From Zingiber officinale (taxonomy: Eukaryota; Streptophyta; Magnoliopsida; Zingiberales; Zingiberaceae): 64,000 bases of DNA. The notes beneath the pieces were generated by a model. It was not told the DNA's origin, searched no databases, and saw nothing but the letters and a program-made list of their open reading frames with translations. How positions within the stretch are numbered: position 1 is the stretch's first letter; every line of letters starts with the position of its first letter. Of the stretch, positions 1-64,000 are shown piece by piece. Both the position numbers and the translations under genes were made by a program. Location of the stretch: positions 15,239,317 to 15,303,316 of the forward strand of contig NC_055996.1 in NCBI RefSeq assembly GCF_018446385.1, written 5' to 3'.

Positions 1-685
1 CCGGAGGATGCTCGCTTGATAAAGAAGAGGGTCGATCGGTTCACGTTGATCGGCGACCAGCTCTATAAGAAAGCCTTCTCCCGACCCCTACTCAAATGCG
101 TCGGATTAGAAGACGTTGATTATATCTTGAATGAGGTGCACCAAGGCTCTTACGGAGGTCATTCGGGCGGTCGCGCATTGGCCCGAAAAATACTTCTGGC
201 TGAATACTTCTAGCCAACCCTCCAGGAGGATGCCGCTCGGACGGTGGCAAACCTACCTATCTTGCCAGAAGTACCACAACATGCCGCACTGACTGACCGA
301 GAAGATGAAAGCGTCGACGATATTGTGCCTGTTCGACAAATGGGGTCTGGACATCGTGGGGTCTTTCCCTATGGCAATCGGTCAGCGAAAGTTTCTACTG
401 GTGGCGGTGGACTACTTCTCAAAGTGTGTAGAGGCCGAGCCACTTGCCAGAATCACCGAGCAGATGGTCACCAAATTTATTTGGCAGAATATTATTTGTT
501 GGTTCAAAATTCCGCGTCGACTCGTGTCCAACAATGGGAGACAGTTTGTCAGTCAGGAGCTCAAAGAATGGTGTGAAAGCTATGACATCCAACAATCCTT
601 CGCCTTGGTGGCCTACCCTCAAGGCAATGAACAAGCAGAAGTCGCCAATCGGGAGATCCTCAGAGTCTTGCATGCTCGGTTCAAC
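1..685 (+). mobile_element. gypsy pol fragment: integrase zinc-binding region and catalytic core
   Basis: The plus strand encodes an integrase H2C2-type zinc-binding stretch (around EVHQGSYGGHSGG, 130-180) followed by a core with patterns typical of plant gypsy integrases, such as KWGLDIVGSFP, VAVDYFSKCVEAEPL and the later YPQGNEQAEVANREIL (about 305-690). The segment stops at the TCAAC target site where the copia element entered, and pol resumes at 10571. It is a broken fossil with a few breaks. Confidence 0.85.
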
Positions 686-3360
686 TGTTGGTTGCTACTC
701 GGAAAGCCTAGAGGTTCCACTGTACAAAAATTTTGTACAAAGGTCTGAACCTTTTCCTAGTTACCATGTGTTCTTTTAAATTAAATTTTGGATCGCCTGC
801 GGAACTTAACACGTTTGATCCAAAACTTAATCTATTCGTTCTTTTAGGTTTTGACTTGGGTCTCCTGCGGAACTTAACACGTTCGACCCAAATCACCTTA
901 AGTTATTAATTCCATTAAATATTAATTTCCATAATTGGTTCCCAGTACTGACGTGGCGAGGCACATGGCCTTCTTGGATATGGGAGCAACCACCACCGAC
1001 TAGACAAAACCTTTTATGGAAAGCTAATATTTAATTTCCTAAAATAACTTTAGGTTAACCGAAAAGAACAATCAAATCACAAGGAAAAGAAAACAAAAGA
1101 ACATAACATCGAAAACAAATTCGAAATACTAGAATCGTATGCCTCTTGTATTTAGTATTATTTCCTAAAATAACTAGTATGATGCGGAAAGGAAAAATAC
1201 TAGTTATACCTTTTAGAAAGACCTCTTGATCTTCTACCGTATTCCTCTTCTAACCTCGGACGTTGTGTGGGCAACGATCTTCCGAGATGAGAAACCACCA
1301 AAGCACCTTCTTCTCCTTTCTTCAAGTTTCGGCCAAGCACAATGCTTCCAAAAGATGAAGATCTTTTTCCACCAACCAAGCTCCAAGGGATGTAAGCTTT
1401 CTCTCCTTCTTCTCCAAGCTAAAATCCGGCCACCACTTGATCTCCAAGGAGGAAGAGAGGTTCGGCCACAAGGATGGAGAGAAGAGAAGGGGAAGGGCCG
1501 GCCACACCAAGGAAGAAAAGAGGGAGAAAATAATAGAGGTTGTTCACCCATGAAGGCTCCTCTACCTCCTCTTTTATAATCCTTGGTCTTGGCAAATAAG
1601 AAAATTTTAATAAAAACTTCCTTAATTCTTTTGCCATGAAAAGGAAAAATTTATTTTAATTAAAATAATTTTTCTTCTCACTAAAACATGGCCGGCCACT
1701 TATTTCCTCAAATCAAGGAGAGTTTTAATTAAACAAGAATTAAAACTTCCTAATTTGTTTCCGGAAATTTATAAAAATTTCTCCAATAATTTTATCCCTT
1801 CATGATTGGTTTATAAAAAGGAAATTTAATAAATTAAAATCTTTCTTTTAAACATGTGGATAAAAAGAAAGTTATCTCTAAAAATTAAAAACTCTTTTAA
1901 TCTACAAATAAGGAAAGATATCAAATCTTTTCTTAATCTTTTGTAGAAACTTATAAAAGAGAATATTTAATTTTTAAACTCTCTTTTAAATCATGAACAT
2001 GTTTAAAAAGGAAAGTTTTCTTAAAATTTAAAATCCTCCTTTAATCAACAAATAAGGAAAGATTTCAAATTTTAAACTCTCTTTTAATCATGTAGATGAT
2101 TTACAAATAAGGAAAGTTTTTACCAAAAATTAAAACCATCCTTTTAAACTACAAATAAGGAAAGAGATTAATCTCTTCTCTTAATCTTTTGTAGAAAGTT
2201 ATAAAAGGAAATTTTAATTTTTTTAACTCTCTTTTAAAAACATGATATCCACATAAGAAATAATTTTAATAAAAATCCTTTTTAATATTCTAGTGGTCGG
2301 CCACCTAAGCTTGGGACCCAAGCTTTGGCCGGCCACCAACTTGACTCATCCACTTGGTCTTGGCCGGCCCTAGCTTGGGTTCCAAGCTAGCTTGGCCGGC
2401 CCCATTGGATGGGTAAGAAGGTGGGTATGCGGTGGGTATAAATCTCTATATACTAGAGGCTACGATAGGGACCGAGAGGAGGAATTGGTTTTGGTCTCCC
2501 GATAAAATTAAGCATCCCGTGTTCGCCCCGAACACACAACTTAATTTTATCAATAATAATTCATTCCACTAGAGAACTATTATTGAACTACCGCACCAAT
2601 CCCAAATTACATTTTGGGCTCCTTCTCATTATGAGTGTGTTAGTCTCCCTGTGTTTAAGATAACAAATGTCCACTAATTAAGTAAGTTACTGACAACTCA
2701 CTTAATTAATATCTAGCTCAAGAGTAGTACCACTCAACTTCATCGTCATGTCGGACTAAGTCCACCTGCAGGGTTTAACATGACAATCCTTATGAGCTCC
2801 TCTTGGGGACATTCTCAACCTAGATCACTAGGACACAGTTTCCTTTTATAATCAACAACACACACTATAAGTGATATCATTTCCCAACTTATCGGGCTTA
2901 TTGATTCATCGAACTAAATCTCACCCATTGATAAATTAAAGAAATAAATATCAAATATATGTGCTTGTTATTATATTAGGATTAAGAGCACACACTTCCA
3001 TAATAACTGAGGTCTTTGTTTCTTTATAAAGTCAGTATAAAAGAAACGACCTCTAATGGTCCTACTCAATACACTCTAAGTGTACTAGTGTAATTATATA
3101 GTTAAGATAAACTAATACCTAATTACACTACGACCTTCCAATGGTTTGTTCCTTTCCATTATGGTCGTGAGCTACTGTTTATAATTTATAAGGTACTGAT
3201 AACATGATCCTCTGTGTGTGACACCACACACCATGTTATCTACAATATAAATTAATTGAACAACTACATTTATCATAAATGTAGACATTTGACCAATGTG
3301 ATTCTTATTTCTAGATAAATATTTATACCAAAAGCTAGGCTTTTAGTATACACTCTAACA
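686..3360 (-). repeat. 3' LTR of the copia element (left in the window)
   Basis: In element orientation the LTR starts TGTTAGAGTG and ends with CCAACA; in window orientation it begins TGTTGGTTGC at 686 and ends CTCTAACA at 3360. It is 2675 bp long. It contains an AT-rich middle with the recurring motif ACAAATAAGGAAAG, several GGCCGGCC palindromes, and a near-perfect palindrome TGTACAAAAATTTTGTACA at 721-739. The second copy is at 7916-10565. Confidence 0.93.
1900..2240. repeat. AT-rich subrepeats inside the copia LTR
   Basis: The motif ACAAATAAGGAAAG recurs at about 1904, 2052, 2102 and 2150. Each copy is followed by AT-rich blocks that end in runs like CTTTTGTAGAAA and TTATAAAAG. The same arrangement recurs in the other LTR copy and, in opposite orientation, in the solo LTRs at 15036 and 59819. 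Degenerate subrepeats of about 100 bp have therefore built up the middle of this LTR family. Confidence 0.6.
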
Positions 3361-6300
3361 ATCTCCCACTTATACTAAAAGACTAAGCTGCCATATCTGC
3401 TGCCATTCATCTGATTCCCAACCCTTCAACATGTCCATCAAAAGCTCTCGCCTTAAGGACCTTAGTGAAAAGATCTATAGATCATCATCTGATGCATTCT
3501 AGGCAGCAACAACTTCTCCTCGTTTATACGATTTCTCGTATTGGGTGGTACTTGCGCTCTATTGTGTTTACTTGCCTTTATAGACTTATGATTTCTTCGA
3601 GTTTGCTACTGCACCAATATTATTACAATAAATTGTAATAATCTTTGGACAAACCAGAAATCATATCTAAGTCTATCTTGAGGTCATTGAGTCATTCAGC
3701 TTTTATGACTACCTCAGAGGCTTGCCATATACTAAATTTCTATGGTGGAGTCCAGAAAAACACCTATGCTTATCACTCTTCCATAGTTATGACTTTACCT
3801 CCTAAAGTAAACACAAAACCCCGATGTTGACTTATCCCTATCCGATTGGAAGTCAAAATCCATGCAACCCACAAGGACCAAATTAACTGCCTTGTAAACT
3901 AGCATATATTCTCTTAGTGCCTCTAAGGTACTTCAATATATGCTTTGCTGCAATCCACTGTCCTTGTCTAGGGTTATTTTGATATCTGCTAACTATGCCC
4001 TTGGCAAAACAGATTTCTGATCTCGTGCATAGCATACATTAGGCTTCCGACAGTCGAAGCATAAAGAACTGCCTTTATTTCCATTATCTCCTTTGATGTC
4101 TAAAGTTACTTCATCCTGAAAAGTTAAGAAACCTTTCTTGGAGTTTTGCATGCTTAAAACGAGCAAGGATTTTTCTGATATATGAAGCTTGGGATAAGTA
4201 AAATATTCTTTTCTTGCGATCACTTATTACTTTGATCTCAAGAATATATACATTCTCCCAAGTCCTTTATATCGAATTATTTGGACAACCATACCCTTAC
4301 TTCTGACAACATTTTGATATTGTTTCCAACTACAAAAAATGTTATCTACGTATAGTACAAGAAATACTACCACGCTTCTATCACACCTTTTGTATACACA
4401 AGACTTATCCGGTTACTAAATCCATAGAATTTGATAAACCGGATGTTCTAAGGCCTTGAAGCTTTGCCTCAGTCCATAGACTGATTGAGCTTGCACACAA
4501 GATGCTCTTAGCCCTTTGCAATGAACCCTTCTGGTTGCTTTATATGGATGCTTTCTTCAAGACTTCCATTAAGGAATGCTGTCTTGACATCCACTTGCCA
4601 AATAGATAAAAGAATCCGGATAGACTTAAGCATGGCCACCAGCGAAAATGTTTCCTTTTTCATCAAGCCTTGCTTTGAAAGTTACTATCTTCCTGTCTAT
4701 CCCTCTTTCCCTATTATAGACCTTTTTACACCCAACGGCTTTTACACCATTTGGTGATTCTACAAGCTTCCAGATTTTATTAGAATACAAATATTCTAAT
4801 TCTGTTATTCATTACTCTTTGCCAAGATGTTGCATCTTTATCTTGGAGTGCTTCATTATATGACCGGAGATCAAGTTCATGTCCTCCAAGGATCGAGTCC
4901 AAAAACTCTCCCAAAACATGAACCCATTTAGGTTGCCTAACAACCCTCCCACTACAACAAGGCACTTTCTGTAATTGTGTATCATTTGTGATACGTGTTG
5001 CAGTTTCCTTGTGGTATCTCATCTTGTACAATTGGTACTAGATTAGACATGTCTTTTATTATTTCCTTAAGAACAAATTTTCTTATGGGCACATGGTTTA
5101 TTACATAGTCCTTTTCTAAAAATCGATCATTGATGCTAACAATGACCTTCTGATTTTTAAGACTATAAATCTACTTTCATTTCACTAGGATAACCCACAA
5201 ACAAGTGAATTCCTATCCAACTTATCATTGTCTCTCTTCTGCATATGTGCTGGACTACCCGAATCCGAATATGTTTCGAAATAGGCTTACGCCTATTCAG
5301 CAATTCTATATGAGTAGAGAGTTCTGACTTTGGAAGGTACTATATTCACTTCCGTTTTCAGAGTATATCCTTAAAATGATTTTGGTAATATTCTAAATAA
5401 CTCATCAATCTACTTATTTCCATAAGAGTTCTATACCTTCCTTTTTCTACACCATTCTGTTGGGGTGTACCAGGTGCAGTTAGTTGGGATTGAATCCCTA
5501 CTTCTGATAAATGACTCCTAAATTCTCCCAAGAGGTATTTACTACTACAATCTCACCGTAGTGTCTTGATACTTTTACTTTTGATGTTTCTCCACATCAG
5601 CCTCGTACTCTTTGAACTAATCAAAGCACTTAGACTTGCGGCACATCAAGTAAATATATCCGTATCTCAAATAGTTGTCTATAAAATAGACGAAATACTT
5701 GAAACAACCTCTTGCCTGGATGCTTATAGGATCACACAAATCAGAATGAACCAATTCCAATATATCTTTGATTCCATACCCCTTAGACTTAAAAGCTTCT
5801 TGGTTATTTTTCCTTCCAAGTAAGACTCGTAGGTTGGAAAGATTTCCACTACTAATGAACCCAAAAGTTCATCAGCTACCAATGAATCTTACTTAAGTTA
5901 ATATAACCTAGCTTTAGATGCCAAAGATATAATTGGTTCAATTTCGAAGGTTGCTTTCTCTTAAAATTAGAAGATGTGTTACTAATTTCCATTTGTTGCA
6001 TCGTGGGAGTTATTGGATTATAAATTGTCAACCATCAGAATAGATAACTTCCCTATTTTTCTTGATAACAACTTTGTTATCAAAATAGTCACAATATCTA
6101 TTCTATAATAGTTTAGAAACTGAAATCAGGTTCTTTCTAAACTTGGTACGTAAAGACAATTACTTATAATCCATATTTTATTCTTATCAAAGGATAAACA
6201 TCTCCCACTGCAACAGCTACCTCTTTTACAGTAGTGCCCATGTGGACGGTGATTTACCTTTCATTTAGTTGTCGAATTTCCTGGAACCCTGCAATGAATT

Positions 6301-7915
6301 GCGGACATGATTAATGGCATCTGTATCTACATTCCAGGTTCTGGTAGATAACACCACTAAACATGTTTCAACTAATGAATTAAATACACCTATGTTGTTC
6401 TTAGTTCTAAGAAGACAGTCTACCTTAATGTCCAAGTCCTATTTCCAATCATTACAATTGAGACTACTAAGTCTTTTCTATAGTATAACAACTAGGGGAT
6501 TGACAAACATTTTAAATCCTAAGAATCACAAAAATATTTGGTCAAGATCAATTCTTTAAAATCCCCATGAATTTTGTATGCCACGATAGTGTGGACGTAT
6601 ACAAAATCAAAGAGGAGATTTTATCCATTAATTTTATTATCTCGTCAACTTTACTTTATGACGAATAAAATTAATAGTTGATCTGTCTTTGATCAAATAT
6701 TTGGTCAAAACTTTTGAATTTAAAATAAAATATTGATTCCTCAAACAATATTATTTAAATTCACCAACACCTCAAACACCGTGAATTTTGCATGCCACGT
6801 TAGTGTGGACGTATACAAATTCAACATTTGTAAAAGGAGGGTTTTACCCATTAACTATCTTGTCAACGTATCTTTATGACAAATAAAATTATCTCAAACA
6901 CCGTTAATTTTGTATGCCACGTTAGTGTGGACGTATACAAAATCAATCATTTGTAAGAGGGGTTTTAACCATTTAATTTTATTATCTTGTCAACCTAGTT
7001 TTATGACAAATTAATAGTTGGTTTCATTTGGTCACACAAATAATAGTAGTGACTCCGATGGGGAGGATACTATTAGATGTGTCTAAGTGTATACCATTAC
7101 TTGACACTAAGTCCATTAATAAGATTATGCCCCTTCCGTTGGGGAAGATCACACGCTCTTAATTAACTTCATATAGTCATCCAAAAATGGAAGTCTGTTC
7201 TAGTGATCCACAAACAAGCTCATCCGTTATGGAGGAAGGCACTCAGAGCCAACGCGCAAGATTGTTTGCATCACTTACAAACCAGTAATGGAGACCATGG
7301 GATTTATTTAAAAATCCCTCTCCCACTTAGTTATTTATAAATGAGGAATTTTAACTATGCTAGCCTACTAGTCATGTATACTAACATGCACACACAGCAC
7401 AATATAAAAGCAATAAATAGAAAATCTAATTTTCAACTATTATGGCTTTTATCTCTAGTTGTCCTCCGTGTGTTGTCATCCCAAGCTGCTACCATATTTG
7501 GCCACCGCCACCGGGTCTCTCTGTCGCATCTATCTTGTTCCTAGTTCCGCTGCGCCTCTGGTCATTAGAAAGTTCCACGCTTTGCAAGATTCGATCCGCG
7601 ACATAAATAGAATTTTACATTTTGATCCTATATTCCATAAAAGGAATGTACATGTATCTAGATCAAAAATAAAATCCTAATAAAACTAAATACAGCTCCT
7701 GCTGTATTTTAATATAATCATGCACACACAGATAAATGCCCTTGACATGTCCAAGGGTCCAATCACACACATAATAACTAAAAGCCATAATAGTTGGATC
7801 CTGCATCCACAAAGTTAGCACATCCTACTATTAACCTGCCTAAATTATGTATGACATGTGCATAATTAAACTAATACCAAATACACAGAGGCAAAACCCT
7901 AGCTCTGATACCAAT
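3361..7915 (-). mobile_element. Decayed interior of the copia element
   Basis: Short minus-strand stretches still resemble copia pol. The clearest lies near 4000-4220, where QNSKKGF and CYARD match the patterns seen in copia reverse transcriptase and connection regions. No long reading frame remains, so the interior is a fossil with many breaks. The 7900-7915 end carries the initiator-Met tRNA primer site and the 3361-3370 end carries the purine tract. The leader near 6545-7012 holds a three-copy tandem repeat. Confidence 0.75.
6545..7012. repeat. Three-copy tandem repeat in the copia leader
   Basis: The core ATGCCACG(A/T)TAGTGTGGACG followed by TATACAAA recurs at about 6579, 6800 and 6916. 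Each copy is followed by a stretch about GGGTTTTA, CCATTAA and CTTGTCAAC. The unit is about 118 bp, with a spacer between the first two copies. It lies in the untranslated leader between the primer site and gag remnants. Confidence 0.7.
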
Positions 7916-10565
7916 TGTTGGTTGCTACTCGGAAAGCCTAGAGGTTCCACTGTACAAAAATTTTGTACAAAGGTCTGAACCTTTTCCTAGCTACCATGTG
8001 TTCTTTTAAATTAAATTTTGGATCGTCTGCGGAACTTAACACGTTTGATCCAAAACTTAATCTATTCGTTCTTTTAGGTTTTGACTTGGGTCTCCTGCGG
8101 AACTTAACACGTTCGACCCAAATCACCTTAAGTTATTAATTCCATTAAATATTAATTTCCATAATTGGTTCCCAGTACTGACGTGGCGAGGCACATGGCC
8201 TTCTTGGATATGGGAGCAACCACCACCGACTAGACAAAACCTTTTATGGAAAGCTAATATTTAATTTCCTAAAATAACTTTAGGTTAACCGAAAAGAACA
8301 ATCAAATCACAAGGAAAAAAAAACAAAAGAACACAACATCGAAAAATATATTCGAAATACTAGAATCGCATGCCTCTTGTATTTGGTATTATTTCCAAAA
8401 ATAACTAGTATGATGCGGAAAGAAAATTACTAGTTATACCTTTTAGAAAGACCTCTTGATCTTCTACCGTATTCTCTTCTAACCTCGGACGTTGTGTGGG
8501 CAGCGATCTTCCGAGATGAGAAACCACCAAAGCACCTTCTTCTCCTTTCTTCAAGTTTCGGCCAAGCACTATGCTTCCAAGAGATGAAGATCTTTTCCAC
8601 CAATCAAGCTCCAAGGGATGTAAGCTTTCTCTCCTTCTTCTCAAGCTAAAATCCGGCCACCACTTGATCTTCAAGGAGGAAGAGAGGTCCGGCCACAAGA
8701 TGGAGAGAAGAGAAAGGAAGGAGGCCGGCCACACCAAGGAAGAAAAGAGGAGAAAATAATAGAGGTTGTTCACCCATGAAGGCTCCTCTACCTCCTCTTT
8801 TATAATCCTTGGTCTTGGCAAATAAGGAAATTTTAATAAAACTTCCTTAATTCTTTTGCCATGAAAAGGAAAAATTTATTTTAATTAAAATAATTTTCTT
8901 CTCACTAAAACATGGCCGGCCACTTATTTCCTCAAATCAAGGAGAGTTTTAATTAAACAAGAATTAAAACTTCCTAATTTGTTTCAGAAATTTATAAAAA
9001 TTTCTCCAATAATTTTATCCCTTCATGATTGGTTTATAAAAGGAAATTTAATAAATTAAAATCTTTCTTTTAAACATGTGGATAAAAAGAAAGTTATCTC
9101 TAAAATTAAAAACTCTTTTAATCTACAAATAAGGAAAGATATCAAATCTTTTCTTAATCTTTTGTAGAAACTTATAAAAGAGAATATTTAATTTTAAACT
9201 CTCTTTAAATCATGAACATGTTTAAAAGGAAAGTTTTCTTAAAATTTAAAATCCTCCTTTAATCAACAAATAAGGAAAGATTTCAAATTTTAAACTCTCT
9301 TTAATCATGTAGATGATTTACAAATAAGGAAAGTTTTTACCAAAATTAAAACCATCCTTTTAAACTACAAATAAGGAAAGAGATTAATCTCTTCTCTTAA
9401 TCTTTGTAGAAAGTTATAAAAGGAAATTTTAATTTTTAACTCTCTTTAAAAACATGATATCCACATAAGAAATAATTTTAATAAAAATCCTTTTAATATT
9501 CTAGTGGTGGCCACCCAAGCTTGGGACCCAAGCTTTTGGCCAGCCTTCATGGCTCATCCACTTGGTCTTGGCGGCCCTAGCTTGGGTTCCAAGCTAGCTT
9601 GGCGGCCCCATTGGATGGGTAAGAAGTGGGTACACGGTGGGTATAAATCTCTATATACTAGAGGCTACAATAGGGACCGAGAGGAGGAATTGGTTTTGGT
9701 CTCCCGATAAAATTAAGCATCCCGTGTTCGCCCCGAACACACAACTTAATTTTATCAATAATAATTCATTCCACTAGAGAACTATTATTGAACTACGCAC
9801 CAATCCCAAATTACATTTTGGGCTCCTTCTTATCATGAGTATGTTAGTCTCCCTGTGTTTAAGATAACAAATGTCCACTAATTAAGTAAGTTACTGATAA
9901 CTCACTTAATTAATATCTAGCTCCAAGAGTAGTACCACTCAACTTCATCGTCATGTCGGACTAAGTCCACCTGCAGGGTTTAACATGACAATCCTTATGA
10001 GCTCCTCTTGGGGACATTCTCAACCTAGATCACTAGGACACAGTTTCCTTCTATAATCAACAACACACACTATAAGTGATATCATTTCCCAACTTATCGG
10101 GCTTATTGATTCATCGAACTAAATCTCACCCATTGATAAATTAAAGAAATAAATATCAAATATATGTGCTTGTTATTATATTAGGATTAAGAGCACACAC
10201 TTCCATAATAACTGAGGTCTTTGTTTCTTTATAAAGTCAGTATAAAAGAAACGACCTCTAATGGTCCTACTCAATACACTCTAAGTGTACTAGTGTAATT
10301 ATATAGTTAAGATAAACTAATACCTAATTACACTACGACCTTTCAATGGTTTGTTCCTTTCCATTATGGTCGTGAGCTACTGTTTATAATTTATAAGGTA
10401 CTGATAACATGATCCTCTGTGTGTGACACCACACACCATGTTATCTACAATATAAATTAATTGAACAACTACATTTATCATAAATGTAGACATTTGACCA
10501 ATGTGATTCTTATTTCTAGATAAATATTTATACCAAAAGCTAGGCTTTTAGTATACACTCTAACA
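7916..10565 (-). repeat. 5' LTR of the copia element (right in the window)
   Basis: This is a 2650 bp copy of the LTR at 686-3360, starting TGTTGGTTGC and ending CTCTAACA. Most differences I could see from the other copy are single-base length differences in homopolymer runs, with a few substitutions and one short divergent stretch. It is directly flanked on the left by the tRNA-Met primer site and on the right by the TCAAC target duplication. Confidence 0.93.
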
Positions 10566-10570
10566 TCAAC

Positions 10571-11059
10571 CACATGGGAGGCAGCTGGGTTGACGAGCTC
10601 CCCAGTGTGCTATGGGCTCTCCGCACGACTCCGAAAGAGGTGACCGACATAATCCCATTCCAATTGGTATACAGCGGCGAAACAGTTATCCCCGTGGAAG
10701 TCGGGGTAGAATCTGATCGGGTGCAGCACTACGACGAAGGGAACGCTGAACAAAGGCTGATGGAGCTCAACTGGGTAGACGAAGCAAGGGCAAAAGCCGT
10801 CGTTTGGCTAACGGCATATCGACAGCGAATGAAGCAGAATTACAATCGGCGAGTGATCCCGAGATCCTTCCAGGTCGACGACCTCGTCTGGAAGAAAGCG
10901 CTAGTCGGTGACATCGCCAAGCTCGAGGCACCATGGGCAGGACCATTCAAGGTCATGCAGAAGCTCCAATCGGGTGCATACTATCTGGAGGATGAAGAGG
11001 GGAGGTGGCTCGAGAGGCCGTGGAGCACGAACCATCTTCAGCCCTACAGCGCTAGATGA
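10571..11059 (+). mobile_element. gypsy pol fragment: C-terminal integrase region
   Basis: An open stretch of about 160 codons continues the gypsy integrase on the far side of the copia insertion. It contains WALRTTPKE, FQLVYSGETVIPVE, and near the end FKVMQKLQSGAYYLED and WSTNHLQPY. These are the usual signatures of the C-terminal integrase region of Tat-type elements. It ends with a stop at about 11057-11059, which marks the normal end of pol. It belongs to the same broken element as 1-685. Confidence 0.85.
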
Positions 11060-11154
11060 GAGGTGTGCAAGTGAATCCTGTACTTTATATTTGTTATGTG
11101 TTTGTCGAATGCAGGGCAAAGCTTGAATAAAAAAGCAAAGGCCACTTCAAGGTC

Positions 11155-11640
11155 ATCTCCATCAATAATCGAGCGGCGACCTTAAATCCGGATGCGAGTG
11201 TATATAAATCGTCGAGCGGCAACGTTAAACGCGTGTCTCCACCAACCGTCGTGCATCGACGTTAAACGCGTGTCTCCACCAACCATCGAGTGATAACGTT
11301 AAACGCGTGTCTCCTACAACCATCGAGCGACGACGTTAAACACGTGTCTCCATCAACGATAGAGCGGCGACCTTAAACCCTCGTCTCCATCAACGGTTGA
11401 GCGACGACCATAAACGTGAGTCTCCACCAGCGGTCGAGTGGCGACCTTAAACGCAAGTCTCCATCGGCAGTCGAGCGGCGACCTTAAACTTGAGTCTTTG
11501 CTAAATTGTCAAGTGGCGACGTTAAACGCGGGTCTACTGCGAATCATCGAGCGGCGACATTAAACCCGAAACTTCATCAAATAGTCAAGCGGCGACGACA
11601 GACCTGAGTCTACACGGGCTGTCAAACGGTTGACTGCGAA
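11155..11640. repeat. Minisatellite, about 38 bp unit, 12 copies, in the gypsy 3' region
   Basis: A unit of the form TCGAGCGGCGACGTTAAACG followed by CGTGTCTCCACCAACC is repeated with variation about every 38 bp. Starts are near 11168, 11213, 11250, 11288, 11326, 11364, 11400, 11438, 11474, 11512, 11550 and 11590. It lies just after the pol stop. Tandem arrays at this place are typical of Tat-lineage elements. Confidence 0.85.
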
Positions 11641-11937
11641 TAAGGGTTGCCCAAAAGCCCCCAAATTTTCTGATGAACGACCCGTTCGGGAGAATGTACC
11701 AGAATACTTGAAGCTCCGTAACTTGGAAAGCAAAACAAATCTAGCAGGCATGCATACAAACTAATGTCGATCGAAGGAGTTATGAGGCTGCAATATGATC
11801 GAGAGAAGACCAGAAAATAGTAAGAAAAAAAGGCTCACCCCAAGGGCCTGACATGCATTAATATTTCAAAAGTTGGAGGTTACAGGCATTCATTAAAGCT
11901 TCAAAAGTCAGAGGTTACAAAGGTTGAGCACTCGACC

Positions 11938-14301
11938 TCACTCTAGGTAATCTAGTACGTCATCGGGCAACGCGACTGTAAGTTTGTCCCGGCTTATGAC
12001 CTTGCTGGTCACAGTGGTCTGTAGTTGGCCCCCCCCCCCCTCGCAAAGCTGGCCGATTGTCCCTTCGATCGCCAAGTCAAATAGTCGAAGGGCCTGATCG
12101 GTGAATTTGTCGCAGAATGCATTTGAACAGAGGTAGGCTTGCTTCATGACTTCAAACCTACTCCCTTCGGCATCCTAGTAAATCAGGCTTGCTTTATGAC
12201 TTCAAACCTACTCCCTTCGGCATCCTAGTAAATCTGTAACGCCGCACAGGATCCCTCCAGCTCATCCTTGGTGGCGGCTAGCGCAGCATCCTTGGAGACA
12301 ATTTGATCTCGGAGGGACTTTTTTTCAGCCGAGCGGCTGTTCCGCTCAGCCACCAAAAAATCTTCGGTCTCCTTAAGCTTCTGAGCAAGGCTCCGGGCCT
12401 CCTTGTTCTTCAATTCAAGGTCGTCGATGGCCTTGTCGAAGGTGGTGACCTGTTTGTTGAGCCGAGCCAGTATCACCTCCTAATTTGCGGATTTTCTCCG
12501 CTTGGCTTCCAGAAGTTTATTACTCTTCTCCAGGTCGACCTTTAGCTTCTCGATCTCAAAGGTTGACGACCCTTGGGAGGAGGAGGCGCCACTCAAAACT
12601 TTGAGCTTCTTGAACTCATCCTCCAAGAATGCGAGCTTGTGGCACATGATCATACTCTCCACCCTGTATTGTGGGTAAACGGGAAAAGGTTAGAGCCAAA
12701 CGGAGGTAAGCCATGAATTTACATTAAAAAACATACTCCGGTGGCCATTTGGGTATGACTGTTGGCCAGGACGCTTGGAGGTAGTATCATCGCACGGGCC
12801 CGTGTATCCTCCCAGACTTCGACGAGCGGCCCCCGGATGATGATTTGGTGCTCGGGGGTCCAGGACTGGGCGCTCGACTCGCTGTAGTCCTCCGTTAGTA
12901 GATGGAGGATCGTCGTGACAAACCATCGGCCGCTCGGGGCCGAGTGAGCTGATGCCTCCCGACTGTAGGCCAGTAGGATGACAGACCAGTTAACCTTCAG
13001 GGGTTTAGGTGGTGGCGGCATAAAGGCCATGGGCGATGCGACGATGGCCCCCTGCAGTAGCTCGGCCAGGGAGGGCATTCGATCAGACGATGAAGCCTCC
13101 ATAGTTTTTGGGAGCAGAGCTGGAGTCGAAGTTCCGACCCTCTCGACCGGCTACACGCCCGAGGTAGCAGAACGTGAAGATGGCTCCGCTCAGCGCCTCT
13201 TGCGCCTGGTTAGTGGCACGTTAGAGGAGGCTGAGCCCGATGGTTCCTCGACGGGAATAATGGGGCACCGCTCTGCCGAGCGTTGTGAGCTCGGGGTGGC
13301 TCCTCCGCTCGGCGCATGACTGGCCTCGCCTTCGCCCACCTCCACGGGCACCTCCTCGCTCAGGCCGAGCGGATCTTCGTGGGAGTCGACCGGTTGCAGA
13401 CCTTGGCTCGTCAACTCTTCGGTAGTCTTCGCCTCAATTGCGGTGTCTGTAAGCTTCACCTTATCGGCCATCCGCGCTCGCATCATGACTTTGGCTACAG
13501 GAGAAAAAGAAAAATCAGTTAGCATCAAAGGGAAAGGGTAAAGTAGTTGCATACCTAGGTTGGTCGGGAGCCGTGTATGGATCAGACTGAGACCAAAGAT
13601 GTAGAGGACACCCTCAAGCAGTAACTTGTGGATGTCGTACTTCTAACCGACCAACATCGCTGCAGCATTCAGATAGTTCGATCGGCTCTTGTAGCTTTTC
13701 AGTGGGGGTTGAGGTGCCACTTCGAGCTGCCAGCGGGTCGAGAATTTCGGTCGCTCGGGAAGACGCATGAAAAAGAAGTACTCCCTCCAATGTTTATTGG
13801 AAGTTGATATTTTATCATAAAAAATACTAAACCGACCTTAGACTGGAAGAGGAAAGTCCCCAGCTCGACAGCTTCGGGTAATAAAAATAATGGAAGACCC
13901 GAGGGATAAGAGGGATGTCGTGCAGCTGAAACAAGATAACGACGTCACACAAAAGACGGAAGGAGTTCGGCATGAGTTGAGTAAGAGAGATGCGGAAGTA
14001 TTTACAAACTGCGATAATGAAAGGATGGATAGGGAATCCATACCGATGGTAAAGTAATCCCTGAACAGATAGATGGTGTCGGTCGGGGGAGCATTTGGCT
14101 GATCGGACGAGGAAGGCAGAATGATCTCATGGTTGGATGGAATTTCAAAGGCATTTCTAAGGCCTTCAGCGTCGCCCTCGTCAAACCTAGACTCCATGGT
14201 GGTATACCAGAGTCCCGGGATGGGAGCCGACGGTTGCGAAGAGCTTGCCATCTAGAAAATAAAGGAAAAGGGGGGTAGCCGAGAGATAGAAACACAATCA
14301 A
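11938..14301 (-). mobile_element. Antisense accessory ORF region of the gypsy element
   Basis: Between pol and the 3' LTR the minus strand carries an accessory coding region, opposite to pol. Near 14250 it begins MASSSQPSAPIPGLWYTT. A region around 13800-14200 resembles the 'putative gypsy type transposon' family (Pfam Transposase_28, from memory), and 12225-12660 encodes a charged heptad-rich coiled coil (for example KLKETEDFLVAERNSRSAEK). This layout, N-terminal globular part then coiled coil, matches antisense ORFs of Retand/Grande-like elements. It is a fossil with several breaks. The protein's function is unknown. Confidence 0.7.
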
Positions 14302-14991
14302 GGGAAAAAAGTCGCTGGGGGTTTCACTGGAATCGAAAAATGAGTCAACTGCTCAAAAACGAATGTGATAAGGAGATAGCTTACTATAAAAAAGAGGGGT
14401 CGTCAGAAAAGGGGGGCGGAGGATCGCCGGAGAGCAAAGCGCACGGGATCAACAAGTTGCCAGAGGCACTCAAATCAATGAAAGCGTAGAGAAGTCAGCG
14501 ACGCAATGGGTTTATATACCCCGGGCTCGTCCGACCGGAGCCGTCCGATCTAGGTCACTGAAACCTAGGACGAGATCTCACCGCTGAATTCAAACCGCCA
14601 AGCGTCGCAATCAATGTCGGTCATGTCAGGCGTGCGGCGGCGATGGGTGTGGCATGTGGCATGCTACCACCGGTTAGCAGTTAACGGAGGCATGGGAACC
14701 TGTTTTACCTCAATGAAAAGGGATTTGCATGATTCCCAAGAAATCATGATGACGTCAGCACAACCCACGATCGCCCGAGGCATTCCACGAAATTTTTTTA
14801 ACAAGTGCAAACCTTCGTCAAGCCGATCAGATAGAAGGAGCGCACTTATGCTCGTTCAGCAAACTTCAGCAGGCTGATCGGCAAGAAATGCCATATCCCA
14901 TTTGAAGCTCATACAACGACGAATGCCGATTGAGAGGGAATCTGCTCACACAATGGTCCAGTCAGTCGGACCACAGCCTCCTTAACTAGAC

Positions 14992-15005
14992 TTGGAGGGA
15001 AAGCT
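14992..15005 (+). other. Polypurine tract of the gypsy element
   Basis: The purine-rich run TTGGAGGGAAAGC lies immediately before the LTR start TGTGATGCGG. In retrotransposons this is the plus-strand primer site. Confidence 0.7.
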
Positions 15006-15035
15006 TGTGATGCGGTGATTAGGCATGACCCCACC

Positions 15036-17646
15036 TGTTAGAGTATATACTAAAAGTGTAGCTTTTTGTAACATTTATTTTGAAATAAAGAATCACATTG
15101 GTCAAATGTCTACATTTATATGCCAAGTGTAGTTGTTCAATTAATTTATATTGTAGATAACATGGTATGTGGTGTCACACACAGAAGATCTGTTATCAGT
15201 TCCTTATAAATTATAAATAATAGCTCACGACTAAGATGGATAGGAACAAACCATTGGAATAGTCGTAGTGTAATTTGATATTAGTTTATCTTGACTAGAA
15301 AATTACACTAGTACACTTTGAGTGTATTGAGCAGGACCATTTAAGGTAGTTTCTTTTTATACTGACTGCATAAAAGAATAAGACCTTTGTTATTATGAAA
15401 GTGTGTGCTCTTAATCCTGATATAATAACAAGCGCATATATTTAGTATTTATTTCTTTAATTTATCAAAGGGTGTGATTTAGTTCGATAAATCAATAGAC
15501 CCAATAAGTTGGGAAATAATATTATTTATAGTGTGTGTTGTTAATTATAGAAGGAAACTGTGTCCTAGGAATCTAGGTTGATGATGTCCCCAAGAGGAGC
15601 TTATAAGGATTGTCATGTAAACCCTGCAGGTGAACTTAGTCCGACATGACGATGAAGTTGAGTGGTACTACTCTTGGAGTAAGATATTAATTAAGTGAGT
15701 TGTTAGTAACTCATTTAATTAGTGGGCATTCTATATCTTAAACACAGGGAGACTAACACACCCATGATAAGAAGGAGCCCATATAGTAATATGGGATTGG
15801 TGCGGTAGTTCAATAATAACTCTTTAGTGGAATGAGATATTATTGATGAACTCGAGTTGGGTGTTCGGGGCGAACACAGGAAGCTCAAGTTCATCGGGAG
15901 ACCAAAACCAATTCCTCCTCTCGGTCCCTGTCGTAGCCTCTTATTTATAAAGTCTTATACCCACATAAACCCACCTTCTTACTCATCCCAAGGTGGTCGG
16001 CCAAGCCAAGCTTGGAGCCCAAGCAAGGGTCGGCCAAGATAAAGCTTGGATGGGTTGAGGTGTGGTCGGCCCTAGCTTGGAGCCCAAGCTTAGGTGGCCG
16101 GTCATATAAAAAATAAAGGGAATTTATTTTAAAATCTTTCCATGTGGAAGCCATGATTTAAAAGAGAGTTTTAAAATTAAATCTTTCCTTTTATAGTTTC
16201 TACAAAAGATCAAGAGAAAGGTTTGATATCTTTCCTTATTTGTAGTTAAAAGAAAGATTTTAATTTTTGATAAAACTTTTCTTTTTTTGTAACCATACTC
16301 ATGGTTTTAAAAGAGAGTTTTAAAATTTAAATCTTTCCTTTTATAGCTTTCTACAAAAGATTAAGAGAAAGATTTGATATCTTTCCTTATTTGTAGTTAA
16401 AAGGAATATTTAAATTTTGGAGAAAACTTTTCTTTTTGTAATCATCCACATGTTTTAATAGAGAGATTTTAATTTATAAAAGTTTTCTTTTATAACCAAC
16501 CATGAAGGGAATTTTTAAAGAGAAATTTTTATTTTAAAAATTTCTAGAAACAAATTAGGAAGTTTTAATTTTGTGTTTAAAACTTTTCTTATTTGGAGGA
16601 TTTGAGGTGGCCGACCAATAGAAACAAGAAAAGGAAATTTTAATTAAATTTTTCTTTCATTGGCAAAGAAATTAAGGAAGTTTTAATTAAAACTTTCCTT
16701 ATTTGCCAAGACCAAGGAATATAAAAGAGAGGGTAGAGGTGCCTCACCTCATAACAATATATCTTCTATTATTCCTCTCTTCCTTAGTGGTGGTCGGCCC
16801 TCTCTTCCTCTTCCTCTCCTATTCTTCTTCCTTGTGTGGTCGACGGTATCTTCATCTCAAGGAGCTTGGTGGTGGCCAGATCTTGTTAGAGGAAGAAGGA
16901 GAGATAGGAGGCTTTGTTTCTTAGCATCCCTTGGAGCTTGGTTGGTGGCCGAAAGTTCTTCATCACTTGAAGATTGTTGGTGGCCGAAACTTGCTTGGAG
17001 AAGAAGGAAGCTTGGGTGGATTCTCGTCTCGGTAGATCGTCGCACACACGACGTCCGAGATAAGAAGAGGAATACGATAGAAGATCGTGAGGTCTATAAG
17101 CTACAAAAGGTATAACTAGTTATTAGTTTCCGCATTATAACTAGTTTATTCTTTTGTTTAGATCTTGAAATACAAAACACAAGAGGCTAATGTTTCTAGG
17201 TTTCGGATTTATGATTCAAATTTGTGTTTCTTTTGTTTTTTGATCTTGTGATTTGATTGTTCTTATTGGTTAAACCTAGGGTTACTATAAGGAGATTAAA
17301 TATTGAATTTCGTTGAAAGACTTTATCTAGGAAGTGGTGGATGCTCCCATAACCAAGAAGGCTTAGTGCCTCGCCATGTTTAACCTGGAAGTCGATCTCT
17401 GAAATAAATATTTAATCAAATTTATAACTTAGGTGGATTTGGATTAATAATGTTAAACATCGTTTGCAATCCAAGTTTAAATTTCTAAGAACAGATAAAT
17501 TGAATTTGGAATCAATAATGTTAAGTTCTGTTTGTGATTCCAAATTTAATTTCTAAAGAACACAATAGGTTGTTAGAAAATGTTCAGGACTTGTACAAAA
17601 TTTTTGTACAAGGGAACCTGTACGATATTCCGAGTAGCAACCAACA
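15036..17646 (+). mobile_element. Solo copia LTR inserted in the gypsy LTR
   Basis: A 2611 bp LTR starts TGTTAGAG and ends ACCAACA, flanked by CCACC at 15031-15035 and 17647-17651. It is related to the LTRs of the element at 686-10565 but in the opposite orientation and clearly diverged. It has the same AT-rich subrepeats, the same end palindrome (near 17592-17610) and the same general layout. No internal domain is present, so it is the product of LTR-LTR recombination. Confidence 0.92.
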
Positions 17647-17809
17647 CCACCCTACCGCCGCGTGGAGGTCAAAGTCAAGATGGTCAATGGATGGGCGACA
17701 GGGTGGCTGATCGGGCGAGTTACACGTTGATCGGGAGGTTAAGCATCGACACATCATCTTGGACGCGGGGAGTAATCAGATCGACACTCAAGGGGCGTGT
17801 AGAAGTTGA

Positions 17810-17987
17810 GCCGAGCGGCTATCCCGCTCGGCCTGAAAGTGGGCGACACGGACAGAGAACTTTCAGCCGAGCAGCTCTCCCGCTCGGCGTGACAGTGGAC
17901 TTTCAACCGAGCGATTGTCCCGCTCGGTGTTGCAGCAGATAACATAGGGATATCAGAATTCTGGCCGAGCGATCATTACGCTCGGCC
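17810..17987. repeat. Array of four short hairpins in the gypsy LTR
   Basis: Four inverted repeats of the form GCCGAGCGG, a 5-7 base loop, CCGCTCGGC occur at 17810-17832, 17866-17888, 17906-17928 and 17963-17987. Spacing is about 40-56 bp. The stems co-vary in part: the third copy has ACCGAGCG paired with CGCTCGGT. Confidence 0.85.
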
Positions 17988-18470
17988 AAGCAACAGACAC
18001 AATGGGATATCCCTCGACATCCTTTTGGGAGCTAGTGTCGCTGACAGGTGACATGGTCAGACAGAGGACCGTACGACGGAAGCTTCCACTGTCACTTCAG
18101 AGATATGCTCGGCCCGTTAAGGTACTGTGTCAGGGATACTTTACTGGCATATCTCTTCAGGGAAAGCTTGGAATAGCGTGCCCGCTTTAAGAAGCATGCA
18201 CACACGTTACAAGAGCCCTATATAAAGGGGGTTCCAGGCATCGATGGAGGTATGTTTTTCTCGTGATTTCTACTGTTGCGCTACAGTTTTCTTTGCTTCT
18301 TCTTGCTTCATCGGAGACTGACTTGAGCGTTGGAGGGTCATCGCTGGGGATCCCTTCCCTGGCTCGGCACTGACGCTGCTTGTGTTGCAGGCGGGAGCGA
18401 AGTCCACCGGAGGTCAGCAAGAGCACCACGTCCCCAGCATTCATCTCCCCGGCTTTCGGACAAGATCACA

Positions 18471-21400
18471 TCTTTTATATGTCCAATTTATATAGCAATG
18501 CCTCCTCGCATGTCTAATTTTTTTGATACAACCAGACTAATCAAGAATCAGAAAGTAATGACATCCATCACAGGTGAATATGCTTCCTCATAATCAATTT
18601 CAAGTCTCTATGAGAAACCTTAAGCTATAAGTCTGGCTTTGTATCTCATAATTTCACATTTTTCATTCTTTTTTCATATAAACACTCATTTATATCTTAT
18701 TGGGATTACATCTATAGGTGTTTGAACTACATACCCAAAGACTTTACGTATCTTTAGAGATTCTAGTTCAATATGTATAATTACCTTCCATTTTGGTAGT
18801 CATTTCTTTCTTTACAATCTTTGACAGATTATAGTTCGACATCTTCATCACCTTATACAATGTTAAGGGTTATATTGAAAGTGAAAATATCATCAATAGT
18901 TATATTGTTTCGATCTTATATTTTATGAGACATCAAATAATTTATTGAAATCTCATTGTTTTCATGTAATTGTAATTCTTCATAAACAACATTATCCACA
19001 TCTGGTTTATTGATTTCTCTTATTGATCATATGGAATTGCTTCTCCTAGAGCTTTTGATTCTTTCTTTTCTTGTACCTTTCTTTTTCGAGGCACATTGTC
19101 TTTTGAGCCAATTAGTCAACTATGCTTCTGGCGTATTCTAGATACATTTGCAAGTAAAGTAATTGATGGTCCTATAGAGATCGATTTTTATTGGAGTATT
19201 CGCTACTTGTATGTATGATTATGTCACATTTTTGTATTAACAAAAACATTAGGCAATTGATTTGCAATTCTTTGCAAGTGAATGATTCTTTCTATTTTTT
19301 GTTCACATTGATTGTTGTGGAGATCAAAAATAAGTTAACATTTTTTCATTCCAATAAATTTTTTGTTGTTCTTTAGGATACAACTTTCCTCCCCTTGTTG
19401 GAAAATTCATTTCATCAAATTGGCAATTTGTAAATCTTGCAATAAATAAGTCGCCTGTAAAAAGCTCCAAATATCCAATAATGGATGATGAATCATATCC
19501 CACTCAAATCTCAAATTTACGTTGTGAAACCATTTTAGTTTCTTGTGTAGGTGGGATAGAGACTTGTACTGCACAACTAAATACTTGAAGATGAGAAACA
19601 TCAAGACCAAAGGTAAGTTGTAAATGTGAGAATTGGTGATAATTAGTTAGTCTTACACGAATCAATGATGCAGTGTGTATTATGACATGAGTAGTGGTCT
19701 AGCAATTAATTGCAACTGTTTAATAAATAATTCTGCTAGTCCATTTTGTATATGAATATGGGCAACTGAATGCTCACCTAAAATTTCGATTGATAAATAA
19801 TAATCATCAAATACTTGTGACTCAAATTCAGTAGTATTATCAAGGCAAATTGTCCTTGATTGTGTAATCAAGGAATTGAGCTCGTAGTTTAATAATTTTC
19901 CCAAGTAATTTAGTGAAGGCTATATTTTGAGATGAAAGTAAACTAGCTAAAATGTGATCATTTAGTTGAAGCATCAACCAATACCATGAAATATTGAAAT
20001 GGTCCATGTGGTTGGTGTATAGGTCCATAAATATCCTCATAAATCCTCTCCAAGAAGGTTGGAGTTTCAACATCAACCTTTGTGAGGGAGGATTTTATAA
20101 TTAGCTCGCCTTGTGAACAAGTCACAGCTAAAAAATTGTTATGTAAAATAATCTTCTAGTCTACATGAATTATTTATTATTCTTCGCATCATTGTTGCCT
20201 CAAGATGCCCAACGGTCGTGCCATAATATGAAACCATGTTTGTCAACAAACTTATAGTTTGTTATTATGTTTGTCTCAACTACTTTCATTGTTATACAAT
20301 ACATCTCAAAAGGGAGCAGACACAATCTTTCTTTTATCTGCTTCTTGCTAGATATAATAGGTATAATATAAAGGTATTAAATATTATTTTCATTTAATGC
20401 TTTAATATGATATACATTTCGATGGACGTCTTTAAAGCTAAGCAAATTTTTACTAGATTTGCTAGCATAAAGTGCATTTTCAATATATAGGACTGTATCA
20501 TTTCATAAAATGATATTTATTTTTCCATGACCTTCAATAATTTTTAATGCGTCCGATATTATTATAACATTATTTTTAGCTAGTGTTAACTTCCAAAAAA
20601 TACATTTTGCTTTGAAGGATGGTCTGTGTTGTACCACTATCTGCTAGACATTCATCTTGATATTTCATCATTAATCTTAAAAAAATAAATGTATAAGTTT
20701 ATAATTCCAATATAACATTTTGTAAGATTTATAAATAAAACACTTTATTAAATGAAGAACTAATATAGTAACTCTCATTGACAACTTAAAAGAAAATAAA
20801 ATTTCAAAATAAAAATTACCTTGTAACTCGATTGAAAGACAATCATTCCATACTTTTAGAGATTTTATTTACAACTTAAATCAAAAATAAAGTTGGAAAG
20901 GAAAAGACATTAAAATAGAATTACAACTATTTCATATTGTCGCGCGTCGCCACAAAAAAATGATCAATATTATAATTTGGCTAGGCAAAGAAATCAAAGA
21001 CATTCAGATGAGTTACGTCAACTCGATCATAACCATTAGCAAAATTGGTCTATATTTTTCCTTATTATTTTATCAAATTTGGATATAGATCCATAAAATG
21101 TCTATTGTACAACAAATACAAGACCAATCCCTCTCCATCCCACATTTAAAACACTTTTATTCATATTCTTTTGAGCTTTTCCTTTTTCCTTTTTTATTGT
21201 TAGATTTCCATTGCTGGTTGTTTGTTTTAAATCTTTTACCATTTTGTTGCTAATAATTTTCTCTTTGGCCATGACCACGGCCACACTCATGACTTATCTC
21301 AATCTTATAATTTTGAGATGAGTTAGCATTAACTTCGAAGAATGATATTTCCTTTGCTTTAGGAAACGATGTAGAGCCAGTTGGACGCAATCGATGATTT

Positions 21401-22840
21401 TTCATAAGTAACTAATTATTTTGTTCAGCAACTAGTATATATGACATAAGCTTAAAATATTTTTTAAATCCACGCTCACCATACTGATGATGCAGAGCAC
21501 ATTCAATGCGTGAAAAGTGGAGAAAATTTTTTTCTAATAAATCTTGATTAGTAATTTTTTTTTCCACAAAGTGTGAGTTTAGAGATAATCCTGAATAATG
21601 TTGAGTTATAATCACTTACAGGTTTAAAATCTTGCAAGCAGAGATGGTCAACTTTTGGGAAAACTATAATTCTCTAATGATCAAATATTTCTTTCAAATT
21701 TTTTCAATGTTCTCGTAGTTCTTTTATAATGAGATACTCAACTTTCAATTCATCATCAAGATGGAGACAAAAAAAAAAAGTGCTTTTGCACAATGGATTT
21801 GCTGTTTCATTCTTTTATGTATCTTCTAAGCTCTTAGCGACAAGGTGTATTTTGGTATTTAAAATTCATGACAAATAATTTTTCCCAGTTAGATAAGTGC
21901 TTCAAATCCAAGCTTTGTAATATTTATCATATCAATCACTATATAAGAGTAAACTAAGAAAATAATTAAAATAATATTATTTATGGAACACAATGTATTT
22001 CTTCCACACAAAAATATTATAGCAATAAAAATTAAAAGGAAATAAATATTAAACAAGTGTATCATAATAGGATCAAAATATATTATATTGTCATAGTTAT
22101 GATACAATTAAATATTTTTGTCCACACAAAAATATATAGCAACAAAAATTAAAAGGAAACAAATACTAAATATGTAATTAAATATTTATGTCCATATAAA
22201 AATATTATAGCAACAAAAATTAAAAGGAAACAAATACTAAATATGTAATTAAATAATTGTGTCCACATAAAATATTATAGTAACAAAAATTAAAAGGAAA
22301 CAAATACTAAATAAGCATGTCATAATATTATCAAATCTAATATATTTTTCAAAATTCTTTAGGAATATTGATAAATCTTATATCTTTAATTAAAAATTTT
22401 CAAGAATATTGATATGTGTCGAGTAAATTAATATTTTTCAAGAACATTAATAAAATTTATATCATTGATCAATATTCTTAAGGATATTTATAAATCTTAT
22501 ATTTTTATATTTTAAATTTTAGATGTATCAATATATCAATATAAATTCATGGTGTGCTACTTCAGAACATCAACGTAGTATTAAAAATTGTACTTTTTCA
22601 AGAACTTCAATATAGAATTAAAAGTTACTTTTTTAAGCATCAGTATACATTTAAAATTTAGACTACGCATTAATATTAAATCTAAATATTATACTATTTC
22701 AAAAGTATTAATATAAACATAAAACTAAAAAATTTGTGCTATTTTGAAAGCTTTCACAAAAAAAAGACTAAGAATAAAAATGTTTATAAATTCATATTAT
22801 AAAAAAAAAATATTCATACTAATAACGTGTTATAATTTAA
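18471..22840 (-). mobile_element. Old Ty1/copia relic, minus strand
   Basis: Short minus-strand stretches match copia domains in the expected order when read from right to left. A gag-like stretch lies at 21410-21620 (DLLEKNFLHFSR, QYGERGFKKY), a zinc-knuckle-side region at 21100-21290, integrase at 19680-20080 (SRTICLDNTTEF, HIHIQNGLAELFIK, MDHFNISWYW) and the start of reverse transcriptase at 18540-18700. The gypsy element entered in the reverse-transcriptase region, so the 3' half lies beyond the left edge. No long frame survives. It is an old fossil with well over ten breaks. The 5' LTR limit was not found; a TATAAATAGG box on the minus strand near 22900 may belong to it. Confidence 0.75.
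21985..22335. repeat. AT-rich tandem repeat, about 71 bp unit, four copies
   Basis: Units contain ATTATAGCAACAAAAATTAA, then AAGGAAACAAATACTAAATA, and end with TGTCCACA. Copies lie near 22005, 22125, 22195 and 22265; the last three are adjacent and the first is separated by about 45 bp. The array lies in the leader side of the copia relic. Confidence 0.75.
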
Positions 22841-23256
22841 TAATAAAGAAAGAGAATTAAATAGAAAATTATCTTATCTTTTATTTTTACCAAAACCCCC
22901 TATTTATAAGATAATTGTAATGATATAAAAAACAATACAATAATTTATCAATCAACAATCATCTCAAATCAAATCAATCATTTATTATAACAAATATATA
23001 AATATTATAATTATAAAAAAATTAAAAATAATATACGTTTCATTCTCCCATGTTCGATGTATATTTTTAGGAAATCATTCTCTTTGAAAATATTTTAGGA
23101 GATCAATTCATTGAATAAAAAAAAGAAAAAAAAAATCGATACAAAAGCATAATAAACAGCAAACGAAATATGGCGAGATGCCAATAACTACATGCTATGC
23201 TATAGAAATTCTATAACCAGTTCCAGTTACTTGCTGTACAATTTATTTTTGTTGGT
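22841..23256. other. AT-rich stretch between the copia relic and the next gene
   Basis: Very AT-rich sequence with a minus-strand TATAAATAGG near 22905 that could be the promoter of the copia relic's LTR. The last 100 bases or so are probably the 3' untranslated region of the minus-strand gene ending at 23257. No other gene was seen. Confidence 0.4.
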
Positions 23257-26200
23257 CTATATTAAACTAGAGAAGTTTTTCTTGCCGAAGTCATCAAGAT
23301 CTACATCAGGATTTGATTCTGCAATGCCGTCATTGTATGAGTAAGAACTGTCGGCCGGAAACGATAAGTTCTCGATGCCGTCCAGAAGTTGATCGGCTAC
23401 TATGCCTTCCTCAGTAGTATCTGCAACAGTAGAATCTTCAGCCTTACTATCCAATGCCACACCCAGTAAGATTTCCAGTGGAATTCCACTAGTCCAGTCT
23501 TTTTCTGTAATGAAGTTCATTTCCATAACAGGATCAAAAGATGAAGGTAACTCTGGTGTCTCTTGAGCTTGGTTGGAATCTTTAGTATTGAAAATGATAC
23601 TGACTTCGCTGGCAGTGCTATTGGCAGCTAAGTGTGTTGTTCCATTAACAGCTTGCACACTATTGGCATCAAATTGGCTCGAGCTTGGGCCATCGTGATT
23701 TGCTCGGACATCATCCCGAGCATTAAGCAAAGATTCCTGATACTCCTTGCTAGCAACAAAATTCCCCCAGTCAGGTGCCATGAGTTCTAGACCATCATCC
23801 AAGAAAGGTGAAGAAGACATCAAAGTGTCGCAAGGAATAAATAAGTCATGGAAAGCATCAGACACCTCTAATATGCTGAATGTACTATGGTCACTATCCT
23901 TGCCTGAATCGTTGACAATCATCTTAGAAGCAGCTGGAAAGGACAATGAGTCAGGAGCAGTGATTTCATCTTCCAATTCATTTAAGCTCCTGTCGGAATT
24001 GCCAGCTGCAATTGGCAAATCTCTAGCAGGAGAACTGGAACTGGAAGTGCTCTTATCACTGGCAGAAAGATTATGATGTTCTCGCACTGTAGGTTTGAGT
24101 TCTGAGCACATAAATGCTTCCAAAGAAGAAGCCAATGCATGATCTATTGATAAAAACTTCTTAACTTCACCAGAGCTCACGTTACAAGGTAAACTAGCAT
24201 CATCTCTACCAAGCTCATTAACTACATCATCTTTACCGCACTCATCATCATCATTGTCTATAGGCGAAAGCTTCTTAGCTTCGCCAAAATTCACATCAGT
24301 TGCTAAGCTAGAATCACATTGTAAGCACTCATCGTCTTCAATGGCAAATTCAGGAGCCTTGATTTCAAAACCTGGGGAAATCTTAGATTCAGTTGCAATT
24401 TCTCTGACATCAACTATGGGTGATGGATTCTGTAAGACATCGGCTGCTAATGATGAATCATGACAAATAATACCATCCCTTGATGTGCATGAAGATTCAT
24501 TAGTGTCCTCGTTTTCAAGGTCAGATCCATCAGAAAAATATTCTGGCAAAAATATCCGTGAAGAACCACCTGGTCGATGAAACTGCTTTCCTTGAGTGAA
24601 TTTTGCAAGCATAGTCTCCAGTTTGTGAAGTCTTCCCTCGATAGAACTAAGTGGTTTTACCAAATGTTCCTCAAATCTTGAACAAACTTCTTCTATTCTC
24701 GTGACCCTTGAAACAAGCTCATCAAGAACCATTTCAATACGATTACCAACTATAACTCTCTCTTTAGCAGATATGGAAATTTGATCAGGATTAATTTGTA
24801 TCTTGCTATCTGAAAAGTGCATATTTTCATGTATTTTCTTGGTTTCAGGCAGAATCTTACTTGAGGATGCTATATCTTCTGTTATTTCTGGTTTTAAATC
24901 ACTCTTCTCATGAACTAGATCCATTTTTTTATTTCCAAAGGATGAATCCGACTCTTTATCAGTTACCTCCATGTTCGATGCAGATGAAAAAAATTCTGGT
25001 TTGAACTGACTGCTTTCATGAACCCCAAGTAAAAGATCAGCCTTGCTAGAATTTGTTTCTAGTGGCAATGTGATTCCTGAGCTTGCAACCTCAGCTACAT
25101 CCTGCCTTCCATCCTGGTTCCTATGAACCCCAAAAGCATCAGAGAAGTGATTTTGTCTGCTCGTTGCTGATTTTGATAATTGCAAAAGAGTTGGAATAAA
25201 CATGGTCAGGAGTGAAGTTCCCCCAAAATTTTCCTCCGTGGTGACAGGAGTGCCTGGACTGGAGGTTTCAACAGGATCAGCATATACATAAATCTCTGAT
25301 ATATGTACACGAGTCTTGGTTTGAAGTGAAAGAAAACGAAGTGTAACAGCCATACAAGGATTGAAATCCGAAATATCAGCTGTTGCCTCATAATATGTCT
25401 GCAAGGATAAGGTTGTACCAAATAAAGAAGCAACATAATGAACAAAATACGGACAAAGTTTTACTAGTCATAGAATACAACAATTACCTGAAAGCCAGCA
25501 TCTGAATTCTCATCAACTTGCCTGGAGATGGAATTTGTTTTGACATCATGCAAGGCAGAATCAGTGACTACTTCTACCCAACCATCTTCACTGCTAGAGT
25601 TACTATAAGCAACAGACATCTTATCTTGTTTTTCTAAAATTGTATGACTTACACTCTCACTTTCAACAGAAACCATGGAAGAAATGGGTGGTGTCATTTC
25701 TTTAGCGGCAACATCACAGCGTACCGTGCATAGATATTCCATAGAATTGCTCCTCTCATCTGCAGCATAGTATATTTCATATACTCGAGCAGTACTTTGC
25801 ACATATATCCTACGTATTTCATACTGTCCACTGAAAAGAACTGCAACAAACGAAATATCAGGTAAATGAACAAGTCTATAGTTACACAGGTAGCACAATC
25901 AAATCACCTCACAAACTCAATAAAGAACTTGATATTCTACTGACACAATCTTCTTTTATGGAAAGTGGAGAAGGAAATTATTATTTCATAATAAAAATAG
26001 AGAACTTACTAGTTATATCTCTGCATGGAGAGAAATATTAAGATAAGATCCATCATGTAGCCAACCTCAAAATAATAGGGACAAAGGAAGTGATGTTGAA
26101 GAATAAAATACACTATTAAACATATACAGATTCCGAACGTCTCATCCAATCACTAAATAGCCATGTGGAACAAAATCTACAATGCATGCGATAATTCTAA

Positions 26201-27730
26201 TAACTCTTCGTACTTCCCCTCAAACATGTGTGTTATATAATTCTATTTTTAAAAGAGAAAAAAAAGACAATGATGATGATGATGATGACAGGAAACTAGT
26301 CTATCAAATTTAGAGCCTTGATTACTCGGGGCTTTGAATAAAGCTTCAAATGAGTTGACAGCTGGACAATGAAAACTTGAACTGATTTGATCTTCAAATG
26401 TGAAAAAGAATGTTCTTCCTTAGTTCCCTCAAACTGAAGGTATCATGGGATTTTGAAGTTTGTAAAGAAGTGACAATTTGTGAAGGACACAAAAAAAACC
26501 ATTAGTTAAGGTACCTACTACCTACTCTTGATATAGTTAATAATATGAGAGAAACTAACAAAAATCCAATATGCTCTATGATAAGGAGAAAATGTTGCAG
26601 AGACTGAGTAAAATACCAACAATGACTCCACAAAATGAGGATACTGAAATAGAGACAAAGAGTAACCAATATTTCGAAATTGCATTGGCAAAGAGACTAA
26701 TAAAAGTAAGGCAGACATAAGTGAGATTAGAGTTCCAATATCTTTTCATATATTTTCTCCACGAAAGGAGCAATTTGGTAAGGAGGTTAAAATTTCTAAT
26801 CATTTAAGAGAGGCAGAAGATGCTAAGACTTAATACAAACAATTAATAAGAGAAAGGCAAGACGTTGGAAGAGACCAATACCTGTTTTCATCTTACATCA
26901 AACATATAATTTGATAAGATGAATGAAAGATTGAAGATGAAGAAAAAATCAAACTCTTAACACCTATCAAGATAAATAGATTAAATTGCTCCGGGAATAG
27001 ACTAACACTTAACATGCAAAAAATGCTCTAAGTAAGTTCCACCTCGCGTGGGAATAACAAGAATCTAAAGGGGATTTCAGTCTCACATTGTTAAGAAACG
27101 AGGAAATCTCACATTTTTTAAGGTCAAAGAGATCCTCATCCAGTTAAGCATCTTTTGGTAAAGCCAAAAATTGTGAGGGTATTACCCTCAAGGTCAACAA
27201 AATCGGGAAGCATTTTTGTTTTTACAGTGTTTTTTTTCACATCGGCTTGTTGATCAAAATCAATGTCTTAGTAGTATTCATATTTCGATTCATCCTGGTG
27301 ATTTTGTATCACCAAACCCTCGAAGCATCTAATGGGCAACTGCTGCTGCACACTCGCACACACACATGGCATACTCAAGTAGAGGGATCAGGGAAAAAGT
27401 GCAAACAAAGTACCAATGACTGAATACTACCTTTGGGTTGGTTAAAGGTGTTCGGAAAACCCTTGAAGGGGGCAAAAAAAGGCTAAAATTTTATAGATAC
27501 GGTACGACGAGATCGGCAAACTCACTGGTGACTTCGCAAGGGAGAAAGTCCTCCTCCGCCACGGCCGGAGGCCGTACTAGGAGAAGAGGATCCGAAATCT
27601 CAGGGGAGGGGGCGTCCTCCTCGGAGGTTTCGAACGAGATGGCGTTCTGGAGAGATCCTCCGGCGAGGATCCAGTTAGTAGACGCCGTCCAACGACTCCC
27701 GCAGCCACCCTGCTCCTCGCCGGCCGCCAT
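23257..27730 (-). CDS. Conserved plant protein of unknown function with a predicted beta-sandwich domain and a coiled coil
   Basis: Three exons read on the minus strand: 27730-27526, 25840-25488 and 25398-23257. Splice sites are GTGAGT/TTGCAG and GTAATT/TTGCAG, and phases agree, giving 899 residues. The start is the ATG before AAGEEQGGCGSRW. Residues 1 to about 250 form a conserved region with WTASTNWILAGGSLQ, CEVTILFSGQYEIRRIYV, STARVYEIYYA and VTLRFLSLQTKTRVHISEIYVY. This pattern suggests a galactose-binding-like beta sandwich and may be related to the animal ATPase-associated protein PAAT/C10orf88; that is inference at low confidence. Residues 403-454 (ERVIVGNRIEMVLDELVSRV onward) form a coiled coil. 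The rest is acidic and serine-rich, probably disordered. The intron between exons 1 and 2 is 1.7 kb. It is divergent from the neprosin gene. No function is assigned. Confidence 0.85.
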
Positions 27731-28718
27731 CACCGCTTCGATCCCACCCAATCGTCCGCGTATACCCACGAATTCAAGCAAATGGCGTGAGTCGAGGAGG
27801 CAGCCGGAGATGGGCGATGAGTAGCGAGGAAGCGGTCGTCGCAGTAATGGGCGAGGCCGGCTTATTTTCGTCGTCGCTAGACGCCTCGCCGAGCCGAGCG
27901 GATAGGTCTGGTCCATCGAGCCTAATTTCAGAATTTTTAGGCCTTGGGCCGTACTTTTACCTGGCCCGATCCCATGGTCATGGCCCGTGGGCCCAGCCTA
28001 GGCTAAATCAGATCAGGTTGTGGCCAGCTCAGCTCGGGTTAACCCCATTGACACTTAATCATTAAATTACTTAGCTTGTTCGGTGAGGTTTGACTATTAC
28101 GTAAATAATCAACCCCTGCCAAACGTTTGACTGGTTATACGACAGTCAATGCGTTGACTCGTATGTTTAGGCAGAAATCACGGTAGCCAAACTTTTGTTT
28201 TTTTAAATGCTTCCACTATTTTTTCGCAAAATTCTTAATCACAAAATTGAAATGAATGATTAAACCATCATTGACCAAGTTATTCCTGTTAATTAATTAA
28301 TTAATTAGCGTCGATAGTACGATAAAATCGTGCCATCGTTAGATTCTCTGTCGCCACGTCATAAATTGGAGTCAGATCCCATGCGTGCACAAATCTTCAC
28401 GCAGGTGACGGTCAAATTTTTGAACATTTTGAGTCGATGAGCAATCGTGGCCGTCTATCGGATCCGTCGAATCCATCCCGTGATTCGCTATCCTGTCACC
28501 GGATGGGGTGTGGTTACCTCCACGGCCTCGTCGGCTTCGCTTTCTCTCAGCGTGCGCACACGTGGAAAGGTTAAGTTTGGCGGGGGGTGACTCCAAGCGA
28601 GGTTTTGGACTCTCCCATGGAAGAGGACGAGAGATCCGTGCGATAGAGAGGGCTGCGAGTGGAGCGAGAGAAGAGGAGGAGAAGGTTGCGGGTGAGGGAG
28701 AAGAGAGTGGAAGAGCAT
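27731..28718. promoter_or_regulatory. Shared upstream region of two divergent genes
   Basis: About 1 kb separates the start codons of the minus-strand gene at 27730 and the plus-strand neprosin gene at 28719. It contains four W-box cores within 70 bp: TTGACT at 28090-28095, 28127-28132 and 28154-28159, and AGTCAA at 28144-28149. A G-box CACGTG lies at 28559-28564, and a TTAATTAATTAATTAA run lies near 28290. The W-box core is the known WRKY binding sequence; function here is inferred. Confidence 0.5.
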
Positions 28719-30919
28719 ATGGCGGCGCACGTTAATGTAGGCCGCCGGATGGTGGCTGCGCTGGCTCTGGCGATGGTGGCCTGCTTATCGTGCGCTGTCG
28801 CGGGGCGCGTCGGCGGGCCGGGAGAGACGCAGCGGTTGGAGGTGAGGCGGCACCTCAAGCGGCTCAATAAAGTCCCCGTCAAGAGCATCAAGGTGCTTGG
28901 CTGTGCCCTTTTCTAGGTTTTCTTGTTCATCGATTTTTCCGCACTTTTTTTCCTCCTCTTTTGTTACTTCAATCTGGACGAGATGTGTAAAAAAAAAAAA
29001 CATCATTTTCTTCAATTTTGTTCAATGTTCTTCACTTCAGTTTATCGAACTTGTGCTGTTTGATATTTGGGATTTTCCAGCTTCAACGATGTGTTTAGGT
29101 CAAGTACACATGGTTTAAAAGGGCAAATAATTAATATGCCAGTTTTTTCTACTTCAAGAATGCAGCTTTCTGCTATCTTTGCTGATTGGGAGTGTTGTTC
29201 AACATGGTGGTTGCTTTGACAAAAGTTTAGAGTTATCTGCCCATCAAAAAGTTTTAGATCTTTATGTGTGCCTGATTCTTTCTTTTCTTTTTACAAAAAT
29301 TCAATATGCTATTCTCTGTTGTTTAATGATGATTCTTTGATAAATTACATAAATAAGCAGAGTCCAGATGGAGATACCATAGACTGTGTTCATGTGTCTC
29401 ACCAACCAGCCTTTGATCATCCTTTCCTCAAGAACCATACTATCCAGGTTTATTTCATTGCATACAAACTCCCTACTTTTTAATCACCTTTGATGGTTTC
29501 TTTACCTGACCAATTTCTTTAATGCTGAATTCGTATAGACAAGGCCAAATTTCCACCCAGAAGGGTTGTTTGATGATAGCAAGGCAACATCAGATAAGAA
29601 AGCTTCCTCCATGGCTCAGCCGTGGCATCAGAATGGGAGATGCCCTGAGGATACCATCCCTATCAGGAGAACCACCAGGGGTGATGTATTACGGGCTAGC
29701 TCCATTAAAAGATACGGGAGGAAGAAGCATAAAAGCTTTCCCAACCCCCTATCTGTGGAGCCTGACCTTCTTAATGAGAATGGACACCAGGTATCCTGAT
29801 CCAAAAGTACCACCCCTTTTAATTTCTTCCCCTTTCTCAATGGCTTTGTTGTTATGATTCTTCGAGTAGCATGCAATTGCATATGTAGAGGGAGACAAAT
29901 ACTATGGAGCAAAAGCAACAATTAACGTCTGGCAGCCAAAGATCCAGCAAACCAATGAGTTCAGTCTCTCTCAGCTCTGGATATTAGGGGGCTCTTTTGG
30001 GCAGGATCTTAATAGCATCGAAGCTGGTTGGCAGGTATGCTTCCATTCTACTTTCGTATAAGAGAAGGGCTTACAGTTTCATTTCTATTGGTGTTGTGAT
30101 TTTAGGTCAGCCCTGAGCTGTATGGGGACAATAACACTAGGCTGTTTACTTATTGGACTGTAAGTTCAATGCCCTTTCTCTATTTATTTTTTTGAAGTAC
30201 CACATACAAATAAGATGAAGTTATCAGAAATTCTTCACTTCACAAGGTCATTCATTGGGTGCTTGTAATCAATTTTTTATAGTAGTTTTTGTTTTAACAT
30301 GGAATTCCAGAGCGACGCATACCAAGCAACAGGATGCTACAACCTGCTGTGCTCTGGATTCATTCAAATAAACAATGCGATCGCAATGGGTGCCAGCATC
30401 TCCCCGATCTCCAACTACGACGGTTCGCAATATGATATAAGCATACTGGTTTGGAAGGTAGATTCCCAGTTCACATGGAATGCCCCACCAAAATTATCTA
30501 TTGAAATAGTGGTATTAACATGATTGTATGAAACTGAGCAGGATCCCAAGGAAGGGAACTGGTGGATGCAATTTGGGAGGGATCATGTGTTGGGCTACTG
30601 GCCTTCTGTCCTCTTCTCATACCTCGCCGACAGTGCGTCCATGATCGAATGGGGAGGGGAGGTTTTGAACTCAGACCCAGACGGGGAGCACACTTCTACT
30701 GGGATGGGCAGTGGCCATTTCCCTGAAGAAGGATACAGCAAAGCAAGCTACTTCAGGAACATTCAGATAGTTGATGGCTCTAACCATCTAAGCGCCCCGA
30801 CGGGGGTCGGATCGTTCACGGAGCAGTCAAACTGCTACGACGTGCAGAACGGAAACAATGGTGATTGGGGGCAGTACTTCTACTATGGAGGACCAGGCAG
30901 AAACTCTAATTGCCAATAG
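28719..30919 (+). CDS. Neprosin-domain (DUF239) secreted protein, probable glutamic peptidase family
   Basis: Seven exons: 28719-28892, 29361-29447, 29539-29790, 29870-30034, 30106-30159, 30311-30457 and 30542-30919. All introns are phase 0 with GT-AG ends, giving 418 residues. Residues 1-29 are a signal peptide ([19 protein letters not shown]). A neprosin activation-peptide region follows, with [18 protein letters not shown] and later TINVWQPKI. The C-terminal neprosin domain has [41 protein letters not shown] and IEWGGEV. Pitcher-plant neprosin uses two glutamates about 109 residues apart. Here Glu222 (in EAGWQ) and Glu329 or Glu333 (in EWGGE) have matching spacing, so the active site looks kept; the assignment is inference. 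The protein is likely exported to the wall or vacuole. Substrates of plant DUF239 proteins are mostly unknown. Confidence 0.93.
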
Positions 30920-33146
30920 AGAAACCAATTGGGAATCTCCTTTCATCTTCAACTTTGTAACATTCAAGCTAAAACTCTCTTTTTGCTCCTAGGCAGTTGG
31001 GAAAAGTAGCTTAGTTTAGTGGTTTTGGCATGCCAAAGGCGAAAGTCGAAGAAGGGGTAATTTGATAAGGGCAATAATCAAGAGGGGCCTTTTATTTGTT
31101 GAAATTGCTCTTGTTTTTATGGTGCAGTAGTTAGACTTTTCAAGTGGTTAACAAGTATCTAATATTAAATTTTCAATTGTGGCGTATCGCTGTGGATATC
31201 ACAGAAGGAGGAGCATGATGTTGAAGGCGTTCGCATTTCTCTCTTCGTCGCCCTAGTAAACTCTCTACCCTTGAATCACAACCGTCCGATCAAAAAAAAC
31301 AAACAAGCAAACCGTCCAATCCAGAATGCAAAAGGGCAGCTAACTCCACATCCGTTCGATTGAAAGCTGAATCGATGGAATCGCAACGCATCGCCTCGAA
31401 AAGACAGCCTCAACATGACGGTGGTATGCATCAATTTTCTATAAGGCCACATTCATGACCAATTTGAGATATACCATCACGCATATCGTCAATATTTATG
31501 ACGCCTCACTCGCATATCTTCAAGACAACGTAGTACAACGATAAGGTTATCTGAATGACATTAGCTCTAGGGAATTCAGTCAATTAGTGGACAGGAACAT
31601 ATTACTGTTTAGTCAGTTAGATATCAGTCTTTTTCGACTAGATTTAAAGGAGAAGTTTGTGATATAATAAATATTAGAAGCCTCCACATAAGATCAAATG
31701 GTCAATCATTTTGTGATTAGGTTGGTCAAAGTCCAGTCGAGTTAATGCGATTGTGGACAACCGATTAGATTATACAGACCCCCAAAGATGATAACTCATT
31801 GCACTTGAATCCTCTTAGTTCAAAGGCATGTTGCCAATTGTACCCTCCCGACTCCAGAGGGTTATGTTTCCTTTGATTCGGTTCTTGTCTGTCAAATCTA
31901 GAAAATGTTCAGCTAATTAGATGAGTCTAATCCTAATCGATATGTTCCATCCAAACCAACACTCTCAGTTAGTTCAAAGACGCTCGATCGGTTGGACTCC
32001 CTCAATCCCCAAGGATCATGCTCCCTCCGAGTCCATAAGTCGATCAACCAACTCCTATCATCTTCCGGTTGGATCCTTCCAACTCTAGGGACTCGACTCT
32101 CCACGATTCCCTATAGATAACAAGTACGTCATCAGACCAGGGGCTCCACCATTATATTTTGCACTATCCCACTACGTCTCCATTAGCTAAACTCCTCTTA
32201 GGTGGTTAGGCCCTGCAAGCCTAACGGGCTTCGTAGTTCATGGGCTAACGCCTCAATAAAAGTTGCACATGGGATATCATAAGCATGTGAAATAGTATCA
32301 CTATATAAATACAGGATATAAGCGATGAGATTGATCAATACAATAAATATATAGTGATTTGATATTTTGATATGATGCCTAATTAATGAAAAAGATCATA
32401 TAGATATTATAAAAACGGCTTGCTCCTACAAGCACATGTACACTTAGTCTATGTACACAAGCACATGTACGCAATATGATATGCTTATACATCTCCTCCA
32501 CCTCACTGACTTGAGCATCAGAATTGTTGCGCCAAGACACTCCCTGACCTACTTACTAACACTCGTTCCCTCTCTATTTTATGGGTTTGAAGATGTCCCT
32601 ATTTCGAGATCTTCTCCCTGTCAACCTTGAAGCCATATCACCAGTGGACTAGCTTTCACCGATTTCAGACAGAATCAACGTGGATTCAATGAGTTCACCT
32701 AACATTCACGTTGTAATAGCTATGACAGTTTCTACAATACATACATAATATGTTTAAAAATATTCACGTTGTAATAGTTATGATTTCATAGTTATTACAA
32801 CGTAGATTTAACATGTTCATCTAATATTTATATAGTGACAGTTATAAAATTATAATTATTACTACATATATTTAACTTATTTCAAAACGTAGCTGTTATA
32901 GTGCAGAATCGACATATTCATCTAACATTCATATTATACCAGTTACAAAATTATAACTATTACAATTTAAATTTATTTTATTTTACAATATACAACTACA
33001 AAACTATAACTATTACAATTTAAATTTATTTTATTTAACAATATTTATATTGTAGTAGTTATAAATGTCATAGTATTTATAATTTCATAGCTATTATAAT
33101 AGGCCCGGATTCATAATTTAATATGATAATAATATTAAAGAGTGTA
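30920..33146. other. Intergenic region with decayed repeats
   Basis: The first 200 bases or so are the neprosin 3' untranslated region. No gene was found after that. A TATATAAATAC box near 32300, and phrases spread through 31400-32700, look like a decayed LTR or other transposon, but no family was recognised. From 32700 to 33110 there is a degenerate repeat of ATTCACGTTGTAATAGTTAT with inverted copies (CATAGTTATTACAACGT). Confidence 0.45.
32700..33110. repeat. Degenerate AT-rich repeat with internal inverted copies
   Basis: GTTGTAATAGTTATGA and its reverse CATAGTTATTACAAC recur, with intervening TTTAACATGTTCATCTAA-like spacers. One clear hairpin lies around 32769-32805. Later copies are diverged to TTATAACTATTACAATT. 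The unit length is variable, about 60-110 bp. Confidence 0.55.
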
Positions 33147-33155
33147 TTTAAAAAA

Positions 33156-33857
33156 GGCTAAATAACTTTCAACCCCCATGTGTTTTCCATCCAAAAACAG
33201 TTTGCCCCCTTATATTTAAAAAATGACACTTAGCCCCCCTATGTCTTAAAGAAAAAAGAAAAAAAATAATAAATGATCAAAATAACCTTTACTTTTATTT
33301 AAATGTTAAAATTATGGCTAAATAACTTTAAGCCCCTCTTATTTTCCATCCAAAAATAATTTCCCTCCTGTATTGAAAAAATGACACTTAGCCTCCTATG
33401 TTTAAAAAAAAATAGTAAATGACCAAAATAACTTCTTTACTATTCTAAATGTTAAAATTATTCTAACTGAAACATCCTTATTTTTACTTTTCTGTTTATC
33501 TAAAAATCTAAGGTTACCTTGAATAAGGATGTTTCAGTTAGAATAATTTTAACATTTAGAATAGTAAAAGAGTTATTTTGATCATTTATTATTATTTTTT
33601 TTTTCTTTAAAACATAACGGACTAAGTGTCATTTTTTAAATACAGAGAAAAACTACTTTTGGATGAAAAATAAAAGGAGCTTAAAGTTATTTAGCCATAA
33701 TTTAACATTTAAATAGCAAAGTAAGAGTTATTTTGATCATTTATTATTTTTTATCTTTTTTCTTTAAAATATAGGGGGGATAAGTGTCATTTTTTAAATA
33801 TAGGGGGGTAAACTACTTTTGGAAGGAAAATATAAGGGAGTTTAAAGTTATTTAGCC
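33156..33857. mobile_element. Palindromic MULE-type MITE, 702 bp
   Basis: The element begins GGCTAAATAACTTT and ends AAAGTTATTTAGCC. It is flanked by a perfect 9 bp duplication TTTAAAAAA (33147-33155 and 33858-33866). A 9 bp duplication is the hallmark of Mutator-like elements. Nearly the whole element is one long inverted repeat, and within each arm the terminal motif GGCTAAATAACTTTAAGCCC occurs again (near 33316 and, inverted, 33680-33700), so it may be a copy inserted in a copy. There is no coding sequence. Confidence 0.88.
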
Positions 33858-33866
33858 TTTAAAAAA

Positions 33867-34376
33867 AAGGGCATTCATGATTTAAAAAAAAGGAGCATTC
33901 ATGATTTTTTTAAAAATGAGGGTGTTTTATTTTAATATTTTTGACCATTTGATAGTATGAAATATAAGGGCGCCTCTTTGATATGTGAAAATTCAAAATT
34001 TTCGAGCCGCTTTACGGAAAGCTCCTACATAATTTTTGAACAATTAAATTATTTACAAAAATCTACTAAAAAATATCTATGATTATTTATTCACTTCCAT
34101 AACGGGGGTCATAAATTATTGGTTGTGGTCCCAGCTTTTCTTGCAGTTCAAACACGGGTAACCGATGGAGTGCCGTCTCTCCCGTAACGTTTTTTTCCGC
34201 AGCTCTGCTTCTTGCCTCTTCTCTCTCCAATCATCGGCAGAGTTTTCGTCTCCTTCGTCTTCTCTTATCTTCGAAGAAACCGAAGCGACCGCTTCGCGAC
34301 CTCGCCCGAGCATTTAGGGCTCTCGATCCGCTCTGTGATAAGGAGGAGGGAGCTGAAGGAGAGAGAGGGAGAAGAG
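33867..34376. other. Short direct repeat, then promoter and leader of the tetraspanin gene
   Basis: GCATTCATGATTT with an A-run occurs twice in tandem near 33870-33915. The sequence from about 34120 is pyrimidine-rich and then purine-rich, as in plant 5' untranslated leaders, and runs into the ATG at 34377. No other gene was seen. Confidence 0.4.
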
Positions 34377-37300
34377 ATGCGTCCCAGCCTTTGCCGGAGC
34401 TGCCTTGCCTTCGCCCTCAAGTTCTTGCACTTCTTACAGACCTTCGTCGGCGCCTCCGTATTGATCTATTCCCTGTGGGTGCTCAATCGTTGGCGTCGCC
34501 ATGATTACCTCAGTTTCGATCTCCCAGATCTCCCAGCGCCCTGGTGAGCTCCAATCGCGCTTTTCTCTGTTGTTTGCGCGTTTCTTCTGTTTGTTTATTA
34601 TTATTATTGTTGTTGGTTATTTTTGTTATAAAAATAATTTCGTACAGGTTCGTGTGCGTTTCGATGGGTGTTGGGATTTTGATATGTTTGATTTCGTTGA
34701 TTGGGTATCTGGCAGCTGAGACGGTTTATGGATGCTGCCTCTGTTTCGTATCCTTCAAGTTGATCATGATATCCGTGTGTAATTCTAACTTTCAGATTGT
34801 ATTGCCGGATTCGATTTAATAAAAAAAAATTGTTATTTTTGCTCTCACTTATTGCACTGGTTAATTGATTGTTGATTACTTCGAATTTTATGTTTTTTTT
34901 TTTTTTTACAGAGGAACCAAACCTAGTCAGAAACATGTTGTGCTAGTATCGTTATGGTTCTGCCTCCATGGTATTCTTGATGAACTCAAAGTAGGAAGAA
35001 ATTTCAAATTTTGTGAAATGTTAACCACTTACTGGCGCCATCTTATTCTGGAGCTAAGGTGGCCTATCCTGCTATTAGTTCCTTTTAACACTTATGCCAT
35101 ACCTAGATATAGGTATCTACTTTTATTTATGCTGTATTAGGGCTAATTGCTCCTCATCGGTTCAAAGCATAACTTTCATAACACATGAAAATTTTAGTGT
35201 GTCAGATTATTATTTTCTTGCACAACTATAGGGCTTGGATTTATGTGATCACATAAATTCTGTTTACTTTCTGAGTCTCAAGGAAATTTTATTAGGCACA
35301 ATTGTTCTCCATCTGCTAAAGGTTAGTGACTTGAACAATTTGCCATCAACTCAAACTAACACTATATTATGAGGGGAATGAGATGTGGATTAAGCAGAGG
35401 TGGTTACAAATAATGAGAAGTAATAGAGAAGGAGTAGGTAGATTGTACCTGTTCATTTTAACATGGTGGAAACTAGGTGGCTAATTATGTCGTATGGTTG
35501 TGCAGTATGGTGAAAAATAGAAGATATGCTTGTAGAGGATATGCTATTTCAAATGGCTAATTATGTTGAATGGTCGTGTTCAAGTGGTACTTGCTATATG
35601 AATCAATGTGGTGAAGAAATGGAGTTACAACTATCCAAGTCTCAAAAAAGTGATTCAATTGGTGTGACATTGTGTGATACTTCTTAGATATATAAGATTG
35701 AAAAGGAATTCACAATCAACAAGGAAACTATAAATAATGCTAAAACCAAGCAAACTACTACTAATGTAACACATCTATGAATCTCATGGAGAGTTCATTC
35801 TTATCTTAGGATGAAATGCAAGCTGAATAGAAAGTAGTTTCTTTATCAACAAACAAGGGAGCAATGTGCAAGAACTTACCCTTGGGAGGAAACAACTAGA
35901 AATGACAATGTTGGTGAGTTGGCAATTACGATGAAGACATGACAAAAAACCATAGAGGCAAGGACCATGATGGTGACTAGCACTTCCCTCTAGGGGCGTA
36001 AATTAATAGCTTGTTCATGAACAAATTTGGTACCCAACTTGATAAGAGTTCATTTTGTTCATTTGGTAGTGGGAAATATATTAAGTAAACAAGCTAGCTT
36101 AAATACTAATGAATCTGGCTTGTTAACATTCATGAACAAAATCGTAACAATTTTGAATAATAATCTTAATTTGTTTATGTTTTTATTCAAATATCTAAAG
36201 AATAATATTACATTGTTTTGTAATTTCAAATTTATGTATATAGTGTTAAAAATGAGAAAATGTATGGTTCATTTATTAGATTTTTTTTTACTACATTATA
36301 AGGACAATAATTTATCTAGTTGAGCTTACTAAAAAGCTCAAGCTCAGGTTGAGCTCAATAACATTTTTAGTAAACAAGCTCGATAAGAAATGAATAAACT
36401 TGAACATAATCAAGTTGGCTTGGCTTGAGTAATTGCTCCCCTCTTCCCTCATAAGTGTTTGCCTTCTCTTCCTGAACTTCATGCAAATCATTATTCTTGA
36501 GCAAAACAAAGACTAACTTTTTTTTTATGCCTTTTAGGGATTCATACAATGGGTTTCTTTAATGTCTTAAATCCTCAATAAAATAAAATTTTGTTCAATG
36601 CTGTTGGAGTTTTAGAGATAGTACAACAATTTTGTTTCACAGGAGCACTAATGTGTTTTAAGTATCACTGAGAGTCTTCACAGTTCTGTTAGATTTTCTT
36701 CTGGACACTACCACAGCACTAATTGCTGAGCACCAAAATGTTGTTAATCAGAAATAAATCAGATAACTGTAAGATAATTCCTAAAAATAAAATTTTGAAT
36801 AGATTGATGTTTGGCTTAAATATTAAGTAAATAATGGTTAGCTGTGAATATTCTGCATAAATAATTGATCTTTAATTTTAAAGTGCTTGGTTCATCGGCT
36901 TTTTTCTGAGCAGTGCAAGTACCAAAGTGTTCATCAAGGTTTGTTGCTGTTGGAAAACATAATCATATTTCCTCACTCTTGCCTTTGTGTATTTACTAGA
37001 AGATATAGGATTCGAGCACAATAATATCATAATATTCTTGTAAATTACGTTGCATATTATCTCCTTAGCTTAGATGGATGACAGCATGCAATCTTAACCG
37101 TCATGCTTATTGTACTAGAAGTGGCTGTAGTGGGGCAGCTAATGCTAAATAAGCACTGGGAAGAGGTAAGCATTTGAATTAGAGATGATTGTTAGTATTA
37201 TGTATTTATGTTAATGTCTAGCAATGTTGTCTAATTCTATCATTTGACAGGAACTTCCGTATGACTCCACTGGAGAACTAAAACATCTACGAGTGTTTAT

Positions 37301-39338
37301 AGAAGATAACATGGATATTTTCACATGGGTTGCTGTTTGTGTCATTGCTACTCAGGCAAGTATCCAATTGGTGGATGTTTAATATTGTAATTCTAATTAT
37401 TAGTGACGGGTACTTCCTACATGCTTGAGACTTGGTCAATATAATCGCCTAATCTTATATTGTATAAAGGTCAGTCCAGTGCACGAAGCCCCCGCCAATG
37501 CTCACGGGGAAGGGTCTATATTACAGTCTTACCTTGTTTTACAAGAGGTTGTTTCCGAGACTTGAATCCATGACCTCTGAGTCACACGGCAACGACCTTA
37601 TCATTGCGCCAAGGCTTATCTTATATTGTATCATTAATTATTGGTCCTACATAATTTATGGAATGGCTAAAACATCCATAGGCATTTAGAGAAGATTCAT
37701 CACTTCTTGAATTAAATCAGACCTGGGCATAATATATTATTTTTTCTCCATATGAATTGTAATCCCTGCAGTGCATATTCTGTGAAATTATTATAACTGT
37801 CACTGCTCATTCTTGTGTTCTAGTATATGTTATTTCCACATTTTTTTTACAATCCTTATTTCTGTGGAACAGGCTCTCTCACTTCTGTTAACACTGATAT
37901 TGCGTGCCACGACTGCTCATAGAAGGGTTACATACGACAGTGATGAAGATTTTGTTGTAATTAGGCAACCACTTTTGGATCCAAAAGGGGTAGGGCCCTC
38001 AACCTCAATTGACGTCAGGAGATCTTACTATGACAATTGGAATTCTAGGATGAGACAGAAGGTACTTTGGTGCCATGGCTTTCATTGTTCTATCCTTGTT
38101 TTATTTATGATGCTTGAATGAATGAACCCTAGAGTTATGGAAAGGGTGTACGACCTTAGGTGGTTCAGCTAATCAACAACTGTTTCCATATGATGAGTTG
38201 AACAATTAACAGAGTAGGCTCATTCCACATTAGGGAGTTATACGAATATGAGTGCTAAGGATTGGTATATTAATATACTGGTTGGGTTTTAATGATATCA
38301 TAGTTATAGAAGGTCCATTATATCTGAGATGCTAAGATGTTTTATCTCCAAGAGAGCAATCTTGATTTCAACATAATTCATGGATCCTACTCTGAATGAT
38401 TGTAATTGTAGATGAAAACAGTAATTCTTTGCATAAGGGGTTTGGGTTGCACCAATAGATTAGAGCTTGGAACTAGCTGAAGTCCATCACTCGATATGAT
38501 GGAACCAGTAAGGCAATTTGAGTAACAATCAGACTAATTCTTTAAGAGATGAATACTCCATCATTGTATGTTTGGGAATGAATCAGGGTATTGTTTACTA
38601 TGGAAGCAATGGTTATTTTAAGCCAATGCCTGGTATCAATCATGTTGGTGCCATGATAGTGAAGAAAAAAAAACTACTACAAGGTTATGAAGGCGAAGAG
38701 AAGTAAAATATGGAATTCTATCTCCATGATAGGCAACATGAATGATTTGGTCAATGGCCAATTGTCACACTGGCATACATAATTAAATCACCAATATATA
38801 GTCTTTTGAAGAAAAGGAAAGGACACATCAATATCATTTTCTCCACCAATTTGAGCATAACTAACCTATCCGTTAGATGCTTGATTTAATGGAAGTAGAC
38901 ACTTTGTTTTTTTTCCCTATAGACTAGAGAAAAAATGTATGTTTTTATTGAAGTTGACTAACTTCCTATGACTTGATCAGTGCGGAATATTGATTCTTTT
39001 CAAGGAAAAATAACTCGTGCTTGCAACTATGAATACAAATATTTTGGTTCATATGCATATTTTAAATATTTCATCAGGAACAGTTGCTAGACTTCTCACA
39101 AATAAAATGTTCTGGTGTTTTATAGATTATGAAACCTACATGTTCCTTCCTTTTGCCACAATACACACCACTCTTTCTGGCTTTCTCCAATGGTGCTCAA
39201 TTTTGACGTCTTCCTTTGCATTTCTTTCTTGTTACATGATTCGTACATCGCATTGAATCTTATTATACTTTGTCGCAGTATGGGCTCAACCAAAGTGAAT
39301 TCTCACAAGTCTCTCTGGATCCAAAACCCTGCATTTAA
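34377..39338 (+). CDS. TOM2A-type tetraspanin-like membrane protein
   Basis: Six exons: 34377-34543, 34648-34747, 37085-37165, 37251-37355, 37873-38061 and 39279-39338, giving 233 residues. Phases agree throughout. Four membrane segments are visible near residues 12-35, 57-78, 91-111 and 143-164. The conserved GCCLCF (85-89 region) follows TM2. The short outer loop has NKHWEEELPYDSTGEL, and the cytosolic tail has TYDSDEDFVVIRQPLLDP. These match the plant TOM2A/tetraspanin-18 to -20 family, in which TOM2A is a host factor for tobamovirus replication at the tonoplast. The exact paralog is not resolved. Intron 2 (2.3 kb) holds a hAT MITE and intron 4 holds a SINE. Intron 4 begins GCAAGT, a GC-AG intron. 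The gene converges with the TRM gene at 40149. Confidence 0.9.
35991..36442. mobile_element. hAT-type MITE in intron 2 of the tetraspanin gene
   Basis: The 452 bp element starts TAGGGGCGTAAATT and ends AATTGCTCCCCT, an imperfect inverted terminus. It is flanked by a perfect 8 bp duplication CTTCCCTC (35983-35990 and 36443-36450). An 8 bp duplication and (C/T)AGGGGCG ends are typical of hAT elements. It contains GCTTGTTCATGAAC-like and GAGCTTACTAAAAAGCTC-like internal palindromes but no coding sequence. Confidence 0.88.
37466..37617 (-). mobile_element. tRNA-derived SINE in intron 4 of the tetraspanin gene
   Basis: Read on the minus strand it starts with an A-box-like TTGGCGCAATGAT and carries a B-box-like GGATTCAAGTCTCGG. 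It is flanked by a 14 bp direct repeat ATCTTATATTGTAT (37452-37465 and 37618-37631), which marks target-primed insertion. The interior GTGCACGAAGCCCCCGCC and GGGGAAGGGTCTAT are typical of a widespread plant SINE family, recalled from memory. Confidence 0.85.
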
Positions 39339-40148
39339 GATGGATACAGGAAAAGGAAGATGGTGACATATCCTGTAAGCAGTAGATTCGGAACTGAAGC
39401 TGATATTGTAGAACATGTTTGGCAGGTAAAAAAGATGTGTAGTCGCTTGTATCATATTTATTGTCATTGTCCTGGACTCGTGTCCATGTGGAGCTCTGCG
39501 GGTATCATGCTGCTTATATCTCCTTTTTATGATGTCCATGTCCGTGCCAATTTGCCCGTGCTTTGAGATTGCTTGCCCCATGTGTTTTCTCAGTGTTTAT
39601 TGTTGCTGCTCTGGCATTTGTCCCGTCCCTTCTTGCTGAATTGAAGGCAAATTCTTTCTATGGGAGCACATACATTTCAAGCATCTTCCTACTACGCTAT
39701 TAGGTTGATGGGGGGATCAATGTAGGCGAGAAAAAGTTTGGTATAATTCTAGACATGAGAACATTAAAGAAATAGTTCAACTTATATTAAAAAAACACAT
39801 TTAAAATTGCATAGCAGTAGCAGATGTACCTCTATATATTTTCCACATGCTTCCAATACAAAAAAACGTGAACTGTTGATCCTGCAACGAAATAACAATA
39901 CACTGGCTCATGCCAGATCTTAGCTAATACCAGTTGCTACGACGAGCTTTGTTTCCACCTCCTTGTCCTCTTCCTTCCCCTGAAATGTTAACTGCCACAA
40001 GTTCATCAGAGAATCTCTCTTTATTTAATGGCTCTAATCTGGTTCCCATCCAAAGATATCATAATACAAAAAACATAGTTCTCATTAATGGATTAGCACC
40101 AATTATCTGATAATACAATCATATTACAGGGCCGGATGATGACAACCT
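39339..40148. other. Gap between convergent genes
   Basis: This holds the 3' untranslated regions of the tetraspanin gene (from the left) and of the TRM gene (from the right). No repeat or additional gene was recognised. Confidence 0.4.
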
Positions 40149-43015
40149 TCAACTATGGGATAATTCAGAAAGTAATTCTTCGACCAACTCCTCCAACACC
40201 TTCCCACCAATCTCCTTGCTGAATTCACACACCTCCAGCCACCTTGTTGCATCTCCTTGACTCCCTGCGACCTCTTCCTTCACCAATCTATCTATCATAT
40301 TGCTATTATAACAGTAGTCGCCTTTTGTCAACATATTGCTATTATAACAGGGCTCCTTTGATATCCACTTGTCGCCATTCGACCCTTTTCTAACGATCGC
40401 CCAGACTTGCTCTGCCACTGCGGCATCACCGTCATGGTGTTCTTTTCTGGGTTTGTGAACTGGCCTTTGGGTCCATGGATATGCGGCGTGCAATGCAGAC
40501 TGGCAGATGTCTAACAATGCTGTGTTTATGGAGTCGAACAACAGCCTCCGGCTCGAGAGTATCGTCTGGGATTTCTCTTTCCCGTCTTCCATGTGAAGGG
40601 ACTCGTGCAGTAGAGATGGATTCAAAGGGCTATCGAGTGAATACCACCCGCTGTACAGCATTTGGTTAATGCTGTTCATTCCGGAAGAAGATAGCAGTTT
40701 CTGGAGGAACGCAAACTGCTCATACTCTTCATCTGCCTTGGTGAAAACCATAAAAGGATTGGAAGGTTTTGTTGATGCCAAGTCCAAGTAGGAGGAGCGA
40801 ACGGATTTGATTAGTGGAGACCTACACACTGCTGATGAATTAGATTGGCAGGTTATCGATAGAGTATGTGCGGGACTAGAATTAGAACTAGGCACTATAC
40901 GCCACTAGAATCATAACTAGTTATGCAATTCTTACGTGGACGTGCAGCAATGGTCCCTCCAAAAGACTCTGACAAACTATTCTCTGCATCGAGTAGCATG
41001 TCTTCTGAAGCTGAATTATGGCCAGATTTATCCTGGAAGTCAGTTAACTTTCTGGATTTTTCTTTGGGAACACCCTGCAGATCATGCCACCAGATTTCAG
41101 GAGTAAAATAAAAAGATTTGGTAAATATTTAATAAATTACAGATAAGAAAGAATATTGGAGCCAGAAAGTAATCAAGGTGTATCAAGGATAAGGAATATG
41201 ACAAAGTGGCAGCTTAATATATTTCAGCTAAGAACAAAGAAGTGAAAGGCTTTCCAAATGAAATACATTTGTATAAAACATGGAGGAGAAATGTCTTACC
41301 TCAGAAAGCATCAACATTTCAGTTGATCTACCATGTGGTGATACAAAAGTATCACTGAAGGATGATATCACGTCAGGGACTGAGGCAGCTCTAGAAAGCT
41401 CGTCTCTGCTAGAATTTTTGCTTCCGGAGAAGAAAAAACTTGAGATCTTGTCCTTGAATGATAACTTCCTGTTATTTGACTTGGGAACCACTGTTCGAAC
41501 AGTGGGTTCGACCATTAAAGACCCAGAGAGCCCGACATTAAAATCGTCAATTCCATGAGCCAAAGAAGATCTCAACGAATTCTGCTGGGAAGTTTCTTCA
41601 AATGTAGGTAATGATGCTGAGGGTGCATTCAGGATATCTTCTGCATCAAATGGTTTATTAGAATGAGTAAGGTCCTCCTCAATTCTTCCTTGCTTCGTTG
41701 ACTCGGGAATGGAAAGCATCTCTCGTAAGGTGCTTGTGGTTCTTAAATGTCTAAGTTCTCGAAGATGAACATTGGATGCGACAGAAGCTGATAGCCTTTC
41801 TGAAAGCCTTTTCTTGGCTTCTACAATAACTGATGATTCAGGAGAAGGTGATGTTTGATTAAAGGATGATGTCGAGAGTGGACTACTAATTTTATTGATG
41901 TAATCCCATGAATACTCTGTAGCTGAAGATGTAGCATCATATTCATTTGTACTGCCAACCTCATCTTCCAAATACACACAATCTGACCTATTGAATGAGC
42001 TCTCATCACCAATGTATCCAGTTGATAATACTGACATAGACAAAGCTTCATCTTTTCTGATGCTAGATACGCTTTCTTCCTCCTCCTCACTTACCTCCTC
42101 GAGTTCTTTTCTTGAACTTACCAATTCATCAGCAGCGATCAGATCTCGACTAGAGTTATGTGTGCCTTGCAATGTATGTAAATTGCTGGGCTTTAGGATG
42201 ACTATTCTTGTTCGTTGAGATAAGGCATCATGCTTTGGCTCACAGAAACCAGTGCCCCAATAACGCCTACTTACCTTTCCTATATTTGCATCAGAATCAG
42301 ATAAAAGCTGTTTTCCCATGGACTGGTTTCCTTTACTGTCCATGGTATTGGAAGGTTTCAGCACAGTTATAGGAGTTGTCTGAGAAGGCAGAGAGAGGCT
42401 CTGTGGCTTCAAGGGTTGTTTTGTGAACACTGAGTTGGATTCTTCCAGGAATTTAATAAACAAATCTCTGTTTGAGTTTAGAACTTTAACTGCATCTTGG
42501 AACTCCTGAGAATCAAGAAACTTGCCATCAGTAGCCAAGCGTTTAGCTTCAAGAAACTTCTCCCGAACAAGGACTGTTCTTATCTTATGTGAATTCTCAA
42601 CTAATCTTGCCTTCCGCACAGATTGCTCATCGATCCAAATATCCTTCGTCGGTTGTTCTACTTCATATACATCAAAATACTCCTTGTGGTTGTGTTTGCA
42701 TTGATGTAGCTCATCGGCCAAACCATTGCTAAGATAGCTATTGTTTCTTACTTTCTCCTTGCTTGTCTCCCATTTCTGCACTGGTATAGAATCAAGACCC
42801 ATTAATCTCGCAATAACACTTGGTGGCTTCTTTGTAGACTCTGTGCCACCACACATTTCCTGTGATATTAGCATCTTCATCGGAGTTCTGCCAGATATTT
42901 CATCGGGACAACTACTCCTTTGTTCATTTGTTATCTGTGTTTAGATGCAAATTAGACCAGAAAAAAAAAGAGTAACTATCTTCACATAAATGTAAGTGCT
43001 TACTTGTTTCCCCAT
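40149..43015 (-). CDS. TRM/LONGIFOLIA-like protein with VARLMGL-type motif and DUF4378
   Basis: Minus-strand coding exons: 43015-43004 (end of an exon that spans 43071-43004), 42934-41300, 41074-40936 and 40894-40149. They give 843 residues. The start is the first in-frame ATG (MGKQITNEQ). The frame is open upstream in that exon, but no upstream ATG was found, so an extra 5' exon cannot be excluded. Residues 43-52 are SVIARLMGLD, the M2-type motif of TON1 Recruiting Motif proteins, and about 650-840 form DUF4378 (YEQFAFLQKLLSSSG, SRRLLFDSINTALLDI, LVKEEVAG, GGKVLEELVEELLSEL). TRM proteins recruit TON1/PP2A complexes to microtubules and shape cell division and elongation. The middle is serine-rich and probably disordered. 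A short internal duplication of CYNSNM lies near 40298-40350. Confidence 0.9.
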
Positions 43016-44529
43016 ATCCTCCACAACAGGATGTATCGACCTCTTTATGGTATTGGAATAGCCTCTAGCAGCTGCAAGAAATGAATGTCCGACATTAATG
43101 GCAAAAGCTTGTGTCCAGATCCCAGTTAACCGGAATTATCATCCCTAAGAAGGATGAGACAATATGAAAGAAAAAGGATGAGGAAGAAAGAAAGCACATG
43201 CAAAGAGAAGAAACAAAAAGAAATAATACTTTAAAGCTATCTGAAACAATACAAAGCTACTGGAATTTCTCAGTGAAAAAGCTGCGATCAAAGGCGGAGA
43301 ACCGCCAATAGACTCCAGGAGAATCAAGAACACTTCCAGTGGAGTCACCGAGCTCAACGATCATCAACATGTTAAATCGGAAACACAAAAACCGAAAGCC
43401 GAAATCACCCACCACGGAACGCTGCATTCCCCTGCGGACTGCGATCTCCAGTGCTCCAACCATCGGCATCCGCGTCCGAAAATCTAAAAAGCACACACCG
43501 AGCGCCGCACAAAAGAATCCAGATCCAAGAACAAACGGCCGCCGCCGACCATATCCCCTTCTTCTCGCTTTCGCCGCACGCTAAAAAGTAAAACCTCCGG
43601 CGGAAGCGCCTTCTACTCGCACTCAACCGCCGCACGTGAAGTGGGCGAGAGAGACAGCGAGGGTGGGGGAGAAGGACGGCGAAAGGAAGGGAAATGATCT
43701 GGCTTTATTATCCGCTGGGCGCGGATTGAGACGGGTGAGGGAAGCTACGTATCTGCATCCTCTGGCGATAAGATAAGAAATCAGGAATCATTCGTTAATT
43801 TTTGGAGTCATCGAGCTTGCCATTCACAGCACCGAAAAGATAACAAGGAAAGAAAAAAATAGTTCCTCTCTCTGTCAAATGGAGATATCCCAGCAGAAAA
43901 TAGTTGAATATAGTCATTGAAGTTGATCAAGTTGTGGTTGATCACCGACTCTTTGTTTTGTCTTGGACCGCTTAGAAAAAAAAGGTGAAGCCAAGTTTTT
44001 ATTACCTTTATGATGGTCCAACTTCTGGTGTCTAATATCACGGGAGGCGAGCAGAGAGTGGTGTGTGACCTGCAGCCCGTGGTTTTATCCGATGGCTACT
44101 GCACCTGCAACTGCACCTTGCCCGCGGCAAAGAATCTCAATCTCACATCTTAAATGGCACCCATCAATTATCGACGCCGAGTTCTGACATGATTGGCAAA
44201 CTATAGCAATATATCTATCTATGAGCGTGTTTAATGCACTGGGGATGATGATTCACCGATACGGATGAATCTTGGAATGGTAATGGTTCAGTTTCTAGCT
44301 TGCCAAGCGGGACACACATTTCTTCCTGCGTGTATTCTCTCACCTTCTTGGCTAAAAACACCCAAAACTGAAATGAGTGATTTTGCACGTTTTTTATTCC
44401 AAATGTACAGGATAACGGAACTACAATCAACCGCCTATCATGTGAATTATACGAGCAATGCCTATGGACAACCACCGGAATAAATTGAGAAATGCTGGTA
44501 GCAGAACAGCCAGATGCAGTGTAGAGAAC
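43016..44529. other. 5' leader and promoter of the TRM gene, then unassigned sequence
   Basis: From 43016 to about 43650 the minus strand shows splice-like features: acceptor TTGCAG at 43077-43072 and a possible donor CCA/GTAGC near 43259. A non-coding first exon is therefore likely. The region near 43640-43760 is the probable promoter. From about 43800 to 44529 no gene or repeat was recognised. Confidence 0.4.
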
Positions 44530-45255
44530 ACCTGGTAAACCTTTCCATGGGTTTTAATCTTCCCCTACAGCCTCCCTTTGCTTCTTTATCTCACCAAGGT
44601 ACAGCATAATGAAATCAGCATCAAAGTTTTCCTTTATCACGGAAAAAATATTTGCATCATATTGTTGGATCAATCGCACCACCAGTCCTTTTGATGTCTT
44701 CAAGATAGAATTTACTCTCCTTTTTTTTTTTCAAAATCAGAGAGGTTCACAATTCCTTTACATAGGCTTCCATGATCAAATGTTTCAGCTGAGCAACAAG
44801 ATGGTGCGAGTATTAGTTTGCGACAGCATATCCCCACTGAAGAAACATTTGTTATTTCTAATCAACTCTTAACTAATTTGCATAAAAAAGTAACCTTCGT
44901 CCGTTGAAAGCAAGTTTTCAAAGCACAGCTCATACTCTGCATACTGCTCTGAAAGTATGTCCAAGAGTTCCTCGCAATTGATCGTGATCTTCGCCAAAGA
45001 ATCAGAGTGTCAATCTGAACAACTTTGGATGCAGTTAGGATTTCATGTCACAGGAATCAAGCCCAGTGCATGTCAAGTCAAAATCAGAAAATATAACCAG
45101 TTGAGTTTCCTTATCAAGCATTTTGGTGAACAGAACTACCACCAGTTGGGCAATAATAGACTGGGAATTACATAACTCAACTTCAATTGTAGCAAAAGCT
45201 TGGAGGTAAAGCTTTTCTATTATTTCTAGCTCTCCACCAGTCAATGAAACACTCA

Positions 45256-46388
45256 GGGACGTTTGGTTCTTTCCTAGGAATAGAAATCGAAATGAGAATC
45301 ATTGTATTATGGAATGAAAATGGGTATGAGCATTGATATCACTCTTAAAAGTAATGTTTGGTTAGTTGCATATTTTCTATCGGAATTAATCAAAATTTCC
45401 TTTTTTACCCTTAAAAAAATAAGAGAAAAAATTAGATGTGATAGAAAGATGAATGAAAGAGAATGATGAGAGAGAAAGTGTGATGAGAAAGAATGAAGAG
45501 AGAAAAAGTGTGATGTGAAAGAATGAAGAGAGAAAAAGTATGATAAGAGAAAATGACAAAAAGAGAGTGTAATAGGAGAGAGCATGATGAGAGAAGATGA
45601 GAGAGAAAATATGATATGAGAGAAAGTACGATGAGAGAGGTTGAAGAGAGAGAAAATGTAATGAGAAAAAAATGAGGAAAGAGAGTGTGATGAGAGAGAA
45701 AGTATGGTGAGAGATAAAATATGATAAGAGAGAAAGTGTGATGAAAAAAAGAGAACATTGAGTGTGATGAGAGAGATTGAGGAGAGAGAAAGTATGATGA
45801 GGGAGAACGTATGATAAGAGAGAAAGTATGTTGAGGAAAAAAAGGAAGGAGTGTGACAAGAGAGATTGAAAAGAGAGAAAGTGTGATGAGAGCAAAAGTG
45901 TAATCAGAAAAAAGGAAGTGTGATGGGAGAGATTGAGGAGAGAGAAAGTATGATGAGAGAGAAAGTGTGATGAGAAAAAAAGAAGGAAGAGAGTGCAATG
46001 GAAGAGATTGAGGAGAGAGATAGTTTAATGAGAAAAAGAGTGTGTGATAGGAGAGAGAAAGTGTGTGATAAAATGATGAGACAGAAAATATGATGAGAGA
46101 GAATAAGGAGAGAGAAGTAATATGAAAGAAAAAAATAAATAAATAAATTTTGATATTTGATATTAAGGGAGAAAATTTTAGTTTTAGGTTAAGGGTATTT
46201 TTGGAATAAGGGAATATTTTGATTGATGAAAATAGGGTAATGACTCATTGAAGGGAAGATACATGGGAATGAGTTATTACCCAATTTCAAGGATTCATTC
46301 CCTTATTTATATTCCTATTCCTATAATCCAAACATTAACAATGACAATCAATGATTCCCATTCCTATTCTCCTAAACCAAACGCCCCC
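45256..46388. mobile_element. Tourist/Harbinger-like element inserted in the TH2 pseudogene
   Basis: The left end reads GGGACGTTTGGTTCTTTCC and the right end reads CCTAAACCAAACGCCCCC, forming an imperfect inverted terminus of at least 45 bp (including CATTGATT-like inner parts). It is flanked by TCA on both sides (45253-45255 and 46389-46391), a 3 bp duplication as in PIF/Harbinger. Length is 1133 bp, most of it a GA-rich array. There is no transposase. Confidence 0.7.
45420..46130. repeat. GA-rich minisatellite inside the Tourist-like element
   Basis: About 700 bp of variants of GATGAGAGAGAAAGTGT, with interspersed GAGATTGAGGAGAGAGAAAG. The composition is almost only G, A and T on the plus strand. 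Long open frames on the minus strand (Ser/Leu/His/Phe-rich) are a by-product of this composition. Confidence 0.85.
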
Positions 46389-47384
46389 TCATATTATCAA
46401 GTAAATCTTCTATTTGCGTGGCATATTCCTAGACAATAGAAAAGAGAAACGCAAAAGTAAGCACTACAAATAAGTTTATCTGGTACGGGTTTGGACCAAC
46501 AATAATCTAGTGTTAAATTATGGACGAAATTAAAAAACAATTGATGATTGCCTGTAGGTATCCAAATACCTAAAAACTTGTGGAGGAACAAGTGTCATCC
46601 ACTTCTTGTACGGAATACCATTCCTTCAGTTTTCAGTATGTTGGAGCTCTTTACCCAAGAATGCATAAAGCCCTCCCCCCTCCAATGGAATTATCTCTTT
46701 AGAGTTTGGAGGGATCAATTCCCTAATTCTGCATAACTGGTTCTCTCAGATGGCTTCATATACACAGATACCCAGATAATTATGTGGTGTACCATCAATA
46801 ATGTAAATAAGTACTAAGATACATATTCAAAAGAGGAGCAAGTCTAAACCTAACCAATATATTATTCACAGTAACTATCCGACCATACAATAATTTATGA
46901 TCTTTATATCGTCATTTCCCATATTTTGATGAACAATGGGAATTTTATTTTACTTCAAAAAAAAAAAAAAAACAAGTGTATCGACGGTAAGATCTAAACA
47001 TTCAACTAATAAACAAACTCATAGCAAGTTCCAAAGGAAGAAAAGGGAATTTTGAACTGTCATCGCCTGTCCAGCTAATAAAACCTGGAAATTTAATTGC
47101 CAATGTGAACTGTATGATAGATAAAAATTGTTGCAATACCTCCAATGAAAATTTAAAATGAGCATAATTTAATCAATCTGCTAAAGATAATTTAACAAAC
47201 CATCACTAGTAATGCATGTTGCAGGGTTAGAGCCTGTGAAAAGCTAGCATGCACCAGAATTCATCATCTTTCTTCCAATATGATGTGCTCTACTAGTTTA
47301 TCAATCTAATTTTGACTTATTTCATGGTGGCAACAGGCAATTTGCATACCCAGCACCTTCGCCATCCTGTCCCAAAAAGAAAGA

Positions 47385-47525
47385 GATAAATCACGGATGA
47401 CTACCAGCCTTAGATAGTTGATAGCACATGGAGAAGGACAAGCACCCGGCTACTAGCCGGGATTTGACCCCCAAATCTTATGGTCGCAACACCATCATGT
47501 GCTAGCCAACAGCTGGTACAACCAT
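47385..47525 (-). mobile_element. Possible tRNA-derived SINE
   Basis: On the minus strand, TTGGCTAGCACATGATGGTG resembles an A box and GGGGGTCAAATCCCGGC a B box about 35 bp later. The CCGGGTGCTTGTCC that follows is typical of a plant SINE. No target duplication was found, so the limits are approximate. Confidence 0.45.
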
Positions 47526-49451
47526 AAGAGACTATTTTTTGCTCTCTACAACAAAGCACGGTGAATAAGCTGGAAAGACAATTCACAGATGTAAAAGTGT
47601 ACCCATCAAAAAGTATGTGTGCTTGTCAAAGTGATAGGAATGAGTACAATAGTGATCACTTATCCAGTTTTAGATTTTAAATCAGTTGTTTTAATCCAAC
47701 GGTCACATTTCTAAAAGTTATTGGATTTGGATGCCACCTAAACTTTATGGCATATTAAACATTTTTGTCTGTACTCTGATTCCAACATTATGAGGGTTAG
47801 GAACCTTAGTAAGAGTTTGTGGATAAGATCCACGCAGTAGAACCCAAATAGTAGAAAGAAACATGGCTTGATGATAATAATAATGAGACTATATAGATTA
47901 GTTCCCCATGGAGTACTTAGTCATTGAGAAAGGCTCTCATAGTCATATAAATTTGGTGTAAATGTTCTCCTTACGGAAACATTACCATTTTCATACTTTT
48001 TCACTTGGAATCAAAGATGCATTTATCCTGAGGTTAGGATTTTCTTCTCAATTCTCCTAGGTAAAGCCCCCATATTTTCTCTTCGATCCTCCTAATAAAA
48101 ATATGGTTTTATACAATAGAGGTATTTGTTGCCTTCATTTTCATATGTAAGCATTTCTACACTTAATGACACTTCTTAGCATCTACACAATTTTCAACAC
48201 TAGGATAATGTAGAATCAGATTTTGCAAATAAGTCAAAATATAATCCTTGTATCATGTATACTAAAACAAACAAAATATAGAAACTTATAAAATATATTT
48301 TAGTATTAATGAGGAGGTATAAATATTGGTCAGACATGACCCCATGGCATTTTTAACACACAACAAAGGCATGGTTTGGTACCTAAGACCTGTGACTGTG
48401 CACCCTAAACCAACACTTAATTCATATCTCATTAATAATCATCATTCGACTATCTAATCAAGATTAACCTAATTTGGCATAGAAATATGTTTTATGCACA
48501 ACATAGTTGAGGTACCAAAACAAAGAAAGTAAACCGGATAACCCAATTAGAGTAATTAGTGAATATTATGATCCAAATATTGTTTTAAGTACACGGTTAA
48601 AGTTTTAAGTAACCCACCATATTATCGCCAAACATGATCAAGTAGTAAAATAATCCGTCTATTTTGAAGATCAAATCGTCTATTTTGAAAATCAGAATGA
48701 AACAATAAAAAATTCTTTTGAAATTGTTATCTACTTCACCCAAAGGATTTGCATCATCAAAATTTCAAAACCTTTGAGTTAGTATGTTTGTAGTAATCTA
48801 AGTTTATATATAGGGTTATTTTGTTCTCCTTTAATGTAACAATACAATTTCATCTCTGTCAACTGACAGTGTATATCAGAATGGGGAAAAAGTAGATAAC
48901 TCAATCTGATAGAAGGTAGGAAAAAAAAATGTTTTAGATAGTACCTGCATTACTGAGTCGTGCATTTTAAGCTCATCAAGAACATCTTTCCTCAACTCAT
49001 TTTTGTGTGTCCTTGGCGTCGTCATCATCATCAGCACATTCTGCCGCAATCTCATAGCTAAAATTTACCAAATAGGAAACAAGAATTCTCAGGGAATACT
49101 AGGGAATTATAACAACAAATGATTTGAATATTTCGCTACACGATCCTCACAACTAGAACCAAATTCTAGTTACCCTTATCACAATTCGGGACGCAACATC
49201 AGGGAAAGATGGAGAGCAAATCGTAAACCCTACTGAATAAAACATCTAAGAAATTTCTGAAATCGAAGCTCAGGGATCGAGGATAAGCACTACTCACGCT
49301 TGCGCGAAGGCCCTCAAGAAATATGCGTTCCGTGCAACATAGCTGCCACGAGAAGCACCACAAAGGGAGTATACGAACCGAGCAGCGCCTCCTTGCTGGA
49401 GGAGAGCCAGAACCGCGAGGCCGCGGAGCCTTATCCGACGACCGACGCCAA

Positions 49452-49908
49452 GCGGGCTCTAGCCGAGCGGTGAAAACAGATCCGATCTCGGAGGCATCGG
49501 TGGGCGCTTCAGATCTTCAGACCGCTTCGAGAAGCTGAGATCCGACCGATCTCGCTTCAGAGGTAGCAATTGAGGTGGTCGTATCGAGTGGGAAGAGGAG
49601 GAGGCGAATTTGGGGCTTCGGAGGCGAAGGTAGAGGAGGACCGCACAAAGTTGGGGTTGGGGGGGGGGGGGGGGGGTACAGTATTTATAGAGGGAGGAGG
49701 TCAGAGGTTTGGCCGACCGCCTTCGCGAGTCCGTCGTGAGCCCTCCACGTCAGCCCTCGTCGTCGTCCATTTCATTTTACGGATTTGGATTCGGGTTGAT
49801 TTCTAGAACACAAATCTCAGCTACGATGGGAAGCTCTTACTACAACAATTTACACCTTAAAACATATTTCGATACCGATTACGATCAATAAAGGAAGCAA
49901 AGAGCTCG
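49452..49908. promoter_or_regulatory. Former promoter of TH2 and 3' flank of the GRAS gene
   Basis: GC-rich sequence with the G run. A CTATAAATAC box lies on the minus strand near 49681-49690 at a suitable distance upstream of the lost TH2 start, so the old promoter may still be recognisable. The right-hand 100 bases are the 3' flank of the minus-strand GRAS gene. Confidence 0.4.
49659..49676 (+). repeat. Homopolymer of 18 G
   Basis: An uninterrupted run of 18 G lies just upstream of the TH2 pseudogene, close to a TATTTATAG motif. It can form G-quadruplexes and its exact length is error-prone in sequencing. Confidence 0.8.
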
Positions 49909-51939
49909 TCACTTCCATGCTGATACTGATGCAAGCTCCCCGCGCTTCCAGCAGAGGGAAAGGGAAGTTTGGCTCCGGTCGACGGAGAATCCCTGAACCA
50001 GCACCCTCTTCAGAAGGCATTCTGCTTGTGTCTCTGTGATGTTGCTGAACTGCACAGGCACGAATCCAGCAGAACTAAAGAGATGCCTCCATGAAACTGC
50101 CTTCTTGTTCGACAAATGAAGGTGTCGGAAAACAGCATTTTGAATCCTTGGCCGGACTAAGAAACGTTCGATCTTGTTGGCGGCGTCTGGATTGGTACCC
50201 GCTGCATCGATTGAATCGAGGAGAAGTATGCATGACCGAATTGAGCTGAGAATATTGTGCCCGTAAGGTAGGTCGATGCGATCGTATCCATAATCAACAG
50301 AGACCAAAATCTTTGGGGAAAGCTGCTTCACAAAGCGTAGGAGATCCAGAATAAGCAGGTCGATTGAAGAACCAACAGGGAGATTCACGGCGACTGCCTC
50401 ATTGGGCGTGGGACGCATTCTTAAGAGCGCTGATGGATCAAACGGGTCAAGGTCGAGAATGTTGAATTCGAAAACGAGGCCAAGACCTCTAGCAAACTGG
50501 AGCAAATTCTGGTGAATGAGGTGCAGCTCTAGAGGGTGATGGGAGCAGGGAGATGTAAAAGCAGTGATCTTTAGGTATGGCGGAGCAGCCACTGCTGATG
50601 AACACCGGTGAACTAGCTCCTGCATAAGGGCTGACCACTGCACGCCGATGCCAATGTCGAAATCAATGATGTGGATGCAGGTAGCACCGTCAAGTGCCTC
50701 CAAGATGGCCTGGACGCAGGTTAGGCTGGTGAATTGGGCAATGGGCGAGACGTCGGAGAAGGTTTTGTAGGTGGCGAACTTGAGCAGCGCATCCAATGGT
50801 GTCGACACCGGCGGCGGCGGTGCTTGGGGGGAATTGCCGGCGAGGAGGTGGAGAGCCTCCTTGAAGTAGAAAGCAGACCGCAAGAGAGGTTTCCCCAATG
50901 GAGAAGGGAGCTGGTGATTGAGCCGCGCCAATATCCCACGGGCGCTGAAGGTGTTCCCGGCCACGATCAACTCTGCCACCTCGAAGAGCTGGTCGAACAA
51001 TGCCCGTTGCTGCTGCTGAACTGGGGTCGCAGCTGCCACGGACGGCTCGTCTCCACTTGCTAATTTGGGCTTTACTGACGGCGGTTGAAGCTGGAATCCA
51101 GCGGCATCGAGCTGTCGTCTGAATCCCATTTGATGGGGGACGTTTTGGCAGAGGAGCTCAGGAGCACGAGAGGTAGGGAAGGGATCGACGGCAGGGCGTT
51201 TGCGTGTAGGAGGGGCGAGGTGCTTGCACGGCTGACCCCGGTGGTAGGTAGTCGACTGCTGATGAAATGGGAGGAAGAAGGAAGGGAAGAGCTGTGGTGG
51301 TTGGGCCTGGTTCTCCTGATTGGGAAGGAGATGCTTTTCGTCTTGCAAATGAAGCTCCGCCGGCAACGGAGGCAACAGAAGAGGGAGGATATCGGCTGAA
51401 GGAGCAAGGCCAAGATTAGGGTTCGGGATCCCGCAACCAAAACTGTCAGCACCTTCGAAAACGCAGAGCGAATCGAAGTTACCGCCGCCGGAGGTGTCAT
51501 CAGCCTCGCTGATGATCCACCCAAGAAAGTTTTGGTCTTGTCCTATTGAGGCGGCCGGTTCGCAGAACAAGCCTTCCAAATCACCGGCGAGGGAAGCTGG
51601 TACTGGCAGAAGCTCTGTCGTGCTCTCCGCCCTCGAGGCCCCTTCCGCCGCCGCCGAGGGAGTGGCGGTGATCGCGGATCCGTCAGAGGAGGCAGACCTT
51701 CCTCCACCAACGACGAGTGAGGACGACAGCGTCGAGGCGGAGGAACTCGGCGGGCTAGGGCTCCGCCTGCTTTCCAGCACCGAACGCGGCTCAAGCAGCA
51801 GCTTTTCCTTCTCCCTTCCTTTCTCCTTCCTCTTAGCAACCATAGCAGAAGTAGCGCACCAGAGGAGACCTTCTTCTCCCTCCAAGACCTGCAAAGAAGC
51901 CCCATTTTGTGGGACGGCAAGGGGCGTCCCTCCCCTCAT
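49909..51939 (-). CDS. GRAS transcription factor, HAM/SCL6-SCL22-SCL27 type, miR171 target
   Basis: A single intronless exon encodes 676 residues from the ATG at 51939 (MRGGTPLAVPQNGASLQVLE). The frame extends upstream to 52023 but without another ATG, so 51939 is chosen. The N-terminal 310 residues are low-complexity with the HAM-type motif EPRSVLESRRSPSPP (about 50-64). The GRAS domain follows from about 312: first leucine-rich region, ILARLNH at 336-342, IHIIDFDIG (VHIID variant) at 422-430, then the PFYRE-like and SAW-like parts to the end. HAM proteins keep shoot meristem stem cells undifferentiated and bind WOX partners in the nucleus. The miR171 site in the first leucine-rich region means post-transcriptional control. 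The gene faces the TH2 pseudogene with its 3' end. Confidence 0.95.
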   Translation of the reverse strand: MRGGTPLAVPQNGASLQVLEGEEGLLWCATSAMVAKRKEKGREKEKLLLEPRSVLESRRSPSPPSSSASTLSSSLVVGGGRSASSDGSAITATPSAAAEGASRAESTTELLPVPASLAGDLEGLFCEPAASIGQDQNFLGWIISEADDTSGGGNFDSLCVFEGADSFGCGIPNPNLGLAPSADILPLLLPPLPAELHLQDEKHLLPNQENQAQPPQLFPSFFLPFHQQSTTYHRGQPCKHLAPPTRKRPAVDPFPTSRAPELLCQNVPHQMGFRRQLDAAGFQLQPPSVKPKLASGDEPSVAAATPVQQQQRALFDQLFEVAELIVAGNTFSARGILARLNHQLPSPLGKPLLRSAFYFKEALHLLAGNSPQAPPPPVSTPLDALLKFATYKTFSDVSPIAQFTSLTCVQAILEALDGATCIHIIDFDIGIGVQWSALMQELVHRCSSAVAAPPYLKITAFTSPCSHHPLELHLIHQNLLQFARGLGLVFEFNILDLDPFDPSALLRMRPTPNEAVAVNLPVGSSIDLLILDLLRFVKQLSPKILVSVDYGYDRIDLPYGHNILSSIRSCILLLDSIDAAGTNPDAANKIERFLVRPRIQNAVFRHLHLSNKKAVSWRHLFSSAGFVPVQFSNITETQAECLLKRVLVQGFSVDRSQTSLSLCWKRGELASVSAWK
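50915..50935 (-). promoter_or_regulatory. miR171 target site in the HAM gene
   Basis: The plus strand here reads TGATTGAGCCGCGCCAATAT followed by C, which is the canonical miR171a sequence, so the minus-strand mRNA is fully complementary over 21 bases. It encodes the conserved residues ILARLNH. Cleavage of HAM transcripts at this place is established in Arabidopsis and cereals. Confidence 0.95.
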
Positions 51940-52605
51940 CTGATGATCCTTAACAGCACTACAACCCGCCGATTCCGCACCTCCCAGCAAATAGCCCAGT
52001 GCAGTCTCCGCAGCTTCACGCACCTACTGGATCTCTCTCTCTCTCAGCACGCTCCGCTGCCATGATTCCGCGAGCTGGTTGGAGCAGGAAAGAAAAGATT
52101 TCATCTTTCTAACTTTTGGCGAGATCATGGCGTCGCTTTTGAGTGCGCCGATGCAGACGCTATGCTTTCTCCTCCGCTGAGATCAATCCAGCAATTTCCT
52201 AGCTCAAAAGGAACAGGAAAGTTCCCTGTTCTTCTCTGCCTCTGCATCTAACTCTGCGCCACGAATTCAATTGGCATGGGCATCGAATCAAGAACAGTGA
52301 TAAATAGATCGTAACGCTCTCTTGATATATCGGCTCTATCCGATATTTCAACTACTGTATGGATCAAAACCATCATTAATTGTCTGGTTATAATTTTTTA
52401 AAATAATATTATATAACTAACTATAATCATATTAATTTCAGCAATTTACGTACACCAAATTTTGAATTTATCAAATGGTGCACTATAATTTTATTTTATC
52501 AAAGGACGTCCCTTACACTGACATCCTTATTTCCTATCTCATTTTTCAAAATATCTAATCAGATTGTTATTTGAAAATGATTTAAAAATATTATTGAAGT
52601 TTGGG
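51940..52605. promoter_or_regulatory. HAM leader and promoter
   Basis: A GA/CT run at 52032-52045 lies in the probable 5' untranslated leader. The region to about 52380 is unique-looking. From about 52440 it passes into repeat-derived sequence related to the end of the adjacent giant element. No other gene was seen. Confidence 0.45.
52440..52600. repeat. Extra diverged copy of the giant element's terminal sequence
   Basis: The stretch GAATTTATCAAATGG through CAAAGGACGTCCCTTACACT and CCTTATTTCCTATCTC parallels 52655-52740 (AAATTTATCAAAATAAG, TTAAATGACGCATC, CTTATTCTACTCTCC). It lies just outside the TACTAATGGCG repeat. It may be an older solo terminus or a separate MITE of the same family. 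Confidence 0.5.
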
Positions 52606-52616
52606 TACTAATGGCG
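52606..52616. repeat. Left flanking direct repeat (target duplication) of the giant inverted-repeat element
   Basis: TACTAATGGCG here is repeated in the same orientation at 63771-63781. If the inverted terminus includes CG, the duplication proper is 9 bp (TACTAATGG). Confidence 0.8.
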
Positions 52617-52879
52617 GCCATTTATCAAAAGATGTATTTAAGTTTTTAAATTTATCAAAATAAGTATACTACTTTAGCATTTATTAAATGACGCATCTTT
52701 TTACCGTGTTCTTCTTATTCTACTCTCCTAACAAATTTAATTGATTTCTTTTTTCTTTTCTTTATCATTTCTCTCTCTTATCTTTCCTACTATGCACATG
52801 CAACGTATCAACTCTTTTCTTTTCTTTTCTTTTTTTATTTTCTCTTTGTTTTTTATTTTTTTTATATATTTGTTTTCTC

Positions 52880-55415
52880 AAACATGTTATAAGAGATCAA
52901 AATCACGTTGAGCCTAATATCTCTCCATATCAGACCCAATGTGGGCCTGATATGGAGAGATATCAGACCTAACAACAGGGGAAAAAAAGAGATTTAGATT
53001 TTTCAACACCTCTGGTCCACTACTAGAAATGTCGAAAATAATAATGGAGGACATATTTAGACTCCTTGCAATTTTAGAAATCTATAGGATCTGAAATGCT
53101 TGCAATCTGAGGTCTCTAAATCGATCAGTGAGTTTTGACCAAAATTCACTGATGGACCTAGAGAGCTCCGATTGTACCCATTTTAGTTCCTGTAGATTTC
53201 TAAAATTGCAAGGAGTCCAAATATGCTCTCCATTATTATTTTTGACATTCCTAGTGGTGGACCAAAGGTTTTGAAAAACCTAAATCTACCGTTTTTTTTT
53301 TTGTTATTAGGCCTGATATGAAGAGATATCAGACCCACGTTGGGCCTGATATCTCTTCATATCAGGCCTAATGTAGGCATGATATCTCCCCATATCAGGC
53401 CCAACGTGGGCCTGATATGGGAGATATCAGGCCTAATAACAAAAAAAAAAGAAAAAAATAATAAATAAATAAATAAAGAGAGATTTAGGATTTTCAAAAT
53501 CTCTAGTCTACCACTAGGAATGTCGAAAATAATAATGAAGAGTATATTTGGACTCCTTTTAATTTTATAAATCCACAGGAACTGAAATGGGTGCAATCAG
53601 AGCTCTCTAGGTCCATTAGTGGGTTTCGGTCAAAATCCACTGATGGACCTAGAGAGCTCTGATTGCACCAATTTCAGTTTATGTGGATTTCTAATATTGC
53701 AAGGAGTTAAAATATGCTATCTATTATTTATTTCAACTTCTAAAAGATGTTAAAATATAATAAGAAATAATCAGCAAAACAATCTCTATACATTTTAGGT
53801 TTTTCAAAACCTCTGGTCCACCACTAAGAATGTCAAAACTAACAATGGAGAGCATATTTGAACTCCTTGCAAAATTAAAAATCTATAGAAACTGAAATCA
53901 GTGCAATCGGAGCTCTCTAGGTCTAAATCTCTCTCTCTTTCTTTTTTTTCTTTTTTTTTGTTATTAGGCCTGATATGAAGAGATATCAGGCCCACGTTGG
54001 GCTTGATATCTGTTCATATCAGGCCCAATTTGGGTCTGATATCTCCCCATATTAGGCCCAACGTGGACCTGATATGGGAGATATCAGGCTTAATAACAAA
54101 AAAAGAAAGAAAGAGAGATTTAGGTTTTTCAAAATCTCTGGTCCACCACTAGGAATGTCGAGAATAATAATGAAGAGCATATTTGGACTCCTTGCAAATT
54201 TAGAAATCCACAGGAACTGAAATGTGTGCAATCGGAGCTCTCTAGGTCCATTAGTGGGTTTCGGTCAAAACCCACTGATGGACCTAGAGAGCTCCGATTG
54301 CACCCCTTTCAGTTTCTGTGGAATTCCAATGTTGCAAGGAGTTAAAATATGCTATTTATTATTTATTTTAACATATGAAAGATGTTAAAATATAATAAGA
54401 AATAATCAGCAAAATATTTTCCTTACATTTTAGGTTTTTCAAAACCTCTGGTCCACCACTAGGAATGTCGAAAATAATAATGAAGAGCATATTTGGACTC
54501 CTTGTAATTTTAGAAATCCGTAGGAACTGAAATGGGTGCAATCTGAGCTCTCTAGGTCCATTAGTGGATTTCGGTCAAAACCCACTAATGGATCTTGATT
54601 ATTTTCGGCATTCCTAGTGGTGGACCAGAGGTTTTGAAAAACCTAAAACATTTGGGGAATGTGTTGCTGATTATTTCTTATTATATTTTAACATCTTATA
54701 GAAGCTAAAATAAATAATAGATAACATATTTTAACTCCTTACAATATTATAATTCCATAGAAACTGAAATGAGTGCAATCGGAGCTCTCTAGGTCCATTA
54801 GTGAGTTTTGACCGAAACTCACTGATGGAACTAGAGAGCTCTGATTGCATCCATTTCAGTTCCTCTGGATTTCTAAAATTGCAAGCAATCCAAATATGCT
54901 CTTCATTATTATTTTCGACATTCCTAGTGGTACACCAGAGGTTTTAAAAAACCTAAAACGTATTGGGAATATGTTGCTGATTATTTATTATTATATTTTA
55001 ACATCTTTTAGAAGTTAAAATAAATAATAGATGACATATTTTAACTCCTTGCAATATTAGAATTCCACATAAACTTAAATGGGTGCGATCAGAGCTCTCT
55101 AGGTCCATCAGTGGATTTTGATCGAATCCCACTAATGGAACTACAGAGCTCCGATTACACCTATTTCAGTTCCTGTGGATTTCTAAAATTGCAAGGAGTC
55201 CAAATATGCTTTTCATTATTATTTTCAGCATTCCTATTGGTGGACCAGAGGTTTTGAAAAATCAAAATCTCTTTCTTTTTTTTTTAAATTTTTTTTCTTT
55301 TTTTTGTTATTAGGCCTGATATCTCCCATATCAGGTCCACGTTGGGCCTGATATAGGGAGATAACCGGCCCACATTGGGCCTGATATGAACAGATATCAG
55401 GCTTAACGTGACCCT
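52880..55415. repeat. Left arm: cluster of palindromic units
   Basis: Unit A is a hairpin of about 300 bp. One side reads GGTTTTTCAAAACCTCTGG, CCACCACTAGGAATGTCG, ACTCCTTGCAATTTTAGAA, GAAATGGGTGCAATCGGAGC, TCTCTAGGTCCAT, and the other side is its inverse. Centres lie near 53140, 53625, 54260, 54575, 54815 and 55125. Unit B, GCCTGATATCTCTCCATATC then AGGCCCAACGTGGGCCTGAT, is palindromic and lies near 52915-52965, 53305-53435, 53965-54090 and 55315-55405. A and B alternate, joined by A/T runs. Confidence 0.85.
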
Positions 55416-56027
55416 TGTTGGTTGGCCCTAGGAAGTGTTGGAACCGATATGGCCGCTAGAGGGGGGGGGTGAATAGCGTTTTGTCGCACTTGCTCGTTCT
55501 TACTTCGTCTTGATAATGTGCAGCGGAATACAAAGACAAAACAAAACAAAACACTCACAACGCTAAGACCTAGGGTTTACTTGGTATCCACCTCAAGATG
55601 AAGTGATTAATCCAAGGATCCACACGACACACCTATCTCCACTATGAAAACCTCCTTCTCAGTCGCAGCTGGAGGCGGAGAAGCCTCGTACAACACTCAC
55701 ACACAACACAACATAGATACAATAAGAAGAAACAAAAAATACAACTCAATACACTCTTCTTCTTGCTTACTTGTTGCTTGTCGTGGCCTCTTGAACCTTG
55801 GGGATGCATCTTAAGAGCCTTCAAGAACGGGCGGAGAAGCTCGGAGAAAATCGCTGTGGATCGCAGTAAGCTTGCGCAAGAAAGTTCGCAAAGAACTACA
55901 GAGAAAACGCTTCACAACGGCTATATACAGTGCCTCCAATTGATCCAAAATAGCTCCAATCGACTGCCACGTCAGCTCTGCACAATCCCAGCTGTCCATC
56001 GCCTGCAACCTGCGCAACGGTCAAATT

Positions 56028-56390
56028 CCCAATCGATCGACCAATCGATTGGGACCATCTGAATCGATTGGCCAATTGATTCAGACCATTCTGTGCTCTC
56101 TGGAAATGGCTGGATCGATCGACCGATCGATCCAGCTGTTCTCGCGACTCCTCGCACGAGAACTTCAGGTCCCAATAGATCCACCGATCGATTGGGACTC
56201 CCAATAGATCGCCCGATCGATTGGGACTCCCAATAGATCGCCCGATCGATTGGGATGCCTTCTGTGCTCGCGAGTGATGCTCCCAATCGATCGACCGATC
56301 GATTGGAGCCATTCCACACTCGCAACACACTCCAATCGATCGACTGATCGATTGGAGCCTTGTTCAATCGATCACCCGATCGATTGAACA
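56028..56390. repeat. Array of nine imperfect palindromes (ATCGATCG core)
   Basis: Units such as CAATCGATCGACCAATCGAT and CAATAGATCGCCCGATCGAT, each followed by TGGGA or TGGAG, occur about every 30-50 bp. Most are near-perfect inverted repeats around a CC or AC centre. The array lies within the solo LTR. Confidence 0.85.
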
Positions 56391-56460
56391 ACCTGGACTT
56401 GACTCAAACTCAAGTCCAAACTCTCCAACCCAACTCTCGGTCAACCGTGACCTGTTGGGT

Positions 56461-57240
56461 CTTCATGACTAGCATTTGACCACACTCGACCAACCTCGAA
56501 CTAGCCTTCTAGCCTCCTCCATCAGCCTTGCGTCTCTCGGATATCTCCCATCCTTTACGTCTTACCTTCAGGAGCTTCCTTCGGCCTCATCCTAGTTGTC
56601 GGATTATACACCACACTCGATCAACCTCGAACTAGCCTTCTAGCCTCCTCCATCAGCCTTGCGTCCCTCGGATATCTACCCATCCTTCATGCCTTGCCTT
56701 CAGGAGCTTCCTTCAGCCTTATCCTAGTTATCAAGTTCTCCTTGCCAAGTCACACTAGGACTTACCTTGCCAAGACCACATTCTTGGACTTCCCAATTGC
56801 CTGGCTCCTTACCAGGGCTTTCTCCTTTGCCAAGATCACACTTGGACTTTCAACCTGTGCCAAGTTCACACTTGAACTTTCCAAATGTCTGGCTCCTCAC
56901 CAGGACTTTCCTTTTGCCAAGATCACACTTGGACTTTCCAATTGCCTGGCTTCTCACCAGGACTTTCCCTTTGCCTAGCCATACTAGGACTTTCCAATTG
57001 CCTGATCTCACTTATCAGGACTTTCACCATCAAGTCTGGTCAACACTAACCTATTTGGATTTTCACTCTTGCCAACCTTCCTGTTAGACTTACCTTTACC
57101 TAATCTCCAATTAAGACTTTCCCAATCAAGTCTCCTGTCAACCTTGACCTACTTGACTTCTCTATTACCTAACCTCCAGTTAGGACTTTCCCATTGCCTA
57201 AACTCCAGTTAGGACTTACCTGATCAAGTCTCCGGTCAAC
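56461..57240. repeat. Tandem repeats in the nested solo LTR
   Basis: Two direct copies of about 140 bp start at about 56470 and 56610 (ACCACACTCGA(C/T)CAACCTCG ... CCTCCATCAGCCTTGCGT). They are followed by a series with CTTGCCAAGATCACACTTGG and CCTGGCTCCTCACCAGGACT from about 56750 to 57010, then shorter variants (CCTAACCTCCAGTTAGGACT) to 57240. Each unit contains a small inverted repeat (CCTGG...CCAGG, CTAA...TTAG). Confidence 0.75.
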
Positions 57241-59818
57241 ACTGACCCACTTGACTTGTCTTCTCATCAACCTGATCAATTCCTTGACCATCTCCATAAT
57301 CGGACGATTGCTCCAGCAATCTCCATATATTGTCAAACATCAAAACTCAATCCCAACTCAAGCTTGACTCAACTCAAGCTTAGTCAAACTGGTCAAACTT
57401 GCCCTAGGGAAATTGCCTCAACGGGAAGATCGTACCGGTTCCACTGTATAAAAATTTTGTACAAGTGTCGAACCTTTTCTAAACAACCTATTGTGTTATT
57501 TAGAAATTAAATTAGGAATCGCAAACGGAACTTAACATTATTGATTCTAAATTTAACTTATCTGTTCTTGATGGTTTAGATTTGGATCGCAAGCGGAACT
57601 TAACACTATTGATCCAAATCCACCTATGTTATAAAGTTGATTAAATATTTATTTCTAAAATCGGCTCCCAGGTCAAACATAGCGAGGCACTAGACCTTCT
57701 TGGGTATGGGATCATCCACCACTGCCTCGACAAAGCCTTTAATAGAAATTTAATATTTAATTTCCAAAAATAACATTAGGTTTAACCGAAAAGAACAATC
57801 GAATCACAAATTCGAAAAACAAAAAAAACACAACTTCGAAACAAATATGAAATTCTAGAATCATATGCCTCTTGTGTTTGGAATTCTAACAAAGAAGAAC
57901 TAGTATGATGTGGAAAATAATTACTAGTTATACTTCTTCTTTGTATGCTAATAACCTCGAGATCTTCTGCCGTATTCCTCGCCTCCTCTTGGACGTCGTG
58001 TGGGCGACGATCCTCCAAGATGAACACCACCCAAAGCTCCTCCTCCTCCTCTAGTATTCGGCCACCACCACCACCAAGGAACATAAGAGAGCAAGGGGAA
58101 AAGAAAGAAGAGAGGGGTTGGCCACAATGAAGAGCTCCAACAAGAGAATAAGAATTGATGTATCATGAGGTCTCCCCTCCCCTTCTTTTATAGTACTTGC
58201 CCAAGGAAAATAAGGAAAATATTTTTACAAAAATTAAAATCTTCCTCTTGTTTTTCCTTTTCCCCTTTTATTTTTCCTTTTCCTTCCTCTTGATTGATTC
58301 AATCATTGATTGGCTGGCCCCTTGCTTGGGCACCAAGCAAGGGTGGCCGACCCCTTAAAAGAGGAAAAAAAACTTTGTAAAAATTTTATAAGCAAAGAAG
58401 GAAAAGCTCTTATAAAATTTTACAACCTCTCTTTTAATTCCCTAAAGTGGATGTTAAAAAAAGGAAAGTTTTAAAAATTAAAACCAAGTTTTAAAATTTA
58501 AAACTTCTCTTCTAAAATTTCTTTTTTTAACATGGTTACAAAAATAGAAAGTTTCAAATTTAAAACTCCCTTCCTTTTTTCTGAAACCATGAGGATGGTT
58601 AAAAAAGAAAAGTTTTAAAACTTTTAAACTTTCTTTTAAACCATGTGGCCTAATTCAAATAAGGAAAGTTTTATATTTTAAAATATCTCTTTTAAAACTT
58701 GTAGATATCTACAAAGAGAAGATTTTAAATTCAAAACACCCCTCCTAGTTTGAATTTTATGGCCGATCCCCTTTACAAAACTTGTGGTCGGCCCCTTTAG
58801 AGAAGATGGTGGCCGGCCCCTTGGCTTGGTCACCAAGCCTTGGGCCGACCCTCCTCTTGGAAACCAAGATGGGCTTTATATGAGTGGATTTAAGGCTTCA
58901 TTGAGGCTACGACAGGGACCTAAAGGAGAAATTGGTTTTGGCCTTCTGACGAGCTTGAGTATCCTGTGTTCGCCCCGAACACACAACTCAAGTTCATCAA
59001 TAATAACTCATTCCACTAGAGAGTTATTATTGCACTATCACACCAATCTCAAATTATATTATGGGCTCCTTCTTATCATTAGTGTGTTAGTCTCCCTGTG
59101 TTTAAGATATCGAATGCCCACTAATTAATTGAGTTACTGACAACTCATTTTAATTAATGTCTTAATCCAAGAGTAGTACCACTCAACCTCATTGTCATGT
59201 CGGACTAAGTCCACCTGCAGGGTTTAACATGACAATCCTTATGAGCTCCTCTTGGGGACATTCTCAACCTAGATTACTAGGACACAGTTTTCTTCTATAA
59301 TCAACAACACACACTATAAGTAATATCATTTCTCAACTTATCGGGCCTATTGATTTATCGAACTAAATCTCACCCTGTGATAAGATAAAGAAATAAATAC
59401 TAAATATATATGCTTGTTATTATATTAGGATTAAGAGTACGCACTTCCATAACAACTAAGGTCTAGTTCTTTTATTAAGTCAGTATAAAAAGAACTTACC
59501 TAAAATGGTCTTATTCAATGCACTTAGAGTATACTATTATAATTTATTAGTCAAGATAAACCAATACCTAATTACACTACGACTATTCCAATGGTTTGTT
59601 CCTTTCTATCTTAGTCATGAGCAACTGTTTATAATTTATAAAGAACTAATAACATGATCTTCTGTGTGTGACACCACACACCATGTTATCTACAATATAA
59701 ATTAATTGAACAACTACACTTAACAAATAAATGTAGACATTTGACCAATGTGATTCTTTTATTTCAAAAAATAAATGTTTACAAAAACTAGGCTTTTAGT
59801 ATATACTCTAACATCCCT

Positions 59819-62374
59819 TGTTAGAGTGTATACTAAAAGCCTAGCTTTTTTAAACATTTATTTTTAAATAAAGAATCACATTGGTAAAAAATGTCTATAT
59901 TTATATGATAAGTGTATTTGTTCAATTAATTTATATTGTAGATAACATGGTGTATGGTGTCACACGCAGAAGATCATGTTATCGGTTCTTTATAGATTAT
60001 AAACAGTAGCTCATGACTAAGATGGATAGGAACAAACCATTGGAATAGTCGTATTGGTTTATCTTAACTATAAAATTACACTAGTACACTTTGGTGTATT
60101 GAGCGGGACCATTTAAGGTAAGTTCTTTTGTGCTTAAAAAATAACAAGACCTTAGTTATTATGGAAGTGTGTGCTGTTAATAACAAGCACATATATTTAG
60201 TATTCATTCTTTAACTTATCAAGGGTGAGATTTCGATAAATCAATAAGTCCGATAAGTTGGGAAATATTACTTATAGTGTGTGTGATTATAGAAGGAAAC
60301 TGTGTCCTGATACCCCCAAGAGGAGCTCATAAGAATTATCATGTTAAACCCTGCAGGTGGACTTAGTCCGACATGATGATAAGGTTGAGTGGTACTACTC
60401 TTGGACTAAGATATTAATTAAAGAGAGTTGTCAGTAACTTATTTAATTAGTGGACATTCAACATCTTAAACACAGGGAGACTAACACACTCATAATAAGA
60501 AGGAGCCCAAAATGTAATTTGAGATTGGTGCGGAAGTTCAATAATAATTCTTTAGTGGTATGAATTATTATTAATGAAATTAAGTTGGGTGTTCGGGACG
60601 AACACGGGAAGCTTAATTTCATCAGGAGACCAAAACCAATTCCTCCTCTCGGTCCCTATCGTAGCCTCTTGTATATAGAGAATTATACCCACCGCATACC
60701 CACTTCTTACCCACCCTTAGGTCGCCGACCAAGCTAGATTGGAGCCCAAGCTAGGGCCGGCCAAAGCCAAGAGTGGAGCCAATTTAAGGTGGCCGGCCAA
60801 AGCTTGGATCCCAAGCTTAGGTGGTCGGCCACTAGAAAATAAAAGGGATTTTATTTAAAATCTTTTCTTATGTGGATATCATGGGTTTAAAAGAGAGAGT
60901 TTAAAATTTAAATATTTCCTTTTATAGCTTTCTACAAAAGATTAAGTGAAAAATTTGATATCTTTCCTTATTTGTAGTTAAAAGGAAGATTTTAATTTTT
61001 GATAAAACTTTCCTTTTTTGTAACCATGTTCATGATTTAAAAGAGAGTTTTAAAATTAAATATTTCCTTTTATAAGTTTCTATAAAAGATTAAGAAAAGA
61101 TTTGATATCTTTCCTTATTTGTAGATTGAAATGATGATTTTAATTTTAGAGAAAAATTTTCTTTTTGGAAATCATCCACATGTTTTAATAGAGAGATTTT
61201 AATTTATAAAATTTCCTTTTATAACCAACCATGAAGGGAAAAATTATTAGAGAAATTTTTATTAAAAATTTCCGGAAACAAATTAGGAAGTTTTAATTCT
61301 TGTGTTAAAACTTTCCTTGCTTGGAGCTATGAGGTGGTCGACCATGTGGATTTAAGAAAAGGAAATTAGTTTTAATTAATTAAATTTTCCTTTTCATGGC
61401 AAAGAAAATAAGGAAGTTTTTATTTAAATTTTTCTTATTTGCCAAGACCAAGGATTATAAAAGAGGGGGTAGGGGTGCCTTCATGGGTAACAACTCTATT
61501 CTATTTTTCCTCCCTCTCTTCCTTGGTGGTGGCCAGCCCTAGACCTTGCTCTTCTCCTCTTCTCTTCTTCTTTAGTGGCCGGTTTCATCCCTCTCTTGGA
61601 GCTCTTGTTGGTGGCCGATTCTAGCTTAGAGAAGAAGGAGAGAAAGGAGGCTTTGTTTCTAGCATCCCTTGGAGCTTGGTGGTGGTGGCCGAAACTCTTC
61701 ATCTCAAGGAGGAGTGTTTGGCCGAAACTTGCAAGGAGGAAGAAGATGGGTTTGGGTGGTTCTCATCTCGGTAGATTGTTGCCCACACAACGTCCGAGAT
61801 AAGAAGAGGAATACGGTAGAAGATCAAGAGGTTGTTGCTTACAAAGAAAGGTATAACTAGTAATTATTTTCTGCATCATACTAGTTTTTTCTTTGTATGA
61901 ATTCCAAACACAAGAGGCATATAATTCTAGGTTTCGAATTTGTGATTCGAGTTTGTGTTTTTTTTTGTTTTTCGAATTTGTGATTTGATTGTTCCTTTTG
62001 GTTAAACGTAGGGTTATATAAGGAAATTAAATATTAGATTTCATTGAAAGACTTTGTCTAGGAAGTAGTGGTTGCTCCCATATCCAAGAAGGCCTAGTGC
62101 CTCGCCATGTTTAACCTGGAAGCCAATTTCTGAAATTAATATTTAATTGAATTTATAACATAGGTGGATTTGGATCAATAATGTTAAGCATCATTTGCAA
62201 TCCAAATCTAAACCATTAAGAACAGATAAGTTAAATTTGGAATCAATAATGTTAAGTTCCGTTTGCGATTCTGAATTTAATTTCTAAAGAACACAATAGG
62301 TTATTAGGATAGGTTCGACACTTGTACAAAATTTTTGTACAGTGAAACCGGTATGATCTTCCTAGGACTAACCA
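59819..62374 (+). mobile_element. Solo copia-type LTR, plus orientation
   Basis: It begins TGTTAGAGTGTATACTAAAA and ends CTTCCTAGGACTAACCA, 2556 bp. Its sequence is the inverse of the LTR at 55416-59813 along its length, with divergence. Only TCCCT (59814-59818) separates the two. The right flank is TCATA, so no matching target duplication is visible for this copy. Confidence 0.88.
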
Positions 62375-62882
62375 TCATATCAGGTCTAATAACAAAAAAA
62401 AAAGAAAAAAGAAAGAAAAAAAAAGAAAGAAAGAGAGATTTAGACCTAGAGAGCTCCGATTGCACCCATTTCAGTTTTTGTGAATTTCTAATTTTGCAAG
62501 GAGTTCAAATATCCTCTCTATTGTTATTTTTGGCATTCTTAGTGGTGGACCAGAGGTTTTGAAAAACCTAAAATGTATAGGGATTATTTTGCTGATTCTT
62601 TCTTATTATATTTTAACATCTTTTAGAAGTTAAAATAAATAATAGATAGTATATTTTAACTCCATGCAATATTAGAAATCTACAGAAACTGAAATGAGTG
62701 CAATCAGAGCTCTCTAAGTCCATCAGTGAGTTTTGACCGAAACCCACTGATGGACCTAGAGAGCTCCGATTGCACCCATTTCAGTTCCTGTGGATTTCTA
62801 AAATTGCAAGGAGTCCAAATATGCTCTTCATTATTATTTTCGACATTCCTAGTGGTAGACCAGATGTTTTAAAAAACCTAAA

Positions 62883-62916
<34 letters not shown>

Positions 62917-63520
62917 TTTTTAAAATTTTTTTTTTTTGTTATTAGGCTTGATATCTCCCATATCAGGCCCACGTTGGGCCTGATATGGGGAGATATCAGG
63001 CCCACATTAGACCTGATATGAAGAGATATCAGGCCCAACGTGGGCCTGATATCTCTTCATATCAGGCCTAATAACAAAAAGAAAAAAAAGAACGGTAGAT
63101 TTAGGCTTTTCAAAACCTCTGGTCCACCACTAGGAATGTCAAAAAAAATAATGGAGAGTATATTAGGACTCCTTGCAATTTTAGAAATACATAGGAACTG
63201 AAATGTGTGCAATCGGAGCTCTCTAGGTCCAAAAGTGAGTTTCGGTTAAAGTCCACTGATCGACTTAGAGACCTCAGATTGCAATCATTTCAGATCCTGT
63301 AGATTTCTAAAATTGCAAGGAGTCTAAATATGCTCTCCATTGTTATTTTCGACATTTCTAGTAGTGGACTAGAGGTGTTGAGAAATCTAAATCTCTCCTT
63401 TTTTTCCTTTTTTGTTTTTTTCCCTGTTGTTAGGCCTGATATCTCTCCATATCAGGCCCACTTTGGGCCTGATATGGAGAGATATCAAGCTCAATGTGGG
63501 TTTGATCTCTTATAACATGT
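62375..63520. repeat. Right arm: cluster of the same palindromic units
   Basis: Unit A centres are near 62740 and 63240, and unit B copies are near 62945-63075 and 63430-63490. The order mirrors the left arm near 52900-53300. The arm continues outward as the non-palindromic terminal sequence to 63770. Confidence 0.85.
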
Positions 63521-63770
63521 TTGAGAAAAAAATAAAAAAAAAACAAAGAGAAGATAAAAAAGAAGAAGGAAAGAGAAGATACATTGCATGCATAATAGGA
63601 AAGAGAAGAGAGAGAAATGACAAAGAAAAGAAAAAGGAAATCAATTAAATTTGTTAGGAGGGTAGAATAGGAAGACCACTGTAAAAAGGTGCGCCATTTG
63701 GTAAATGCTAAAGTAGTATGCTTCTTTTGGTAAATTCAAAAACCTAAGTACGCCTTTTGGTAAATTGTCG

Positions 63771-63781
63771 TACTAATGGCG
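63771..63781. repeat. Right flanking direct repeat of the giant element
   Basis: TACTAATGGCG, the same as 52606-52616 and in the same orientation, directly follows the inverted terminus. Confidence 0.8.
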
Positions 63782-64000
63782 TAAACATTTTTCTCCCTCT
63801 CTCTCTTAGCAAGTGCAGGTCTAATATCTTTTCTTAATTCTTTGATTTCAAAAATCTAGTGCTATGTTTTAGTGGCGAGATCATTTCCCACTGAAAGTCT
63901 ACGCAACTGTCTTCGTGTGTTCCTTAGGTGGCGTCAAGAGTTTCCAACGAAATCTACAATGATCGTCTCTCTGCAATGAAGGGTTTAAGGTTTTCATCAA
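63782..64000 (+). other. Right flank, possible exon start at the window edge
   Basis: After the giant element the sequence is unique-looking. An acceptor-like TTCCTTAG at 63921-63928 is followed by an open plus-strand stretch (VASRVSNEIYNDRLSAMKGL) to the window end. I do not recognise the protein, and 24 codons are too few to be sure it is coding. Confidence 0.2.

Follow-up and report, generated by a model that had tools for sequence, protein, structure and literature searches.

The foldback elements FARE1 of Arabidopsis were reportedly presented by Windsor and Waddell in 2000. In the description given in parts of PMC4486113, which is the extent of the comparison, FARE1 resembles the foldback of ginger (Zingiber officinale) in being a plant element whose two ends bear long palindromic repeats and in being classed among the Mutator-like elements (MULEs). 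MuTAnT of Medicago is likewise a non-autonomous MULE whose modular long terminal inverted repeats (TIRs) produce a foldback structure, and its longer, transposase-bearing relative AutoMuTAnT has a counterpart in the long ginger elements discussed below. MuTAnT is mostly 200-300 bp (maximum above 1.6 kb), whereas the ginger family measures 1.7-4.5 kb and holds many modules, and MuTAnT targets TA-microsatellites, a target seen at none of 12 ginger sites (sections of PMC4486113). Among animals, the Mutator/foldback element Tm1 of root-knot nematodes shares with the ginger group composite TIRs, mostly 9-bp duplications and a membership of both transposase-bearing and non-coding elements, but its TIRs consist of tandem units of 13-15 bp and those of ginger of nested palindromes (passages of PMC3169594). 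Tetris of Drosophila virilis, also an animal element, has long modular TIRs, duplications of 8-10 bp and a tandem expansion of TIR units as in ginger, but its authors found no autonomous copy (excerpts of PMC4079207). FB4 of Drosophila, again from an animal, is similar by description in being non-autonomous with repeated and inverted modules and palindromic extremities (in part of PMC2955051). The first-pass annotation of the locus knew of no named family with such a modular architecture, a view that is not supported given FARE1, MuTAnT, Tm1, Tetris and FB4, and the ginger foldback is a variation on a modular foldback type with these precedents, as far as the portions of the literature seen describe them. 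Within that partial coverage no paper on a Zingiber foldback was found by title, and none combined a foldback, Ulp1 and a transposase.

A second group for comparison is Kaonashi and VANDAL, which like the long ginger elements combine mudrA with a reverse-oriented Ulp1 domain and carry noncoding motif arrays. They are non-TIR or have degenerate TIRs, whereas the ginger element on C4 has a TIR of 82 bp with 91.5% identity and so lacks this VANDAL trait, and the ginger elements differ further in their large palindromic arrays and foldback relatives (portions of PMC2528002, PMC13317346 and PMC5735166). VANC, a protein of the VANDAL elements of Arabidopsis, contains DUF1985, and its targets are motifs packed densely in tandem within noncoding DNA; those of VANC21 are short and share one orientation within arrays, and VANC6 acts also on the unrelated AT9TSD1, which bears VANC6 motifs (parts of PMC5735166).

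The ginger foldback was identified in a window of 64,000 nucleotides, the whole stretch of DNA that was analysed. TACTAATGGCG occurs on the + strand of the window at positions 52606 and 63771 only and nowhere on the - strand, in agreement with the direct repeat seen at first pass. The duplicated target is the 9-bp sequence TACTAATGG, identical at all nine positions between 52606-52614 and 63771-63779. A target duplication longer than 9 bp was rejected because the CG that follows TACTAATGG opens the foldback at the left copy and is flanking DNA at the right copy, so that of the 9-11 bp originally proposed the lower value stands and 11 bp does not; by the same token the foldback spans 52615-63770. 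Its arms, 52620-53978 and, inverted, 62375-63765, are 87.1% identical over 1,408 aligned columns, close to the 85% over more than 1 kb that had been judged by eye. Much of the span is later insertion, delimited in two blocks by comparison with a copy of the locus on C12 (L047). The block at 55435-57423 is missing from the C12 copy, which retains about 1.2 kb of the block at 57424-62362, and the latter holds an LTR-like repeat of about 2.5 kb in two head-to-head copies. The foldback's own DNA thus amounts to about 4.2 kb, as had been estimated, and comprises the left arm and centre on the + strand (52615-55434) and the remaining right arm on the - strand (62363-63770), both with approximate inner boundaries supported by the arm and L047 comparisons.

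The arms are built of alternating modules termed P, Q, B and T, which bears out the earlier description of alternating palindromic units. The P unit is a palindrome of 28-33 bp (33 bp in the window copy), GGGCCTGATAT..ATATCAGGCCC, with two conserved half-sites about 6 bases apart. Q halves of about 142 bp pair to form a palindrome of about 300 bp, B is a spacer of 70 bp and T is an outer module of about 270 bp. On the left, T occupies 52615-52901 (+ strand, 84% match to T) and its terminus carries three ATTTACCAAA-type repeats spaced about 30 bp apart. P units at 52905-52973 are followed by a Q palindrome (52993-53284, with halves at 52993-53130 and, reversed, 53143-53284), a P array (53310-53436), a Q palindrome with B spacer and Q half (53484-53923) and a further P array (53967-54059). 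A central series of Q palindromes and B spacers (54119-55267), mirror-symmetric roughly about 54600, leads to the P array at 55310-55409. The right arm resumes with a Q half, B spacer and Q palindrome (62443-62882), a P array (62942-63068), a Q palindrome (63100-63391) that mirrors 52993-53284, P units adjoining T (63429-63497) and T itself (63500-63770, - strand), which, used as a query together with the adjoining 9-bp duplication, gave at least 40 scored matches in the genome. An uninterrupted sibling of 3.87 kb (L048) is one inverted repeat, self-complementary throughout, whereas the longest inverted match in 20 Markov-1 simulations of it was 33 bp. Long inverted repeats of internal modules with little or no middle place the family in the foldback structural class.

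The foldback is a multicopy, non-coding family whose common ends and modules recur at many places in the genome. The longest ATG-started open reading frame in each of five copies (L047-L051) is 81-107 aa, consistent with the lack of a coding part noted at first pass. The terminal 20-mer, at up to one mismatch, was found at 467 places against none for a reversed control, the 53-mer of the F1 (foldback) end, at up to three mismatches, at 33 against none, and the long-type end at 101 against none. A second foldback subfamily (L074 and L075) shares this end motif and has duplications that match at 9/9. At C5:110411402-110412471 and C6:90866038-90866710, T together with its flank is repeated in tandem at a spacing of about 396 bp. 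Mutator elements duplicate 9 bp of target, within a range of 8-11 bp. At 12 insertions with both ends, at unrelated sites, 105 of the 108 duplication bases match at a length of 9 bp (ten insertions at 9/9, one at 8/9 and one at 7/9), with L047 and L021 set aside as likely haplotype copies; at other offsets between -4 and +4 the mean lies at 2.75-4.42 of 9, and cross-pairings reach 3.61 of 9. Other copies with the same ends and duplication length, which had been proposed as a check, therefore exist. Six paralogous sites were available for the window insertion; four run continuously through the junction with a single related target and no foldback, two show a gap of about 20 bases there, and the target letters are not exactly reproduced in any of them. 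The empty-site condition named at first pass as a possible refutation was therefore resolved in favour of an insertion at those four sites. The C12 copy of the locus is also filled, and thus no empty allele was found.

Three long elements of 14.2, 12.8 and 8.6 kb in the same genome have the foldback's end motif and 9-bp duplications, and all three contain P and Q palindromic modules of the same kinds. Those on C4 and C14 encode a mudrA-like MULE transposase (PF03108, PF10551, PF04434 and PF00872 above cut-off, - strand), which sets them apart from the foldback with its lack of any long reading frame, and on the opposite strand an Ulp1-like gene recognised by eye, with the P/Q modules positioned between the two. 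The third, on C16, is missing most of its transposase gene but encodes Peptidase_C48 in two + strand exons that both exceed the cut-off (24.1 and 23.8 against 20.7), as in the Ulp1-bearing, Kaonashi-like MULEs. The P/Q modules of foldback and long elements are about 70-91% identical, while T of F1 matches the C4 TIR at just 78-80% over about 80 bp. The long elements and F1 pairs read included no long element with F1-type ends, and given this and the low T/TIR match the direct parent of the foldback may be another or a lost MULE subfamily. A transposase was sought in three wide F1 pairs, from a listing in which the widest pair measures 16.9 kb (C5:110411420-110428282). One of the three (L052, C5:102639100-102647300) has internal inverted repeats in its insert and lacks any frame of 120 codons without a stop, and in the stretches read of two others (8.6 of about 13.2 kb for L053 on C19, 9.0 of about 14.9 kb for L054 on C17) there were retroelement-like frames, by eye, and no transposase. 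The end motif was absent within 1.5 kb of the 12 best-scoring of 150 listed PF10551 loci.

The window copy is itself inserted in a decayed relative of the long MULEs, host element H, about 170 bp from its left end. This end (52439-52605, + strand) is where the paralogs L041-L046 also start, and its terminus has the motif pattern of the foldback end. H continues on the + strand at 63780-64000 and, judging from paralogous copies, beyond the window. By eye no MULE transposase was recognised in two such copies (L055 and L056), nor was the right end of H found in them; five stop-free frames scanned in L055 yielded one weak Peptidase_C48 match of 19.3 bits (cut-off 20.7).

Taken whole, these data are best explained by the foldback being a non-autonomous element of the Mutator superfamily, which is highly probable. 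The tie to long-TIR Mutator-like elements, raised in the first-pass annotation, is strengthened by the sibling ends, the 9-bp duplications, the empty paralogs and the MULEs with a common end motif. Because the long elements share the end motif, the 9-bp duplications and the P/Q modules, transposase-bearing MULEs of this kind most likely mobilise the foldback in trans. Their transposase would recognise the ATTTACCAAA-type sites repeated at either end of the foldback and move it by cut and paste. The foldback would have arisen from a MULE that was stripped of its genes but retained its ends and palindromic modules, which may then have been enlarged and rearranged through duplication and inversion. 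The window copy jumped into the decayed element of its own group and took further insertions afterwards. Foldbacks may have no known autonomous partner, as with Tetris (sections of PMC4079207). In ginger, coding MULEs with the common end motif already hold similar palindromic modules between their genes, and the transition from MULE to foldback is therefore accessible to study at the sequence level.

Two further roles for the modules are compatible with a MULE foldback. In maize, Mu killer is the comparison case for hairpin-derived silencing in trans, and the inverted modules of ginger could possibly, though doubtfully, give rise to hairpin RNA and small RNAs that silence partner MULEs in the same way. 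The uninterrupted copy is self-complementary over 3.87 kb, and long TIRs of Mutator-like elements often yield siRNA (parts of PMC10398659). In the long elements, 419 of 588 dyad cells are paired (shuffle mean 388), and double changes number 19, compared with a shuffle mean of 11.7 and maximum of 20. In F1, by contrast, 527 of 708 cells are paired, fewer than the 563 of shuffles, and double changes number 2 against 21.6, and in F2 315 of 384 cells are paired against 319 with 3 double changes against 5.5. No compensatory changes in P dyads were thus seen in F1 or F2 on comparison with shuffles, and since neither pairing nor double changes exceed them there is no sign of selection for pairing in either.

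It is less likely, by analogy with VANC, that the P arrays are bound by an Ulp1/DUF1985-type protein of the MULE itself, the foldback thereby benefiting from the anti-silencing of its partner. P core words number 4.7-7.8 per kb in F1 foldbacks and 2.3-2.8 in the three long elements, compared with 0.73 and 0.38 in H-type elements, 0.31 in the flanks of L048-L051 (1 hit in 3.2 kb), 0.04 in positions 1-52000 of the window (2 hits) and 0 in 39 kb of 12 other MULE loci. Tandem P units lie upstream of Ulp1-like exons in L073 and L071, and VANC targets too form tandem arrays (sections of PMC5735166). The centre of the P unit differs between F1 and the long elements, but some centres are common to F2 and F1, and half-site conservation is partly built in, as units were sought allowing up to three changes per 9-base half. 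P units are palindromic and VANC21 motifs, judged by their letters, are not, and the accessory protein matches DUF1985 weakly (16.0-16.1 bits against a cut-off of 35.1). In its full form this analogy, which is unlikely and a shade more speculative, would have the Ulp1/DUF1985-type protein recognise dyad P sites that were amplified as large palindromic arrays both between the MULE genes and upstream of them; foldbacks would be such arrays set free, nearly pure non-coding target DNA gaining both anti-silencing and transposition from the partner. Dense dyad arrays beside an Ulp1-like gene make possible a direct test of VANC-type anti-silencing outside Arabidopsis and in TIR MULEs.

Against a Mutator origin it could be argued that the foldback belongs to another superfamily, such as P or hAT, and that its ends resemble those of mudrA elements by chance. 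Several lineages can give rise to foldbacks (portions of PMC4079207), but the 9-bp duplications, the end motif with no control hits and the P/Q modules held in common with mudrA-bearing elements render this very improbable. That the structure is no transposon but a palindromic satellite or a segmental rearrangement has next to no probability, as the tandem copies of T and flank about 396 bp apart on C5 and C6 are outweighed by common ends with 9-bp duplications at unrelated sites, and the paralogous sites without a foldback already contradict it at the window locus.

The foldback element at 52615-63770 is flanked by TACTAATGGCG, which is present exactly at 52606 and 63771 and at no other site on either strand of the window. 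Its kilobase-long inverted arms, put at about 85% identity in the first-pass annotation, match at 87.1% over 1,408 columns (52620-53978 against 62375-63765 inverted). The 9-11 bp duplication claimed there holds at 9 bp (TACTAATGG at 52606-52614 and 63771-63779) and fails at 11 bp, because the CG that follows is the start of the element (CGGCCATTT) at the left and flanking DNA at the right. The proposed architecture of palindromic units was recovered as an ordered pattern by searching four modules against the element: the outer T, P units of 33 bp (GGGCCTGATAT..ATATCAGGCCC), Q units of ~142 bp paired head to head into ~300-bp palindromes, and 70-bp B spacers. The module order of the right arm mirrors that of the left. 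The supposition that no named family has such an architecture is not supported, as modular foldbacks have already been described: MuTAnT and FARE1 (PMC4486113), Tm1, with duplications of mostly 9 bp (PMC3169594), Tetris (PMC4079207) and Drosophila FB4 (PMC2955051).

With ~55435-62362 set aside, ~4.2 kb of foldback DNA remains in the window, the size estimated earlier for the element before insertions. This region is not counted as foldback DNA because the copy on contig C12 (L047, C12:18742310-18748715), taken as the other haplotype of the window copy, lacks all of ~58617-62555 as well as 55435-57423, a block of ~2 kb in which CGATCGATTGG-type words recur. The C12 copy retains ~1.2 kb of the second inserted block (57424-62362), in which an LTR-like repeat of ~2.5 kb stands twice, head to head. 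Relatives of this repeat lie elsewhere in the window at ~686-3361, 7916-10567 and 15036-17646. The genome searched comprises 3,090,333,446 bases in 211 contigs, the large ones numbered up to C22, and flank matches pair C3/C4, C5/C6 and C11/C12. These figures agree with the haplotype-resolved ginger assembly, which has 11 pairs and 3.1 Gb (PMC8342452).

Other copies with the same ends are numerous, searches with the left end (295 bp) and the right end (282 bp) each giving at least 40 scored genome matches. In addition to the C12 copy, the family (F1) includes L048 (3.87 kb), L049 (3.27 kb), L050 (1.75 kb), L051 (1.7 kb), L020 and L052, the last with a nested insert. L048 is self-complementary end to end (86.0% over 3,968 aligned columns) with 87% of its bases in the mirrored match, and the longest inverted match in 20 Markov-1 simulations of it is 33 bp. 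In L049-L051, 76-82% of bases are self-complementary. The absence of a coding part extends to these copies, the longest ATG-started ORFs in L047-L051 being 81-107 aa. A second subfamily, F2, is represented by L074 (C6:83469743, 3.84 kb) and L075 (C7:91592336, 4.46 kb), which carry the end motif, P units and a 9/9 duplication each, with an inner T sequence that differs from that of F1. Separately, T with ~115 bp of flank forms head-to-tail repeats with a period of 396-397 bp, three copies at C5:110411402-110412471 and at least two at C6:90866038-90866710 (loci L003, L011, L013, L014, L016 and L019); these repeats are perhaps an incipient satellite derived from a foldback end.

The end motif CGGCAATTTACCAAAAGGCG occurs at 467 places in the genome with at most one mismatch (reversed control, 0), and among the matches listed there are several facing pairs of exact ends with spacings of 14-27 kb and one pair spaced at 48 kb. 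F1-type ends (53 bases, at most three mismatches) number 33 and long-type ends 101, with controls of 0 for both. One CGGCAATTTACCAAAAGGCG pair, read whole, delimits a long element on C4 (C4:33451616-33466025, L069 and L070), and the list of long-type ends yielded two others, on C14 (C14:87008630-87021560, L071 and L072) and C16 (C16:27153920-27162605, L073). All three carry P/Q modules and 9/9 duplications. The C4 element has 82-bp TIRs of 91.5% identity, and its minus strand encodes, in several frames, DBD_Tnp_Mut (30.9 bits, cut-off 25), SWIM (31.6, cut-off 19.6), Transposase_mut (27.2, cut-off 21) and MULE (36.5, cut-off 27.6) matches, the other part of the MULE domain lying in a second frame at 14.8 bits, under the cut-off. 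In C14, a single stop-free frame of 487 codons contains MULE (63.5 bits), SWIM (34.5) and Transposase_mut (30.3), with DBD_Tnp_Mut (31.0) in an adjoining frame. In C16 most of the transposase gene is missing in alignment to C4, and alignment and frame inspection gave no long frame for it; two plus-strand exons match Peptidase_C48 above the cut-off of 20.7 (24.1 and 23.8). By eye, frames in C4 and C14 resemble these Ulp1-like exons. The P/Q palindromic complex of C4 (~4062-7458 of the stretch) has the Ulp1-like region on one side and the transposase gene on the other, both directed towards it, and the P/Q modules of C14 (~4183-6145 and 8626-9230) likewise lie between the two genes. Tandem 33-bp P units also occur upstream of the Ulp1-like exons, at L073:890-1030 (with a different centre) and near 918-983 of L071. 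At ~6471-7310, C14 has a 281-codon stop-free frame that by eye is like one in L056, a further locus of the host element H described below. MULEs that carry an Ulp1 domain in opposite orientation to mudrA have been described (Kaonashi; PMC2528002), and a foldback family linked through ends and modules to Ulp1-bearing MULEs was not found in the part of the literature searched.

Twelve insertions were compared at both ends (seven F1, two F2 and the three long elements), excluding L047 and L021 as likely haplotype copies of counted insertions. Over nine bases each side, 105/108 duplication bases agree: ten insertions match at 9/9, L050 at 8/9, and L020, with a T-rich flank and an uncertain right end, at 7/9. 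Offsets of 1-4 bases gave means of 2.75-4.42 of 9, and cross-pairings a mean of 3.61, with 2/132 at 8 or more. Three ATTTACCAAA-type repeats ~30 bp apart at the terminus are common to F1, C4 and H ends. The best supported reading of these sequences is that the foldback would have moved by cut-and-paste, in trans, through a MULE transposase that may bind the ATTTACCAAA-type repeats. F1 and the C4 element are 78-80% alike at the ends and ~70-91% in the modules, so F1 may derive from another subfamily, perhaps a lost one, and not directly from the three long elements. The modules would have pre-existed in coding MULEs and then been duplicated and inverted, since coding MULEs already carry them and copies vary in how many Q, B and P units they have, as duplication and inversion would predict.

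A bolder and rather unlikely reading draws a suggestive parallel between the P arrays and Arabidopsis, where DUF1985-carrying VANC proteins bind dense arrays of tandem motifs within noncoding parts of the MULE families to which they belong, leading to methylation loss (PMC5735166; PMC10398659). VANC6 acts also on an unrelated element bearing its motifs (PMC5735166), and Ulp1-carrying VANC genes are reported in a review (PMC13317346). P core words (CCTGATAT or ATATCAGG) reach 4.7-7.8/kb in F1 copies and 2.3-2.8/kb in the three long elements, but fall to 0.73 and 0.38/kb in H-type elements and are scarce elsewhere (two in window 1-52000, one in 3.2 kb of L048-L051 flanks, none in the 39 kb surrounding 12 other MULE domains). 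However, the DUF1985 match in the C16 exon upstream of the Peptidase_C48 exons reaches 16.0 bits, under the cut-off of 35.1, and VANC21 motifs are arrayed in a single orientation. One 26-base P unit occurs 784 times in the genome with at most one mismatch (control, 0). Across 11 half-site positions, conservation is 77-100% at 2-10, 60-95% at the outermost and 62-100% at the eleventh, which is partly built in as units were sought with up to three changes per nine-base half. F1 and the long elements have different P-unit centres, and some F2 centres are shared with F1. Selection for hairpins gains no support from covariation in the P dyads of F1 or F2, with a mild excess in those of the long elements.

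The right flank (63782-64000) has at least 40 scored genome matches, six of which (L041-L046) were compared with the joined window flanks. L041, L043, L045 and L046 are continuous across the junction, where each has a single target-like sequence (TGCTAATGG in L043), the exact target letters being in none of the four, and L042 and L044 lack ~20 bases right at the junction. As four of the six are continuous, paralogous sites support the insertion. An allelic empty site was not found, the C12 copy also being filled. The flanking DNA on both sides is one repeat, H (52439-52605 and 63780-64000, continuing in L055), whose left end is placed near 52439 because the six paralogs share this starting point and its terminal grammar. 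Past the window end, L055 includes a fragment that matches Peptidase_C48 weakly (19.3, cut-off 20.7), and L055 aligns to the C4 element at 73.5% over 1,786 columns and 75.9% over 922. This relation, with H on both sides, indicates that the window foldback landed ~170 bp inside a decayed element from the group of its likely partner. Q- or P-like stretches are also present in L055 and L056. Beside the H copies of L042 and L044, an open frame of ~350 codons on the plus strand from ~2080 resembles, by eye, an OST3/OST6 gene of the host.
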